From Streptomyces sp. I6 (lineage in GTDB: Bacteria; Actinomycetota; Actinomycetes; Streptomycetales; Streptomycetaceae): 64,000 bases of DNA. Location of the stretch: contig RHDP01000001.1 in the NCBI GenBank assembly GCA_003725745.1, positions 6,737,501 through 6,801,500 on the forward strand, given 5' to 3'. Each line of letters begins with the position of its first letter. The first letter of the stretch is position 1. Shown piece after piece: positions 1-64,000 of the stretch. Position numbers and translations under genes: made by a program. The notes under the pieces are model-generated. The model saw only the letters and a program-made list of their open reading frames with translations, ran no database searches and was not told where the DNA came from.

Positions 1-106
1 CGCACGAGCGGCTGAAGAGGCTTTCGGGAGGCGCGCGCCTCGTCGTGCGCACGGGGAGGCGTCGCCGTACGCCAACGTGCTGCTGCGCTGCGGCGTCTTC
101 TTCTGA
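1..106 (+). CDS. C-terminal end of an unidentified protein (partial)
   Basis: An open frame enters from the left edge (codons start at base 2) and ends at a TGA at 104-106, giving about 34 residues ending in NVLLRCGVFF. The terminal stretch has the strong G/C third-position bias of a Streptomyces gene. The family cannot be recognised from so short a tail. It is convergent with the minus-strand pair that ends at 151. Confidence 0.35.
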   Translation, partial: ARAAEEAFGRRAPRRAHGEASPYANVLLRCGVFF

Positions 107-150
107 GGCCCGTCCCTCCGGGCGGGGGCGCGACGGCTTCCGCCGCACCG

Positions 151-242
151 TCAGCCCAGACGCCCGAAGATGCCGGCCAGCAGGACTCCGCAGGCGAGGA
201 AGACGACGGTCAGCGTCGCCATCGCCGCCTTCTGCTCCCGGG

Positions 243-261
<19 letters not shown>
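151..261 (-). CDS. Small single-pass membrane protein, 36 aa
   Basis: ATG at 261 lies inside the 3' end of the DUF4396 gene (19-nt overlap, different frame) after a purine-rich GGAACGGAG stretch. The protein is a charged 14-residue head (MPRSEVTREQKAAM) followed by one hydrophobic helix (ATLTVVFLACGVLLAGIFG). The overlap suggests translational coupling to the upstream membrane protein, for which it may be an accessory subunit. This is inference; no family is assigned. Confidence 0.55.
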
Positions 262-1058
<797 letters not shown>

Positions 1059-1146
1059 GAATCATGGGCCGTGGAGGTGCGTGATGGGGTCGGCCGACGC
1101 TCTCACCGCGCCGTCTCGGCCCTCGCTCTCACCCCGGTGGACGAGC

Positions 1147-1200
1147 CCCGCCGCCCGGGTGCCTGCTCGGCCCGCCGCCCGGGTGTCTGCTCGGCCCGCC
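1147..1200. repeat. 24-bp tandem repeat, 2.25 copies
   Basis: Two 24-bp units (1147-1170 and 1171-1194) differ by one base and are followed by six bases of a third. They lie in the gap between the DUF4396 gene start and the PaaX-family gene end. No gene is seen in this 194-bp gap. Confidence 0.7.
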
Positions 1201-1252
1201 ATCCCGCAGGGGCCGGGGTGCGGGCGGGTGCGGCCGCCTTCCCCGGGAGTGG

Positions 1253-2152
1253 TCAGCTCTCGGCCGGGCGCAACGCGTCGGCGTAGAGCGCGAACAGGCG
1301 GAGGGCCGGAGGGCCGTCCGCCCGCGGCGTTCCGCGCAGTTGCCTCCAGCAGTCCGCCGCCAGGCGGCGGGCGCGGTTCCCGGGCCAGGGCGCGGGCAGG
1401 AGCTGCGGCGGCAGGAGAGGGTCGGGCTCCATCGCCGCGGTGAACAGGGCGGCGAGTTCGACGGCGGTGGTGAGGCGCTCGGCGTCCGACGGCCCGGGGC
1501 CCTCGGCGAGGCGGGCCAGGCGTGCGCCGGCGAAGGCGGCGAGGTCTTCGTGCCGCCGGGCGATCTCGCCGAGCGGCCACAGCGCGGCGGCCAGTGCGCG
1601 GGGGTCGGTCAGCTCGCCGATCCGCAGGTCGGTGGTGGTGAGGCGGGTGAGGGTGGCGAGGACGCCCAGGTGCCCCGCCCGGGCTTCGACGAGTTCGGCG
1701 ACGGGGTTGGCGGTGACGTACAGACCACTGTGGACGGATGCGGCCCCGAGGTGGAGGAGGTGCTCGCGGAGGGTGTCGCGGGCGGTCCGCCGGGACTCGG
1801 GAACGGCGAAGGCGAAGAGGTGCCAGGTGCCGTCCCAGGGGGCCAGTCCGGCGTCCTGCCGGTAGGCGTGGCGCACGAAGGCGGCGTCGGGTGCCAGGGA
1901 TCCGGTGACATCGGCCACGGCGTGCAGGGTCGCTTTGCGGCCCCGGCCCTCCTGGGTGAACCGGCCTTCGGCGACCAGGCGTTTGACGCAGAGCCTGATC
2001 TGCTGGCCGCTCATGCCGAGCAGGTCGGCGACGGCGTACAAGTCGCCCGCGTCCACGGTGCCGTCCTCGCGGACCAGGGCCTGCACGACCAGCCGGGTCG
2101 GGATCTCCGGCCTGCCGACGCTGCCTTCGGTGCGGGCGGAGCCGCTCCTCAT
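1253..2152 (-). CDS. PaaX-family transcriptional regulator
   Basis: 299 aa. The N-terminal third is a winged helix (TRLVVQALVREDGTVDAGDL, then a recognition region near MSGQQIRLCVKRLVAEGR). It is followed by the PaaX core (residues about 95-180, with WDGTWHLFAFAVPESRR) and a C-terminal helical domain, matching the family's usual length of about 300 aa. PaaX proteins repress aromatic or acyl-CoA catabolic genes and respond to CoA-thioesters, but no such genes are adjacent, so the target is unknown. The ATG overlaps the stop of the GNAT gene (ATGA), so the two are translationally coupled. Confidence 0.8.
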   Translation of the reverse strand: MRSGSARTEGSVGRPEIPTRLVVQALVREDGTVDAGDLYAVADLLGMSGQQIRLCVKRLVAEGRFTQEGRGRKATLHAVADVTGSLAPDAAFVRHAYRQDAGLAPWDGTWHLFAFAVPESRRTARDTLREHLLHLGAASVHSGLYVTANPVAELVEARAGHLGVLATLTRLTTTDLRIGELTDPRALAAALWPLGEIARRHEDLAAFAGARLARLAEGPGPSDAERLTTAVELAALFTAAMEPDPLLPPQLLPAPWPGNRARRLAADCWRQLRGTPRADGPPALRLFALYADALRPAES

Positions 2153-2805
2153 GGCGTCTTCCGCCGGCTCGTCAGGTCCGCGGCGGTGACCGGTCGGTGC
2201 ATGGTCGTGACCGCGCCGAAGCCCATCAGCCTGCGCAGGTACGGGGTCTCCTCGGTGCGGTGGGCGGTGAAGCCGTGCCGCTCGTACAGCGCCCTGGCAC
2301 GGGGGTTGACGTCGATGACGTCCAAGCGGACGCGGTGGCAGCGGTTCTCGGCCGCGACGGCCGCGATCTCCCGAAGGAGGAGGCCGCCTATGCCCTTGCC
2401 GCGGTGTGCCGCGTCGACGGCGATGCCGTCCATGACCAGTTCCCCCGCCTCGGGGGTGCGTTCGAGCAGAGCCAGGACCGCCAGTCGCGGCAGGCCGCGG
2501 AGCATGCCGTAGGCGGACAGGACCTCCCGCACACCGCCGCCGGTGAGGGCGCGGCGGCCCAGCCGGTAGCCGGCCACCCCCACCACCCGGCCGCCGGAGA
2601 GCGCGACGACACCCCGGTCGCGGTGGAGATGGGCCGCGATGAACGCCCGCCCGGTGTCCGGCGGGTCGAGTGCCGGGCCGAGCTTCCGGCCGAACGCCTC
2701 CCAGTACAGCGCCGCCACCCGCGCTGCGCTGCCCTCGGGGACGCCTCTGCGTACCACCGGGCCGCCGCCCTCGGAGTCCCGGGCCTCGTCTGCCGTCGTC
2801 TCCAT
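2149..2805 (-). CDS. GNAT family N-acetyltransferase
   Basis: 218 aa with a C-terminal GNAT fold. Motif A is in MDGIAVDAAHRGKGIGGLLL (the acetyl-CoA pyrophosphate loop), followed by LDVIDVNPRARALYERHGF, the typical motif B. The substrate is unknown. ATG at 2805 is preceded by GAGGGG at normal spacing. It is the first gene of the GNAT-PaaX pair and diverges from the hydrolase gene, with an inverted repeat between them that could be the site where the coupled PaaX regulator acts. Confidence 0.85.
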   Translation of the reverse strand: METTADEARDSEGGGPVVRRGVPEGSAARVAALYWEAFGRKLGPALDPPDTGRAFIAAHLHRDRGVVALSGGRVVGVAGYRLGRRALTGGGVREVLSAYGMLRGLPRLAVLALLERTPEAGELVMDGIAVDAAHRGKGIGGLLLREIAAVAAENRCHRVRLDVIDVNPRARALYERHGFTAHRTEETPYLRRLMGFGAVTTMHRPVTAADLTSRRKTP

Positions 2806-2856
2806 GCCGCCCCCTCGCCCGTCCACTGAACCATCTTGTGCGATTGATTGTAATAC

Positions 2857-2890
2857 GTTCATCATCGATACGACCGTTCTGACGATGAAC
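2857..2890. promoter_or_regulatory. Imperfect inverted repeat between divergent genes
   Basis: GTTCATCATC (2857-2866) and GACGATGAAC (2881-2890) are complementary at 9 of 10 positions. They lie in a notably AT-rich stretch (2845-2895) between the GNAT-paaX pair and the hydrolase. Position and symmetry suit an operator for a dimeric regulator, with the neighbouring PaaX-family protein the obvious candidate. Binding is inference. Confidence 0.5.
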
Positions 2891-2905
2891 TTTTTGGGGG
2901 TCGGT

Positions 2906-3967
2906 GTGTTCCGGACACGGGGAGTGCCACCGCGGCGCAGACGGCGCCTGGTGGTCTGGGCGCTGGTGGGGGCGCTGCTGGCGGCCACCGGGCTCGGGGG
3001 AGTGGTGGTGTGGCAGCACACCTACGCACTGCGCGAGGAGAAGGTGTCCCTGCGGCACCACGGCAAGCTGCTCGACGGGGTGCTGGCCCGGCCCGAACGA
3101 GGGGAGGGGCCGTTCGGCCTGGTCGTCTTCGTCCACGGCGACGGGCCCACGGACGCGACGCACGAGACGTTCTACCGGCCGATGTGGGAGTCCTTCGCCC
3201 GGGCCGGGTACGCCTCGCTGTCGTTCAGCAAGCCCGGTGTCGCCGGCTCCGAGGGCCACTGGCTGGACCAGAGCATGGCGGACCGGGCCGACGAGACGCT
3301 TGCCGCCGTGAGATGGGCCCGTGACCGGCCCGACATCGACGGCCGCCGCGTCGGGCTGTGGGGCGCGAGCCAGGCCGGCTGGGTCCTGCCCAAGGTCGCC
3401 GCGGAGGACCGGCGGCTGCAGTTCGTCATCGCCGTCTCCCCGGCCGTCAACTGGAAGCGCCAGGGCCGCTACAACCTCCTCGCCGAACTGCGCCGGGACG
3501 GCGCGACCGCCGAGCGGAGAGACGCGGCACTGCGCCGCCGGGAGACCACGCTGCGCCTGCTGGAGAAGGGGGCGTCCTTCGCCGAGTACCGGGCCGCGAT
3601 CGCCGACCCGAGCGGCATGACGAGCGCGCGGTGGGGGTTCGTCGTCCGGAACCACCGCTCGGACGCCACCGCGGATCTGCGGGCGATGCGCGGCACCCCC
3701 GTCCTGCTGGTGACGGCCGGCCACGACGTCAACGTGGACGTCGCCGAGACCGAGGCCGTCTACCGAGGGGTGCTGCCGGCGGCGTCCCTGACCGTCGCGC
3801 ACTATCCCGGCGCCACCCACTCCCTGGTCGACCGCGATCTGGAGCGCTCGCGGTGGCGGCTGACGCTGGCCGCCGTCTTCGCGCCCCGCAAGCTGTACAC
3901 CGAGGGGTTCCTCGCGGACCAGGCCCGGTTCGTCGCGCAGCGCCCCATCGGCCCGGAGGCACCGTGA
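2906..3967 (+). CDS. Membrane-anchored alpha/beta hydrolase
   Basis: 353 aa. A basic N-terminus (RTRGVPPRRRRR) and one transmembrane helix (VVWALVGALLAATGLGGVVV) form a signal anchor. The rest is an alpha/beta hydrolase domain: oxyanion region VVFVHGDGP, nucleophile elbow GASQAG (Ser) and a candidate acid/His pair in TAGHDVNVD and GATHSL. It resembles dienelactone-hydrolase or acyl-peptidase-like esterases, with unknown substrate. The GTG at 2906 is preferred because GGGGG ends 5 nt before it; an in-frame ATG at 2885 lacks a good site. Confidence 0.75.
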   Translation: MFRTRGVPPRRRRRLVVWALVGALLAATGLGGVVVWQHTYALREEKVSLRHHGKLLDGVLARPERGEGPFGLVVFVHGDGPTDATHETFYRPMWESFARAGYASLSFSKPGVAGSEGHWLDQSMADRADETLAAVRWARDRPDIDGRRVGLWGASQAGWVLPKVAAEDRRLQFVIAVSPAVNWKRQGRYNLLAELRRDGATAERRDAALRRRETTLRLLEKGASFAEYRAAIADPSGMTSARWGFVVRNHRSDATADLRAMRGTPVLLVTAGHDVNVDVAETEAVYRGVLPAASLTVAHYPGATHSLVDRDLERSRWRLTLAAVFAPRKLYTEGFLADQARFVAQRPIGPEAP

Positions 3968-4050
3968 AACCCGTCCGTGAACCCCGTCCGTGAAGCCGGC
4001 CCCTGAACGCCGCCTCGTGAACCCCGTCCCGTGAAAGCCGCCCGGTGAAC
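3964..4050. repeat. Degenerate 13-14-bp tandem repeat
   Basis: About six imperfect units based on GTGAACCCCGTCC begin at the stop codon of the hydrolase gene and run up to the terminator hairpins. They look like slippage-derived noncoding repeats. Confidence 0.6.
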
Positions 4051-4051
4051 A

Positions 4052-4096
4052 TGCCTGCGGTGGCGGGCACCAGAGCCCGGCCCGCCACCGCAGGCA
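4052..4096. terminator. Strong hairpin, 17-bp perfect stem
   Basis: TGCCTGCGGTGGCGGGC (4052-4068) pairs perfectly with 4080-4096 across an 11-nt loop. It lies between the convergent hydrolase (+) and fmdA (-) genes and fits a bidirectional intrinsic terminator, without a T-tract as is usual in Streptomyces. Confidence 0.8.
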
Positions 4097-4103
4097 GTGA
4101 CGA

Positions 4104-4159
4104 GGGCCCGGAGGACCGGGCCCCGCACCGAACGGTCCCGCAGTCCTTCCGGCTGCGGG
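4104..4159. terminator. Two further hairpins in the convergent gap
   Basis: GGGCCCGG (4104-4111) pairs with CCGGGCCC (4116-4123) around a 4-nt loop, and CCCGCAG (4137-4143) pairs with CTGCGGG (4153-4159). With the larger stem at 4052 they form a cluster of three hairpins at the 3' ends of two facing genes. Confidence 0.6.
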
Positions 4160-4180
4160 CCGTGTGGTCGTCCGGTGCGG

Positions 4181-5431
4181 TCAGGCGCCGCTCATCGCGC
4201 ACGTGCCGCGGTCGGCCTTCATCGGGCCTTCGGCGGTGGGCCGGACATCGAAGTCGAATATGGCGGTGGGGACGTACAGCGAGCAGCAGGCATTGGGGAT
4301 GTCGACGATGCCGCTGATGCGTCCCTCGATGGGAGCGGAACCGATGAGCAGATAGGCCTGCTCTCCGCTGTAGCCGAACTTCTTGAGGTACTCGACGGCG
4401 TTGAGGCAGGCCCGGCGGTAGGCCAGCGTCGCGTCCAGATAGAAGTTCGTGTCGGTGTCGTGGTCGACGGAGATCCCGATGAAGGTGAGGAACTCCGTGT
4501 ACCTGGGCTCGACATTGCCCGGGACGAACACGGGGTTGGTGGAGATACCGTACGTCTCCATGCCGCCCTTGATCAGGTCGACGTGGAAGTCGATGAAGCC
4601 GCCCATCTCGATGGCTCCACAGAACGTGATCTCTCCATCGCCCTGACTGAAGTGCAGGTCGCCTCCGGAGAGTTTGGCGTCCTTGACGTGTACGGGGTAG
4701 TAGACCCGTGAACCGCGGGTGAAGTTCTTGATGTCGTGGTTGCCTCCGTTCTCGCGGGCCGGCACCGTGCGCGCGCCCTCCGCCGCGATGCGCTGGGCGA
4801 GGTCCCCGGTCGCCGTGCCGGCGAGGGCGTTGGTGCTGTCCGGCGGTACGGCGAGCGGCGGGACCCGGTTCGGGTCGGTGTCGATCAGCGCCTGCTCACG
4901 GGTGTTCCAGCGGGCGAGCATCTCGGCCGAGGGTGCCGTTCCGAACAGTCCGGGGTGGGTGATCCCGGTGAAGCGGACCCCGGGCAGATGACGGGACACG
5001 GCCTGCTGCCCGTGGAAGTCCCATATCGCCTTGTAGGCGTCCGGGAAGTAGTCCGTCAGGAAGCCGCCGCCGTTGGCCTTGGCGAAGATGCCGGTGTAAC
5101 CCCAGCTCTGGCCCGCCATGTCGCCGGTCTGCTGCGGCACGGGGCCGAGGTCGAGGATGTCGACGACGAGCAGGTCGCCGGGTTCGGCGCCCTCCACGCC
5201 TATCGGGCCGCTGAGCATATGGGGGATGGTCAGGTCGATGTCGCGTACGTCGTTGGCGGAGTCGTTGTTGCCGACCTGGCAGTCGGTCCAGTCGCGGCAC
5301 TCCACGCGGAACTCCGCTCCCGGCTTCACCATGGCGACGGTGGGGACGTCCGGGTGCCACCTGTTGTGTCCGGGCACGTCCTGGTCACGCATCGACTTGC
5401 TCTGGTCCACACTGAATACCACTTCGGGCAT
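4181..5431 (-). CDS. fmdA: Formamidase / acetamidase
   Basis: 416 aa, the normal size for the FmdA/AmdA family of cytoplasmic amidases that hydrolyse formamide or short aliphatic amides to the acid and ammonia. Family landmarks include HNRWHPDVP near residue 22, the GPIGVEGAEPGDLLVVDIL segment, the FHGQQAVSRHLPGVRFTGITHPG region, GGNHDIKNFTRGS, and GGDLHFSQGDGEITFCGAIEM. It is the last gene of an operon with amiS and fmdB, which supply uptake and a zinc-ribbon accessory. The formate dehydrogenase about 2 kb away could oxidise the formate produced; that link is inference. Confidence 0.92.
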   Translation of the reverse strand: MPEVVFSVDQSKSMRDQDVPGHNRWHPDVPTVAMVKPGAEFRVECRDWTDCQVGNNDSANDVRDIDLTIPHMLSGPIGVEGAEPGDLLVVDILDLGPVPQQTGDMAGQSWGYTGIFAKANGGGFLTDYFPDAYKAIWDFHGQQAVSRHLPGVRFTGITHPGLFGTAPSAEMLARWNTREQALIDTDPNRVPPLAVPPDSTNALAGTATGDLAQRIAAEGARTVPARENGGNHDIKNFTRGSRVYYPVHVKDAKLSGGDLHFSQGDGEITFCGAIEMGGFIDFHVDLIKGGMETYGISTNPVFVPGNVEPRYTEFLTFIGISVDHDTDTNFYLDATLAYRRACLNAVEYLKKFGYSGEQAYLLIGSAPIEGRISGIVDIPNACCSLYVPTAIFDFDVRPTAEGPMKADRGTCAMSGA

Positions 5432-5469
5432 AACAGCTCCTTAGTTCCGATCAGGTCACGTTGCCGTGC

Positions 5470-6093
5470 TCACGTTTGCGGCCCCGGCGACGCCGGGACG
5501 GGCTGCCGTGAACTCCGGGTGAGCGGCCACAGCGCCGCGAACACCACGACGCCGAACACCGCCAGGGCGATGGCGATCTCGGTGGGGTGCTTCCAGTAGC
5601 CGGAGAGCAGCAGCCCGGCCGGAATCACTCCGGTGACCCAGCCCTGGATGGCCGTGACCCAGCCCGTGTACTCCCTGAGGGCATCCATCTTGAGACCGAG
5701 CAGCAGGAAGAACAGGAACCACAGGAAAGCCCAGTAGAGCCAGATGACCCCGAAGGCCTGGTCCTCGAAGAGCCGGAAGTTGACGAACGCGTATCCCAGG
5801 GCCGCGATGGCCACGAACAGCGAGTAGTAGCCGACACCGGTGCTGTCGAGCCCGGTGAGCAGGCCGATGCCTACGTACAGGTAGGTGAAGCCGAACAGGT
5901 AGATGCCGGACGCCGCCAGGATCTTCATGGGGTCGTCGCCGGCGGTGAAGATGAGGTAAGTCGGCGTCAGTACCTGCAGCGCGCCGATGAAGAGGTTGAA
6001 CACCGCTCCTGCCTTGGCGTCAACCTTTCCGAGGAGCAGCAGGCCGTTGATGAAGAGCACCGCACCGACGAAGAGCAGTCCCACATTGCCCAC
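5470..6093 (-). CDS. amiS: AmiS/UreI family amide/urea channel
   Basis: 207 aa with six to seven hydrophobic helices and almost no extramembrane sequence. It starts MGNVGLLFVGAVLFINGLLL, as the acid-activated urea/amide channel family does. AmiS proteins let short-chain amides cross the membrane and are usually encoded next to aliphatic amidases, as here. The GTG start at 6093 follows GAGGTG at good spacing. Co-transcribed with fmdB and fmdA. Confidence 0.9.
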   Translation of the reverse strand: MGNVGLLFVGAVLFINGLLLLGKVDAKAGAVFNLFIGALQVLTPTYLIFTAGDDPMKILAASGIYLFGFTYLYVGIGLLTGLDSTGVGYYSLFVAIAALGYAFVNFRLFEDQAFGVIWLYWAFLWFLFFLLLGLKMDALREYTGWVTAIQGWVTGVIPAGLLLSGYWKHPTEIAIALAVFGVVVFAALWPLTRSSRQPVPASPGPQT

Positions 6094-6174
6094 CGGGGAC
6101 GCACCTCCTCAGGCCGCGTGGGGACGGAATTGCCGAGACCGGTCCGAGACGTTCTGCCGTGTCGACCACCGTCC

Positions 6175-6453
6175 TCAGGAACGGGGCAACCGCGGGAGCG
6201 CGGGATGCGGGCGCCGCGGCACGCCTTTGCCCGGCGGCACTTCGGACACCACTGCCGGCGCCTCGCGGGAGCGTTCGTCCCGCTCGTGGAGGGAGGCGAC
6301 CGTGTGCGGGGTCAGCGCGAGGCCGGGCGAGGAGTACACACGTCGTGCGGGGCCCGTGCAGACGGGGCAGCCGTGACTCATGGGCGCGGTCCCGATCGCC
6401 AGCTTCACGTCGAAAGGCCCGCAACGGCTGCACAGGTATTCATAGGTTGCCAT
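6175..6453 (-). CDS. fmdB: FmdB-family zinc-ribbon protein
   Basis: 92 aa. The N-terminus MATYEYLCSRCGPFDVKLAI and a second CPVC at about residue 29 give the two CxxC knuckles of the FmdB zinc ribbon. FmdB was named from formamidase operons and is thought to be regulatory or accessory. ATG at 6453 has GGAGG eight nt upstream. First gene of the fmdB-amiS-fmdA operon, so the promoter should lie in 6454-6670, where no other gene is seen. Confidence 0.88.
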   Translation of the reverse strand: MATYEYLCSRCGPFDVKLAIGTAPMSHGCPVCTGPARRVYSSPGLALTPHTVASLHERDERSREAPAVVSEVPPGKGVPRRPHPALPRLPRS

Positions 6454-6672
6454 CAGCGGCCTCCGGGTGCCGGTGGGCTCTGGCAAACCAGATGGGGCGT
6501 GGCTTTCGCTCTGATCAGCGTGTACCACGATGTGTCTTCACCTTCAAGGAGACGACTCGCGAAACCCCGTGTCAAGTCCCGGACGTCCGGGCCGCTCTGT
6601 TTCACGGAACGACGTTCTCCGGACCGTCCGGGGCGAATCCGGGGCGAATCCGGAGGGGGTTCGGAAGCGGTT

Positions 6673-7040
6673 TCAGAGCGTTCCGACGGCGAACCCGGCG
6701 GCGACCGCCGACAGGCCCACCGCGAGGCTCGACGCGCCGTACAGCAGCGACTTTCCCGCCTGGCCCTGCTCGCACAGGCGGACCAGCTCGTAACTGAACG
6801 TGGAAAAGGTCGTGTAGGCGCCGCAGAAACCGGCGCCGACGATCGTCAGGACCTGCTCCGGGAGCCCGTGCCGCGCCCCCAGGCCCACCACGAGCCCCAG
6901 GACGAACGACCCCGTGATGTTGATCAGCCAGGTGCCCGCGGGAACGCGCCGGGCCTGAGGTACTGCATGTACTGGTCGAGCACATAGCGCGCGACGGCGC
7001 CGAGAGCCGCCGCCACCCCGACGCCGAGCAGGGTGATCAC
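6673..7040 (-). CDS. crcB: CrcB/Fluc fluoride channel, second copy (one frameshift)
   Basis: Fluoride exporter subunit of about 122 aa with four helices. The conserved GTWLINITGSF segment and GAGFCGAYTTFSTF match the Fluc signature (pore Asn and the phenylalanine track). The GTG start at 7040 overlaps the stop of the first crcB (GTGA). The frame beginning at GTG stops early unless one base is added near 6934-6942 in a GCCCGCGGG run, after which the protein is complete and of normal length. Two adjacent crcB genes commonly encode a heterodimeric channel. Confidence 0.85.
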
Positions 7041-7549
7041 CGCTCCCTCCGGAACCGGCTCCGGGCCCGGCTGGGGCCGCCGGGCCCGGTCGGCACCCTG
7101 CGGCCGACGGCCAGGCCCAGCACGGTGGCGGCCAGGCCGGCGAGCAGACTGCCCAGCACGTTGAGCAACGCGAGGGTGTAGTCGCCGCCGCCCAGGAGGC
7201 GGTCGGTGTCGAACATCCAGGTCGAGTACGTGGTGTACGAGCCGAGGAACCCGACGGCGGCGAACGGCCGTACGTACCCGGACCGCTGCCGGACCTCCAC
7301 CAGGTACACCAGCAGCAGCGCCAGCAGGAACGCCCCGGACACATTGACGGCGAACGTCGTCAGCGGAAACGTCCCCGCAGGAGTGGGAAACGCCAGCGCG
7401 AGGCCGTAGCGGGCCGTCCCGCCCAGCAGCCCGCCCAGCGCGATCGAAGCCAGGACACGCCCGTGCACACGGGACCGGAACGGCTCGCGTTCAGTCGTCA
7501 ACGAAACGTCCGCATCTCTGTCCACCGCCACACGCGCCTCATTATCCAC
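7037..7549 (-). CDS. crcB: CrcB/Fluc fluoride channel, first copy
   Basis: 170 aa: a 35-residue charged N-terminal extension, then the four-helix Fluc fold with GGTARYGLAL, TFAVNVSGAFLLALLL and GFLGSYTTYSTWMFD. It exports fluoride down its electrochemical gradient, probably as a dual-topology or hetero dimer with the overlapping second copy. GTG start at 7549. No crcB riboswitch could be recognised upstream. Confidence 0.9.
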   Translation of the reverse strand: MDNEARVAVDRDADVSLTTEREPFRSRVHGRVLASIALGGLLGGTARYGLALAFPTPAGTFPLTTFAVNVSGAFLLALLLVYLVEVRQRSGYVRPFAAVGFLGSYTTYSTWMFDTDRLLGGGDYTLALLNVLGSLLAGLAATVLGLAVGRRVPTGPGGPSRARSRFRRER

Positions 7550-7659
7550 GGGATTGCAGCGCCGATGTCCACTCGACTAAAATTCAAGATCATCGGTGCA
7601 GACCGGTTCAGATGCCCCGACCGGTTCACCGGCAGTGGCCACACCGATGGAGGACGGCC

Positions 7660-8821
7660 ATGGCAAAGATCCTTGCGGTGCTCTATCCGGATCCCGTGGG
7701 CGGTTATCCACCCGAGTACGCCCGCGACGGGATCCCCACCATCACCGGCTACCCGGGCGGTCAGACCGCGCCGACCCCGCACGCCGTCGACTTCACCCCG
7801 GGGCAGCTCCTCGGCTGCGTCTCGGGGGAACTGGGACTGCGCCGCTTCCTCGAGGAAGGCGGCCACACCTTCGTCGTCACGTCCGACAAGGAAGGCGATG
7901 ACTCCACGCTCGACCGCGAGCTGCCCGACACCGACGTGGTGATCTCGCAGCCGTTCTGGCCCGCCTATCTCACCCCGAGCGGATCGCCGCGGCTCCCCAG
8001 CTCAGACTCGCGATCACGGCGGGGATCGGGTCGGACCACGTCGACCTGCCGAGCGCCATCTCGCACGGCATGACGGTGGCGGAGATCACCTACAGCAACA
8101 GCATCAGTGTGTCCGAGCACGCCGTGATGCAGATTCTGACCCTGGTGCACGACTACATGTCCGCCCACGAGTGGGTGACCACGAAGAAGGGCTGGAACAT
8201 CGCCGACGCCGTGTCGCGCAACTACGACCTCGAGGGCATGGACGTCGGCGTCCTCGGCTCGGGCCGCATCGGCCAGGCGGTGCTGCGCCGCCTCAAGCCG
8301 TTCGACGTCAGGCTGCACTACAGCGATGTGCACCGGCTGCCCGAGGAGGTCGAGGAGGAACTGGGGCTGACGTATCACCCCGACGCCCGCTCGCTGGCCT
8401 CCTCGGTCGACGTGCTGTCGATCCACACCCCCCTGCACCCGAAGACGCAGAACCTGTTCGACGACGAGCTGCTCGGGACCATGCGTCGCGGCGCGTACAT
8501 CGTCAACACGGCACGCGGGCTGATCGTCGACCGGGACGCCGTGGTGCGGGCCCTGGAGAGCGGCCGGCTGGCCGGTTACGCGGGTGACGTGTGGTATCCG
8601 CAGCCGCCGCCCCCGACCACCCGTGGCGCACCATGCCGCACGAGGCGATGACGCCGCACGTGTCCGGCTCGACCCTCTCGGCGCAGGCGCGCTACGCCGC
8701 CGGCACCCGGGAGATCCTGGAGTGCTGGTTCGACGGACGCCCCATCCGCCCGGAGTACCTGATCGTGGACGGCGGCGGTCTCGCCGGGACCGGCGCGCGC
8801 TCCTACACGGTCGCCGGATAA
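7660..8821 (+). CDS. fdh: NAD-dependent formate dehydrogenase (two frameshifts)
   Basis: Oxidises formate to CO2 with NAD+. After repair of two single-base deletions (near 7977 in ACCCCGAG and near 8607 in the CCGCCGCCCCCG run) it is 387 aa, the family length. Landmarks are the start MAKILAVLYPDPVGGYPP, SNSISVSEHAVMQIL (formate-binding Asn), the Rossmann motif GVLGSGRIGQAVLRRLKPF, HYSDVHRLP, NTARG with catalytic Arg, and PWRTMPHEAMTPHVSG with the catalytic His. ATG at 7660 has GGAGG nine nt upstream. These features separate FDH from generic 2-hydroxyacid dehydrogenases. Confidence 0.9.
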
Positions 8822-9054
8822 GGAACAAAAGCCGAGGGCGGCAAATCAGCAGCAGATTCCGCGGGGGATCCCGTATGCCTGTTGCGATTCCCTGTTCCCG
8901 CTGTGAGCGGACTCACGCCGAGTTCACTGGACGGGTGTGGACAAGGGCTTTAGCGTCCTTGAATAGTTTGTTTTTTCCGCTATGCGCAGGCACCGGCGCC
9001 GCGCATACTGTTTCGCAGGCAAAGAAGGCGAAGGAACGCCGGGAAGGTGGATCA

Positions 9055-9486
9055 GTGAGCAGCATGGACGCCGTGTGGGTACGGGGCGTGAACGGCATTC
9101 AGCTGCATCACGTGACCGATCTGCAGGATGCCGGCAGATTTCTCGGCAATGCGGCAATGGCCTTGCGCGCCGCACATGTGAGGACGGGCGCCGACCACTA
9201 CGCCGGACTCGCCACGGAGCTCAGGGCCCTGGTGGAGCGGGTGCGCGAACTGGAGGACGAGGCCCGTTCGCGCATGCACGAACTGCACTCCAGCGATCCC
9301 GAGCGGTTCGCCCGCTGCCGGGACGGTCACGAGCCGTGGCCCGGCGAGATCCCCGCGGGGTTCATTCCGCGCCACACCTGCAAGGACGAGTGCCTGTACC
9401 ACGACCGGGACGTCCTCGACGCGATCATGCAGTGCACCTGCGGCCGGCCGCCGTGCCAGGCCTGTGAGATCGGCGGACCGCTCTGA
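9055..9486 (+). CDS. Conserved hypothetical protein with Cys-rich C-terminus
   Basis: 143 aa from the GTG at 9055 (GGAAGGTGG upstream; an ATG at 9064 is possible). The N-terminal half is helical and probably coiled (LATELRALVERVRELEDEAR). The C-terminal third holds six Cys and several His (RHTCKDECLYHDRDV, QCTCGRPPCQAC) that could bind zinc or another metal. The frame stays open upstream to 8875, but that part is AT-rich with TTA and TTG codons and looks like promoter DNA. Function unknown. Confidence 0.7.
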   Translation: MSSMDAVWVRGVNGIQLHHVTDLQDAGRFLGNAAMALRAAHVRTGADHYAGLATELRALVERVRELEDEARSRMHELHSSDPERFARCRDGHEPWPGEIPAGFIPRHTCKDECLYHDRDVLDAIMQCTCGRPPCQACEIGGPL

Positions 9487-9492
9487 CCGGCT

Positions 9493-9509
9493 GACGGTCC
9501 CGGACCGTC
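9493..9509. terminator. Short hairpin after the Cys-rich gene
   Basis: GACGGTC (9493-9499) pairs with GACCGTC (9503-9509) around CCG, seven bases after the stop codon. Confidence 0.5.
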
Positions 9510-9514
9510 CGTCC

Positions 9515-9576
9515 CGCGCACGGCGACGGCCGGTGCCGGCTCCCCGGGGAGCCGGCACCGGCCGTCGCCGTGCGCG
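9515..9576. terminator. 62-bp perfect palindrome
   Basis: Bases 9515-9545 are exactly complementary to 9546-9576, a 31-bp arm with no spacer and its centre at CCCC/GGGG. It sits between a plus-strand gene and the minus-strand ABC exporter, so its default reading is a very strong bidirectional terminator. Confidence 0.8.
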
Positions 9577-9579
9577 AAG

Positions 9580-9605
9580 CGGCGGGGGCGGGGCCGCCCC
9601 CGCCG
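9580..9605. terminator. 12-bp hairpin beside the palindrome
   Basis: CGGCGGGGGCGG (9580-9591) pairs with CCGCCCCCGCCG (9594-9605) around GG. From here to 9844 no gene is supported; the stretch is plain GC-rich sequence. Confidence 0.6.
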
Positions 9606-9844
9606 TGAAGGCCGCGGGGAGGGGCGCCCCGGCCGGTGACCGGCGTGGCTCAGGGCCGGACGAGAGCGGGGGTGGCCGCCGGCAGCGCGGCGCACGTGCG
9701 GGTGGCGGGCTGGACGGCGGTGACCGGCGCTCCGTGCCCAGCCTGTCGGGCCACCGCGATGCGCCGGGCCGCACTCGGCACCCGTCTGACCGCGGGTCGG
9801 AGCGGTCGCCGCACGGATCCCGCCCCGGCCGTTGCCCCGCCGCC

Positions 9845-11767
9845 TCACACGGCGACCGGAACCCGCTCGGTGTCGCGACCGACCGGAACCCGCTCGGCGT
9901 CCCGCGCGACCGGAGGCGGTTCGGCGTCGCCGGCGACCGGGAGCGGTCCGGCGTCGCGACGTACCAGCTCCGCGTACCTGCCGCCACGCTCCACGAGTTC
10001 CTCGTGGGTGCCCTGCTCGACGATGCGTCCGCCGTGCAGGACCACGATCCGGTCGGCGCCCCGCACGGTCGACAGCCTGTGCGCGATGGTGATGGTGGTG
10101 CGTCCGGCCGACAGCGCGTCGACGGCCTGCTGCACCGCGCGTTCGGTGCGGGTGTCCAGAGCGCTGGTGGCCTCGTCGAGGATGAGGACGCGGGGATTGC
10201 GCAGCATGGTGCGTGCCAGGGCCAGCCGCTGCTTCTCGCCGCCCGAGAAGCGATGACCGCGTTCTCCGACGACCGTGTCGTAGCCGTCGGGGAGGGACGC
10301 GATGTGGTCGTGGATCCGGGCCGCTCGCGCGGCCTCGACGAGCTGCTCGTCCGTCGCCTCCGGTGCCGCGAAGCGGAGGTTCTCCTCCACGGACGCGTGG
10401 AAGAGGTGCGTCTCCTGGGAGACCACTCCCACGGTCCGGGACAGGGTGTCGAAACCGAGGTCGCGTACGTCGACGCCGTCGAGGGTCACCCGGCCCGCGG
10501 TGACGTCGTAGAGGCGGGGCACCAGGTGTCCGAGCGTGCTCTTGCCCGAGCCCGTGGCGCCCACCACGGCGAGGGACGTCCCGGCCGGTACGCTGAGGTC
10601 GATGTCCTGGAGAGTCGGCCCGTCGCCCGGGTCGTAGGCGAAGTCGACCCCCTCGAACCGCACCTCGCCTCGCGGCCGGGCCAGCTGGACGGGGTGCTTC
10701 CGCTCGGTGACGGTCGCCGGAAGGTCCAGATACTCGAAGACCCGCGCGAAGAGCGCCAGAGAGGCCTGGATCTTCACACCGGTCGACAGCAGTTTCACCA
10801 CGGGACGGAACAGCCCCTGCTGCAACGTCACGAACGCCACCAGCGTCCCGAGCGACAGGGTGGCCACACCGCTGTGCAGGGCGAGCCCCGCGGCCCAGTA
10901 GACGAGGGCGGGCATGGCCGCCATGGCGACGCTGATGGACGCCATCCGCCAGCGTCCCGCCATGCTCGAACTGACCTGCAGGCGAGCGACCTTCCCGGAT
11001 TCCTCCGTGAAGGCTTCGACCAGCGATGTGGACCGCCCCATGGTCCGGCCCAGCAGGATGCCTCCGATGGAGAGGGAGTCCGCGACGACGGCCGTCATGG
11101 AGGCCATCTGCTTCTGGCGGCGGGCGGTGATCTTCTTGCGCTCCCGGCCCACCCGGAAGCTGATCCAGGAGAAGAAGGGGAGCAGCAGCAGGGACAGAGC
11201 GGTCAGCCGCCAGTCGAGTGCCAGCATCGCCACGACCGTGGCCACCACCGCGGTGAGGTTGGAGACCAGGGATGTGGCCGTGGACGACACGGTGGCCTGC
11301 ATCGCCCCGATGTCGTTGGCTATTCGGGACTGCACCTCACCGCCGCGGGTCCGCGTGAAGAAGGTCAGGGGCACCTTCTGCAGGTGCTCGTAGACGGAAG
11401 TCCGCAGATCGTGCATGACCCGCTGGCCGACCGTGGTGGACAGCAGGGTCTGCAGCACGTCGAAGACGCCCGACACCAGGGCGATCACGATCATGCCCAT
11501 GGCCAGGAGGCCGAGCAGCCCGGTGCGCCCCTGGGGGATCGCGGTGTCCAGGATCTCGCGCAACAGGAAGGGGGAGGCGACGGCCACCAGCGAGGAGGCT
11601 CCGACCAGGAGGCCGACGAGGGCGATGCGCCCGCGGTAGGGCCGGAAGAGACCCAGGACGCGGCGGAACTCGCGGGGCCGCTCGGTGGGGCCGGGCGGGG
11701 CGGTTTCGGGCGTGCGGGCGGCGGGCGGACGGGGGTCCAGGGTCCTGAGGGAGTCTGCGGCGGGCAT
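9845..11767 (-). CDS. ABC exporter, fused permease and ATPase
   Basis: 640 aa. An N-terminal Pro-rich tail and six transmembrane helices (about 45-330) precede a nucleotide-binding domain with Walker A GATGSGKST, signature SGGEKQRLALARTM, Walker B VLILDEATSALD and H-loop TIAHRLST. It is a homodimerising multidrug or lipid-type exporter of the MsbA/BmrA class; the substrate is unknown. The last about 40 residues are degenerate repeats of a VPVxRDxE unit, an unusual C-terminal tail. It stands alone, with its promoter probably in 11790-11870. Confidence 0.9.
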   Translation of the reverse strand: MPAADSLRTLDPRPPAARTPETAPPGPTERPREFRRVLGLFRPYRGRIALVGLLVGASSLVAVASPFLLREILDTAIPQGRTGLLGLLAMGMIVIALVSGVFDVLQTLLSTTVGQRVMHDLRTSVYEHLQKVPLTFFTRTRGGEVQSRIANDIGAMQATVSSTATSLVSNLTAVVATVVAMLALDWRLTALSLLLLPFFSWISFRVGRERKKITARRQKQMASMTAVVADSLSIGGILLGRTMGRSTSLVEAFTEESGKVARLQVSSSMAGRWRMASISVAMAAMPALVYWAAGLALHSGVATLSLGTLVAFVTLQQGLFRPVVKLLSTGVKIQASLALFARVFEYLDLPATVTERKHPVQLARPRGEVRFEGVDFAYDPGDGPTLQDIDLSVPAGTSLAVVGATGSGKSTLGHLVPRLYDVTAGRVTLDGVDVRDLGFDTLSRTVGVVSQETHLFHASVEENLRFAAPEATDEQLVEAARAARIHDHIASLPDGYDTVVGERGHRFSGGEKQRLALARTMLRNPRVLILDEATSALDTRTERAVQQAVDALSAGRTTITIAHRLSTVRGADRIVVLHGGRIVEQGTHEELVERGGRYAELVRRDAGPLPVAGDAEPPPVARDAERVPVGRDTERVPVAV

Positions 11768-12587
11768 GGCTCAGTCACGGGCCTTGGTAGCGGGTCGGTC
11801 CTTCAAGGGTAACGTGTCCGGTTTCATACCTTTCGCTCCTGGTTCGCGTCTCGTGACGCCCCGCACGGAAAGCGGTACCGAACGTCATCGGCGATGTGGG
11901 GGGTGCCGCTCCGGCTCACCTGCGGCCGTCGTCCCGGTGGAGTGGGAGGCGCCGTCCCGGCGGGGTGGGAGGCGACGTACCCCGCGGCTCTCCCGCGGGC
12001 CGCCGGCCCCCTGGGGCGGCTCCACCGGCGGCGTCGCCCCTCGACCGGGCGCCCTCCCGGCGCTCCGTCCTCGGGCGTCTCCCGTCCCGACCGCCCCTGA
12101 CGCCGCCGCGCCCCCGTCCCGCCCGAGCGTGACGAGCGTCACTCGCCATGGGTGGCCTTGCCGGCGACGGCGCCGAGATGCGCGTCCCCGGCATCCGGGG
12201 CGGCCCCGCGCGCGGGCGTCGCTCCCGGTCCTCGGTCGCGGACGGCTCGGACAGGGGGCGGCCCCGCGTGCGCGGGCGTCGCCGGACGGGCCGCTTACGG
12301 CCGCTCCGGCGGGGATGGGCGCCGGACTCGTCGCACCGCTCTGCTCTTCGCCTGCGTCGAGCGCTGCTGCGGCACCCCCTGCGCCTGCACCACCGCCGGG
12401 GCGCCGACCGCCCGCCCCGCCCGCGCACCTCTCACACGGCCGGTACGCGGCGCCCGTCCTCGGTGCGGTAGCTCCACCACGCGCCGTCGCGCACCAGTTC
12501 CAAGACCGCGCGGACGAACCGCTCGACGTGCCCGTCCCGCGTACCGGCGCCGAAGCGCCGGCGGCCGCCCGGACGGCGCGGGGCGCC
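11768..12587. other. 820-bp gap without a clear gene
   Basis: 11768-11880 is relatively AT-rich and should hold the exporter promoter. 11930-11976 contains a doubled 22-bp GC-rich motif. 12170-12300 has repeated GCGCGGGCGTCG words. The only coding-like part is the minus-strand fragment at 12432-12587, listed separately. Confidence 0.5.
12432..12587 (-). pseudogene. Possible coding remnant downstream of the response regulator
   Basis: Directly after the response-regulator stop, the minus strand stays open for about 51 codons to a TGA at 12432. It reads ...GHVERFVRAVLELVRDGAW then WSYRTEDGRRVPAV, with nearly every third position G or C. No start codon with a ribosome-binding site precedes it. 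It could be the tail of a decayed or frameshifted gene, or an extension of the regulator if another base is missing. No family is assigned. Confidence 0.3.
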
Positions 12588-13247
12588 TCAACTCCCGGCG
12601 CGGTCGGTCTCGTAGGCCCACATCGCGATCTCGACGCGGTTGCGTGCGCCGAGCTTGTCCATCAGCCGGGCGACATGGCTCTTGACCGTGCTCAGGCTGA
12701 TGTGCAGCTCGGCGGCGATCTCGGCGTTGGTCCGCCCCCGGGCCACCGCGGCGAGGACCGCCTCCTCGCGGTGGGTCAGCGCCTCGACCGGCTGCGGCGG
12801 TGCCGCCGAGGCCGCACCGGTGTGCGCGAACGCCGCGAGCAGGCGCGCCGTGACACTCGGGGCGATCAGCGCATCGCCGCGCGCCGCCGCGTGAACGGCC
12901 TGCGCGAGCATGCCGGGGCCGGCGTCCTTGAGCAGGAAGCCCCGGGCGCCCGCCTTGAGGGCGGCGTGGACGTACTCGTCGAGATCGAAGGTGGTGATCA
13001 CCACGACCGCGGGAGGGTCGGCGGCGCCCGCCCCGGTGAGCCGCCGGGTCGCCTCGATGCCGTCGATCCCGGGCATCCGGATGTCGAAGAGGCAGACGTC
13101 GGGGCGCAGGGAGCGGGCGAGTTCCACGGCGCGGTGGCCGTCGGCGGCCTGGCCGACGACCGTGATGCCGGGCTGCGCGTTCAGGATCATGGTGAGCCCG
13201 GTCCGCACGATCTCCTGATCGTCGGCGACCACCACACGCACGCTCAC
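12588..13247 (-). CDS. NarL/FixJ-family response regulator
   Basis: About 219 aa from the GTG at 13247 (SVRVVVADDQEIVRTG). The receiver domain shows the acidic pair DD, phospho-acceptor Asp in CLFDIRMPGIDG, the conserved Thr in VITTF and Lys in LLKDAGPG. The LuxR-type helix-turn-helix is at the C-terminus (LTHREEAVLAAVARGRTNAE, then LHISLSTVKSHVARLM). It is encoded just after the histidine kinase, with which it should form a two-component system controlling the divergent MMPL gene. Confidence 0.9.
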   Translation of the reverse strand: MSVRVVVADDQEIVRTGLTMILNAQPGITVVGQAADGHRAVELARSLRPDVCLFDIRMPGIDGIEATRRLTGAGAADPPAVVVITTFDLDEYVHAALKAGARGFLLKDAGPGMLAQAVHAAARGDALIAPSVTARLLAAFAHTGAASAAPPQPVEALTHREEAVLAAVARGRTNAEIAAELHISLSTVKSHVARLMDKLGARNRVEIAMWAYETDRAGS

Positions 13248-13269
13248 GACGCCGACACCACACACACGC

Positions 13270-14469
13270 TCACGATGCCGATCCGTTCCTCGGAAGCACG
13301 GCGGTCACGGTCCATCCGCGGCCGGGGTTCGGGCCGGCGCTGAGCGAACCGCCCAGCAGGCCCGCCCGTTCCGCCATCCCGAGGAGACCATAGCCGGGCG
13401 AGCCGCCCGGCCGCGGGTGAACGGTGTCGCCGTCGTCGCTCACCAGCAGGTGCACCGAGCGCTCGTCGGCCGCGACCCGCACCGCTATGCGGGAGGCGTG
13501 GCGTGCGTGCCGGCGCGCGTTGGTGACCGACTCCTGGACGAGCCGGTAGACCGCCGTCGAGAGCGCGGGAGCGAGACCGGCGACATCACCGGTGATCTCG
13601 ACGTCGACCGCGGGGCCCGCGCCGGCGCGCCGGAGGTCGTCCAGATCGGTGGCCAGCGGCAGCGGGGCCAGTCCGGCGCGCTCGTCGGCGCGGCGCAGGA
13701 CGCGGACCATCGAGCGCATCTCGGCCAGGGTGCGGGACGCCTCCGTCTCGATCACCCGCAGCGCCTCCCCGGCGGCCGCGGGGTCGGCCGCCGACACGGC
13801 CAGCCCCGCCTGGGCCCGGATCGCGATGGCCGACACGTGGTGGGCGACCGTGTCGTGCAGATCGCGGGCCAGCTGCTCGCGCTCGACCAGCTTGACCTGT
13901 TCGAGCTGCCGGGCGCGGGCGTACGCCCGGTACCGCAGCGCCTCGCCCAGCGCCATCGCGGTGAAGAGAAGGGCGAACCCGGCGATCGCGTCGCCCAGAT
14001 TGGTACTGGTGAGCGGGACCGAGATCACGGCAGGCACCAGGATCACCGGCAAGCCGAGCATCGCCTCGCGCTTCGATCCCCAGCGGAACAGCGCGTAGGG
14101 CAGCAGCAGCACATACGCCATGGTGTTGAGCCCCGGCTGCCCTCCGCCCAGCACCAGCGCCCACACCTGGCTGAGCAGCAGCGTGCCGAACGCGATCAGG
14201 ACCATGAGCAGCGGCCTGGAACGCCGCCACAGCAACGTCGCGATGAGGCCGACCCCGAGGACCAACGACAGGGCCCGCCACGGGACATCCGGCCGGAGAA
14301 CCCCCTCCAGCACGGCAACGGGCACCAGCACCCCGACCAGCGCCCGGTCGCGCCGGCCGGGGCGGGGCGAGTCGGGCGCACCGGTCTCGCCCCACAGGGC
14401 ACGGCCCTTGTCCCACAGAGCGCGGGTCTCGCCTCGCAGAGCGCGGATGAGGTGTCGCACGCGGCCCAT
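13270..14469 (-). CDS. Sensor histidine kinase (HisKA_3 type)
   Basis: 399 aa. A basic N-terminal region is followed by four to six transmembrane helices (about 45-190) with little extracellular sequence, which suits sensing of membrane stress or lipophilic compounds. The dimerisation helix carries the phospho-His in LARDLHDTVAHHVSAIAIRA, and the HATPase domain has LVQESVTNARRHA (N box) and GYGLLGMAERAGLLGG. ATG at 14469 has no strong ribosome-binding site. Its gene diverges from the MMPL transporter 175 bp away. Confidence 0.88.
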   Translation of the reverse strand: MGRVRHLIRALRGETRALWDKGRALWGETGAPDSPRPGRRDRALVGVLVPVAVLEGVLRPDVPWRALSLVLGVGLIATLLWRRSRPLLMVLIAFGTLLLSQVWALVLGGGQPGLNTMAYVLLLPYALFRWGSKREAMLGLPVILVPAVISVPLTSTNLGDAIAGFALLFTAMALGEALRYRAYARARQLEQVKLVEREQLARDLHDTVAHHVSAIAIRAQAGLAVSAADPAAAGEALRVIETEASRTLAEMRSMVRVLRRADERAGLAPLPLATDLDDLRRAGAGPAVDVEITGDVAGLAPALSTAVYRLVQESVTNARRHARHASRIAVRVAADERSVHLLVSDDGDTVHPRPGGSPGYGLLGMAERAGLLGGSLSAGPNPGRGWTVTAVLPRNGSAS

Positions 14470-14643
14470 CGTAGAGGCCCCGCGCACCGCCGGATCGGCC
14501 GAAAGTACGGTGCGGACTTCGTGCTTTCGGCGGCGGTTCCCGGACCTTGGGCCGAGGTGCGCCCGCCTCGCCCGCCGACACCATGGCGAAGCCGGCCTGC
14601 GCACACCGGCGTCCGGCACACCGACATCCCGAGGAGAACTGAC

Positions 14644-16884
14644 GTGTCGTCCCTGCTGTTCCGGCTCGGCCGGTTCGCCGCCCGGCATCCCTGGCGCGCG
14701 ATCGGCGCCTGGGTCCTGGCCGCCGTCGTCGTCATCACCGCCTCGGCCGCGGTCGGCCGCGACCTCGAGGACACCTTCGACGCCCCCGGGCTCGACTCGC
14801 AGCGCGCGGCCGCGCTGCTGTCCGACGCGGGTTCGGGCGATGCCGGCCTGACCGCCCGCGTCGCGGCGACACCGCGGGACGGCGGCGAGACGTTCTTCGG
14901 CAGCCCTGCCGCCCGCCGGGCACTTGCCGCTCTCCAGACCGAGCTCTCCCAACTGCCGGCCGTGCTGGCGGCATCCGACCCGGCCGGCGGTCTGCGCGAC
15001 GGGGGGAGGGCGGCCGTGGCCGACGGCACCGTCTCACCCGACGGGCGTGTGGCGCTGGTGACCCTGCGCTATCCGGTGGTCGGGAAGCTCGGCGCCGGTG
15101 ATCTGGAAGACCTGAAGGGGATCGTCTCCGCCCACGCCGACGACGCCGTGCTGCGGGTCGAGGCGGGCGGCGATCTGTTCATGTCCTTCGAGGAACCGGA
15201 GACCGGCACCGGGGAGGTGATCGGGCTGCTGGCCGCCGTCGTCGTCCTGCTGGCCGCCTTCGGGTCACTGATCGCCATGGGCCTGCCGATCGGCATGGCG
15301 CTCTTCGGCCTGGCCCTGGGCGTGAGCGCCATGCCGCTCATCACCTATCTGGTGGAGATACCGAGTTGGGCGCCGGTGATCGCCTCCATGGTCGGCCTCG
15401 GCGCGGGCATCGACTACGCGCTCTTCCTCGTCACCCGCCATCGCGAGCAGCTGGCCGCCGGGATGGCCGTCGAGGAGTCGGCCGGACGCGCGGTCGCGAC
15501 CGCCGGCCAGGCCGTCGTCTTCGCGGGCGGCACGGTGGTCGTCTCGATCCTGGGGCTCGCGGTCGCCGGTATCCCCTTCATCGCCGCGGCCGGTATCGCC
15601 ATCGCCGCCGTGGTGCTCATCATGGTGGCGGCCTCGATCACCCTGCTGCCCGCGTTCCTCGGACTCGCCGGGCACTCCATCGACCGGTTCGGCCTGCCCT
15701 GGCGCCGAGCCCCGCGGGACGGCCAAGCCCCCCGCACCCGGCGCCGCTGGCGGCGCTGGGGCGCGCACGTCACCCGCCACGCCGCCGCCTACGCCGTCGC
15801 CACCACGGTGCTGCTGCTCGCGCTGGCCGCGCCCGTGCTCGCGCTGCGCCTGGGCTTCCCCGACGAAGGCACGCTGCCGGGCTCCCGGACCGAGCGGCAG
15901 GCGTACGACCTGGTCGCCGACGGCTTCGGGCCGGGCGCCAACGGCCCTCTCGCCATCGCGGTCGACCTCGCCGGCGACACCTCCGTGGTCGAGCCGCTGT
16001 ACGACGCCGTCACCGGGGACCCGGGGATCGCGTCGGTGGCACCGCCGCGGATCGACACCGAAGCGGGTGTGGCCGTGCTGCTGGCCGTGGCGACCACCGC
16101 CCCCCAGGACGACGCGACGCGGGCGACGGTCGAACGGCTGCGCTCCGAGGTCTTCCCCGCGGTCCTCGACGGCAGCCGGGCCCGCGCCCATGTCGGAGGG
16201 CAGACGGCCGCGTTCGCCGATCTCGGCGACCGGGTGAAGGACCGCCTGCTGCTGTTCGTCACCGCGGTGGTGCTGCTGTCGTTGCTGCTGCTGACCGTGG
16301 TGTTCCGCTCGGTGCTCGTCCCGCTCAAGGCCGCCGCGCTGAACCTGCTGAGCATCGGCGCCGCGTACGGCGTGCTGGTGATGGTGTTCCAGTGGGGGTG
16401 GGGGGCCTCGCTGATCGGCCTCGAATCCTCCGTGCCGATCGTGTCGTTCATCCCGATGTTCATGTTCGCCATCGTGTTCGGGCTGTCGATGGACTACGAG
16501 GTGTTCCTGCTCTCCCGGGTGCGCGAGCACTATCTCGCGACCGGCGACAACGACGGTTCCGTGGTGCGCGGTCTCGCCGGAACCGCCCGGGTGATCACCT
16601 CGGCCGCGCTCATCATGGTGTCGGTGTTCCTCGGCTTCGTCCTCGGCGAGGATCCGACCACCAAGATGCTGGGGCTCGGCCTGGCGACCGCCATCGCCGT
16701 CGACGCGACGGTCGTGCGCATGGTGCTCGTCCCCGCCACGATGAAGCTCCTGGGCGACGCCTGCTGGTGGCTCCCGGCGTGGCTCGACCGCCTCCTGCCG
16801 GCCCTCGACATCGACGGCGGCACCGCCGGCGGCGTCCGCACCGAGGCGCGCGGGGAGCGGAAGACCAGCCTGCCCACCGGCTGA
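14644..16884 (+). CDS. MMPL/RND-family transporter
   Basis: 746 aa in two repeats, each with one N-terminal helix, an extracytoplasmic domain and a five-helix bundle. The SMVGLGAGIDYALFLVTRHR and FGLSMDYEVFLLSRVREHY segments are the duplicated MMPL signatures with the proton-relay Asp-Tyr pairs. MMPL proteins export lipids or lipophilic drugs using the proton gradient. GTG at 14644 follows GAGGAG. The divergent kinase/regulator pair probably controls it. Confidence 0.92.
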   Translation: MSSLLFRLGRFAARHPWRAIGAWVLAAVVVITASAAVGRDLEDTFDAPGLDSQRAAALLSDAGSGDAGLTARVAATPRDGGETFFGSPAARRALAALQTELSQLPAVLAASDPAGGLRDGGRAAVADGTVSPDGRVALVTLRYPVVGKLGAGDLEDLKGIVSAHADDAVLRVEAGGDLFMSFEEPETGTGEVIGLLAAVVVLLAAFGSLIAMGLPIGMALFGLALGVSAMPLITYLVEIPSWAPVIASMVGLGAGIDYALFLVTRHREQLAAGMAVEESAGRAVATAGQAVVFAGGTVVVSILGLAVAGIPFIAAAGIAIAAVVLIMVAASITLLPAFLGLAGHSIDRFGLPWRRAPRDGQAPRTRRRWRRWGAHVTRHAAAYAVATTVLLLALAAPVLALRLGFPDEGTLPGSRTERQAYDLVADGFGPGANGPLAIAVDLAGDTSVVEPLYDAVTGDPGIASVAPPRIDTEAGVAVLLAVATTAPQDDATRATVERLRSEVFPAVLDGSRARAHVGGQTAAFADLGDRVKDRLLLFVTAVVLLSLLLLTVVFRSVLVPLKAAALNLLSIGAAYGVLVMVFQWGWGASLIGLESSVPIVSFIPMFMFAIVFGLSMDYEVFLLSRVREHYLATGDNDGSVVRGLAGTARVITSAALIMVSVFLGFVLGEDPTTKMLGLGLATAIAVDATVVRMVLVPATMKLLGDACWWLPAWLDRLLPALDIDGGTAGGVRTEARGERKTSLPTG

Positions 16885-16942
16885 TCCCGTCAGCGCCGCA
16901 CCCGGAGGAGAGGAAGCCCGCGAGGCCGGTGAGCCCCGTGAG

Positions 16943-17020
16943 CCCCGTGAGCCGCGGGGAACCCGCAGCCCCGTGAGCCGCGGGAATCCGCAGGCCCGTG
17001 AGCCGCGGGGAACGCGCAAG
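16943..17020. repeat. 26-bp tandem repeat, three copies
   Basis: Units 16943-16968, 16969-16994 and 16995-17020 follow the pattern CCCGTGAGCCGCGGGGAA plus CCGCAG, with a few changes. Shorter CCCGTGAGC words precede them. They lie in the 361-bp gap between the MMPL gene and the methyltransferase; the rest (17021-17240) has no recognisable gene and should hold the promoter of the methyltransferase/ABC operon. Confidence 0.7.
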
Positions 17021-17245
17021 CCCGATGCGGGCGTTCCTCCAACCCGGCCGGCGCACGCACGTTCCCGGGTCCGTACCCGAGACCATGCGCGGCGGGGTCC
17101 GTCCGGCCGGGCGGCCGGATCGCGACGATCGTTCTTGCGGGCTCGTGGGGCCTGTGCCAGCATGCGATGGCGCGATCGCGATCTTGGAATCGGCCGCGGA
17201 GCCCCGGTGAGGGCCCGCGCCGATCCGCTGACGAGAGGTGCGACG

Positions 17246-18373
17246 TTGAATTCGCCTGCCGGCACGGCACAGCCCGCGCGAACGACTCAGTCAGGCTCCC
17301 CCGCCCCGGCCGCCCGGACCGGCGGCCCGCCCGGCCGCCCGGCGCAGGGCGCCCCGGCCGCCGATCCCGTGGCCGAGCGCTTCCACTTCCTGGTGAACGC
17401 CCCGGCCCTCTTCAACGCCGTCGTCACCGCACTCGAATGGGACGTCTTCGGCCATCTCTCCGCACACCCCGGCGCCTCCTTCGAGGAACTGCGCGGAGCG
17501 ACGGGCGTACCGGCCCACTCCCTCCGGGTCCTCCTGCACGCCGTGTGCACCACCGGCCTGCTGGAGCGGAACCCCGACGGCACCTACGACAACGCGCGGG
17601 CGGCCGCGGAACTCCTCGCACCCGACGGACCCGACAGCTGGCGCCACATCCTCACCGGCTGGCGGGAGATCTACTACCCCGCCTTCTCCCGCATGAGCGA
17701 GGCCCTCGCGGCCGGCACCAACACCGCACTGGACACGCACCCCGGCGACGAGCCGACGCTCTACCGCCGGCTGGCGCACGACCCGGAACTCGAGGCCGTC
17801 TTCCACCGCAGCATGAGCGCCTTCACCCTGAAGAGCCTCGACGCGCTGGTCGAATCCGAGGACTTCGCGAGCGTACGCCACCTGCTCGACGTCGGCGGCG
17901 GCGACGGCACCACCAGCTCCCGGCTGCTCGCCCGCCATCCGGGCATGCGCTCGACCGTCTTCGACCTCCCGTCGGTGGCGCAGCGGGCGGCCGGCGCCGG
18001 CGACCGCCTGCGGCTGCACCCCGGCGACCTGTTCGCCGACCCCTTTCCGCCCGGCGCGGACGCCGTCCTCTTCAGCCACGTGCTGGAGATATTCTCCGCC
18101 GGGCAGATCACGGAGCTGCTCGCGAAGGCCCACGCCGCCCTGCCCCACGGCGGAAGGGTATTCGTCTACGGCTACAACGCCTCCGACGACGAGACCCGCG
18201 GCTGGTACTCCGCACGCCTCTCGCTCTACCTCAACGTGCTCGCCAGCGGCCAGGGCATGGCCTATCCGGCCCGCGACTACGAGGACTGGATGCGCCGGGC
18301 GGGGTTCGGCGACGTACGCACGCTCACCGGCTACCCCTACGAGCACGGTCTGACCACCGGTACCAAGCCGTGA
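17246..18373 (+). CDS. SAM-dependent methyltransferase (Methyltransf_2 / hydroxyindole O-MT-like)
   Basis: About 375 aa. The N-terminal dimerisation winged helix (ALFNAVVTALEWDVFGHLS, with GVPAHSLRVLLHAV) precedes a Rossmann methyltransferase with the SAM loop LLDVGGGDGTTSSRLL, FDLPSV and the VLFSHVLEIFS segment. The class holds O-methyltransferases and also aromatic-ring C-methyltransferases, so it may methylate the resorcinol ring of the nearby dihydroxyphenylglycine product. TTG at 17246 is chosen because GAGAGG lies just upstream; GTG at 17207 is possible. It overlaps the ABC gene by GTGA. Confidence 0.82.
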   Translation: MNSPAGTAQPARTTQSGSPAPAARTGGPPGRPAQGAPAADPVAERFHFLVNAPALFNAVVTALEWDVFGHLSAHPGASFEELRGATGVPAHSLRVLLHAVCTTGLLERNPDGTYDNARAAAELLAPDGPDSWRHILTGWREIYYPAFSRMSEALAAGTNTALDTHPGDEPTLYRRLAHDPELEAVFHRSMSAFTLKSLDALVESEDFASVRHLLDVGGGDGTTSSRLLARHPGMRSTVFDLPSVAQRAAGAGDRLRLHPGDLFADPFPPGADAVLFSHVLEIFSAGQITELLAKAHAALPHGGRVFVYGYNASDDETRGWYSARLSLYLNVLASGQGMAYPARDYEDWMRRAGFGDVRTLTGYPYEHGLTTGTKP

Positions 18374-20076
18374 GCCGGGCCAGGTTCCCCGCACCCGACC
18401 CCGGCGCCCCCGCCACCGCGTCCCCCGTCCGCTACCTGGTCTGGCTGGCCACCCGCCACCGCGGCAGCCTCGCGCTGGCCACGGTCCTCGGCGTGCTGTG
18501 CACCCTGGCCCAGGCGCTGGTGCCGGCGGCCGTCGGTCTCGGCATCGACCGGGGGCTGCTCCAGCGCGACCGGCACGCGCTGCTGCTGTGGGGCGGGGCG
18601 GTGCTCGCCCTCGGCGTCTTCCAGGCCGTCGTCGGCATGCTGCGCGACCGGGCGTCGACCACCAACCGGTTCGGGGCCGTGTACGGGACCACCCAACTGG
18701 TCGTCCGCCAGGCCGCCGAGCTGGGTGCGGAGCTGCCCCGGCGCGCCTCCGCCGGCTCGGTCGTCAGCGTCAGCGCCATGGACATCGGCCACCTCGGCAT
18801 CGCCCTCGAGGGGACGGCACGCGGCAGCGGCGCGGTCGTGTCGATCCTCTTCGCAGCCGTGTTCATGCTGGTCACGTCATGGCAGTTGGGACTGCTGGTG
18901 CTGATCGGCGTCCCGCTGATCGCCGGCACCGTCAGCCGGCTGCTGCGCGTGCTGCACGCCCGCCAGCGGCGGCTGCGCGAAGAGCAGGGGGCCCTCACCG
19001 ACCTGTCGGTGGACATCATCGACGGGCTGCGCGTCCTTCGCGGTTTCGGCGGCGACAAGGTCTACGGCCGCCGCTACCGCGAGGGTTCCCAGGCCGTGCG
19101 CGCGGAGGGCGCACGGGTGGCGGACACCGTCGCCGGCATCGCCTTCCTGCGCGTCCTGCTGCCCGGGGCCCTGCTGGTCGCCATCGTCTGGCTCGGTGCG
19201 CACCAGGTCGCCACCGGCCGCCTCGAACCGGGCCTGCTGGTCGCCTTCTACGGCTACGCCGTCTTCCTCACCGACCAGCTGGGGCAGGTCACGACCATGC
19301 TCGATCAGCTGACCCGCGCCAACGTCGCTGCGGCCCGGGTCCTGGACTTCCTGCGCCTGGAGCGGGAGCTGCCCTCCGGCACCCGGCCGCTGCGGGACGA
19401 CGGGCCGGAACTCCCGCTGCACGACCCCGACTCCGGACTGACCGTTCCGCCCGGCCGGCTGCTCGCCGTGGTGTGCGGCTCGGACGGGGACGCCCGGACC
19501 CTGGCGGAACGGCTCTGCGGGTACACCGGTTCCGCGGTCCGGCGCGGCGAGACCCTCCTGTCCGCCCACCGCACCGACGACGTCCGCCGCCACCTGCTCC
19601 TGGCCGACAACGACGCCACCCTCTTCGCCGGGCGGCTCGGCGCGGAACTCGACCCCCGCGGCTGCCGGTCCGAGGCCGACGTCCTGCGGGCCCTGGACGC
19701 GGCCTGTGCCCGCGACGTCGCCGACGCCCTGCCCGACGGCCTGGCGCACGAGTTCACCGGCGGACGCGAGGTGTCCGGCGGACAGCAGCAGCGGCTGCGC
19801 CTGGCCCGCGCCCTGCTGGCGGATCCGCCCCTGCTCGTCCTCGTCGACCCGACGAACGCCCTCGACGCCCACACCGAGGGCCGCGTCGCCCGGAACCTCG
19901 GCCCCTACCGTGCGGGCCGCACCACCGTCGTCTTCACCACCAGCCCCATCGTCCTCGACCGCGCCGACGCCGTGGTGTTCGTCAAGGAAGGCAAGGCCGT
20001 CGCCGAAGGGTGCCACCGGACCCTCCTCGCGGACCCCGGCTACCGCGCCGTCGTCACCCGGGAGGTCCTGGCGTGA
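18370..20076 (+). CDS. ABC exporter subunit A (degenerate nucleotide-binding site)
   Basis: 568 aa: six transmembrane helices (about 20-300) and a nucleotide-binding domain. The P-loop position reads VVCGSDGDARTL and lacks GxxGxGKS/T, and the Walker B position reads LLVLVDPTN with Pro where the catalytic Glu should be. In contrast, the signature VSGGQQQRLRLARAL is intact. This is the pattern of a heterodimeric exporter in which one site is dead. It overlaps the methyltransferase and subunit B genes by GTGA at each side. It probably exports the guanidino-peptide made by this cluster. Confidence 0.88.
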   Translation: MSRARFPAPDPGAPATASPVRYLVWLATRHRGSLALATVLGVLCTLAQALVPAAVGLGIDRGLLQRDRHALLLWGGAVLALGVFQAVVGMLRDRASTTNRFGAVYGTTQLVVRQAAELGAELPRRASAGSVVSVSAMDIGHLGIALEGTARGSGAVVSILFAAVFMLVTSWQLGLLVLIGVPLIAGTVSRLLRVLHARQRRLREEQGALTDLSVDIIDGLRVLRGFGGDKVYGRRYREGSQAVRAEGARVADTVAGIAFLRVLLPGALLVAIVWLGAHQVATGRLEPGLLVAFYGYAVFLTDQLGQVTTMLDQLTRANVAAARVLDFLRLERELPSGTRPLRDDGPELPLHDPDSGLTVPPGRLLAVVCGSDGDARTLAERLCGYTGSAVRRGETLLSAHRTDDVRRHLLLADNDATLFAGRLGAELDPRGCRSEADVLRALDAACARDVADALPDGLAHEFTGGREVSGGQQQRLRLARALLADPPLLVLVDPTNALDAHTEGRVARNLGPYRAGRTTVVFTTSPIVLDRADAVVFVKEGKAVAEGCHRTLLADPGYRAVVTREVLA

Positions 20077-21896
20077 CCGCCCCCGCCGGCACGGACCCGG
20101 GCACCGACTCGGGCACCTCCTCCGGCACGGACCCGGGCAGCGCCGCCGCCCCGCCCGCCGAGCGGCTGCCCGTCGCCTCCCCCGGGAGGTCCGCGCCCAC
20201 GCCCGGCGCACCATGCTCAGGCACCGGGGCCCGCTGGCCCGCTCACTGGCCCTGCACGCCCTGGCCTGCCTCGCCGCGCTGGCCGCGCCCCAACTGCTCG
20301 GCCGGATCGTGGAGGGCGCCGCGCGCGGCACGCTCGCGGTCACCCCCGTGGCCCTCGCGATCTGCGCCGCGGTGGTCCTCCAGGCGGTCTTCACCCGATT
20401 CGCGCGGCTGGCCTCACTGAGGCTCGGCGAGACCGTACTCGCCGAGTTGCGCGAGGAGTTCGTCGACCGGGTGCTGTCGCTGCCCACCCCGCCGTGGAGC
20501 GGGCCGGGACCGGCGAGCTGGTCACCCGGACCACCCGGGACGTCGACGTCCTCGCCCTCGCCGTGCAACGGGCCGTACCCGACACCCTGGTGGCGGGCAC
20601 CACCATCGCCCTGACCATCGGGGCCGTCTGCCTGACCGACCCGCTGCTCGTGCTGCCCTGCCTGGTGGCCGTGCCGGTACTGTGGCTGTCCACCCGCTGG
20701 TACCTCAGGCGGGCCCGGGCCGGCTACCTGCGCTCGAACTCCTCGTACGCCCGCCTCACCGACCACCTCGGCGAGACCGTCGCGGGCGCCCGCACGGTGG
20801 AGGCACTCGGGCTCCAGGGGCGCCGCCGCCGCCGCACCGACGGGGACATCGCCGCCTCCTACGCCGCCGAACTGCACACCCTGAACCTGCGCAGCACCTA
20901 TCTGCCGATCGCCGACACCGGCTACATCCTGCCGGTGGCCGCCACACTGGTCATCGGCGGCCTGATGTACATCGAGGGGCTGGTCGGACTGGCCGCCGCC
21001 ACCGCCGCCACCCTGTACGTCCAGCAGGTCATCGGGCCCGTGGACACCCTGCTGTACTGGATGGACGAACTCCAGGTCGGCGGCGCCTCCATGGCCCGCA
21101 TCCTCGGTGTGCGCGACGCGGCGGCCGCGGACACCCCCGGCAGGACGGGCCGGGACGCGGCACCGTGCCCCACCTTCCGGGACGCCTCGATCGAGGTACG
21201 GGAGGTGCACTTCGCCTACCCGGCCCGGAAGGACAGCCTGCGCGGCGTCGACCTGCACATACGCCCCGGTGAGCGGCTGGCCGTCGTGGGCCCCTCGGGG
21301 GCGGGCAAGTCCACCCTGGGCCGGCTCCTCGCCGGGATCGACAGCCCCGGCCGGGGCACCGTCACCCTGGGCGGCGTGGCCCTGACGGAACTGCCGCCGG
21401 ACGTCCTGCGCCAGCGCGTCATCCTGGTCACCCAGGAGTACCACGTGTTCCGCGGCACCCTCGCCGACAACCTGCTCATCGCCCGCCCCGACGCGAAGCC
21501 CGCGGACCTGGAGCGCGCCCTGCGCGCCGTGGCCGCCTGGGAGTGGGCGTCGGAGCTGGGCCTGGACCACCGGGTCGGCTCCGGCGCGGCCGAGCTGCCC
21601 CGGCCCGGGCCCAGCAACTGGCGCTGGCCCGGCTGCTGCTGCTCGACCCGCCCGTCGTCGTCTTCGACGAGGCGACGGCACTGCTCGACCCGCACACCGC
21701 GCGGACGGTGGAACGGGCCCTGGCCGGTCTGCTCGGCGGAACGGTGGTCTCCATCGCCCACCGGCTGCACACCGCCCACGACGCCGACCGGGTGGTGGTA
21801 CTGGAGGACGGCAGGATCACCGAGAACGGCACCCACGGCGAACTGGTGGCCCGCGGCGGCGCGTACGCACAGCTCTGGAAGTCCTGGCACGGGTGA
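20073..21896 (+). CDS. ABC exporter subunit B (three frameshifts)
   Basis: About 608 aa once three single-base deletions are restored (near 20190, 20492 and 21600, all in C/G runs). Six transmembrane helices are followed by a nucleotide-binding domain with intact Walker A (GPSGAGKSTLGRLLAG), Q-loop VTQEYH, Walker B VVVFDEATALLD and IAHRLH. The signature position reads AELPPARAQQLALARL instead of LSGGQ. It is therefore complementary to subunit A, which has LSGGQ but no P-loop, leaving one composite ATP site. Exporter for the adjacent cluster is inference. Confidence 0.85.
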
Positions 21897-21951
21897 TGCG
21901 GGGGCCGGGACCCGCCGTCCGGACCCCCGCCCGCCGGCCGCCGCCCCTGCC

Positions 21952-23153
21952 TCACCAGGCCACCGGAAGCCGGTGGACCCCGTAGAAGCCCATGTCCTCC
22001 CCAGCGGCACCTCCGACGGCGGAACGGCCAGCCTCAGGCCGGGGAAGCGGGCGAGGAGCGCGGGGAAGGCGACGCGCATCTCCGCGCGGGCCAGATGCTG
22101 GCCGATGCACTGGTGCGCCCCGTGGCCGAAGGCCAGATGGCCGGAGGCGGAGCGGGTGAGGTCGAGGCGGCCGGGGTCCGCGAAGCGGGCGGGGTCGTGG
22201 TTCGCGGCGGACAGCGAGACCGTCACGGACTCCCCGGCGCGCAGGGTGTGCCCCTCCAGTGCCACGTCCTCCAGCGGTGAGCGGGGGACCCCGAAGTGGA
22301 AGATGGTCAGGTACCGCAGCAGCTCCTCGACGGCGTTCCCGGCCAGGGACGGGTCGGCCGCCAGGCGCGCCCGCTGGCCCGGGTGGGACAGCAGCGCGAA
22401 GGCGCCCAGCCCCAGGGAGCCGGACGTCGTCTCGTGCCCCGCCGACAGCAGCAGGGCGCCCACCCCGGCGACCTCGGCGGGGGACAGCTCACCCGCGGTG
22501 GCGAGCACGCTCAGCAGGTCGTCGCCCGGCACCCGGAGCCGGTGGCGGGTCAGCTCCGTGAGGAAGGCGTCCAGTTCGCCCATGGCCGCCGCGGCCTCGG
22601 CGGCGGTCGCGCCGATCCTGAAGAGGGTGGCGCTGTTGCGCTGGAACCCGGCGCGTTCCGTGTAGGGCACGCCGAGCAGCTCGCAGATCACCAGCGAGGG
22701 GACGGGGAGCGCGAACCGCTCGACGAGATCGGCCCGGCCGCCGAGGCCGGCCATCGCCTCCAGGTGCGCGTCGACGATCTGCTCGATCCGGGGTGTCAGG
22801 GCCCGCGTCCGGCGGGCGGTGAACCAGCCCATCAGCTGCCTGCGCAGCCGCGTGTGGTGCGGTGCGTCCATGTCGACCAGCCAGCCCGGCAGGGCGGGCC
22901 TGCCGTAGAACGGGTCCGTCCCCGGCCGGCCCACCGGCACCCGCTTGAATTCCGACCGGGCGCTGAAGCGGGGGTCGGCGAGCACCCGGCGCGCCGGGTC
23001 GTACCCGGTGACCAGCCATCCGGTATGGCCGTCGGGGTAGCGCAGGCGGCTCACCGGTGCGTGCCCGCGAATCGCCGCGAGTTCCGGGGGCGGGTCGAAC
23101 GGGCGGGTCCGGTCGCGGGCGGTGGGGTGGGCGGGAACGGTCCGGCCGCTCAT
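21952..23153 (-). CDS. Cytochrome P450 (frameshift at the 3' end)
   Basis: About 400 aa. I-helix oxygen-binding motif AGHETTSGSLGLG, K-helix EELLRY (ExxR) and the heme loop FGHGAHQCIGQHLARAE with axial Cys mark a bacterial class I P450. One G is missing near 22003 in a GGGG run; restored, the protein ends in the usual way (MGFYGVHRLPVAW) at 21952. It is the last gene of the minus-strand operon. A role in hydroxylating a ring methyl group, as needed for pheganomycin's hydroxymethyl, is a reasonable inference. Confidence 0.88.
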
Positions 23154-24483
23154 GACCCGGCTCCGGACCCGGCTCCGGACCCGGCGGCGGCCCGCGGGCG
23201 GGCGTGGTCCCTGAGGAAGGCGCCGAGCCGCCGCACGCCCTCGTCGATCCCGTCCGGGTCCAGGTAGCTGCACGACAGCCGCAGCGTACGGGTGCCTCCG
23301 CCGCCGGGTGGAACGGGGCCATCGGGGTCCACAGCACTCCGTACCCGGCCGCGGAGGCCTCCAGCAGGGCGGGGTCCGCCCGCACCGGCAGCCGCATCTG
23401 CACGAAGAACCCGCCGCCGGGCCGGTTCCACTCCACCCCGTCCGGCAGGCCCGCGGCGCCCTCGCGGTCCAGCGCCCGCAGCAGGTGGGCGAGGTTGCGC
23501 CGGTAGAGAGCGGACCTGTTCCGGCCCATTTCGGTGAGCGAGCCGCCGTGTTCCAGCAGCATGCCGGCGATCAGCGCCTGGCACACCGGCGAGGTGTTCA
23601 CCGTGACGGCGGTCTTCAGCCGCGCCAGTTCCGCAGCGAGAGGGACCGCGGGGCCGCCGGCGGTCCGCACGGACTGGTCGGCGACGACGTAGCCGACGCG
23701 GGCGCCGGGGAAGCACACCTTCGCGAACGTGCCGATGTGGACCACCCGCCGCCCGGTGTCCAGGGCCTTGAGGGCGGGCAGTTCGGAGCCGGGGGGCGCC
23801 GTGAACCCGTACGCGTTGTCCTCCAGCACGAGGAAGTCCTCCTGCTCGGCCAGCTCCAGCAGCCGCGGGCGCCGCCCGGCCGCCATCCGGGTGCCGCTGG
23901 GGTTGGCGTAGTCGGGCGCCACGTAGCACGCCCGGATGCGGCGGCCGGCGCGGCGGGCCGCACGGCACGCCTCGGCCAGCGCGTCGACGTCCAGGCCGTC
24001 GCCGTCCTCGGGCACGGGTACCACGCGGGCGCCGAGCACACCGGCGGCGCTGGTGATGCCCACGAAGCAGGGGTCCGAGACGGCCAGCAGGTCCTCCGGG
24101 GAGGCGATCAGGGCGCGCAGCGCCAGGAACATCGCCTCCTGCGCTCCGACGGTGATCACCAGGGTGCCGGGGTCGGCGGCGATGCCCTGGTCGCGGCGGA
24201 GGGCGTCGGCCACGATGCCGTTGATCACGCCCCGGGCGGGCCCGTACTCGTAGAGCAGCCGGTCCGCCCGGCCGCGGCCGGGGCCCGCCGCCGCCGCGTG
24301 GGCGGTGAAGCGGTCCAGGTAGCGGGCCGTGTCCAGCCCGTCGTAGGGCGCCGGGTGCGGGGCCCCGGGGGCGAAGGAGAGGGCGTCCGGGTACCGGTCC
24401 ATGATCTCGTTGAGGAAGCCGATCGACTCCAGCGCCGGGTCCTGGAGCGAGGCGTGCAGGCCCTCGCGGGCGAGGGACGTCAC
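23150..24483 (-). CDS. Class I/II aminotransferase, HpgT-like (one frameshift)
   Basis: About 444 aa PLP enzyme. YEYGPARGVINGIVADALRR, YVAPDYANPSGTRM and the PLP-Lys region HIGTFAKVCFPGARVGY are clear. In dihydroxyphenylglycine pathways the HpgT-type enzyme transaminates 3,5-dihydroxyphenylglyoxylate, and the position next to dpgABC supports that here. One base is missing near 23300 in the CCGCCGCCGGG run; the C-terminus (LRLSCSYLDPDGIDEGVRRL) follows in the next frame. GTG at 24483 overlaps the dpgC stop and ATGA joins it to the P450. Confidence 0.88.
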
Positions 24484-25858
24484 GACGGGATCCGTTCGGA
24501 ACGCGCCCGGTGGCGCTCGGTCTTGGCCAGGACGTCGGCACTGTAGATGCGGCGGGCCTGGACGACCGCGAACTCCGCCAGGTAGGCGCGCAGCAGGTCG
24601 ATGGGCTCCTCGGCCAGCGTCAGCATCGCCCGGTTGGCGGCCACGGCCGGACCGGCCAGTTCGCGTACGGCGCGCTCGGCGGCCCCGTCGAGCGCGGCCG
24701 TGGGCAGCACCTCGTCGACGAGCAGGGCCGCGGCCGGGTCACCGGTGTGGATACGGCGGCCCGACAGGATGATCTGCCGGGCCGTCCGGGCTCCGGTGAG
24801 CCGGGTGAGCCGCAGGTTGCCCAGGCCCGGGACGATGCCCTCGTCGGCGGCCGGCAGGCTCAGGAACGCGCCCTCCTCGGCGATCACGCGGTCCAGGACG
24901 AGCAGGAGCTGCATGCCGCCGCCGATGGCGAAGGAGTCGACGACGCCCACCCAGGGCTTGCCCGCCACGCCGGTGCCGCCGGCGGCCGGACCGTCGAGGA
25001 GCAGCCCCCGGGCCATCTTGTTGATGTAGCCGAGCTCCCGGCCGAGGAGGAACCCGACGAAGGAGATCGCGCCCGAGCGCAGCTCCTTGAGGTTGATGCC
25101 CGCGCTGAAGACCCGCTTCCCGGCGTGGCGCGGGTGGGTCACGGGCCCGCCCCGCAGGACCCCGACGCGTACCCGGTCGTCGAGGAGGGCCACGTCGACG
25201 GCGGTTTCGAGGTCGGCGATCAGCCGGTTGTCCTCGGCGTTGAGGCAGTGGCCGTTGCGGAAGGTCACGTGGGCCGCCTCGCCGCGGCGTTCGAGCAGCA
25301 CGGCGGGGAGGTCCAGCCGGTCCGCGCGGCGGAACTCCGCGAGGCGGGCGGCCGAGCCGGGGGCCGGGCGCAGCATGCTCTCGATGAGGTGCGTGCCCGC
25401 GGTGGGGAGCGCAGCAGTGCCCCGAAGAAGATGCCCTGGTCGATCTCGCGGCCTTCCTTGTGGGCCTGGAGGCGTCCGCGTTCCTCGGCGAGCTGGGCGG
25501 CGTCCGGTACGAGGCCGGGGAAGCGCAAGGCCGCGTCGGCGGCCAGGTCGGCGAGCCGGGGACGCCGGGTGCGCCCTGCGGTGAGGCCGTCGTAGACCGC
25601 CTCGGCGTGGCGTGCGAGGAACGCGTGCCGGGCCGCCCGGCACTCCTCGTGGAGGCGCGCCGCCTGCTCCGCCTCGGTGCCGGTGCGGTCCGGGCCGGGC
25701 GGCAGGAGGGCGAGCATACGCTCGATGCCGGCGGCGTGGCGGGCGAGGAGACCGGCGTCGGCGGCGAGGGCGCCGGCGAAATCGGGGGCGCCGGCCGGCC
25801 CGTCCTCCTCCGCGTGGTCCGGCCGGTCCTCCTCTGAGTGGTCCGGCCGGTCACTCAT
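24480..25858 (-). CDS. dpgC: DpgC: 3,5-dihydroxyphenylacetyl-CoA dioxygenase (one frameshift)
   Basis: Cofactor-independent dioxygenase of the crotonase superfamily that converts 3,5-dihydroxyphenylacetyl-CoA to 3,5-dihydroxyphenylglyoxylate. About 459 aa after restoring one C near 25404 (FFGALLRSP|TAGTHLIESML). The N-terminal helical domain is followed by the crotonase core (KRVFSAGINLKELRSGAISF, DSFAIGGGMQLLLVLDRV, LPAADEGIVPGLGNLRL), as in DpgC of glycopeptide clusters. The gene overlaps dpgB by 8 nt and the aminotransferase by GTGA. Confidence 0.92.
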
Positions 25859-26623
25859 GCGGCTCTCCCCCCGCAAGGCCCGGCTCAGCGGCGGCCAGGC
25901 GGCGCAGTTCGCGGTCGCAGGCGGCCAGGTGCGGACCGAGGGCCTCGTCGAACTCCAGGCTCTGCGCCTCCATGAGGAGCTGCCGGCGGACGGCGAGTTC
26001 GCGGTCGGAGATCCGGCCCATCAGCACGGTCGCGGTGTGCGCGGCCTGCTCGGTGTCGTGCGTGAGCTGGTCGATCAGGCCCAGGTCGCGGGCCCGGCCG
26101 GCGTCGATGTCGTCGCCCCACAGCACGATCTGCCGGGCGCGGGCCGCCCGAGCTGCCGGGAGATCCGGTAGACGGCCATTCCGGGCCAGAAATGGCCGTC
26201 GTTGACGGGAGCGAGGAGCCGCAGGTCCGGGGAGCCGATCCGGTAGTCGCTGACCAGCAGCAGGTCGAGGGCGGGTCCGCCGCAGGCCCCGGAGGCGACG
26301 GCGATGCTCATCGCGGGCAGCCGCTCCAGCCGCCGCACGGCCCGCTCCCAGCGGCTGATCTGCTGGATGTCCACCGGGCCCGGCCAGGTGCGGGCACCGG
26401 CGCGGGCGTCCGGCAGCCGCACCAGGAGCACCGAGCGGTCGGCCCGTTCCTCCGCCCGGTCGCAGGCGCCGGCGACGGCGGCGGTCAGCTCGGGCAGCGG
26501 CTGCCCGGCGTCCAGCCGCAGGGTGATGCGCAGCCCGTCCGAGGTGCGCTCGCGCGTGTTCTCCGCCGTGCCGGCCGCCGGTTCGCCCTCCGCGGGCAGC
26601 GGCAGCCTGTCGTGCGTCCGCAT
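25851..26623 (-). CDS. dpgB: DpgB: enoyl-CoA hydratase-like partner of DpgA (one frameshift)
   Basis: About 257 aa crotonase-fold protein. DpgB stimulates DpgA in making 3,5-dihydroxyphenylacetyl-CoA from four malonyl-CoA. Seen here: LERLPAMSIAVASGACGGPA, LLLVSDYRIGSPDLRLLAPV and GHFWPGMAVYRISRQLG. The frame then shifts near 26140 (one base missing in a G/C-rich run) into ARQIVLWGDDIDAGRARDLG. ATG at 26623 has AAGGGA upstream. Position between dpgA and dpgC supports the assignment over a generic hydratase. Confidence 0.88.
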
Positions 26624-26676
26624 CGCAGTTCCCTTCGTCGTCTCGCCGCCTCACGCAGCGCGGCCCGGGGTGCGGG

Positions 26677-27759
26677 TCACCACTGCGCCAGCGCCATCTC
26701 GATCGTCGAGCCGGGCCCCATCGTCATCAGCACCCCAGGTCGCCCGCGCGTACCGAGCCTTCGGACGCCAGCCGCTGGTAGGAGAAGAGGAAGGAGCCGC
26801 TCGACAGGTTGCCGTGGTCGCGCAGCACGCCGGTGGTGTGCCGTACGTCGTGCCGGGTCAGCCCGAGGTTGACCCGGACGGAGTCCACCACCTTCCTGCC
26901 CCCGGAGTGCACCACCCAGTGGTCGATGCGGGAGGCCGGCAGCCCCGTGCCGCGCAGCAGACGCTCCAGCGCCGCCTGCGCGTGGGCGCCGACGACGTAG
27001 GGGATCTGCGGGTCCAGCCGGAAGCTGAACTTGCCGTGACCGTCGTCCCAGTCGTAGCGCATGGCGTCGACGGCGTCGGGGATGAGGAGGCTGGAGAAGC
27101 GGAGCAGGGCGGGTGAGGGCGCCTCGCCGGCGTCCCGCCCCCGTCGCCGGGCGCGGTGACGGCGACCGCTGCCGCGCCGTCGCCGAACAGGCTGTTGACG
27201 ACGGAGGACCGCATGGTGCCGTCGAAGACGTACGCCGCGGAGCACACCTCCACGCACACCAGCAGCGCCAGCTCACCGGGGTGGGCGCGGGACCAGCCGG
27301 TGACCGCGTTCAGGGCGTTGAGGCCCGCGTTGCACCCCATGCCCACGACGTCCAGCCGCGAGCAGGAGACGTCGATGCCCAACTCCTTGATCAGCAGGGC
27401 GGAGAACCCCGGGGTCAGGAAGCCGGTGGAGGTGACGCAGCACAGGTGGCGTACGTCCGGCAGCGCGGCTCCGGCGTCGGCGAGGCAGTTCTCGATCGCC
27501 CGGCGGCCCATCAGCAGGCCCTGCCGGGTGTGCTTGCGCAGGAGTTCGCCCTGGGACTCCACCACCGGGGAGCCGTCCGGGGCGGGCGCGGGCAGGGTCA
27601 GGCCGCGCCGCTCGATGGCGCCGCGCAGGAAGAGCGAGCGGACCCGGGGATCGGTGACGGCCAGCATGCCGAGCAGCTCGCGCTGGCTGTAGCTGGTCTC
27701 GGGGACGGCGGTGCCGACCCGGCGAGCCGGGCGGCGGTCCCGGTGTTCGGCGGGGTCAT
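26677..27759 (-). CDS. dpgA: DpgA: type III polyketide synthase (three frameshifts)
   Basis: Chalcone-synthase-like enzyme that condenses malonyl-CoA to 3,5-dihydroxyphenylacetyl-CoA. Restored length is about 361 aa. VGMGCNAGLNALNAV holds the nucleophile Cys; NSLFGDGAAAVAV, the His in HWVVHSGGRKVVD and the Asn in DHGNLSSGSFLF complete the triad; MGPGSTIEMAL is the family C-terminus. Three single G or C deletions are inferred near 27715, 27135 and 26730. ATG at 27759 overlaps the amidinotransferase stop (ATGA). Confidence 0.92.
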
Positions 27760-28930
27760 CCGAGGTAGTCCTCCGGGCCGCCTTCGCGCACGGTGTCCAG
27801 GGTGAAGCAGTGGAAGCCACCGCCGAACAGCCGCCGGTGGCGGTGCCGGACCGGCACCGCCGTGAACCGGTGCTTCTCCAGTACCCGGGCCAGCTCCGGG
27901 CAGGCCTCGTTGACCAGCACGGTGTCGGGGCTCACGGACAGCACGTTGAGGTCGATGAACAGGCTGGTCAGAACCAGGTCCTCGTCCTCGTAGCGGGGGA
28001 AGTCGTCGCTCTCCGGCGTGGGTGCGACGATCCGGTCCCAACTCCGCAGCGCCTCGGGCAGCTTGTCGGCGACGGCATCGGAGCGTACGAGCAGGGTGCC
28101 GGGGCGCAGTGCCAGGACCATGCTGTCGATGTGGCTGTCGCTGAGCCGGTGCACCCGGTGGACCCGGAACCGGTCGCCGACGTGGCGCTCCAGCCAGTCG
28201 CAGGCCAGGGCGTGGTGCGCGGTGGAGACGTTGACCACGAGGTCGCGGCCGAGGCGCAGGACCTGGGCGCCGTCGAACATCATCTCGATCCCACGTCGTA
28301 GGGCGAGGGGCTGGGAGTGCCGATGGGTTCGGTGGGGCCGCCGATCGTGCTCTCGCGGGCGTAGCCGAGGTCGAACGACGCGTCCGTCATCAGGGGGCGG
28401 GGCATCACCGTCCAGCGGGCGCCCTGCGCGAAGTACCGCTGGAAGACCGGTGTGAGGAACTGCGTCTCGAAGTAGCGCGACCGGATCATCGGCGGCGTCT
28501 CGATGATCTCGTCGCCGAGGATCAGCGTGTTGTCCCGGATGTTCAGCGGGGGCACGACGGAGGCGGACCAGGCAGGGGTGCGTACCTCGTTCGTGCCGGC
28601 ATCGAGGTCCATCGGCCGGTGCACCGTGACCCCGAGGCCGGCCAGGGCCGCTGCCATGCCTTCGAGGTCCTCGGCGAGCTCGTCGACGTAGCGCTGCTTG
28701 ATGGGCACCCGGCCGCGGCGGGCCCCGTCCGCGCCGGCGCCCGTCCCCCTGTCCCCGCCGACGGTGAGCCGCGGGTAGTACCACTCGGACCGCGAGGAGT
28801 TGTCGCCGGCGATGTTGTCGTGGAAGAAGAGGTCGAAGGACAGTTCCCGTTCGTGCGACGTGTAGTTGGCCGCCGAGCCGACGACGACCTCCTTGAGGGT
28901 GGACCATTCGTCGAAGCTGTTCAGCGTCAC
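27756..28930 (-). CDS. Glycine/L-arginine amidinotransferase family protein (one frameshift)
   Basis: About 391 aa of the AGAT/StrB family, which moves an amidino group from arginine to an amine. SNSFDEW-type start (NSFDEWSTLKEVVVGSA), the catalytic His in SDSHIDSMVLALRPG and the catalytic Cys in GGGFHCFTLDTVREGG are visible. In this cluster it should guanidinylate the amino group of the dihydroxyphenylglycine, giving the phenylguanidinoacetate of pheganomycin/resorcinomycin. One G is missing near 28292 (YDVG|IEMMFDGAQ). GTG at 28930 has AGGAG upstream. First gene of the minus-strand operon. Confidence 0.9.
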
Positions 28931-29637
28931 GTGAGCTCCTCGATCGCTTGAAGTGCCCCACCGGTCCCACTGATTGCGCCGGCTCCGACCAGCCCCGACC
29001 GGGATGCCGCACCCCCAGCGTCGACGTCGCGGCGATCAAGGGCAAGGGGGCTTCGCACCGGCGGCCGCTTTTCGGTCTCCCGCGGCGAGGACCCTCCCCC
29101 GCCCCGGCACGCGGAGGGCGGGGGGCGCCGTGCCGGCGGAGCGCTCCTGGCCAGTCAGGCCGCGCCGGCGTCGGAACGCAATTCCCCGGGTCTGATTCAC
29201 AGCGGCAACGACACGGCCCTGAGAAGTGTCTGAATCCGCCCTCGAACCGACCTCTCGGAAGTGACATGGATCACAGCGGCCGCCCCGGTGGCATCCGGTG
29301 TGCTTCCATCGGATCCGGTGAGGCCCCCGGCCTCCAGGGCGGTGCCGACGCGCCGCTTCGCCTCCAACCGTGCGCAGTCACAACGGATTCACCCTCCGCC
29401 AGACCAGGCTCCCCGACTCTCCGGCCCCAGGGCCTCCGCACGCCCGAGCCCCCGCGCCCGGGTCCGCATCCCAGGTGCCTTCGGCGCGCACCGACCGCCT
29501 TCCACGGCGTCAGGACGACACACTCCGGGCTGCCCGGCCCCATGCGCATGTGCAACGCGGCGGACGCCGGCGCCGGCCCCGTCCTACGCGCCCCCTGCCC
29601 CTTCTCACCCCATGGACGACGAGGTGGACACACCGAC
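28931..29637. promoter_or_regulatory. 707-bp divergent intergenic region
   Basis: It separates the amidinotransferase-dpg operon (-) from the peptide-ligase operon (+) and must hold promoters for both. No convincing gene is seen on either strand; frames here are open but have poor codon bias and no start sites. It has no obvious long repeat. No cluster-specific regulator is encoded within the cluster, so control sites here would be read by a regulator outside it. Confidence 0.5.
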
Positions 29638-30939
29638 ATGCCCCGGCTCCTGATCGGCAACCGGCCCAGCGACGACCTGGTGGGAACGTGGGGCAAGCCC
29701 GCCATGGGCTGGTGGGCCCAGCGCCTGCTCTGGTTCGTCCGCGACGGCGACGTCCTGGTACTGCCCGAGCCCCCGGACGAGGAGTTCCTGACCTACGTGA
29801 CCGATCTGACCGGTACGGACCGCACCGGTCTCACCCTGGTGATCCGGACGGCCGGGGACCGGCCCGGGGAGTGGCTGCTCGACCCGGGGCTGGCGGAGCG
29901 GACCAGGCAGGCCCTGGCCGGGCGGGCCGTCGAGGAGGTCTTCGCCCTCTGCCCCAACGAGGCGGTGGTCGAACTGGCCCGGGCGATCGGCGCGGAGGCC
30001 GCGGTGCCCGGCCACGCCTTCCTCGGCCAGGGCGGCGCCCTGATCGCCGACAGCAAGGCGGTGTTCCGCACGCTCGCCGCCGGCGCCGGGCTGCCCCTGC
30101 CCGACGGCGGGGTGTGCGCCAACCAGGAGAGCGCCTACCGCCTGATCACCCGGCTGCTGTCGGCGAGCCGGCCGGTGATCCTGAAGAAGGAGTTCCTCGC
30201 CGCCGGCAACGGCAACGAGGTCCTGACCCTCGCCGAGGGCGTCAAGGTGAACGGCGCCGGCCGCACGGTCCTCCTCGACGACCCCGGGGAAGCGGTCCGC
30301 GTCTACCTCAACGAACGCTGGGACTGGCTCACCGAGGGCCGCCGCCACCGGGTGGTCGTGGAGGAGTACCACCCCGGCAGCCGGGGCGTCTTCGCCGAAT
30401 TCGTGATCGGCGACGAGGACGTCGAACTCGGCGGCCAGGGGGAGATGGTGGCCGAACCGGTCGCCGACCACTCCTATCTGCCCGCGCCGGATCTGGCACC
30501 GGGCCAGGAGGCCGCGCTGATGGCCGGCGGCCGCAGGCTGTGCGAGGTGCTGCAGGCGATGGGCTACCGCGGCGTCCTCAGCGCCGACGCCATCATCACC
30601 GCCGAGGGCACCGGCCCGGCCGTCCTCTTCACCGAGTACAACGGACTGGTCACCGGGTCGACCCACGTCTACCACCTCGGCAAGCGGCTGGCCGGAGCGG
30701 ACTACGCCCGCGACCGCCTGCTGGCCGAGTACGTCTCCTGGCGCGTCCCCTCCTTCGCAGCGGCCCGCGCGCACCTCGACAGCGAGAAGATCGCCTGGGA
30801 CCCGGCCACACGCACCGGGGTCGTCTTGCTGAACTCCTGGCGGGACAACCCGGGTGTCGTCCCCTACTGCCTGATCGCCGAGGACGCCGAGGCCGCGCAG
30901 CGCCTGAGGGAGCGGCTCGAGGAGGCCCCCGGGCCCTGA
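29638..30939 (+). CDS. PGM1-type ATP-grasp peptide ligase, copy A
   Basis: 433 aa. It starts MPRLLIGNRPSDDL and has a pre-ATP-grasp domain (WWAQRLLWFVRDGDVLVLPE) and an ATP-grasp domain. Visible parts are the phosphate-binding RPVILKKEFLAAGNGNEVL, VVEEYHPGSRGVFAEFVIGD and the metal-binding end LFTEYNGLVTGSTHVYHLG. PGM1 of the pheganomycin cluster joins a phenylguanidinoacetic acid to the N-terminus of a ribosomal peptide; this protein and the paralog at 34839 share its layout. ATG at 29638 follows GAGGTGG. It is followed by a tiny peptide gene and a second ATP-grasp gene. Confidence 0.85.
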   Translation: MPRLLIGNRPSDDLVGTWGKPAMGWWAQRLLWFVRDGDVLVLPEPPDEEFLTYVTDLTGTDRTGLTLVIRTAGDRPGEWLLDPGLAERTRQALAGRAVEEVFALCPNEAVVELARAIGAEAAVPGHAFLGQGGALIADSKAVFRTLAAGAGLPLPDGGVCANQESAYRLITRLLSASRPVILKKEFLAAGNGNEVLTLAEGVKVNGAGRTVLLDDPGEAVRVYLNERWDWLTEGRRHRVVVEEYHPGSRGVFAEFVIGDEDVELGGQGEMVAEPVADHSYLPAPDLAPGQEAALMAGGRRLCEVLQAMGYRGVLSADAIITAEGTGPAVLFTEYNGLVTGSTHVYHLGKRLAGADYARDRLLAEYVSWRVPSFAAARAHLDSEKIAWDPATRTGVVLLNSWRDNPGVVPYCLIAEDAEAAQRLRERLEEAPGP

Positions 30940-31031
30940 GCCGCCGCCACCCCGCAGACCTGTCCGCGGCCGGGCCGATCCGCCCGCGGACCGGACACCA
31001 CACCGCCGCAGGAGAGAAGGGAGTGAACACC

Positions 31032-31109
31032 ATGCAGAAGGAGTTCGAGGACTTCATGCGCCAGTACGAGGCGTCCCGCGCGCGCCTCAACAAGAGCGAG
31101 TCCCAGTAG
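31032..31109 (+). CDS. 25-aa peptide, possible precursor or carrier peptide
   Basis: ATG at 31032 (or GTG at 31023, adding three residues) follows AGGAGAGAAGGGAG. The peptide begins MQKEFEDFMRQYEASR and ends with a Lys-Ser-Glu-Ser-Gln tail. It looks like a single charged amphipathic helix with a polar tail, as short leader or carrier peptides do. It lies between a PGM1-type ligase (98 bp upstream) and a graspetide-like ATP-grasp protein (148 bp downstream). It lacks the NVKD core of the other peptide in this cluster. Role is inference. Confidence 0.6.
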   Translation: MQKEFEDFMRQYEASRARLNKSESQ

Positions 31110-31257
31110 GGACCCGCGAGTCGGCCCCCGGCGGAGGCCCGGCGCCACCGGTTCCACCGGGGCGCCGGGCACTCCGGCCGGGCGCCGGGCCGTTCGCGGC
31201 GGGCCGCCCAGCGGGCGGCCCGCCGCGGCGGAGCACCCACCGACCACGGAGATCCCC

Positions 31258-32336
31258 ATGCCAGCGGCCCGGAACACGGACCCCTTCCTCCTCCAGGGCG
31301 AGCGCTTCGAGGACACCTTCCGGCAGCACGGCGTCGACTACCAGCGCCGTTTCCGCGCGCAGTTGCGCACCCTGCCCTCCGACGCCCCGAACCGGCCCTC
31401 GTCGTCTTCACCTGCGCCCACGACGCCGAGGTCGACCGCCTCTCCCTCGAACTGGGCCTGGGGGGCTACCCGCTGTACCGGATCGACGCCGACGACGTCG
31501 CGGACCGCTCCCTCGTCCTCGACCCGGACGCCGGCACGATGCGCATCGACGGCCTGCTCGTCCGGCCGGTCCTGCTCTGGATCAGGCACTTCCTCCCCAA
31601 CGCCATCGTCGTCGCCGGCTCCCCCCTCCTGCACCGCTACGTCCGGGACCAGTGGGCGGCCGTCCTGGAAGTCGTACGCGAGTGGCCCGCCTGCCATGTC
31701 AACCCGCCCGCGGCCCGCCGCGCCAGCCGCCTCGCCCAACTGCGCCAGGCCGCGGCACTGGGCGTGCGCGTGCCCGGGACGGTCCTCGCCAGCAGCGCCG
31801 AGGAGGCCGCGGCCGCCCTCGGCTGCCCACCGGCGGAACTGATCGCCAAGGCGGCCGGCGACCACTTCGTCCAGCCGGAACCGGCCCGCTTCACCGGTGT
31901 CTTCCCCCGCAGGGTGACCGCTCCGGCACCCGGCCCGGAGCCGGTCCCCCTGCTCTTCCAGCGCTATGTCCGGCACACGCACGAGGTGCGTGTCTTCACC
32001 GTCGGCGGGGAACTCTTCGCCTACGAGGTCCGCAAGGGGGACCCGAGGGACGTCTGGGCGGACCCGGGAGCCGTCTCGGTGGCTGCCGCCGAGGTACCCG
32101 CCTCCCTCGCCGCCCCGGTCACCGCCCTCCTGGAGCGCACCGGCCACACCTTCTCGGGCTTCGACTTCCTCCTCACACCGGACGGCAGCCCGGTCTTCCT
32201 GGAATGCAACGCCAACGGCGACTGGGCCTGGTTCGAACGCGGAGCCGGCGACGAGCGCGTCAGCCGGGCCGCCCTTCGCCACTTCGCCACCCATCCGGAC
32301 CTCGCTCCGACGGCAGCCGTCGGCTTCCGGGGCTGA
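31258..32336 (+). CDS. ATP-grasp protein of the RimK/graspetide-ligase type (one frameshift)
   Basis: About 359 aa after restoring one G near 31392 (SDAP|EPALVVFTCAHD). The N-terminal pre-ATP-grasp part is followed by LIAKAAGDHFVQP, the FQRYVRHTHEVRVFTVGGEL segment, SGFDFLLTPDGSPVFLECNA and NGDWAWFE. This order matches ATP-grasp enzymes that macrocyclise graspetides (MvdD/PsnB type) or ligate amino acids to carriers. The substrate may be the 25-aa peptide encoded upstream. ATG at 31258 has CGGAG upstream. Convergent with the rSAM gene. Confidence 0.75.
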
Positions 32337-32366
32337 GCGGCCCCCGGAACCGGCCGGCGGCCCCGG

Positions 32367-34364
32367 TCACCGGCCTGCCCCGCCGGCTCCCCCGCAAGCC
32401 CGGGCAGCCCGGACCGCAGCGGCAGGGCGAGGGAGAAATACCTGCCGCCCTCCTCCAGGCAGATGCCGTGCGCGACGCAGGACCCGAGGAACTCCTCCAC
32501 CTCGGCCCGTTCCACCTGCCCGAAGCCCTCGGCCCGCTCCACCGGCCCGAAGCCCTCGCCGCCGCCCCGCCCGGCCAGCTCCCGGTGGACGCGGGCGGCG
32601 CTGCGCGGGGTGTCGCCGCACAGCTCGTACGCCCGCGCCCGCCACCCGGCGAGAGTGGTCTTGCGGCGCAGCCCGCCCCGGGTGTCGTAGAGGGTGAGCC
32701 AGTCGGGCCCGCGCCGGTAGGCGAGGGCGGGACGGTCCGCCGAGGCCCAGGCGCGCCCCCACGCCTCCACCGCCTTGGCGAGCTCGGCGACGGCGTCCGG
32801 CGAGGCGACGTCCGGCGCCCGGTAGTCGAAGAAGTACGCGATCCGGCTGTGGTCCATCCCCGGGACCGGGAAGGCCAGCCGGTAGGCGGTCTTCGGCGTG
32901 ACCTCGCTCATCCCGAAGGAGGGGTCGGTGAAGTACGGGCTGAACCGCTCGAGCCAGATGCGTCCCACGCCGGCGGGCGGCTCCAGGTGGGTGAGCAGGG
33001 GCACGAGGGCGGCCTGGTCCGTGTAGTCCTCGTCGGTCTCTCCGGGGAATCCGGCGAGGAGGTTCCAGTCGACGCGGACGCCGTAGTAGTGGGCCCACTT
33101 GAGCAGGCGGATGTTGAGGAGCCGTGAGGACCCCTTGCGCATCAGAGCGAGGACATGGCTGCTGAGGCTCTCCAGCCCGGCTGGATCTTCCACACCCCGC
33201 CTCCGCCAGCAGCCGCACCTGGTCCCTGGTCAGGTTGGCCTTGACCTCGAAGAACAGGGCGGTGTCCCAGACGGACCCGCGCAGTCCGGCGCAGAAGGTG
33301 CCGAGGTACGCCATGTCGAGGATGTTGTCGACGGCGTCGACCGCCAGGACCCGGTGCCGGCGCATCAGCTCCTCCAGCTCGGACAGCGCCCGTGCGGGGG
33401 ACTTGGCCCTGTACTGCATGCCCAGGGCGTTGAGCCCGCAGAAGGTGCAGTGGTGCTTGGCGCCCCACCAGCAGCCCCGGGAGAACTCCACCAGCAGCCG
33501 CTGGGTGTTCCGGCCGATCACCCGGTCCCGGCCGAGGGCCTCCAGGGCGGTGAAGTAGTCGCGGTAGTCCGGCACCGGCAGCTGGTCCATGTCCCGGGTG
33601 CGGGTGCCGGGGACGGGCGTGGTCACCCGGCCGTCGGGGGTGCGGCCGCAGACACCCGGGATCCGGGCCGGATCGGCGCCCCGCGCCACCGCCGCCGCCA
33701 GCCGGGGGAGCGTCACATCGCCCTCGCCCACGACCACGTAGTCGATGAAGCCGAAATTCCTCAGGTACTCCGGCCCCATGTCCCCGTCGTAGTTCGCACC
33801 GCCGAATACGACGACGACTTCGGGACGCGCTTCCTTGAGGCGGCGTGCCAGAGCCAGGGCGGCGACGTTCTGGATGAACGTCGACGTGAACCCGACGATG
33901 TCGAGATCCGACCAGATACTGCGGGCGGCGAGTTCATCGATCCAGGAGGGCAGGCGGCGGCACCGCAGATCGGCCACGGCATCCCAGTCCAGGCCGGCCC
34001 CGGCGCACATCTCGGCCACCTCGGGAAAACGCCGGCGGTAATCCTCCACGTCCTCCGTCACCCCGAAGGCCGCCGTCCCGAAGAGCCATTCACCGAACAG
34101 GTGGACCCGTTCGGAAGGAGCTTCGGTGATGAGATCGTAGAGATCCGTTCCCAGCACGGCGGACAGCTCCAGATTCGGGTAGACGCTCCGCGCGTCGTGG
34201 CCGAAGGACCCCAGTGCGGCCTGGAGCAGGCCGCACTGGATCGACGGGGTGTCGGTGCGCGCCCAGGGCATGTTCACCAGCCCGATACGCAACGGCCTCG
34301 CCGGGACGCAGTCCGGCGGGAACAGGGGCTGGCCGACCAGTTTCAACACACCGCCGCCTGACAC
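32367..34364 (-). CDS. B12-binding radical SAM RiPP maturation protein (three frameshifts)
   Basis: About 666 aa. An N-terminal cobalamin-binding domain (PLRIGLVNMPWARTDTPSIQ, VVVFGGANYDGDMGPEYLRN, VVGEGDVTLPRL) precedes a radical SAM barrel. Its cluster motif is SRGCWWGAKHHCTFCGLNAL, with the CxxxxxxHCxFC spacing typical of RiPP maturation radical SAM protein 1 family members. These are usually methyltransferases. Three deletions are inferred: two near 33185-33200 and one in a G5 run near 32392. GTG at 34364 has GGAGG. It lies just downstream of the NVKD precursor gene on the same strand. Confidence 0.85.
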   Translation of the reverse strand: MSGGGVLKLVGQPLFPPDCVPARPLRIGLVNMPWARTDTPSIQCGLLQAALGSFGHDARSVYPNLELSAVLGTDLYDLITEAPSERVHLFGEWLFGTAAFGVTEDVEDYRRRFPEVAEMCAGAGLDWDAVADLRCRRLPSWIDELAARSIWSDLDIVGFTSTFIQNVAALALARRLKEARPEVVVVFGGANYDGDMGPEYLRNFGFIDYVVVGEGDVTLPRLAAAVARGADPARIPGVCGRTPDGRVTTPVPGTRTRDMDQLPVPDYRDYFTALEALGRDRVIGRNTQRLLVEFSRGCWWGAKHHCTFCGLNALGMQYRAKSPARALSELEELMRRHRVLAVDAVDNILDMAYLGTFCAGLRGSVWDTALFFEVKANLTRDQVRLLAEAGCGRSSRAGEPQQPCPRSDAQGVLTAPQHPPAQVGPLLRRPRRLEPPRRIPRRDRRGLHGPGRPRAPAHPPGAARRRGTHLARAVQPVLHRPLLRDERGHAEDRLPAGLPGPGDGPQPDRVLLRLPGAGRRLAGRRRRARQGGGGVGARLGLGGPSRPRLPARARLAHPLRHPGRAAPQDHSRRVAGAGVRAVRRHPAQRRPRPPGAGRAGRRRGLRAGGAGRGLRAGGTGRGGGVPRVLRRARHLPGGGRQVFLPRPAAAVRAARACGGAGGAGR

Positions 34365-34398
34365 GATTCCTCCATACGGTCCGCTGCGGCAGACCGGA

Positions 34399-34422
34399 CC
34401 CCTCCCCGGCGGGCGGGGAAGG
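34399..34422 (-). terminator. Hairpin between precursor gene and rSAM gene
   Basis: CCTCCCC (34401-34407) can pair with GGGGAAGG (34415-34422) with one bulge. It lies in the 90-bp gap after the precursor stop, where RiPP operons often have a partial terminator that keeps precursor mRNA in excess. Weak as structures go. Confidence 0.35.
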
Positions 34423-34454
34423 ACCCGGGGCGCGCGCTGGTGGGTTTCGCCGGC

Positions 34455-34568
34455 TCAGTCCTTGACGTTGCTGGTCGAAACGATGCCTGTGTCCTTCACA
34501 TTGCTGTCCGAGACGATCTCGGCGACATCGGCTTCCTCGATCTCGGTCCAGACGATTTCACGCTCCAT
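34455..34568 (-). CDS. Pheganomycin-type precursor peptide with two NVKD cores
   Basis: 37 aa, ATG at 34568 with GGAGGTGAACC upstream, TGA at 34455-34457. The acidic leader begins MEREIVWTEIEEAD. The C-terminal half reads SDSNVKDTGIVSTSNVKD, two copies of SNVKD with a spacer, the second copy ending at the stop codon. Pheganomycin precursors carry several NVKD-starting cores that become joined to a phenylguanidinoacetic acid by PGM1. All enzymes for that acid and two PGM1-type ligases are encoded around it. A protease freeing the Asn N-terminus is not identified here. Confidence 0.92.
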   Translation of the reverse strand: MEREIVWTEIEEADVAEIVSDSNVKDTGIVSTSNVKD

Positions 34569-34838
34569 GGTTCACCTCCCTCCTCATATCCGGACAGGGG
34601 ATTTTGCCGGTGAACGGTCATCGATGGTAGGAACCGCGCCCGGTGGCCAACAAGATGGCGATCCGGCCACCGGAGCACCGCCGCCGGGGTATCAGGCCGG
34701 TTTCCGCGGGACTTCCGGCACGGATGAGGCGCTCTTGACGCCCCTTCCGTCGCCTTTTCACAATTGGCCGGTCCAGCCGGACGAAGAGCCCTTCTCCGGC
34801 CGCCGGGAATTGCACCGCGACCACGGGAGTATTGCCGG
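34569..34838. promoter_or_regulatory. Divergent promoter region, precursor and ligase B
   Basis: 270 bp of lower GC than its surroundings (for example near 34585-34625 and 34740-34770) between the precursor gene (-) and the second ligase (+). No coding frame is supported. It should hold back-to-back promoters for the RiPP operon. Confidence 0.55.
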
Positions 34839-36145
34839 ATGCAGCGACTGCTCATCGGAAACGACTGGAGCGAAGAGCTGGAGGAGCCGGCCGGAAGCGG
34901 CTGGGCCGTGCAGCGCCTGCTGTGGTTCGCCCGCGACGGCGACGTCCTCGTCCTGCCCGTCCCGCCCGAGGAGGAGTTCCTCTCCTACGTCACCTCGCTG
35001 ACGGGCACCCGGCGCGACTCCCTGCACGTGGCCGTCCCGCCCCCTGGACGCACCGGCACCGGCGCGCTCACCGCGGACCGGCTCACCCACCCCGCCTTCA
35101 TCGCGGAACTGCGCGAGAGGACCGCCTGCCGACCCGTCGACGAGGTCTTCGCCCTCTGGCCCGACGCCGCCGTCGCCGCCGTCGCCGACGCCCTCGGCTG
35201 CCCCGGGGCCCTGGAGGGACACGGATTCCTCACCCAGAGCGGCGGACTGCTCGGCAGCAGCAAGGCCGTCTTCCGCGCCCTGGCGGCCGGCGTGGGCGCC
35301 CCCCTGCCGGACGGCGCGGTCTGCGCCGATCGGCGTCGCGCGCAGGAGCACGTCGCCCGCCTGCTGGACGGCGGCAGCCCGGTCATCCTCAAGCAGGACT
35401 ACGGATCGGGCAGCGACGGCAACGAGATCCTCAGCCGTACCGGGGCCGTGGACCTGCGCGGCGCACGGGACGTCCGAGTGCTCCCCGACCGCACGGCGGT
35501 CTCCGCGTACCTCGCCGAGCGCTGGGACTGGCTGACGGCCGGCGGCCGTGACCGGGTGGTGGTGGAGCGCTACCACCCCGGCAGCCGCGCCTACTTCGCC
35601 GAATTCTGGATCTCCGACGCCGGCGTCCGGCTCGGCGGCCACGGCGAGATGCAGTACCGCCCCTCCCCGACGCCCAGGTCATGCCCGCCCCGGACCTGAC
35701 CGCACGGCAGCTCGGCGCGCTGCTGGACGGCGGACAGCGCATCTCGGCCGGGCTGCGGGCGGTCGGCTACCGCGGGATCCTCAGCGCGGACGCCGTGGTC
35801 ACACCGGAAGGCGACGTCCTGTTCACCGAGTACAACGGCCGCGCCACCGGCTCCACCCACATCTACGAGATCGTCGGCAAGCGGGTCGTCGGACCGGGCT
35901 TCGGCACCGACCGCATCCTGCTGGAGCGGGTGTGGCCGAAGCACTGGCAGGTGCCCTCCTTCACCGCCGCCCTCACCAGGCTCCGCGACTCCGGCCACGC
36001 CTACGACCCGGAAACCCGCCGAGGCGCGATCATCCTGGCCGCGTACCACCCCGGCCGCAAGGGCGTCATGCTCTGCTTCGCCGACGACACCGTCGAAGCC
36101 GCCCTCCACCGCGAAGAACTGGTGGCCCGGCTGTTCACCCCCTGA
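34839..36145 (+). CDS. PGM1-type ATP-grasp peptide ligase, copy B (one frameshift)
   Basis: About 435 aa after restoring one base near 35668 (MQYRP|LPDAQVMPAPDL). It shares the layout of copy A at 29638: MQRLLIGNDWSEEL, AVQRLLWFARDGDVLVLPV, PVILKQDYGSGSDGNEILS, VVERYHPGSRAYFAEFWISD, LFTEYNGRATGSTHIYEIVG. ATG at 34839 has GGGAG ten nt upstream. It is divergent from the NVKD precursor gene, the closest ligase to it, and therefore the best candidate for coupling that peptide. It is the last gene of the cluster before a tRNA-like sequence. Confidence 0.85.
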
Positions 36146-36235
36146 CCGCGCCTCGGCCCACCGGGATGCGCGTGCGCACCTCCACGGAAAGGACGTCGAC
36201 CGCGTGTGCGACCGGTCGCTATGATCAGGGCCGGC

Positions 36236-36311
36236 AGGGCCGTAGCGCAGTGGTCGTCGCGCCCGAACGTCAAGTAGGAGGACGCCGGTTCGAATCCGGT
36301 CGGTCCTGCCA
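36236..36311 (+). tRNA. tRNA-Asp(GTC)-like gene with defective anticodon arm
   Basis: 76 nt in canonical numbering. Acceptor strands AGGGCCG (36236-36242) and CGGTCCT (36301-36307) form seven pairs, one G-T. T8 and A9 are present, the D-arm is GCGC/TCGC with an 8-nt loop, and the T-arm GCCGG-TTCGAAT-CCGGT is followed by G73 and an encoded CCA (36309-36311). The anticodon position reads GTC (36269-36271), but position 33 is C instead of the invariant T, and stem 27-31/39-43 has two mismatches. It is either a degenerate tRNA or a specialised tRNA-like RNA. Confidence 0.6.
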
Positions 36312-36374
36312 CCCCTGTTCCCTGTGGACGACGCCGAACGCCGGGCACCGGCGACACACACCGGTGGAGTGGTG

Positions 36375-36614
36375 ATGACGCAGCCGACCCCCGCGCACTG
36401 CCCCGCGGGCGAGCACCCCGGCAGCCCGCTCACCGCCCTCGCCCTCACCCCGCTCCCCGCCGGGCCGGACGCCGGCCTGCCGGCCCGCTCCGGTGAGGCG
36501 TTGGCGGCCGGTCCCCGTCGCCCCCGCGACGGCCGTTCCGGGGTGCGGCCGCGGCCCGTTGCGGGACCCGGCGCGCACCCCGCCCCGACTCCGGGAGCGG
36601 GTGCCCGCCGGTGA
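36375..36614 (+). CDS. Small Ala/Pro/Gly-rich protein upstream of ankyrin gene
   Basis: 79 aa from the ATG at 36375 (GGAG seven nt upstream), rich in Pro, Ala, Gly and Arg, with no domain. Its TGA overlaps the GTG start of the ankyrin gene, as in translationally coupled Streptomyces genes. Composition alone would not support it; the coupling and start site do, weakly. Confidence 0.4.
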   Translation: MTQPTPAHCPAGEHPGSPLTALALTPLPAGPDAGLPARSGEALAAGPRRPRDGRSGVRPRPVAGPGAHPAPTPGAGARR

Positions 36615-38374
36615 ACTCGTTCCCGCCCGAAGCAGCAGCGGCCTGGCTGCGGATCCGCCACTACGCCGTGCCCCGGTGGATGATCGAGCAGGCCACCGCA
36701 CACCGCCTCGCCGGGGACTGGGCCGCCGCCTGCGCCGCGGCCCGTGTGGACATCGCCTTCGCCCCGGCGGAGATCGCCGCCCGCCACGGCGCCGGGGCCG
36801 CCGCGGCCCTCCTCGACGACCTGCGCCACCTCGCACCCGACCTGCTGCGCTGGCACCTGCCCCGTTACGTGCGAGGCGGACACACCCGGCTCGTCCCCGG
36901 CAGGACCGTTCTCCTGGCCCGCTACGGGCCGTCCGCCGAACGGCCGTCCGGGCCCGTGCTCCGCGTCACGACCCCAGGCCGGTCGGCAGGACCCCAACGG
37001 CTCGTGCTGCACTGCGCCCTCTCCGGCGTCCAGGAGCTCCTCGGTGAAACCGGTCCCCGTGTCCACGACTGGACCTCGGCACGGCACCTGTGGGACGCCC
37101 GGCACACCGCCGCGCTCCGCGAGCGGTGCGGCGGCAGCCGGGACCGGGCGCCGTTCTGCCGTGCCGACGGCACGCCTCTGGCCCCGGACCGGCTGCCCAC
37201 GGCCGATCCCGGCTCCGGCGACCCGGCGGCCCGCACCGAGTGGATCACCCGGCTGCACGAGCAGGGCGCGCTGGAAGCGGCGTTCGCCGCCGCGGGCATC
37301 GGCCTCGACCCGGCGCCGCCGGCCACCAGGAGCTGGAACCGCGTCGACCCGGAGTCGCTGCTGCGCGGGTGCCCCCTCAATCTCGCCCGCCTGGCCCCCG
37401 AACTCCGGCAGCTCTCCCGGGAACGAGGGAGCCGCCGCTTCCAGATCCCGCGGACGTACGGAGCGGCCATCCTGCTGGAACTCTCCGGACCCGGCCCTTC
37501 CGGGACGCTCCGGGCGCGGCTGGCCGCGCCCGGCCGGATCGCGGCCGTGCCGCACGTGCCCGAAGCGCTCTGGCAGCGGCTGCCCGACCTCGACCTCGTC
37601 CGCACCGGGCAGCTGGCCCCCGCGCGGCTGCACCCGCTGGTCGCCGGGGCGCTGTTCCCCGGCCTGGAAGCCGCCTGCGGCGCCGCGGGACCTCCCGGCC
37701 CGAAGGCCCCCGAACCGGTCAGCGTCCGCTGCCGGGGCGCATGGCACCAGGTCGCCTGGGCAGACGGCGGACTCCGTATGCCCCACGCCGAGGAGGAACA
37801 GCGCCGGGAGCGCGCCCTCGGCGGTGCCGCCACCGGCTGCTTCGCCGTACAGCAGGGCTGGACGCCCGCCTCCGGCCGGCCGCCGAAGGCGCTGCGCGCC
37901 CAGTGGGCCGATCTCTTCCGGCGCGCCGAGCACGGCGACACCCCGGGCGTGCGGGCACTCCTGGACGCGGGCGTCGACCCGCACGTCCGGGACGGTGCCG
38001 GGCGCACCCTGCTGCACGCCCTGTACCTCCTGGACCACGAGGAGTTGCTGCCCCGGCTGCTGGCGGCGGGAGCGGATCTCGAGGCCACCGACACGTCCGG
38101 CCGGACACCGCTGTTCACGGCCGCCTCCGAGGGCGGATCGCGCACCCTCGTGGAGGCGCTGATCGCCGCCGGAGCGCGCATCGACACGGTGGACCCGTCG
38201 GGCATGTCCCTGGCCCACGTCATCAGGCTCCGCAGAAGGGACGACCTGGTCCTCCTGCGCGACCGGGTCCGGACCGAGCATCCCGGCCTCGGCGACGACA
38301 GGTGGGAGGCACGGGCCCGCGTCTCGGAGACCAGGGCGAAGAGGACGGCGACCGACGAGGACACGCACAGGTGA
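36611..38374 (+). CDS. Ankyrin-repeat protein
   Basis: 587 aa. The first about 430 residues match no family I recognise and have no signal peptide or membrane helix. The C-terminal part contains about three to four ankyrin repeats (GDTPGVRALLDAGVDPHVRD, GAGRTLLHALYLLDHEELLP, TSGRTPLFTAASEGGSRTLV, with GARIDTVDPSG). Likely cytoplasmic and protein-binding; partners unknown. GTG at 36611 overlaps the preceding small gene (GTGA). Confidence 0.75.
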   Translation: MNSFPPEAAAAWLRIRHYAVPRWMIEQATAHRLAGDWAAACAAARVDIAFAPAEIAARHGAGAAAALLDDLRHLAPDLLRWHLPRYVRGGHTRLVPGRTVLLARYGPSAERPSGPVLRVTTPGRSAGPQRLVLHCALSGVQELLGETGPRVHDWTSARHLWDARHTAALRERCGGSRDRAPFCRADGTPLAPDRLPTADPGSGDPAARTEWITRLHEQGALEAAFAAAGIGLDPAPPATRSWNRVDPESLLRGCPLNLARLAPELRQLSRERGSRRFQIPRTYGAAILLELSGPGPSGTLRARLAAPGRIAAVPHVPEALWQRLPDLDLVRTGQLAPARLHPLVAGALFPGLEAACGAAGPPGPKAPEPVSVRCRGAWHQVAWADGGLRMPHAEEEQRRERALGGAATGCFAVQQGWTPASGRPPKALRAQWADLFRRAEHGDTPGVRALLDAGVDPHVRDGAGRTLLHALYLLDHEELLPRLLAAGADLEATDTSGRTPLFTAASEGGSRTLVEALIAAGARIDTVDPSGMSLAHVIRLRRRDDLVLLRDRVRTEHPGLGDDRWEARARVSETRAKRTATDEDTHR

Positions 38375-38589
38375 CCGCCGCCACCGGCCTTCCCGGCCCG
38401 CCGCACCCGGCCGGAGTCCGCCGTCACCGGACGGCGGCGGGGCACGGACACGCGCTCCGGCGTGCCGGGCTTCACCGGGCACCGCTATCCGTGGGCGGAC
38501 GCCGATCCGCGCGGGGCGGGTTCCGTCGCCGGGGCCCGGATACTCCCGGACCGCGCGAGGGGCGCACGCCCTCCTCATCGACGGATCGT

Positions 38590-39080
38590 CCGGGGGAGAG
38601 CCCGCCGGAGGCTCGCCGTCGTGCTGCGGGCCGGGGCCGACACCTGCACCCCCGGGTCGGCGGACCGGCGTCTCGGGCACGGCCCGTGGAGGCCCGGTAG
38701 GCCTCCGGGGCGCTGAGGCGGTGGGTCGCGCGTTCCCGCCGGAGCGGCGGGCGTTCGGGGGAGAGCCTGCCGGAGGCTTGCCGTCGTGCTGCGGGCCGGG
38801 GCCGACACCTGCACTCCCGGGTCGGCGGACCGGCGTCTCGGGCACGGCCCGTGGAGGCCCGGTAGGCCTCCGGGGCGCTGAGGCGGTGGGTCGCGCGTTC
38901 CCGCCGGAGCGGCGGGCGTTCGGGGGAGAGCCTGCCGGAGGCTTGCCGTCGTGCTGCGGGCCGGGGCCGACACCTGCACTCCCGGGTCGGCGGACCGGCG
39001 TCTCGGGCACGGCCCGTGGAGGCCCGGTAGGCCTCCGGGGCGCTGAGGCGGCGGGCCGCGCGTTCCCGCCGGAGCGGCGG
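38590..39080. repeat. 165-bp tandem repeat, about three copies
   Basis: Identical or near-identical blocks begin at 38601, 38766 and 38931, exactly 165 bp apart. The second and third are almost identical; the first has several changes at its 5' side. Each unit contains the palindromic word GGCCCGGTAGGCCTCCGGGG. Because 165 is divisible by three, every frame stays open through the repeat, which creates long false ORFs on both strands. It occupies most of the 780-bp gap 38375-39154, where no gene is supported. Confidence 0.9.
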
Positions 39081-39154
39081 TTGTCGGCCAGCCCTGTCGA
39101 ACGTGCCGGAATGCGACTGCCCGTTGGTGCGACCCGTCAGTAGCCTGACCCGAC

Positions 39155-40807
39155 GTGAAGGACAGAGTCCGCACAACCACGAGTCGGCGCACGGTCGTCA
39201 AGGCCGCTGCCGCCACCGCTGTCGCCGGATCCGTGATGACCGGCACCCACGCGGCCTCGCCCGCGTCCGCCCGGGAGCAGGCCCCTGCCTTCGTGCACGG
39301 GGTCGCCTCCGGGGATCCGCTCCCCGACGGCGTACTGCTGTGGACCCGGGTCACCCCGTCCCCCGACGCGCTGCCCGGCTCCGGCAAGGGCCCCGCCACG
39401 GAGGTGGGTTGGGAGATCGCCGAGGACCGGGAGTTCACCAGGGTCGTCGCAGGCGGCCTGACCACGACCACCGCGGCCACCGACCACACCGTCAAGGTCG
39501 ACGTCAGGGGCCTGCGCCCGGCCGCCACCTACTACTTCCGGTTCCTGACCGGTACCGCGGTCTCCCCCGTCGGCCGCACCCGGACCGCGCCCGCGGCGGA
39601 CGCCGCCGCGCCGGGGCTGCGCTTCGGCGTGGTGTCCTGCTCCAACTGGGAGTCCGGGTACTTCGCCGCGTACCGCCATCTCGCGGCCCGCGCCGACCTG
39701 GACGCGGTCCTGCACCTCGGCGACTACATCTACGAGTACGGAACCGGCCATCTTCCGGACGACGAGTACGTCGTGCGCCGCCACGAGCCCGCCCACGAGA
39801 TCACGACGCTCTCCGACTACCGTACCCGGCACGGCACGTACAAGACCGACACCGACCTCCAGGCGATGCACGCCGCCCATCCGCTCATCGCGATCTGGGA
39901 CGACCACGAGATCGCCAACAACTCCTGGTCCGGCGGCGCGCAGAACCACACGCCCGGCACCGAGGGCGACTACGCGGCCCGGGCCGCCGCGGCGAAGCAG
40001 GCCTACTTCGAGTGGATGCCCGTGCGCACCTCCACGGAGGGCACGGTCTACCGCCGGCTGCGCTTCGGCAAGCTGGCCGATCTGCATCTGCTGGACCTGC
40101 GGTCGTTCCGCTCCGAGCAGGTGTCCGTGGGCAGCGGCAAGGTCGACGACCCGGAGCGCACGATCACCGGCCGGGCCCAGCTGGACTGGCTGAAGGCCGG
40201 CCTGGCGTCCTCGGACGCCGCCTGGAAGCTCGTCGGCACCTCGGTGATGATCTCACCGCTCGCCTTCGGCGCGCTGCCCGCCCATCTGCTGGGGCCGATC
40301 GCCGAACTGCTCGGGCTGCCCAAGGAGGGGCTCGCGGTCAACGTGGACCAGTGGGACGGCTACACCGACGACCGGAAGGAGCTGCTGAGGCATCTGACGG
40401 ACCGGGGGATCGAGAACACCGTCTTCCTCACCGGTGACATCCACACGGCGTGGGCCAACGACGTACCGGTCACGGCGGCCACGTACCCGTTCTCGCGGTC
40501 GGCGGCCAGCGAGTTCGTGGTGGCGTCGGTGACCACCGAGAACCTGGACGACGTCCTGCACGTCGCCCCGGGCACGGTGTCCCTGGTGGCGGCCACCGCC
40601 GTCAGGGCCGCGAACCGCCATGTGAAGTGGCTCGACTTGGACCACCACGGCTACGGCGTGCTGGACGTGACCGCCGAGCGCTCGCAGATGGACTACTACA
40701 TCCTGTCCGACCGGAGGAAGGCCGACGCTACGGCCCGCTGGGTCCGCTCCTATCGGACCCGCAGCGGAACCCAGCAGGTCGAGCGAGTGAGCGGGCCGGT
40801 GCGCTGA
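39155..40807 (+). CDS. phoD: PhoD-family alkaline phosphatase
   Basis: 550 aa secreted phosphodiesterase/phosphatase. The twin-arginine signal ([20 protein letters not shown]) directs Tat export. The N-terminal beta domain ([20 protein letters not shown]) and the metallophosphatase core follow, with metal ligands in [34 protein letters not shown] and LTGDIHTAW. It uses Ca/Fe in characterised members and belongs to the Pho regulon in Streptomyces; a PHO box could not be defined. GTG at 39155. Length and motif order are complete. Confidence 0.93.
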
Positions 40808-40856
40808 AGCCGGGAGCGGGGGAGGGAACCGCCGGGCTGCTCACGTGGGGCACCGG

Positions 40857-40918
40857 ACAGGCCGGGAGGGGAACAGGCCGCACCGGATCGGGGTCGCGTC
40901 ACGCCCCGCCCGGCCTGT
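40857..40918. terminator. Long-loop inverted repeat after phoD
   Basis: ACAGGCCGGG (40857-40866) is perfectly complementary to CCCGGCCTGT (40909-40918), with a 42-nt loop that can itself fold. It sits 50 bp after the phoD stop and before the convergent DUF1737 gene. Confidence 0.5.
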
Positions 40919-40953
40919 GCCCTGCCCCGCCCGCAGGCCCGTCGCGACCACCG

Positions 40954-41154
40954 CTACACACCGGGGCCCGGTGCCCGTGCGGGCCGGACCAGCGCCTGGG
41001 CGACGACGACGGTCTCACCGGTCGAAGGTGACGGCGGGGCCTTGGTGCAACTCGTAGTCGAGGCCCAGTGCTTCGCTCACACGCCGGCGGAACACGGCGC
41101 CGTCGGCCCGGTCAGAACCCGGTAGACCGGCAGCCCGCCAGGTGGTGTGCTCAT
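40954..41154 (-). CDS. DUF1737 small protein (two compensating frameshifts)
   Basis: ATG at 41154 after GGATCCTTCTCCTC-type purine-poor sequence on the plus strand (GAGGAGAAGGATC is on the opposite side, so the site is uncertain). The protein starts MSTPPGGLPVYRVLTGP, continues after one missing G as AVFRRRVSEALGLDYELHQG, then after one extra C as GETVVVAQALVRPA. Joined, it is a 66-aa DUF1737 protein, a short family of unknown function common in Streptomyces. This is the only place in the window where an insertion, not a deletion, is inferred. Confidence 0.65.
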
Positions 41155-41298
41155 GAGGAGAAGGATCCCGGACGTACCCGCTCGCCGTGCCGGCAGGGCG
41201 TCTTGACCCGGGCCGGTCGCACTCGGACCGCCGGCCCTCCGCTCGCCTCCCGGCGGGAGGCGACCTGGACTCGGCCGGAACCGGGAGTGCGGTCTGCT

Positions 41299-42276
41299 TC
41301 AGTACCTCAGCCAGGTGAACGTCCGCTTGCCGCCGCTGCTCTCCGCTGCCAGATTGACCACACCGGTCTCGACGACGTGGTCGTCCACCACGATCTCCGG
41401 CGGGAAGATCAGGTTCACATAGCTGAAGGAGAGCTTCTCGTCGAGCGCGTCGAGTGGGGACGTGATGTCCTTGCTGCTGATGCTCACCGGGTTGCCGCTG
41501 CCGTCGTACAGCGAGGTGTTCTCCCGGAGGTTCACGACCACCCGCACGATCTTGCCGTGGTAGGTGTCGCCCTTGTCGCGTACATCTGCGGCGATCTGCT
41601 GGGGGATTTGACTCAGGGCCCGGTCCGTCACGCGGACGTGGTCACCGACATGGGTGCTGAGATCGTAGAACGTGGCCGCTTCCTTGAGGGTGCGAATGGT
41701 GCTCTCCGCGACGTCGTGCTTCCCCAGCTGCTTGTTCGCCTTCTCGCTTGCCTTCCGGACGGCCGCCTTGACCTCCTCCTGGCCGGCCTTGCGTGTGCGT
41801 TTCACCATGTCCGCGGTCGTGTGCTGCCGCGAGGCGTAGTCGGGCTTCTTGGCGCTGGCCTCGTAGGGCCAGGGCAGCAGGTCGCTGTGCCGGATCTCCC
41901 AGAGTCGCTTCGCGTCGGTGTACTCCAGCGTGTAGCGGAGTCCGCTCACGGAGAAGTCCGAGACGAGCGGTCCGCCGGGCATCGCCGACCTGGCCAGTTC
42001 CCGCTCCGTCGCCCGAGTGGCACCGGCCACCTTGGCTATCTCACGCGACGCGAGATAGGTCTCCTCCGCGGAGACCTTCGGGTCCGCGAGGGACTTCAGA
42101 TAGGCATCGCAGGCTGCCTCCACCGCCTTCTTCAGATCCGTGGTCGGGGCCGACGCGAGGAAGTCCCGCAGCCCCTTGGCGAACGGGTTGCGGCCGTTCT
42201 TCAGCTCCTGGATGTCGGCCGTCCAGCCCCCCGGCCACGTGGCCCCGCCGTGGAGTTTCTCGTCGAACCACGACAT
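41299..42276 (-). CDS. Hypothetical protein, 325 aa
   Basis: ATG at 42276 follows GAAGGGG. No signal peptide or membrane helix. Mostly helical and Lys/Glu-rich in the middle (TRKAGQEEVKAAVRKASEKA), with a more beta-like C-terminal third (VRVVVNLRENTSLYDGSGNP, WLRY at the end). Its Lys content and slightly lower GC than neighbours set it apart and could mean recent acquisition. No family recognised. The gap 41155-41298 holds nothing I can name. Confidence 0.7.
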   Translation of the reverse strand: MSWFDEKLHGGATWPGGWTADIQELKNGRNPFAKGLRDFLASAPTTDLKKAVEAACDAYLKSLADPKVSAEETYLASREIAKVAGATRATERELARSAMPGGPLVSDFSVSGLRYTLEYTDAKRLWEIRHSDLLPWPYEASAKKPDYASRQHTTADMVKRTRKAGQEEVKAAVRKASEKANKQLGKHDVAESTIRTLKEAATFYDLSTHVGDHVRVTDRALSQIPQQIAADVRDKGDTYHGKIVRVVVNLRENTSLYDGSGNPVSISSKDITSPLDALDEKLSFSYVNLIFPPEIVVDDHVVETGVVNLAAESSGGKRTFTWLRY

Positions 42277-42881
42277 GCGTGCTGCCCCTTCTTCCGGTGA
42301 CCGCGGCGCTTCTCCGTCCGCCGCGTGCGTACAGGCGGGGGTTCCGCGCCCGTCCCCTGTGCGTCCGCCGCCCCCGCGGAGTTCGGGGAGCGAGGAGTCC
42401 GGGGACTGTCCCATGCGCTGAAACATCCTCATCGCCGTCACCAAAGGCAACAGCAGCCCCGGTTGCCGGTCAAGCAGATCAAGAATCCCCCGGGAGGATG
42501 TCCGTTTCGCTGCGACCGCTGTCCGAAACGCTCGGGTTGAGCGTGACCCGGGGTCTTCTCGGTCAACCCGACGGCCCTCGGGGAGTCCGTACTCCGGCCG
42601 TCGTCCGTGGTACGAGCGAGGGGAGCCGGCGGCCGGTGGCCGCTCGGGGCGGCGGTTCCCGAGCGGGCCCGGCAGCGGCACCCGGCCCGGAGCGGGGGCC
42701 CGGGGCGAGCGGTACGACGGCCGGGCCCGGGCCGGCATCCACCGCCCGGCCGGACAGCCCGGGCACGGGCGGCTGCCGGTCCGCCGCAACCGGGGAAGCG
42801 GCGAACTCGGCTTCCGTCCGGCGGGCCGGGCGGCTCCGGCAGGAGGCCCGCGGCCCGCGCGGGGCGGGACCCGGCGGGTCG
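42277..42881. other. 605-bp gap without a supported gene
   Basis: 42400-42530 is relatively AT-rich and likely holds the promoter of the 325-aa gene. Two inverted repeats are visible: CGTTTCG/CGAAACG (42503-42509, 42524-42530) and CGGGTTGA/TCAACCCG (42533-42540, 42563-42570), the second possibly a terminator for genes to the right. The remainder to 42881 is GC-rich with no convincing frame. Confidence 0.5.
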
Positions 42882-43664
42882 TCACCGGCCGGTGAAGACG
42901 GGGTCGCGCTTCTCCAGGAACGCCTGCATGCCCTCCTTCTGGTCGCGGTTCGCGAACAGGGCGTGGAAGACCCGGCGCTCGAACAGCAGGCCGTCGCGCA
43001 GGCCCGTCTCCAGGGCGCGCTGGACCGCCTCGCGGGCCGCGAGCACGGCGGGCCTGCTGTGCGCCGCGATGGTCCGCGCCACCGCAGCCGTCTCCTCGGC
43101 GAGCCGGTCCGCGGGCACGGTCCGGGAGACCAGGCCGGCCCTTTCGGCCTCGGCGGCGTCCATGGTGCGGCCGGTGAGGATCATGTCCATGGCCCGGGCA
43201 GCGCCGACCAGGCGGGTCAGGCGCTGGGTTCCGCCGATTCCCGGGATGACCCCGAGCCGGATCTCCGGCTGCCCGAAGACGGCGGTGTCGGCGGCGATGA
43301 CGAGGTCGCACATCATCGCGAGTTCGCACCCGCCGCCGAGTGCGTACCCGGCCACCGACGCGATCTTGGGGGTGCGCAGTGCGGCGAACGCCTCCCAGCC
43401 GGCGAAGTGGTCGTCCGCGGCCATCTCCACGGCGGTCCGTGACGCCATCTCGGAGATGTCCGCACCGGCCGCGAACGCACGCTCGGAACCGGTGACCACG
43501 AACGAGCCGATGCCGGGGTCGCGGTCCAACGGCTGCAGAGCGTCCATGAGTTCCCCCATGAGTTCGCTGCTCAGGGCGTTCAGGACGGCCGGTCTGTCCA
43601 GGGTGACGGTGACGACCCGGTCGTCACGGTCGACGCGGATGGTGCGGTACTGACGGTCGGTCAT
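42882..43664 (-). CDS. Enoyl-CoA hydratase
   Basis: 260 aa, standard crotonase length. Oxyanion-hole segment [34 protein letters not shown] and [20 protein letters not shown] carry both catalytic Glu residues of true hydratases. It hydrates 2-enoyl-CoA reversibly. It follows the membrane-reductase gene by 16 bp and so belongs to the A-domain/reductase operon. It could also serve as the DpgD-type hydratase missing from the dpg operon 16 kb away; that is speculation. Confidence 0.88.
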
Positions 43665-43680
43665 ATGCGTGCGGATCCTC

Positions 43681-44991
43681 TCAGGAGTCCCAGATGGCGC
43701 CGTAGGCGGGAATGCCGAGCCGTTCCAGGCCGTGGACGACCTGCCAGGTCAGCCTCTTGTTGGAGATGCAGATCACGGCTTCGGCGCCGAAGTCCCGGTA
43801 GGCCGCGTAGGCCAGGCGCACCATGTCCGGCTTGCCGTTCTCGGAGGTGTCCCAGACGACCGCGTCCGGCTGGACGGCGAGGATCTCGTCGACCAGCGCG
43901 TCACCGTACGTCGTCCGGGGGCTGCGGGTCGCCCACACCAGGCGGGACGGCACGTCGGCGGCGAGCAGGTGGGGCAGGCACGGCCCGATCCCGCTGCCGG
44001 TCGCGACGTACACGACCCTGTGGAACAGGGTCTCGATGTGGGCGACGCCGGCGGTGGTGATGCCCTTGACCCAGACATGGGAGGGCAGGTCGTCGATGAA
44101 GGCGCCGGTCCAGTCACCCGCCCGGGACACCGTGAGCCGGAATCCCCGGCGGCCGGGTGCGGGCACGTTGGCGAAGGAGTGCCACTCGGTCAGCGGGCTG
44201 CGGCTGACGGCGGTCGAGGAGCCGGCGAACGGCGTCTGGCCGTGGTCGAAGTGGGCGATGGCCACGTGCGGCGACGGCCGTTCGATCCGGATCGGGACCC
44301 GGCGCAGCCTCAGCCAGGGCAGGACGACACTGAACGTGACCACGGCGAGCACCCACACGCCGGGGTCGGCGACCGGGGACCGGCCCTCCGCCCGCAGCGA
44401 CAGCAGCAACTGGGCCCAGAACAGGGAGAGGGCCGCCCATCCGCCGAACCGGTGGGTGCGTTCGAACAGGTCGTGGTGGCGGGCCCGCACCGGCGGCATC
44501 GCCATCACCACGACCACGGTCAGCAGGGCGACCAGCAGGTAGGAGACCGCCAGCACCACCGCCGGGGCGCGTTCCGCCGTCAGGGCTGCGGTCTGAGCCA
44601 GGAACAGCACCGTCCCGGCGAGGGCGCCCCCGAGGTGCAGACCTCCGAAGTGATACACCTTCCCGAGGGCCCAGCGGATTCTGAGCGGCCAGTGCAGGGG
44701 CGCGGCGACGGCGATCCGGAACAGCAGGTTGATCACGTACTGCTGGCGGATCACGACCGCCAGGGCGAAGTCGGCCAGCGCCAGGCGTCCCAGCGTGTGC
44801 GCGTCCACCGCGTCCCGGGCTTCCAGGGCGGCGAGCAGGACCAGGTTGATCGCCACGACCAGGACGGCCAGCCGGTTGTAGTGCATCAGCCGGGGATGCT
44901 TCCAGACCCGGCGTGCGAGCGGGGCGGGCGGAGGCAGGCGGACGTCCTGCGGCAGGGCCCGCGGCAGTGCCTGCGGCCGCGGCGCGCTCAT
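43681..44991 (-). CDS. TmpA-like integral membrane oxidoreductase
   Basis: 436 aa. About six transmembrane helices (residues 40-245; [20 protein letters not shown] at the start) are followed by a soluble reductase-like half with [20 protein letters not shown] (nucleotide-binding loop), [20 protein letters not shown] and a conserved end [16 protein letters not shown]. The order resembles fungal TmpA-type transmembrane reductases, which also occur beside adenylate-forming enzymes. The electron acceptor is unknown. ATGA overlap with the upstream adenylation gene. Confidence 0.65.
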
Positions 44992-46597
44992 CGGCCGGCC
45001 TCCCGGCCCCGGTGCTCGACCAGACGCAGCAGGGCCGCTTTGTCGATCTTGCCTCGGCTGGTGCGGGGCAGCTCCTCCATGACGTGGACCGCCTCCGGAA
45101 CGCAGTAGTAGGGCAGCGCGAGAGCCACGGCCCCACGGGCGGCTTCGGGATCGAGCCCGGTCCCCGCGGCGAAGGACACCAGCGTCCGGTCGTCCACTTT
45201 CACCGTGGCGGCGCGCCTGCAACCGGGCAGCGCCTCCAGGACGGCGGAGACCGAATCGAGTTCGACGCGGAATCCGCGGACCTTCACCTGGTCGTCGGTC
45301 CTGCCGAGGACCTCCAGTCGACCGTCGGCGGTCCAGCGGCCCAGGTCGCGGGTGCGGAACATCAGGCGGCCGCCGCCGGAAAAGAGGTCCGGGACGTACC
45401 GCTCGGCCGTGAGGGCCGGGTCGCCGAGGTAACCGGCCGACACACCGTCGCCGCCGGCCCATATCTCGCCGACCTCGCCGGCCGGTAGGGGGCGCTGCCG
45501 CGCGTCGAGCACGTACACGGTGTTGTTCGGGGTCGGCCGGCCGACCGTGAGCCGGGCGGCGGAACGGCGGTGCCGCTGCATGGTGTTGACGATGGTGGTC
45601 TCGGTGGGGCCGCAGGAGTTGTAGAAGACGCGGTTGCCGGCCCACCGGTCGGCGAGGGCCCGCGGACAGGGCTCCCCTGCCACGGCGACGACACGGACCG
45701 AGGGACAGGACGCCGGGTCGATGCCGCTGAGGATGGTGGGCGTGGAGATCACCACATCGGCCCGGCGCACCGCTGCCGCGATGTCCTTGCCGCGGATGAC
45801 CAGGGTCGCCCCGTGCGTCAGCGCGCCGAGCATCTCCCACGCCGCCATGTCGAAGGCGATGCTGAGGATCTGGGCCACCCGGGTGCCCGGTCCCATGCCC
45901 AGGCCGCCCGGTTCGGTCAGGAGCAGGTTGCACACATTGCGGTGCGTCACCACGACGCCGTTCGGCGAGCCAGTGGTCCCGGAGGTGAAGAGGACGTAGC
46001 AGGGATCGTCTCCGCTCGTGGGACGGACGGGGACGAACCGCGTGCCGTCCCCGTCCCCGGGCCGGGCCATCACGGCGTCGACCGCCGTCACCCGCACGCC
46101 GTCGGCGGCCGGGACCAGATGGGCGTGCTCCTCCGTGGTGAGGACCACCCGGGCCCGAGTCACCGCGATGACGTGCCGCAACTGCTCGGCCGGGCAGACC
46201 CGTACGTCCTGGGGTACGTAGGCGGCGCCGGTCTTCAGCACGGCCAGCAGTCCGACCAGCAGGGGGATCCCCTGCCGGTGAACAGCGGCACGTACTGGCC
46301 GGGGCCGACCCCGGCCTCCGCCAGCACGAAGGCCAGACGGTCCGCCTGACGCTCCAGCTCCCCGTAGGTGACGGACCTCCCCAGGTGTTCGGCCGCCACC
46401 GACCCGGGCCGGAGGGCAGCCTGCGCCGCGACCGCCTGGTGCACCTGCTCGCAGGTGAGGCCGACGGTGGGGCCCCGGCCGAACGCGGGCGGCACCGCTG
46501 GGGCAGTCGGCCGGTCGGGGCAGGCCGCACGCTCACCGGCCTCCCCGCCCCGCTGCTCCGCCGCTCCCGCGGTTCCGCTGCATGTCTGCTGGTTCAC
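44988..46597 (-). CDS. Adenylation-domain enzyme, NRPS-like (one frameshift)
   Basis: About 536 aa. After a Gly/Ala-rich N-terminus the adenylate-forming motifs follow in order: LVGLLAVLKTGAAYVP (across a frameshift near 46265), CYVLFTSGTTGSPNGVVVTH, NSCGPTETT, GEIWAGGDGVSAGYLG, FRTRDLGRW, GRTDDQVKVRGFRVEL and PRTSRGKIDKAAL with catalytic Lys. No carrier or condensation domain is present. It should activate an amino or hydroxy acid for a partner carrier or as CoA ester. GTG at 46597. First gene of the three-gene operon with the membrane reductase and hydratase. Confidence 0.85.
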
Positions 46598-46986
46598 AGC
46601 CGCCCACCCTTCTCGACCGGGATCCGGACCGCGCGTCCACGCGGCCGGCTGCCTGACGGCAGCACAACGCAGTCCACAAGCCGCGTCCCAGCCCGGACAA
46701 GGTCGATCCACGGGGCGTCACACTCATGTAAGAATCGGGCCCGCTCTTCGGCCACATGAGGTGCCCGTGAGAACTCAATCCTTCTGCCGGGCAGTTCGTG
46801 GCGCGGGACGTTTCGGAACGGGCGGGGACGACGTGGCCGCGGGCCGGGCGGTGATGGAGCATCGACCGGCACGGGACCGCCGAACACCGCTGCGGTTAGG
46901 ACGCCCCGGTCTTCCGCGGCACCGGTTTCGCGACGACGGAGCGCTGCGTCTGATCGAATACCGGAGTGCGCTGCTACGCTCCGGCC
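46598..46986. other. 389-bp divergent gap
   Basis: Between the adenylation gene (-) and the MFS gene (+). Open frames here have poor codon bias. It should contain both promoters; no specific site could be named. Confidence 0.45.
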
Positions 46987-48549
46987 ATGTCGTCCGAACA
47001 GCCTTCCATGCCCGGTCGATCCCATGGGAGCAAAGAAAGGCTGGGAACTCTCCTCGCGGCATACACCGGGCTGTTCGTCGTCAATGTCAACGTCCTGATC
47101 ACCTATGTCGGGATCTTCGACATGCAGCGTCGTCTGGGCATGGGGGAATCCGACCTGCAATGGCTGGTGGGTGTCTACAGCATCGGTATGGCCTCGGCCA
47201 CGATGATCAGTGCGACGCTGGCGGACGTCTTCGGCAGGAAAACCGTCTACGTGGTGAGCCTGTGCGTGTATGTCGCGTGTTCCCTGGTCGCTGCCACGAC
47301 GTCGAGTGTGCTCGTCCTGGTGGTGGCGAGAGGAGCCCAGGGGGTTTCGGCCGCTGCGGTCATCGTCACCTCGCTCGCCCTGGTGAGCGGGGTGAGCACC
47401 ACTCGGGAGGCGAGAACGAAGGCCGTCGGAACCTGGGTCGCCGTGGGGAGCGTGGCAGTGGCCCTGGGGCCGCCGGTGGGAGGGGTCCTGGCCCAGTTGG
47501 CGGGCTGGCGCGGTCTCTTCGCGGCCGCGGTCCCGCTGTGCTTGGCCGTGCTGCTCCTCACACTCCGGTTCGTGCCCCGGTCCGAGCGGGCGGAGACCCG
47601 CGCATTCGACTGGACGGGGCAGTTCTTCTTCGTCCTGACAGTGGCGTCAATGGCGTTCGTGATGATCCAGGGGCCGTCCTTCGGATGGCGCTCGGGCGTC
47701 ACGCTTTCCCTGTTCGGGCTGAGTGTGCTGGGATTCCTCGTCTTCGTGGTCCGCGAGTCCCGGGCCCGCCACCCGATGCTCGACGTCTCTCTGTTCCGCA
47801 ACCGGTTGTACGCCCTCGCCGTTGCCGCGGTGTTCTTCGCCGCCTTCTGCAACGAGGGAGCGTTCTTCGTCGTGATGCAGTACTACCGAAGGATTCGGGA
47901 GTATTCCCCGATCGAGGTCGGATTCCTCGTCCTTCCGTTCGCCGTCGGATATGCGGTGGTCGCCCTCAAGGCGGCGGCGCTGCGGACGCGATTCGGTTTG
48001 CGGCGCCTGCTCCTGTGCGGTCAGGCGGGTCTGCTGCTCGGTCTGCTCGCCATGGTGTTCGGCTTTCCCGTCGGCAGGGGCACGGTCCTGCTCGGCATGG
48101 CCGTCGTCGGCATGGCCTCGGCCATGGTCATCACACCGGTTGTCGCACTGGTGCTGGAGGTCATGCCATCGGACCGGTCGGGCATGGCCTCCGGGATCGT
48201 GAACACCCAGCAGCCCCTCGGCGGGGCGATGAGCTTCGCCGCACTCGGCACGGTGATGACCGTGTGGCTGGGAGTCACCCTCGGCAGGGACATCGAGCGG
48301 GTGATCCCCGACCCGGCCGAGAGGCTCGGCGCCAGCCGCGCCATCATTCTGCACGCGGATCCACACACCCATGTCTCGATGAGCGCGCCGGGCGTTCAGA
48401 TCCGCCACTTCGACGCCCGCCTCGCGGACATCGCGGAGCGGAACTTCATCCAGGCCGGGCAGGTCAGTCTGGGAGTGGCGGCGCTCGCCGCCGCCGCCGT
48501 CCTCGCCGTGCTCCTGGCGGCTTTCCCCGGCGACGCGGACCACTCCTGA
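46987..48549 (+). CDS. DHA2-family MFS drug exporter, 14 TM
   Basis: 520 aa with 14 hydrophobic helices. Motif A appears as DVFGRKTVYVVSLCVYVACS, and motif C-like VAVALGPPVGGVLAQLAGWR marks it as a drug:H+ antiporter of the DHA2/EmrB type. ATG at 46987 is assumed; an in-frame GTG at 46966 is possible and neither has a strong ribosome-binding site. Divergent from the adenylation operon, it could export that operon's product. Confidence 0.88.
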   Translation: MSSEQPSMPGRSHGSKERLGTLLAAYTGLFVVNVNVLITYVGIFDMQRRLGMGESDLQWLVGVYSIGMASATMISATLADVFGRKTVYVVSLCVYVACSLVAATTSSVLVLVVARGAQGVSAAAVIVTSLALVSGVSTTREARTKAVGTWVAVGSVAVALGPPVGGVLAQLAGWRGLFAAAVPLCLAVLLLTLRFVPRSERAETRAFDWTGQFFFVLTVASMAFVMIQGPSFGWRSGVTLSLFGLSVLGFLVFVVRESRARHPMLDVSLFRNRLYALAVAAVFFAAFCNEGAFFVVMQYYRRIREYSPIEVGFLVLPFAVGYAVVALKAAALRTRFGLRRLLLCGQAGLLLGLLAMVFGFPVGRGTVLLGMAVVGMASAMVITPVVALVLEVMPSDRSGMASGIVNTQQPLGGAMSFAALGTVMTVWLGVTLGRDIERVIPDPAERLGASRAIILHADPHTHVSMSAPGVQIRHFDARLADIAERNFIQAGQVSLGVAALAAAAVLAVLLAAFPGDADHS

Positions 48550-48562
48550 ACCCGGCCGTACG

Positions 48563-48589
48563 CCCTGGCCCGGGACCCGGGCGCCAGGG
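48563..48589. terminator. Hairpin after the MFS gene
   Basis: CCCTGG (48563-48568) and CCAGGG (48584-48589) enclose two CCCGGG words and form a compact GC stem 14 bp after the stop. The rest of the gap to 48994 has no supported gene. Confidence 0.5.
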
Positions 48590-48994
48590 GCGGGGAGGTG
48601 CACGAGTGGAGTTCCCCGCGATGCCGGGCACCCGGAGGCCGGGACGCGGGTCCCGAGCACCTCAGGGCTGCCGGGTGATCCCCGGCGGGCGCACGACGAC
48701 AGCCGCGGCACCTCGACGCATTGCCGGATCACCCGAGCACACCCGGTGCGGGAGGGCGGCCGCCCGCCGTGCGATGCACCGCGTCCGACGCCGTGCGCTG
48801 ATCCACCGGTCCTGCGGGACAGCCCTGAGGAGCCGGGTGGGTCGCGACCGCGGCATGAGGTCCCCGCGTCCACCCCGGGGGCGCCTCGCGGCCGGCCCGT
48901 ACCGTCGACGCAGGCGCGTTGAGGGATCGGCGGCCGACTTCGCCCAGGCCTCCCGGCCGTTGACACCTGTGGGCACCAGCGCTGCCGAGGGGTG

Positions 48995-49594
48995 TCAGGC
49001 GATCGCCGGCAGAGTCGCCTCGAGTTCGAACCATGTGGTCTTGCCGGTGGCGGTGCGGCAGCTGCCCCATGCGTCGGCGAGGGCGTCGAGGATCCCGATG
49101 CCCCGGCCTCCTTCGGCCCAGTGCTCGGCCGAGCAGCCCGCCGGGCCGTCGCTGTTGGTGTCCTCCACCTCGCAGCACAGGCGGCCGTCGCGGACCCGCA
49201 GATTGAGCCGCAGGGGGCCGCGCGTGTGGCGGACCGAGTTGGTGACCAGTTCGCTGATCAGGAGTTCGACGGTCTCCTCCAGATCAGGCAGCTCCCGCAG
49301 ACCCCAGAGACCGAGCTGGGCGACCGCCAGGTGCCGGGCCCGGCGGACCGAGGCCGGCTCCCGCCGCAGAGGCCAGGAGGTCTCCCGCTCGGTGGCCCGG
49401 GCACGGGGGGACTCCAGCGGCCGCAGGGGCAGCGTCATACGGGACCAGAGCACCGCCTGACGGGCGCCGAAGGACAGGAGCCGGTTCGCCGGACCGCCGT
49501 CGCGGACCGGCAGCCCCCTCCCCGGCCTCCACCCGAAACGGTGAAGGCGCCGGGCACGGGATGACGCGAGGCGGCCGATAGCGGGAGAGGCCAT
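48995..49594 (-). CDS. Anti-sigma-like ATP-binding protein (HATPase_c, RsbW type)
   Basis: 199 aa. A basic N-terminus is followed by a GHKL ATPase domain with N box ELLISELVTNSVRHT, G1 box EVEDTNSDGP and G2 box EGGRGIGILDALADAWG. No kinase dimerisation domain is present. Streptomyces has dozens of such proteins; known ones act as anti-sigma-factor kinases or partners of PP2C phosphatases. ATG at 49594 has AAGGA nine nt upstream. No sigma or anti-anti-sigma gene is adjacent. Confidence 0.82.
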   Translation of the reverse strand: MASPAIGRLASSRARRLHRFGWRPGRGLPVRDGGPANRLLSFGARQAVLWSRMTLPLRPLESPRARATERETSWPLRREPASVRRARHLAVAQLGLWGLRELPDLEETVELLISELVTNSVRHTRGPLRLNLRVRDGRLCCEVEDTNSDGPAGCSAEHWAEGGRGIGILDALADAWGSCRTATGKTTWFELEATLPAIA

Positions 49595-50855
49595 GAGGAT
49601 CAGTCCTTTCCGAGCTGCCGGCTCGGCACTCGGTCGGCGGTGAGCGAGCGGGAGGGGTCGAGTCATGCCGGACCCGAAGGCCGAAGACCCCATTGCGGGC
49701 CTCGAAGGAGGTCACGGGGGAAAGCGCTGCACGATGCCTCGTAGGCAAGAGAACTGTAGCGCGCATTACACTAAATTTCGGGCAAAGGCGAAATATAAGA
49801 TGTGTAAGTCCGTCAGCCCGCAGGCCGGAGCGGTCCTTCCCGCCCGCACGGGTCGGCCGTGCGTATCGACGGGATCGACGGCACACACCCGGGGCGCGCG
49901 TGCGGGAGGCCCGGGAAGCGAGCCGGCGTGAACCGCCCCGGGTTCCGCCGTCTGCGCCCGCTCGTGACGACGGGGGCTCCCGGGAGGCGGTACCGCACCG
50001 GCTGCGCCCTTGCGCCCGGCCGTGGTGTAGAGCCGATCACGGTCCGACGCTTCCGTCAGGGAACCGTCCGGTGCGTGCCGCTGCCAGCCGTCGTGCGATC
50101 ACCGCTGGTCCCGGCCCGGCGAGCCTCAACAGGGTTTCCGGCGAATGCGGTTCGGGCCGCGACCCGGGGATCCGTCAGCTTGTTCGGCTGCACCACTCTG
50201 CGGGACGCGATCTTCCCGGGGGGCGGTACCGCACCGGCTGCTCCCCGGTGCCCGGCCGGGGAGCGCTTCTGTGTGCCCTGTGCCCCGCCGGCCATCCGCA
50301 GGCGGCGGCAGGCGGGCGAGGGGTACGGGAACGGGAGGGCCGCTGGACACCTGGGCCGGTGCGATAGGTGGAGTTCGATGCCGCGGACGGTGCCGGGCGA
50401 TGCCGGCAAAGCCCACGGCGGCCGGCCGTGCGGATCGGCGGGGACCGCACGTCGGTGCCGTGCCCCCGTGTGTTCTCCGGGGCGGAAGGGCCGGTCGGCG
50501 GCGATCCGGCCGGTCGGCAGCGGTCTCCGGTCCAGGATCACCGGCGCGGTCCGGGCCGCGGTCCTCGCCGCGGTCGCCGGGTCCGGGGCGAGCGCGGCCG
50601 GGAGCGCGACGGTCTCGGCGGCCTACCGGCTGGCGGTGGCGGTGGCGGTGGCCGGGGTGGCGGAGGTGGTGCCGTGGCCGGACCGGCGGCGATCCGGCCA
50701 CGGCGCGGCCGAGCCGCGGGCGGACGACCGGTGCCGCGCCTCGTGACAGGTGCCGCGCCTCGCGGAGGCGTGGGCCGCACCTTCGCCGGGGGAGCGGCGC
50801 CACTCGCCCGGAGGCTCCGGCCGATCGGTGCCGGCGGCGTGTCAGGCGGCCGGGC
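49595..50855. other. 1.26-kb gap with repeat and possible gene remnant
   Basis: 49735-49805 is strikingly AT-rich for this genome and is a likely promoter of the ATPase gene. A direct repeat of about 50 bp around GGCGGTACCGCACCGGCTGC occurs near 49980-50030 and again near 50218-50265. 50540-50745 (+) reads as about 60 codons of perfect GC3 bias coding Ala/Val-rich hydrophobic sequence (AVRAAVLAAVAGSGASAAGS) without a start, possibly the tail of a lost membrane protein. No intact gene. Confidence 0.5.
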
Positions 50856-51368
50856 TCACTTGATCTGTCCGGCGGCCCACTCGGCCCACTCGCGGCGCAT
50901 GGCGTTGAACCGCAGGCCGTACTCCAGGGCGATCCGCCCGTACACCGAGAGATCGTCGTCGCCCCAGTCGATGGCGTCCGTCAGTCTGCGCAGCTCCCGG
51001 TACCCTTCCTCGGACATCTCGGTCAGCTCGGTCAGATAGGTGCGCGCCTGTCCCGGCTCCAGCACACCGAGGAAGAAGACACGCAGCAACACATCGCTGC
51101 GGGTGCTGAGTTGGGGCTTCGTCTCGGTCAGCCAGTGCCGCAGCTCGGACATTCCCGCGTCCGTGAGGGCGTACTCCTTGCGGCCGCGCGGCCCCTCGGC
51201 GGCCACCGTGATGAGGCCGGCGCCCGCCAGCCTGGTCAGCTCGGTGTAGATCTGGCTCTGGGTCGCGGGCCAGACGTTGGCCAGTGAGGTCTCGAAGCGC
51301 TTCAGCAGGTCGTACCCGCTGGCGGGGCGCTCCGACAGGAGACCGAGCAGTGCGTGTCTGAGGCTCAT
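50856..51368 (-). CDS. PadR-family transcriptional regulator
   Basis: 170 aa. The winged helix is MSLRHALLGLLSERPASGYD with LLKRFETSLANVWPATQSQI and the wing GPRGRKEYALTDAG. The C-terminal helical dimerisation domain follows (YLTELTEMSEEGYRELRRLT). PadR proteins usually repress a divergent gene, often one for an exporter or detoxifying enzyme, and release DNA on ligand binding. Here the divergent gene is the membrane protein at 51455, with a likely operator between. Confidence 0.9.
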   Translation of the reverse strand: MSLRHALLGLLSERPASGYDLLKRFETSLANVWPATQSQIYTELTRLAGAGLITVAAEGPRGRKEYALTDAGMSELRHWLTETKPQLSTRSDVLLRVFFLGVLEPGQARTYLTELTEMSEEGYRELRRLTDAIDWGDDDLSVYGRIALEYGLRFNAMRREWAEWAAGQIK

Positions 51369-51390
51369 GCCGACACCCTACCTTCCACAA

Positions 51391-51428
51391 TTGACATATC
51401 GACCCAGCACCTTCTACTTTCGACATGT
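51391..51428 (+). promoter_or_regulatory. Promoter with overlapping PadR operator
   Basis: TTGACA (51391-51396) and TACTTT (51415-51420) with 18-bp spacing form a near-consensus vegetative promoter for the membrane gene. ACATATCGA (51394-51402) and TCGACATGT (51420-51428) are inverted repeats matching at 8 of 9 bases that overlap both boxes. This fits repression by the divergently encoded PadR protein. Confidence 0.65.
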
Positions 51429-51454
51429 CATAACTGATACCCTTGGGAGGGATC

Positions 51455-52009
51455 ATGTCTTACCTGCGGACGTTCCTGCCGTGGATCGTCTTCGCGGCAG
51501 TCCCCTCGCAGCACTGGCAGTGGGCATCACTGGCCGCGCTGGCGGTCGCCATCGTGATCATTCGTCTGCAGCGACGGGCCGGGAGCGGATTCGACGCCCT
51601 GATCATCGAAATCGGCTCGGCCTTCTTCTTCGCCGCGTTGGCCTTCACGGCCTTCAACGATCCGCAGTCGGGCCTGCACGAGTACTCCGCCGCGCTCGCC
51701 TCCGGCACCCTCGCGATCATCGCCGGGGCTTCCCTGGCCATAGGCAAGCCGTTCACCCTGGGCATCGCGCGGCGCACCACGCCCAGGGAGGTCTGGGCCC
51801 GCAGAGCCTTCATCCGCACCAATGTCGTCATCACCGCCGTGTGGACGGCGGCCTTCGCCCTGACCGCGGTCGTCCTCGCGCTGGAGGCTTACGCCGGAAG
51901 CGCCCACTCGACCGCGGCGATCGTCGTGCAACTCGCCGGATTCGCCGTCCCGATGCTCTTCACCGTCCGCTACGTCGCGCACGTCCGGGGCAAGGCCACC
52001 GCCTCCTGA
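51455..52009 (+). CDS. Membrane protein under PadR control
   Basis: 184 aa with six hydrophobic segments (LPWIVFAAVPSQHWQWASLA, ALIIEIGSAFFFAALAFTAF, LAIIAGASLAIGKPFTLGIA, VVITAVWTAAFALTAVVLAL, VVQLAGFAVPMLF). Length and topology suit a small channel, enzyme or septation-type membrane protein; no family is recognised. ATG at 51455 has GGGAGG upstream. Confidence 0.75.
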   Translation: MSYLRTFLPWIVFAAVPSQHWQWASLAALAVAIVIIRLQRRAGSGFDALIIEIGSAFFFAALAFTAFNDPQSGLHEYSAALASGTLAIIAGASLAIGKPFTLGIARRTTPREVWARRAFIRTNVVITAVWTAAFALTAVVLALEAYAGSAHSTAAIVVQLAGFAVPMLFTVRYVAHVRGKATAS

Positions 52010-53341
52010 ACGGATCGGCTTCCGCCGGCCGCACGCGCGGACCCGTCTCGTCCGGGCGGCGCGTGGACGGCGCCACCGGGTCCGGCGGGCAACGCGGCGG
52101 CCCGCAGCACCGGTGCCGGCGGGAGGCCCGTCGTTCCCCGTGCCGGACGGCCACGGCACGGTGCCGAGCGGGCGCGCACCCCCGGGCCCCCGGAACGCGC
52201 CGCGAGCGAGCCGGCCCGCTCCCCATCCGGCGTGCACCATCCTTCCCCGCCCGCGCTCACACACCCGGCAGGCACCCGGCAGGCACCCGGCAGGCACCCG
52301 GCCTGTGCGCGGTGGACGGCCCCCGGTCGCCATTCCCGTCCCGCCGGTCGCCATTCCCGTCCCGCCGGCCCCGCGACGGCACCCGCCCCGCGACGTCACC
52401 CGTACCCGCGCTCGCGCTCGCCAGAGGCGCACGGGACGTATCCGGGGCACTGCACCGGGGCCGCCGCCACCGGGAGCCGGCGCGGGCCGGCTTTTCGCGG
52501 CGCACCCCTCGTCGATTCCGGCCGGGACCTCTGCCCGCCATCGGTTTCACAAGCGCGCGCAAACATTAAGTGCATCTAACAGGCAAGCACTTTGCCATCT
52601 CCACACCATCTCCTTACCGATATGGCCCGATTTCCTCGCTAGGTTCATCACCACAAGGGCGACCATGTGCACGAGCACTGGTCGATCTTTGCAGTCAGTA
52701 ACGCGAATGTGAGCGTCACCCCGACGCCCGCTTGGCTTTTTCCGGCTGGCAGGAAGAGCGAACTGTGAGGGCGACTGAAGCCCTCACGCCCCATCGACGG
52801 CCGCCCCGTGCATCGCTGCCGCGGGCGGCTTGTCACCGCTCTGTCCGCGGTGGCCGGTGAACAAGCCGCGGCGAAGCATTCGTTGAGAGACGCACCATGA
52901 GGCGAGATCGAATGAGGACCCATGAAGACGGGTGCCGGCCGGGCCGCGCACCCGGTCCCCACCCCGACGGCTCCGGGCCACTTCCGCCGGGTGGGGGCCG
53001 CCGGCCGGCGGGTCCGGTGCGGTGCGGCTCGCGGCCGCGCCGGCGGGAGGCCGCGGGCGCCCCGCTCCGCGGTGGACCCCGGGCCGGCGCCCGGGCGGCC
53101 GCGGTGCGGCGCGACGGGGTGGCGTGGGCCCGCCGGAACGCCGGAGCGGGCACCGGTGGGCGGCCGTCGCGCCGAGGCGGCGCCGGCCGGCCGGGCGCCG
53201 CGCCGAGAGCCCACTGGGCCGGCTTTCCGGGGCACTTCATGCGAACTCAGGCACCCGCGGCACGGCCGTGAAGTAGATCACAACTTTACAGATCTCTTGC
53301 AAATAGCCGCGAGGTAACTCTAGCAAATTATGGAGATTCTC
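52010..53341. other. 1.33-kb gap before the last operon
   Basis: Apart from the tandem repeats at 52262-52366, two AT-rich stretches stand out, 52550-52740 and 53265-53341; the second is the probable promoter and leader of the ABC/biosynthetic operon. A hairpin GTGAGGGC (52765-52772)/GCCCTCAC (52780-52787) follows the first. 52900-53240 is very GC-rich with no supported gene. Confidence 0.5.
52262..52366. repeat. Two short tandem repeats in a long gap
   Basis: CACCCGGCAGG (11 bp) occurs four times at 52262-52305, the last copy with two changes. A 21-bp unit occurs twice at 52325-52345 and 52346-52366. Both are noncoding. Confidence 0.75.
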
Positions 53342-54316
53342 ATGATGTCCCATGTCCAGAATCGACCGGAATCCAGAGAGACGACCTCTGCCGAGGTCGC
53401 CGTGCTGAGTAAGATCGTCAAACGCTACGCCGATACAAAAGGCGCGGAGTTCACCGCGGTCAACGGTCTCGATCTGCGCGTCCGGCGAGGCGAGGTCGTG
53501 GCATTCCTGGGGCCCAACGGTGCCGGGAAGACCACCACCATCGACATGCTGCTGGGACTGCTCCCACCGGATTCGGGCGAGGTGCGGCTCTTCGGCGGGC
53601 CCCCGCAGCAGGCGGTGCGTTCCGGACGGGTCGGTGCCGTACTGCAGACGGGCGGCCTGCTGCCCGACCTGACCGTCCAGGCCACCGTGCGGATGCTCGG
53701 CTCGCTGCACCCCGGTGCGGATCCCGAGAGCGCCATCCGCCGGGCCGGCATCACCGCGCTGCGGCGGCGGAAGGTAGCCGAGTGCTCGGGAGGTGAGCAG
53801 CAACGGCTGCGTTTCGCTCTCGCCCTGCTGCCCGAGCCCGAGTTCCTCGTCCTGGACGAACCGACGGCCGGGATGGACGTGGCGGCCCGCCGGGAGTTCT
53901 GGGCAGCCGTGCGCCAGGACGCGGCGCGCGGCACGACGGTCATGTTCGCCACCCACTACGTGGAGGAGGCGGAGCACTTCGCCGACCGGGTCGTGATGAT
54001 CGACCGCGGCAGGCTCGTCGCCGACGGCTCCGTGTCCACCATCAGAGCCGCCATCAGCGGACGCACCGTCTCGGCCCGGATGACCGCCGTGGAGGCGGCC
54101 ATCGTGGCCGCTTCTCCCGAGGTCCGCTCCAGCACGGTGCGCGGCGACCGCCACTGCTTCGACTGCACGGACTCCGACTCCGTGCTGCGTCTGCTGCTCC
54201 ACCGGACGTCCGCCACGGAGATCGAGGTCGCGCCGCGCAGCCTCGAGGAGGCCTTCCTGGCCATCACCGACCCCGACCACGACCACGACCGAGGCGTCCG
54301 GGAGGCCCGGCGATGA
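53342..54316 (+). CDS. ABC transporter ATP-binding protein (DrrA-like)
   Basis: 324 aa. Walker A GPNGAGKTTTIDMLLGLLPP, signature SGGEQQRLRFALALL, Walker B FLVLDEPTAGMD and H-loop ATHY are intact. The C-terminal 90 residues resemble the extension of DrrA-type drug exporters. GGAG (53332-53335) precedes the ATG at 53342; an upstream in-frame ATG at 53330 has no such site. It pairs with the ABC-2 permease by ATGA overlap and heads the operon that continues into biosynthetic genes. Confidence 0.92.
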   Translation: MMSHVQNRPESRETTSAEVAVLSKIVKRYADTKGAEFTAVNGLDLRVRRGEVVAFLGPNGAGKTTTIDMLLGLLPPDSGEVRLFGGPPQQAVRSGRVGAVLQTGGLLPDLTVQATVRMLGSLHPGADPESAIRRAGITALRRRKVAECSGGEQQRLRFALALLPEPEFLVLDEPTAGMDVAARREFWAAVRQDAARGTTVMFATHYVEEAEHFADRVVMIDRGRLVADGSVSTIRAAISGRTVSARMTAVEAAIVAASPEVRSSTVRGDRHCFDCTDSDSVLRLLLHRTSATEIEVAPRSLEEAFLAITDPDHDHDRGVREARR

Positions 54317-55107
54317 GCACCGCAGAGACATCCGCCCCCCGTGTACGGACCTCGCCTTTCGGCGGCGTGAACCCGACCTTCGTCTCCTTCGAACTCCGGC
54401 GGCGTTTCAGCCGCCAGACCACGATCTTCACCATCCTGCTGCCCGCGGTCCTCTACCTCGCCCTGTTCCGGACGGGCCCGGACGGCGGGACGCTCGCGCA
54501 CGGCAACTTCGCCGCCTGGATGATGACGGGACTCGCCGTCTACGGAGCGGCGATGGCGGCCATCAGCTCCGCGGCGACCATCTCGATCGAGAAGTCCACC
54601 GGCTGGATGCGCACGATCGCGCTGAGCCCTCTCGCTCCGCCCGGGTACCTCCTGGTGAAGGTGGTCTGCTCGGTGATGATGGCCGCCGTGCCCGTCGCCG
54701 TCATCGGGGTGGTCGGATTCGCCACCGGCGCCCGCGCGGAGCCGGGTGTCTGGGTCACGTCGCTGCTCGCCGCCTGGCTCGGGTCCGCCGTGTTCGCCGC
54801 CCTCGGCATCGCGCTGGGGCTGGCCCTGAAGCCCGAAACCGTCACGCACATACCCGGGTTGGTGATGACCGCGCTCGCGTTCCTCGGCAACCTGTTCATC
54901 CCGCTCAGCGGCACCCTGCTCGAGATCGCCCGGTACACACCCCTGTACGGCGTCTCGGCGCTGGCCCGCTACGCCCTCACCGACGGCTACTCGTTCAGCG
55001 GTGAGCACTCCGGTCTGGCGGGCGCCGTGCTCAACGTGGCCGCCTGGCTGGCCGTGTTCTCCTTCATGGCGATCCGCCGCTTCAGGCGGAGCACAAGCCG
55101 CTTGTAG
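54313..55107 (+). CDS. ABC-2 type transporter permease
   Basis: 264 aa with six transmembrane helices (FTILLPAVLYLALF, WMMTGLAVYGAAMAAISSAA, LLVKVVCSVMMAAVPVAVIG, and three more). It forms an exporter with the preceding ATPase, probably for self-resistance or product export of the following genes. Short ACGGCACCCGTAGCCCCT-like repeats fill most of the 159-bp gap that follows. Confidence 0.9.
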   Translation: MSTAETSAPRVRTSPFGGVNPTFVSFELRRRFSRQTTIFTILLPAVLYLALFRTGPDGGTLAHGNFAAWMMTGLAVYGAAMAAISSAATISIEKSTGWMRTIALSPLAPPGYLLVKVVCSVMMAAVPVAVIGVVGFATGARAEPGVWVTSLLAAWLGSAVFAALGIALGLALKPETVTHIPGLVMTALAFLGNLFIPLSGTLLEIARYTPLYGVSALARYALTDGYSFSGEHSGLAGAVLNVAAWLAVFSFMAIRRFRRSTSRL

Positions 55108-55266
55108 CGCACCGCCGTTCGGTGGTCCCCACGGCACCCGTAGCCCCTACGGCACCCGTAGTCCCTACCCACACCCCTAGCCCCTACGACACCCGCCTCC
55201 CGCGCGGCACCGTCCGACGACGGCCGTGCGCGACATGTCCTCCCCACCAAGAAGGGTGTAGAGCTG

Positions 55267-56201
55267 GTGATTGCCTTCATCGCACCGGGACAGGGCTCCC
55301 AGACCCCCGGGATGCTGGCCGGCTGGCTGCGCGACCCGCTCCTCGCCGAGCGGGTCCGGGCCTGGTCCGAGGCCGCCGACGTCGACCTGGTGCACCTCGG
55401 CACCAGAGCCTCGGCCGCCGAGGTCGCCCGGACCGAGAACACCCAGCCCCTGCTGGTCGCCCAGGGGCTGCTGGCCCACGAGGAACCGTCCGCGGAGGCC
55501 ACGCTGGCAGCGGGCCACTCGGTGGGCGAGATCACCGCCGCCGCCTGCGCCGGGGTGCTGAGCCCCACCGACGCCGTACGCCTGGCCGCCATCCGCGGCC
55601 GTGCCATGGCCGACGCCTGCGCCGCGGTGCCCACCTCGATGGCCGCCGTGGTGGGCGGCGACGAGTCGGACGTGCTCGCGGCGATCGCCGAACACGGCCT
55701 CACCGCGGCGACGTTCAACGGCGCCGGCCAGATCGTGGCCGCGGGACTGACCGAGGACCTGCGGCGTCTCGCGGCCGAGCCTCCCCCGGCAGCACGGTCG
55801 CGCCGCTGAAGGTCGCGGGGGCCTTCCACACCCGGTACATGGAACCCGCACGGCGGCGCCTGGCCGCCGCGGCCGCGGTGACGCCGTTCCGGCCGCCCCG
55901 CGGGCTGCTGCTCTCCAACGCCGACGGCGAACCGGTCGCCAGGCCGGAGATGATCCGGCGGCGGCTGGTCGACCAGGTCGTGCAGCCGGTGCGCTGGGAC
56001 CTCTGCCTGCTCGCCCTCGGGCGGATCGCGCCGGACGTGACCGTGGCCCTGCCCCCTTCCCGCACGCTCGCCAACCTCGTCAGGCGCCACCTTCCCGGGC
56101 TGTTCGTCATGTCCGTCAGCACGCCGGGGGACCTCCCGAGGGTCCGGGCGCGTCTCACCGCGGCTTCCCGGACGAGGGGGGCGACCCATGCCGGTCTCTG
56201 A
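55267..56201 (+). CDS. Malonyl-CoA:ACP acyltransferase, FabD-like (one frameshift)
   Basis: About 311 aa after restoring one C near 55785 (AAEPP|GSTVAPLKVAGAF). FIAPGQGSQTPGM at the start, GHSVGEITAAACAG with the nucleophile Ser, and AFHTRYM with the catalytic His define the family. It loads malonyl or another acyl unit onto the ACP encoded downstream. GTG at 55267; the 3' end overlaps the acyl-AMP ligase gene by 14 bp. Confidence 0.9.
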
Positions 56202-57710
56202 CCTCCTCGCACGCGCGTGTGCCGAGCGCGCCGGCCATCCGGCCGTGGTCGACCCCGGCGGCAGCCTCTCGTACCGCGACCTGGGAACCAGGGTGGACCG
56301 GGCGGTGGGCTGGCTGCGCACCCACGGCGTCACCGGCGGAGCCCGGGTGGTGTACGCCGGAGGCAACGACCACGCCTTCCTCGCCCTGTTCTACGCCACG
56401 CTCCGCATCGGCGCCGTCTTCGTGCCGGTCCACCCGGAACTGACCGATGCCCAGGTCGACCACATCGTCGGCGACTGCGGGGCCGCCCTGGCTGTCTGCA
56501 CCCCCACCGCGGGCCGGCGGGCCCGGCGCACCGTGGAGGTCGACCGCGCCCGGCAGGAGATCCAGGACTCTCCCCCCGACCGCTTCGCCGGCGCCGTCTC
56601 GGACGACGACGTCGCCCTGCTCATCTACACCTCCGGCACGACCGGTCGCCCGAAGGGCGTGGTGTGCCCCACCGGCAGGTGCTCGCGGCGGTACGGGCGG
56701 TCGACGCGTGCCTCGGCTACCGCGCCGACGACGTCGTGCTGTGCCGCCTGCCGCTCTCCTTCGACTACGGGCTCTACCAGGCGCTGCTCTGCGCCCAGGC
56801 GGGATCCACCCTGGTCCTGGTGGAGCGCAGCGGCGACCGGGCGCTGCTGAGCGCCATCGAACGGCACGGGGTCACGATCGTGCCGCTCGTGCCCTCGCTG
56901 GCCCAGATGCTCACCCTGCTGCAGCGCAGGCTGCGCCGGCCCACCGGCGTCCGGCTGTTCACCAACACGGGAGCCCGTCCCGGCAGGGCGGTCATGTCGG
57001 AGCTACTGGAGCTCTTCCCCGGTGCGGTGTTCGCCTCGATGTACGGGATGACGGAGTGCCAGCGCATCTCGGTGCTCGACCCCGCGCTGTACGAGGCCCA
57101 CCCGGATTCCGTGGGCCGGCCGATCCCCGGCGACCACGTGCGCGTCGTCGGCGCGGACGGGCGCGCCCTCGGCCCCGGCGAGGTGGGGGAGATCGTCGTG
57201 TGGGGCAGCACGGTGATGGACGGCTACTGGGGGATCCTCCCGGAGGAGCAGAACCGGTACGTCCGCCGTCCCGACGGCTCGCTCGAACTCCACACCGGAG
57301 ACCGGGGATACCTCGACGCGGCCGGTCTGCTGTACTTCGTCGGCCGCGACGACGACATGATCAAGCGGCGCGGCGTCCGCATGGGCCTCACCGAGATCGA
57401 GGACGCCGCCGAACGGATCCCCGGGGTGACCGCAGCGGTCGCGCTGCGCCCCGAACACGAGGACGCAGCGCTGCAGCTGGCGGTGCGCACCTGCCACAGT
57501 CCCGAGGAGGTCCGCAGGCGTCTCGCGCGGCTCCTGGACCGCGCCCGGCTGCCCGACCGGATCATCCCGATCCCGTCCGTGCCCCTGACCGCCAACGGCA
57601 AGCCGGACCGCGAGGCCGTGCGGCGCCTGTGCGCCGCGGCGGCTCGGGACCACGACACCACCGCTCCTCCCGCACAGACCAGGACCCCCCATGAACCAGC
57701 CGCAGTTTGA
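56188..57710 (+). CDS. Acyl-AMP ligase / AMP-dependent synthetase (one frameshift)
   Basis: About 507 aa after restoring one C near 56665. LIYTSGTTGRPKGVVCP, SMYGMTECQRIS, LHTGDRGYLDAAG, GRDDDMIKRRGVRMGLTEIE and the catalytic Lys in LTANGKPDREAVRRL are present. With the free-standing ACP encoded next, it probably activates a carboxylic acid and loads the ACP. ATG at 56188 overlaps the acyltransferase gene; the 3' end overlaps the ACP gene. Confidence 0.88.
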
Positions 57711-57932
57711 CCGCCTCGTGGAACGGATCTGCTCCGTCACGGTGACCGACCCGCAGACCCTCTCGTGGACCTCGGCGTGGACTCGCTCCGCACCATCGCC
57801 CTGCTGATGGCGATCGAGGAGGAACTCGAGGTGGAACTCCACCCCCGCGTCCTCGCCGACCCGGCCCAGGCTTCCCCGGCGGGCCTGTGGCGCGCCGTCC
57901 AGGAGCAGCGGACCACCGGGACGGGGGACTGA
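57691..57932 (+). CDS. Acyl carrier protein (one frameshift)
   Basis: 80 aa when one base is restored near 57757. It begins MNQPQFDRLVERICSVTVTD and continues LVDLGVDSLRTIALLMAIEE with the phosphopantetheine Ser in DSL, then ELEVELHPRVLADP. A complete free-standing carrier protein within an acyl-assembly operon, between the acyl-AMP ligase (20-bp overlap) and the aminotransferase. Too short and broken to appear as a long open frame. Confidence 0.85.
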
Positions 57933-57937
57933 TCGCC

Positions 57938-59114
57938 ATGTGGACGGACACGCGACCCGCCGTGGAGATGCCGCGTCTGTTCGAGCGGGGCGGGGACACG
58001 GTCTCCTTCGCCGGCGGGCTGCCCGACCTCGACGTCCTGCCGCTGGACGCGATCTCGCGCCAGATGTCCGGGCTCGTACGGCTCGGCGGCAGGATCGCCC
58101 TCCAGTACAGCACCCCGCACGTCGCCCAGGCGCTCGTTCCGGCGATCGGCGACCTGATGGGGCGCGAGGGCGCCTGTCCGGCGGCGGCCGGCGACCTGGT
58201 CCCGACGAGCGGCTCCCAGATGGGGCTGATGGCGGTGGGACTCGCCCTGGCGGAGCCCGGGGAGACCGTGCTCGTGCAGACCCCCGCCTACCCGGGCGCC
58301 GCCGCGGCCTTCCGCACGGCCGGCCTGAGGCTGCACGCCATGCCCCGGGACGCCCGGGGCCTGGCGCCGGAAGGGCTGCGTGAAACGATTCTTCAACTGC
58401 GGCGGGAGGGACGCACCGCGCGGCTCGTCTACTGCAACCCGACCTTCCAGAACCCCACCGGCGCCACCCTCCCCGCCGACCGCCGCCGGGAACTGCTCGC
58501 GGTGGCCGGGGAACTCGGCCTGACGGTGATCGAGGACAACCCCTACGGGCTGCTGGGCTTCGACGGGCAGACCACCGACACCCTCAAGGCGCTCGCCCCG
58601 GACCGCGTCGTGTACCTCGGCACCTTCTCCAAGGTCTTCGCGCCTGGCCTGCGCTGCGGCTGGATCGCCGCGCCCCGTGAGCAGGCCGCGGCGCTGCGCC
58701 GCACCACGGAGGTGATGGCGCTGTCCCCGTCCGCGCTGGCCCAGGCCGCGATCGCCGCCTTCCACGCGCGCAGCGGATGGACGGAGCTGATCGACCGGTA
58801 CCGCGCCTCCTACCGCGAACGCTGCGCGCTCATGGCGGACGCCCTGGAGCGCGAACTCGGCGGCGACGGGCAGTGGACGTGGCGGCGGCCGCAGGGGGCT
58901 TCTACCTGTGGCTGCGCCACCGCGACGGCCTCGACACCGGCCCTCTCGCCGCGGCGGCCGCCGAGCACGGCGTCTCCTTCGTCCCCGGCAGCCACTTCCG
59001 GATCGACGGGGGCCTTCCGACGCCCTGCGGCTGTGCTTCAGCCACGTGCCCAGGGAGCGGATCGCCGTGGGCGTCTCCCGCCTGGCCACCGTTCTCCGGG
59101 GAGCCGCGGCATGA
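57938..59114 (+). CDS. PLP aminotransferase, MocR/AAT fold I (two frameshifts)
   Basis: About 392 aa with deletions restored near 58899 and 59015. VSFAGGLPDLDVLPLDAI, YCNPTFQNPTGATLPADRRR, VIEDNPYGLLGF and the PLP-Lys region LGTFSKVFAPGLRCGWIAAP mark a fold-type I aminotransferase of the 2-aminoadipate/kynurenine type without the GntR domain. GGGGGA precedes ATG at 57938. Its stop overlaps the LanB-like start (ATGA). It could set or remove an amino group on the acyl or amino-acid building block. Confidence 0.88.
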
Positions 59115-61431
59115 GCGAAACGCCGCGGCCGGCCCGCACCCTCGGCCGTGCGGCCTTCGGCCCGTCCTATCCTCTCGCCGGCAGCGACTGGCGGGTGTGG
59201 GACGTCGGACTGCTGCGCGGCGCCGGCTTCCCGGTGTCCGGGCTGGAACTGCTCCGGGGCCCCCGGGCGGCCCGGGCCGCCCGGCTCGTGGAGTCCGAGG
59301 GACTCGAGGCTTTCCGCGCCGCCTACCGGGCGGACAGCGCCGCCGAGTCGCGGGCACTGGCCGGCCTGGCCGCGGACGACAAGTTCCGACGGGCCGTCGC
59401 CTGGCAGAACCGCACGGTGTACCACGTGCTGGACTCGGTGGCGGCCTGCCGTGGCAGCGCGAGCAGGCGCCGGCGGCGGGAACGCGGCGTCGCCATGTAC
59501 TGGCTGCGCTACTGCGCCAAGGCCGACATGATCGGCTTCTTCGGCCCCGGCGCGTGGATCAGCGTCGGCCGGGGGCGGCGCGCCGTGGACCTCGACCACG
59601 GGCCCGCGCTGACGTCGGAGAGCCGGACGTCGTTCGAACGCTGGGCGGTGGCCGCACTCGCCGACTGGATGGTGGCGCAGCCGGGTGCCCGCTGGTGGTT
59701 CCCGCCGATGCTCAGGGCCGACGTCCACCTCGCCGGGGACCGGCTCGTCCTCCCGGGCGGCCGCACGATCCGCCTGAGGGACGACGACGTCCGCGTCCTG
59801 CGCCTCGCCGACGGCGACCGCAGCGCCGAGGCCGTCGCCCAGGCCGCGGGCTGGGATCCGGCCTCGGCCCGGGAGCGGGTGGAGAAGGCCCTGAAGCGGC
59901 TCATGCGGCAGCGCGTGCTGACCTGGGACGCCAACATCCCCGTCGACGTACGCGCCGAGGAGGTCCTGCGCAGGCGCGTGGCGGGCATCGGCGATCCCGC
60001 GCTGCTCGCACGGTTCGCGAGCGTCCTGGCGGAACTCGACGGGCTGCGGGACACGATCGACCGCACGCGCAGCGCGGAGGAACTCGCCGACGCGCTCGAC
60101 CGGCTCGACGCGTTCTTCGTCCGCACCACGGGACAGGCCGCCTCACGCGAGCAGGGAAAGATGTACGCCGGCCGCACGCTGTGCTACCAGGACTCGCTCC
60201 GGGACTGCCGCATGGACCTGGGGCGCGACTTCCTCGACGGCATCGCCCGCCCTCTGGCCCTCGTGGCCGGCGCCGCGGACTGGTTCGGCAATCGCCTGGC
60301 CGAACTCGTGGAGGCGGAGGTCGCGGGGTTCGTCCGCGAGGCCGCCCGCGGCCGGGGCGGCACGGTGGCTCTCGCCGACGTGTGGCCGCGGGTGCTCAAC
60401 CTCTTCTGGGGAGACACCGCCGCCCCGGTGCGGACCGCCACCCGCGAGCTGGCCCGCAAGTGGCAGGAGACGCTCGGGGTGGACCCGGCGGCCGAACTGC
60501 CGGCACGCCTGGAGTTCCCGGTCGCGGACATCGAGGAGCGGGCCCGGGAGCTGTTCGCCACCGGGCCGGTGCGCTCGCCCCATCTCGCCCTGCACAGCCC
60601 CGACCTGCAGATCGCGGCCCCGTCGACCGACGCGGTCAACGCCGGCCGGTACACGGTCGTACTCGGTGAACTGCACGCCTGCCTCGCGACGCTGGACCCG
60701 GGTTCGCTCGACTGGACCACCGACGGGCCCTCACTTCGCGACAAGGTCAACGCGGCCGTGGGCGCGCGGCGCCTGGTACCGCTGCTGCCGGTCGACTGGA
60801 CGCGCAACAGCGGACGGGTGGTCCCCGCTCCCGTCGGGACGGCCGACCGGCTCATCGGCTTCACGCGGGCCCCCTTCGACGACCGTGCCCGGGTGGATCC
60901 GGCGGCGGCCATCACCCTGTGCGAGACGGACGGCACCGTCACCGCGACCACACCCGACGGCAGCGAGTGGAACATCGCCGAACTCCTCGCGGTACCGATC
61001 TCGATCATCGCCGCCGACGCATTCAAGATCGGACTCGACCGGGCGCACGCTCCCCGTGTCACCCTCGGCGGCCTGGTCCTGTTCCGGGAGACCTGGCGGC
61101 AGCCGGCCCGGGGGTCGGCCTGCCGGAGAAGGCGGACGCCGAGGGCGACTACCTGGCCGTACGGAGCTGGTGCGCCCGCAACGCCCTGCCCGATCTGCTC
61201 TTCGTCAAGTTCCAGGCGGAGACCAAGCCGTACCTCGTCGACTTCACCAGCCCGACGCTGGTCCTGTACTTCGCCAACCTGGTCCGCGCCGCATCCCGGC
61301 AGGACCCCGAAGCGATCGTGAGCCTCAGCGAGCCGCTGCCGTCCCCGGACGAGTGCTGGCTGACGGACTCGCACGGCGAACGGTACGTCAGCGAACTACG
61401 CCTGCAGATCAGCAGAAAGGTGCCGGAATGA
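59111..61431 (+). CDS. Lantibiotic dehydratase (LanB)-like protein (one frameshift)
   Basis: About 773 aa after restoring one base near 61110 (WRQPAR|GVGLPEKADAEG). The AMYWLRYCAKADMIGFFGPG segment, the central SREQGKMYAGRTLCYQDSLR block and the C-terminal YLVDFTSPTLVLYFANLVRA, LPSPDECWLTDSHGERYVSE follow the LanB N-terminal (tRNA-dependent) domain. It lacks an obvious separate elimination domain and no Ser/Thr/Cys precursor peptide is adjacent. This size is shared by peptide-aminoacyl-tRNA ligases and by orphan LanB proteins. Coupled to both neighbours by ATGA. Confidence 0.8.
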
Positions 61432-62485
61432 GCCTGGTAACCCGTGACGGCTCGGCCCTCTCCACGGCCCGTCGCCCCAGGGACCCCGATATCACCGCGA
61501 CGATCGGCGGAACGCCACTCGTCGCACTCGACCGCCTCTTCCCACCCGAGCGGTTCCAGGTGTACGCGAAGTGCGAGCGCTTCAACCCCGGCGGAAGCAT
61601 CAAGGACCGCGCGGCCAAGTCGATGCTCGAGGAGGCCATCCGGACGTCGAAGGTCGTCCCCGGCGTCTCCACGGTGGTCGAGTCGTCCTCCGGCAATCTC
61701 GGGATCGCGCTCGCCCAGCTCTGCAACTTCCACGGAATCGCACTCGTCTGCGTCGTGGACCCCCACACCACCACGCAGAACATCGCCATCATGCGGGCCT
61801 ACGGCGCGCGGGTCGAGGTCGTCGACCGCGACCCCGCCTCCGGCCAGTACCTGCCCGCCCGCATCGCGAGGGTCCGGGCACTGCTGGAAGCCGTCCCCGA
61901 CGCCTACTGGCCCAACCAGTACGCGAACGAGTGCAACGCCCTGGCACACCACCACACGATGCGCGAGATCTGCGAGGCCCTTCCCCGCGCACCGGACCAC
62001 CTCTTCCTCGCGACCAGCACCACCGGAACGCTCCGCGGCTGCGCGGACTACTGCCGCGAGAACGGGCTGGCCACCAGGGTGACGGCGGTGGACGCCGTGG
62101 GCAGTGTGATCTTCGGGCCCCCGAGCCGGGCAGCATCCGCCACCCGCGCAGGATCCCCGGACACGGAGCGGCGATCGTGCCGCCGCTCCTGCGACCGGAC
62201 CTCGCGGACCGGGTCGTCAGGGTCACCGACTACGAATGCGTACGCGGCTGCCGCCGGCTGCTCGCCAGCGAATCCATCCTCGCCGGCGGTTCGTCGGGCG
62301 CCGTCGTCAGCGCCCTGCAGCGGTCCTCGTCCTCGATCGAGCCGGGCGCCACCTGCGTCGTGGTGCTTCCCGACGGTGGCGACCGCTACCTCGACACCAT
62401 CTACTCCGACTCCTGGGTGGACACCCACCTCCGGCCGTACCCCAACCGCTCGCCCCACCACGAACAGGACAGGAACGAGGTATGA
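61428..62485 (+). CDS. SbnA-like PLP synthase, cysteine-synthase family (one frameshift)
   Basis: About 352 aa. TIGGTPLVALDRLFPP, the PLP Lys in FNPGGSIKDRAAKSML, phosphate/carboxylate loop ESSSGNLGIALAQLC, STTGTLRGCADY and ILAGGSSGAVVSAL are typical of the family. With an SbnB-like gene directly after it, the best reading is N-(2-amino-2-carboxyethyl)-L-glutamate synthase (O-phosphoserine plus glutamate), the first step to L-2,3-diaminopropionate. One base is missing near 62115 in GGGCCCCCG. Ends overlap both neighbours by ATGA. Confidence 0.87.
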
Positions 62486-63510
62486 GGATCCTCAACCGAG
62501 ACGACGTCGCAGCCGCTCTGACGGATCGTGAACCCGCCGTTCTCGACGCGGTGCGCGCCGCCTACCTCCTCCACGGCCAGGGCCGTTCGCGGGTGCCGTT
62601 CTCCGGTTTCCTGCGCCCCCCGGAGCCCGACGGCTCCCGCATCATCTCCCTGCCCGCCTACCTGGGAGGTCCCGAACCCGTGATGGGCATGAAGTGGATC
62701 TCCTCCTTCCCCGGGAACGTGGACGAGGGACTGCAGCGGGCGTCCTCCGTCCTGGTCCTCAACGACCTGCGCACCGGGTATCCGGTCGCGCTGCTCGAGG
62801 GCAGCCGGATCTCCGCGTCGCGGACCGCCGCGAGCGCCGCCCTCGCCAGCGCGGCGCTCCACGGTGCGTGCGCGGTGCGCACCGCGGCGCTCATCGGGTG
62901 CGGCACGATCAACCAGCGGGTCCTGGCGTTCCTCGCGCGGACCCATCCGGAACTGGAGGCGGTGCTGCTCCACGACGCGGTGCCGGACCGCGCCGAGGTC
63001 CTCGCCGCCGAGCTGCGCCGCCTGCACCCGGGGATCGCCTTCCGCACCGGCGACGCCGCCGCAGCGCTCAGCGCCCGTACGGTGAGCGTGGCGACCACCG
63101 ACTCGAGCTACTGGCTCGATCTCGCCTCCTATCCCCAACGGCCCGACGGCCAGGTGATCCTGCACCTGTCGCTGCGCGATCTCAGCACCGCGTCGGTGCT
63201 CGCCGCCCACAACGTGGTCGACGACACCGAGCACGCCGTCCGCGAGCACACCTCCCTCCACATGGCCGAACAGGAGGTCGGCAACCGGGACTTCGTGCAC
63301 GCCGAGATCGCCTCCGTGCTCGACGGCTCGGTACGGCCCGACACCGCCGGGACCACCGTCTTCTCCCCCTTCGGCCTGGGCATCCTCGACCTCGCGGTCG
63401 CGCGGGAGGTGCTCGGGTCCGCCATCCGGGCGGGGCTGGGCACCGAGGTCGGGGGTTTCGCCCCCGGCAGCCACCGGGTGACGGCGGCCATGACGGAGAA
63501 GTCGGCATGA
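62482..63510 (+). CDS. SbnB-like dehydrogenase, ornithine cyclodeaminase family
   Basis: 342 aa, intact. The dimerisation domain (MRILNRDDVAAALTDREPAV, MGMKWISSFPGN) and Rossmann domain (TAALIGCGTINQRVLAFLAR, TTDSSYWLD) match SbnB, which oxidatively cleaves the SbnA product to L-2,3-diaminopropionate and 2-oxoglutarate with NAD+. Conserved MAEQEVGNRDFVHAEI and FSPFGLGILDLAVA agree. The adjacency to an SbnA-like gene separates it from true ornithine cyclodeaminase. ATGA overlaps at both ends. Confidence 0.9.
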   Translation: MRILNRDDVAAALTDREPAVLDAVRAAYLLHGQGRSRVPFSGFLRPPEPDGSRIISLPAYLGGPEPVMGMKWISSFPGNVDEGLQRASSVLVLNDLRTGYPVALLEGSRISASRTAASAALASAALHGACAVRTAALIGCGTINQRVLAFLARTHPELEAVLLHDAVPDRAEVLAAELRRLHPGIAFRTGDAAAALSARTVSVATTDSSYWLDLASYPQRPDGQVILHLSLRDLSTASVLAAHNVVDDTEHAVREHTSLHMAEQEVGNRDFVHAEIASVLDGSVRPDTAGTTVFSPFGLGILDLAVAREVLGSAIRAGLGTEVGGFAPGSHRVTAAMTEKSA

Positions 63511-64000
63511 GCGGCCCCGAAAGCCTCTTCCCCGAGGGCACGAGGGCCCTGGTCACCGGCGCGTCCCGGGGCATCGGCGCGGCGATCGCCGTCACCCTGG
63601 CCGAGCACGGGTGCGACGTCGCCGTCAACTACCGCTCCAACGCGTCCAAGGCCGAGGACGTCGCCCGGCGGATCCGCGGCCTCGGCAGGAAGAGTCTGCT
63701 GCTCCAGGCGGACGTCTCCGACGAGGCGCAGGTCACCGCGATGTACAGGCAGCTGAGGTCCGCGTGGGGTTCGCTCGACGTGGCGGTGCTCAACTCCGGG
63801 GTGACCGCCGACGGGCATCTGGCCGCCATGAGCGGCGCCAAGTGGCGGCAGGTGATCGACACCAACCTCACCGGCACCTTCCTCACCGCGCGTGAGGCCA
63901 CCAAGCTCATGTACGTCACCGGCGGTGCGATCGTCCTCATCGCGTCCACCAGCGGCGTCGCTGGCCGGGCGGGCCAGGCCAACTACGCCGCGAGCAAGGC
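63507..64000 (+). CDS. FabG-like 3-oxoacyl-ACP reductase / SDR (partial, runs off the edge)
   Basis: 164 codons seen. The NAD(P)-binding motif TGASRGIGAAIAVTLAEHG, LNSGVTADG (NAG-equivalent), and catalytic Ser in VLIASTSGVAG followed by the YxxxK motif in NYAASKA at the window edge mark a classical SDR. With an ACP and acyltransferase in the operon it probably reduces a 3-oxoacyl-ACP. ATG at 63507 overlaps the SbnB-like stop. Confidence 0.9.
   Translation, partial: MSGPESLFPEGTRALVTGASRGIGAAIAVTLAEHGCDVAVNYRSNASKAEDVARRIRGLGRKSLLLQADVSDEAQVTAMYRQLRSAWGSLDVAVLNSGVTADGHLAAMSGAKWRQVIDTNLTGTFLTAREATKLMYVTGGAIVLIASTSGVAGRAGQANYAASK

Follow-up and report, generated by a model that had tools for sequence, protein, structure and literature searches.

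A new pheganomycin-family precursor gene beside a second PGM1-type ligase cassette in Streptomyces sp. I6

Results

The precursor gene and its family

The window, that is the whole 64,000-nucleotide stretch of Streptomyces sp. I6 DNA which was analysed, carries a very short gene on the minus strand, the translation of which (34455-34568) is MEREIVWTEIEEADVAEIVSDSNVKDTGIVSTSNVKD. The strand, coordinates, 37-residue length and tail SDSNVKDTGIVSTSNVKD read from the sequence are those given in an earlier note on this DNA, and the strong ribosome-binding site described there is seen as GGAGGGAGGTGA, preceding the start codon. The gene is made up as follows.

34455..34568, minus: precursor gene, 37 aa and stop (ORF translation; NF038371 over residues 1-37 of 37)
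34572..34583, minus: ribosome-binding site (sequence)
34503..34568, minus: acidic leader, residues 1-22 (MEREIxWxEIE kept in relatives; presumed boundary)
34482..34502, minus: predicted core 1, NVKDTGI (alignment with ...SNVKDGPT VSSS... of the relative in genome G038; presumed cut sites)
34470..34481, minus: spacer VSTS (VS[TAS]S in the six precursors aligned)
34458..34469, minus: predicted core 2, NVKD, C-terminal (sequence and alignment)

Across all six frames of the 64 kb window there are two copies of the motif NVKD, each of them inside this ORF, and as they are written in different codons (AAT GTG AAG GAC and AAC GTC AAG GAC) they do not represent a fresh DNA duplication. The entire peptide, positions 1-37 of 37, scores 87.2 bits against NF038371 (‘pheganomycin family RiPP precursor’), the NCBIfam model of the pheganomycin family (guanidinotides), which has a curated cut-off of 28. 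A PGM1-type ATP-grasp ligase (ligB) is encoded alongside, by a gene that changes frame in the assembly; genes for DpgA-C, an aminotransferase and an amidinotransferase are present, most of them in two pieces in the assembly; and more than one core lies in a single precursor, as two NVKD copies. Two cores are also ascribed to pheganomycin in the accessible part of PMC9484694.

A tblastn search of 392 Streptomyces genomes with the precursor matched seven at E <= 1, four of them strongly (E <= 1.6e-11, its own genome included) and three weakly (E 0.09-0.57, ignored in the counts). Two further loci, in S. harenosi (L012) and on a plasmid of S. globosus, bring the total to five other Streptomyces loci, where the same precursor in G250 and S. 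toxytricini (L011), and likewise in G331 and strain BR123 (L010), is counted once for each pair. Residues 1-37 are kept in frame at all of these, with identities of 92% (G250 and the S. globosus plasmid), 84% (G331) and 76% (G038 and L012), and the ORF is therefore not a chance one. The S. globosus homologue is annotated ‘pheganomycin family RiPP precursor’ and lies in a collinear cluster. The ligase of G038 is nearly identical to PDB 3wvq (PGM1; 954 bits over 439 residues), a structure from S. cirratus. Homology thus extends well beyond the four NVKD residues, the point at which the earlier note had seen its own proposal as vulnerable, and the pheganomycin-type precursor proposed there is supported by the NF038371 match, by the G038 relative with its PGM1 close to 3wvq, and by the expected neighbour genes.

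Core layout and predicted products

In G038 the relative of the precursor reads ...SNVKDGPTVSSSNVKDR, and the alignment of the precursors follows the pattern [SxS]NVKD-xxx-VSxS-NVKD(R). The three residues after the first NVKD are TGI in the window and IGI, TGV, ISV or GPT elsewhere, while NVKD is constant, as expected of a processed core. The cores of G038 are NVKDGPT and NVKDR. The products known from S. cirratus are likewise NVKDGPT and NVKDR. Given the same cuts as in the G038 relative, the window precursor should yield X-NVKDTGI and X-NVKD, where X denotes phenyl-guanidinoacetyl. Of the products first suggested for this gene the NVKD one is kept in this prediction, while the longer ‘NVKDT...’ is refined by the G038 alignment to X-NVKDTGI as the better prediction. 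It is unlikely that the precursor gives short NVKD-type products only, with TGI after core 1 belonging to the spacer: NVKD is indeed the sole invariant part of core 1 and core 2 ends at D, but GPT occupies the position of TGI in G038, whose PGM1 is the nearest to the crystallised one, NVKDGPT is a known product, and the VS[TAS]S spacer is constant while the three residues ahead of it vary.

Pheganomycin gene context

The precursor gene sits between the genes for a radical-SAM C-methyltransferase, which begins 90 nt past the precursor stop on the same strand, and the PGM1-type ligase. The genes attributed to the pheganomycin part and its surroundings are:

34839..36145, plus: ligB, PGM1-type ATP-grasp ligase (PreAtp-grasp 111 bits and PGM1_C 50 bits in its two pieces; frame changes near 35660)
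32367..34364, minus: B12 radical-SAM C-methyltransferase (TIGR03975 378 bits; its S. globosus counterpart, so annotated, at 90% and 81%; frame changes near 33176-33200)
27759..28930, minus: amidinotransferase (88% and 92% to S. globosus ‘glycine amidinotransferase’; frame change near 28290)
26712..27718, minus: DpgA type III PKS, matched extent (NF042429 at 328 bits in the broken frame, short of the model cut-off of 425; 84-88% identical to DpgA of S. globosus)
25854..26623, minus: DpgB (82% to S. globosus DpgB)
24483..25822, minus: DpgC (ECH_1; 73% and 87% to S. globosus DpgC, two pieces)
23192..24483, minus: PLP aminotransferase (profile matches; S. globosus counterpart)
21978..23150, minus: cytochrome P450 (profile match; S. 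globosus counterpart)
20186..21893, plus: ABC transporter, export candidate (profile match; S. globosus comparison)
16973..18373, plus: methyltransferase (Methyltransf_2), head of the ABC operon (profile match)

The N-terminal piece of LigB matches PDB 3wvq at 482 bits. The methyltransferase and the ABC transporters lie on the far side of the amino-acid genes, and none of the cluster ORFs scanned was recognisable as a peptidase. Precursor, radical-SAM gene and ligB occur together in six of six loci (the window, G250, G331, G038, L012 and S. globosus). Further along the window, 53330-63510 holds an ABC transporter pair, an AMP-binding enzyme, an aminotransferase and an ornithine-cyclodeaminase-like gene, possibly another biosynthetic cluster.

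The S. globosus plasmid (NZ_CP030864.1) shows the same order of genes, i.e. ligB, precursor, radical SAM, amidinotransferase, DpgA, B and C, aminotransferase and P450, and its proteins are 81-93% identical to the window pieces, with one DpgC piece at 73%; over the pieces of the amidinotransferase, DpgA, DpgB, DpgC, the aminotransferase and the P450 the range is 73-92%. In S. globosus the radical-SAM gene shares 4 bases with the amidinotransferase gene, whereas in the window the two are about 3.4 kb apart. The S. cirratus pheganomycin system (PGM1/PGM2, MIBiG BGC0001148), compared here by way of G038 and 3wvq, has a precursor of the same two-NVKD family and a PGM1-type ligase, and, as judged from G038, shares the radical-SAM enzyme and the dihydroxyphenylglycine-type pathway with an amidinotransferase. 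The window differs from G038, the stand-in for that system, in the tails of its cores (TGI and none, against GPT and R), in its gene order, which is that of S. globosus, and in an extra ligase/peptide/ATP-grasp cassette. As reported in the accessible part of PMC9405382, the cluster of Streptomyces sp. BR123 had already been flagged as ‘Type III PKS, guanidinotides, RiPP-like’ with 52% to pheganomycin.

A second ligase, peptide and ATP-grasp cassette

The additional cassette lies 2-5 kb from the precursor on the plus strand, between the radical-SAM and amidinotransferase genes, and spans 29638-32336:

29638..30939, plus: ligA, second PGM1-type ligase, one open frame, 433 aa (82% to G034, 79% to G173)
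31032..31109, plus: candidate second precursor, 25 aa, MQKEFEDFMRQYEASRARLNKSESQ (92% identical and in the same place in G034 and G173)
31258..32336, plus: grasp3, MdnB/MvdD-like ATP-grasp enzyme (profile matches; full-length G034 relative; frame change near 31380-31390, placed from the aligned pieces)

LigA is 52% identical to the N-terminal piece of LigB. A tree built from the N-terminal pieces of 32 ligases places LigA together with the ligases of G034 and G173 (100/100), whereas LigB falls among the pheganomycin ligases (100/99), and LigA is therefore not a recent copy of LigB. PGM1_C domains are found in 70 of the 392 Streptomyces genomes, and another Streptomyces (G234, locus L094) has two diverged PGM1_C-containing ligases 3.4 kb apart, both outside the LigA and LigB clades.

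In both G034 and G173 the ligase/25-aa peptide/ATP-grasp trio has the same amino-acid genes as neighbours. The 38 kb (G034) and 36 kb (G173) searched yielded no NVKD precursor, and the LigB query matched the LigA counterpart only. Conversely, ligA, the 25-aa peptide and grasp3 are absent from the stretches examined of the five other pheganomycin loci, including the G250 and G331 clusters and the S. globosus plasmid. In total, the 392 genomes contain the NVKD precursor in four cases and the 25-aa peptide in three, and both in this genome only. Each part is thus found alone elsewhere, and here the two are combined. All six NVKD loci have the radical-SAM gene, whereas the 36-38 kb searched around each of the two loci with the 25-aa peptide alone yielded none, which suggests that the enzyme belongs to the pheganomycin branch and serves it rather than the shared amino acid.

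In its ligase, peptide and ATP-grasp genes the layout in G034 and G173 is of the same sort as that of the S. viridosporus T7A locus, for which the accessible part of PMC8939145 describes a branch-6 ATP-grasp enzyme with PGM1 and no radical SAM. In the window the cassette shares its cluster with a pheganomycin part. As the text of that paper points to a putative precursor in its Fig. 6, the 25-aa peptide may already be predicted there.

The peptide is identical to the window sequence in 23 of 25 residues in each of G034 and G173, and against plasmids it gave a single weak, chance-like match (E = 4). Its C-terminal end, NKSES(Q/E), contains K, S and E, and in the form NKSE[ST][QE] opens with Asn, like the NVKD cores. 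Among PDB structures the full-length G034 relative of Grasp3 matches MdnB, an MvdD-like enzyme and CdnC; MdnB and CdnC are graspetide macrocyclases which modify precursor peptides. This G034 enzyme falls below the cut-offs of the known graspetide ligase models (TIGR04187 115.9 of 350, MvdC 64.6 of 425, MvdD 53.9 of 475), and the upstream stretches scanned of its approximately 40%-identical relatives (G335, G116, G145, G147) hold no peptide resembling the 25-aa one. One may ask if the 25-aa ORF encodes, in place of a product precursor, a carrier or helper that the MdnB/MvdD-like enzyme uses as a base to build upon. The peptide does lack a repeated core and is conserved more strongly (23/25) than LigA (79-82%); however, with MdnB and CdnC among the relatives of solved structure, and with an end that opens with Asn as the NVKD cores do, such a role appears rather doubtful, and the 25-aa peptide is treated below as a candidate precursor.

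Frame changes in the assembly

Of nine long proteins of the S. globosus cluster, eight align to the window in two or more pieces, and the short precursor in one. A blastn comparison restricted to positions covered by at least three relatives (16,525 cluster bases) gave 14 private deletions of one base, seen in this genome only, two of which (28930 and 28938) are at an alignment edge; when G250 and G331 were taken as the query in a similar way, the counts were 0 in 12,729 and 1 in 12,581 bases. The corresponding listing with two relatives has 26 rows, of which 16 are one-base deletions, four are one-base insertions at non-coding places near the precursor, and six arise where ligA was aligned with its paralogue. 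Counted per residue, the cluster has more frame changes than two core stretches do, namely 10 in 4,044 aa (nine between S. globosus-matched pieces and one near the P450 end) against 2 in 4,329 aa (p = 0.019).

The private deletions, the fragmented long proteins and this excess per residue would all suit a decayed pheganomycin cluster in which the precursor is intact, the enzymes are pseudogenes and nothing is made. However, the essential rpoB gene is also split in this assembly (L150, about 2458-3072), into three frames of 94-97% identity with C runs at both breaks, while it is unbroken in G250 and G173. The name rpoB rests on the length of the gene and its place before rpoC, which is open (1304 aa), and rpoB is the only one of the six matched G250 genes in the rpo region to be split in this genome. 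With G038 proteins as queries, none of 10 genes in G250 and none of four in G173 are split, and this genome has two flagged out of six, namely rpoB and an ORF of 148 aa that contains a single in-frame stop. Where the controls carry a ‘broken’ mark, it stems from an ORF start extended too far or, in weaker matches, from one in-frame stop, and not from a split gene. The second core stretch shows no split against L118 and L119, and its match to L120 has three stops at 62% identity. Runs of at least four C or G number 146 in 12,120 bases of the cluster and 36 in 7,625 and 33 in 3,227 bases of the core stretches, so that per run the rates are closer, about 10 per 146 against 2 per 69 as plain ratios. 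The genome, moreover, is 87% complete in two contigs, and the frames of ligA, the precursor and the 25-aa peptide are all open. Since no strain could live without rpoB, the assembly very likely contains indel errors, and assembly error is the better reading; decay of the cluster is improbable. ORF calls in the window need care for the same reason, since with rpoB in three frames the assembly probably contains indel errors.

Four further comparisons were discarded. The private indel count for the rpo region (15 rows, 14 places) was set aside, as it included non-coding places and one row in the open rpoC; blastn counts of private indels were of partial use, and matching the proteins of relatives to see if they require several frames is the better test. 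ORF-length statistics, tried as a gauge of assembly quality, gave no separation between the genomes; codon counts of the precursor against G038 were shifted by one codon; and the L075 stretch was too poorly conserved to serve for comparison.

Discussion

The gene at 34455-34568 can be added with good support to the pheganomycin family as a new member; in itself it is ordinary, belonging to an already known kind. The locus is very probably best accounted for by a pheganomycin-family (guanidinotide) precursor which is processed by a host protease and ligated by LigB, with the second cassette probably acting on the same amino acid. The protease would take off the acidic leader and cut before Asn at the two sites where SxS meets NVKD, as well as before the VSTS spacer, so as to free NVKDTGI and NVKD. 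LigB would then use ATP to join phenyl-guanidinoacetic acid to the N-terminus of each core, this acid presumably being formed by DpgA/B/C, the aminotransferase, the amidinotransferase and the P450, together with C-methylation. These products would constitute a new core variant (NVKDTGI and NVKD) for a small antibiotic family, and the alignment lends support to a cleavage rule in which cuts fall between SxS and Asn and just ahead of VSxS.

The hybrid cluster holding the precursor is not ordinary. The reading that suits it best is a single amino-acid pathway which supplies two ligase-peptide pairs, where the second cassette probably draws on the same unusual amino acid as the pheganomycin part. 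A more specific version, put forward tentatively and rather less likely than not to be correct in full, has the two ligations running in parallel: LigB would join the radical-SAM-methylated acid to NVKDTGI and NVKD, while LigA would join the same or the unmethylated acid to a core derived from the 25-aa peptide (perhaps NKSESQ), cross-linked or extended by Grasp3. Among the titles listed for pheganomycin and guanidinotides none concerns a cluster with two ligases, and the one paper matched by NVKD as a whole word is unrelated.

If parallel ligation is true, the strain would make a hybrid guanidinotide/graspetide-like product and would offer a natural case of two orthogonal PGM1-type ligases with one common substrate pool. 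It is this layout, two diverged PGM1-type ligases with their own mini-peptides behind one amino-acid pathway, which matters more than the precursor, as a single strain would then allow direct tests of how specific each ligase is for its peptide and of what the second ATP-grasp enzyme does.
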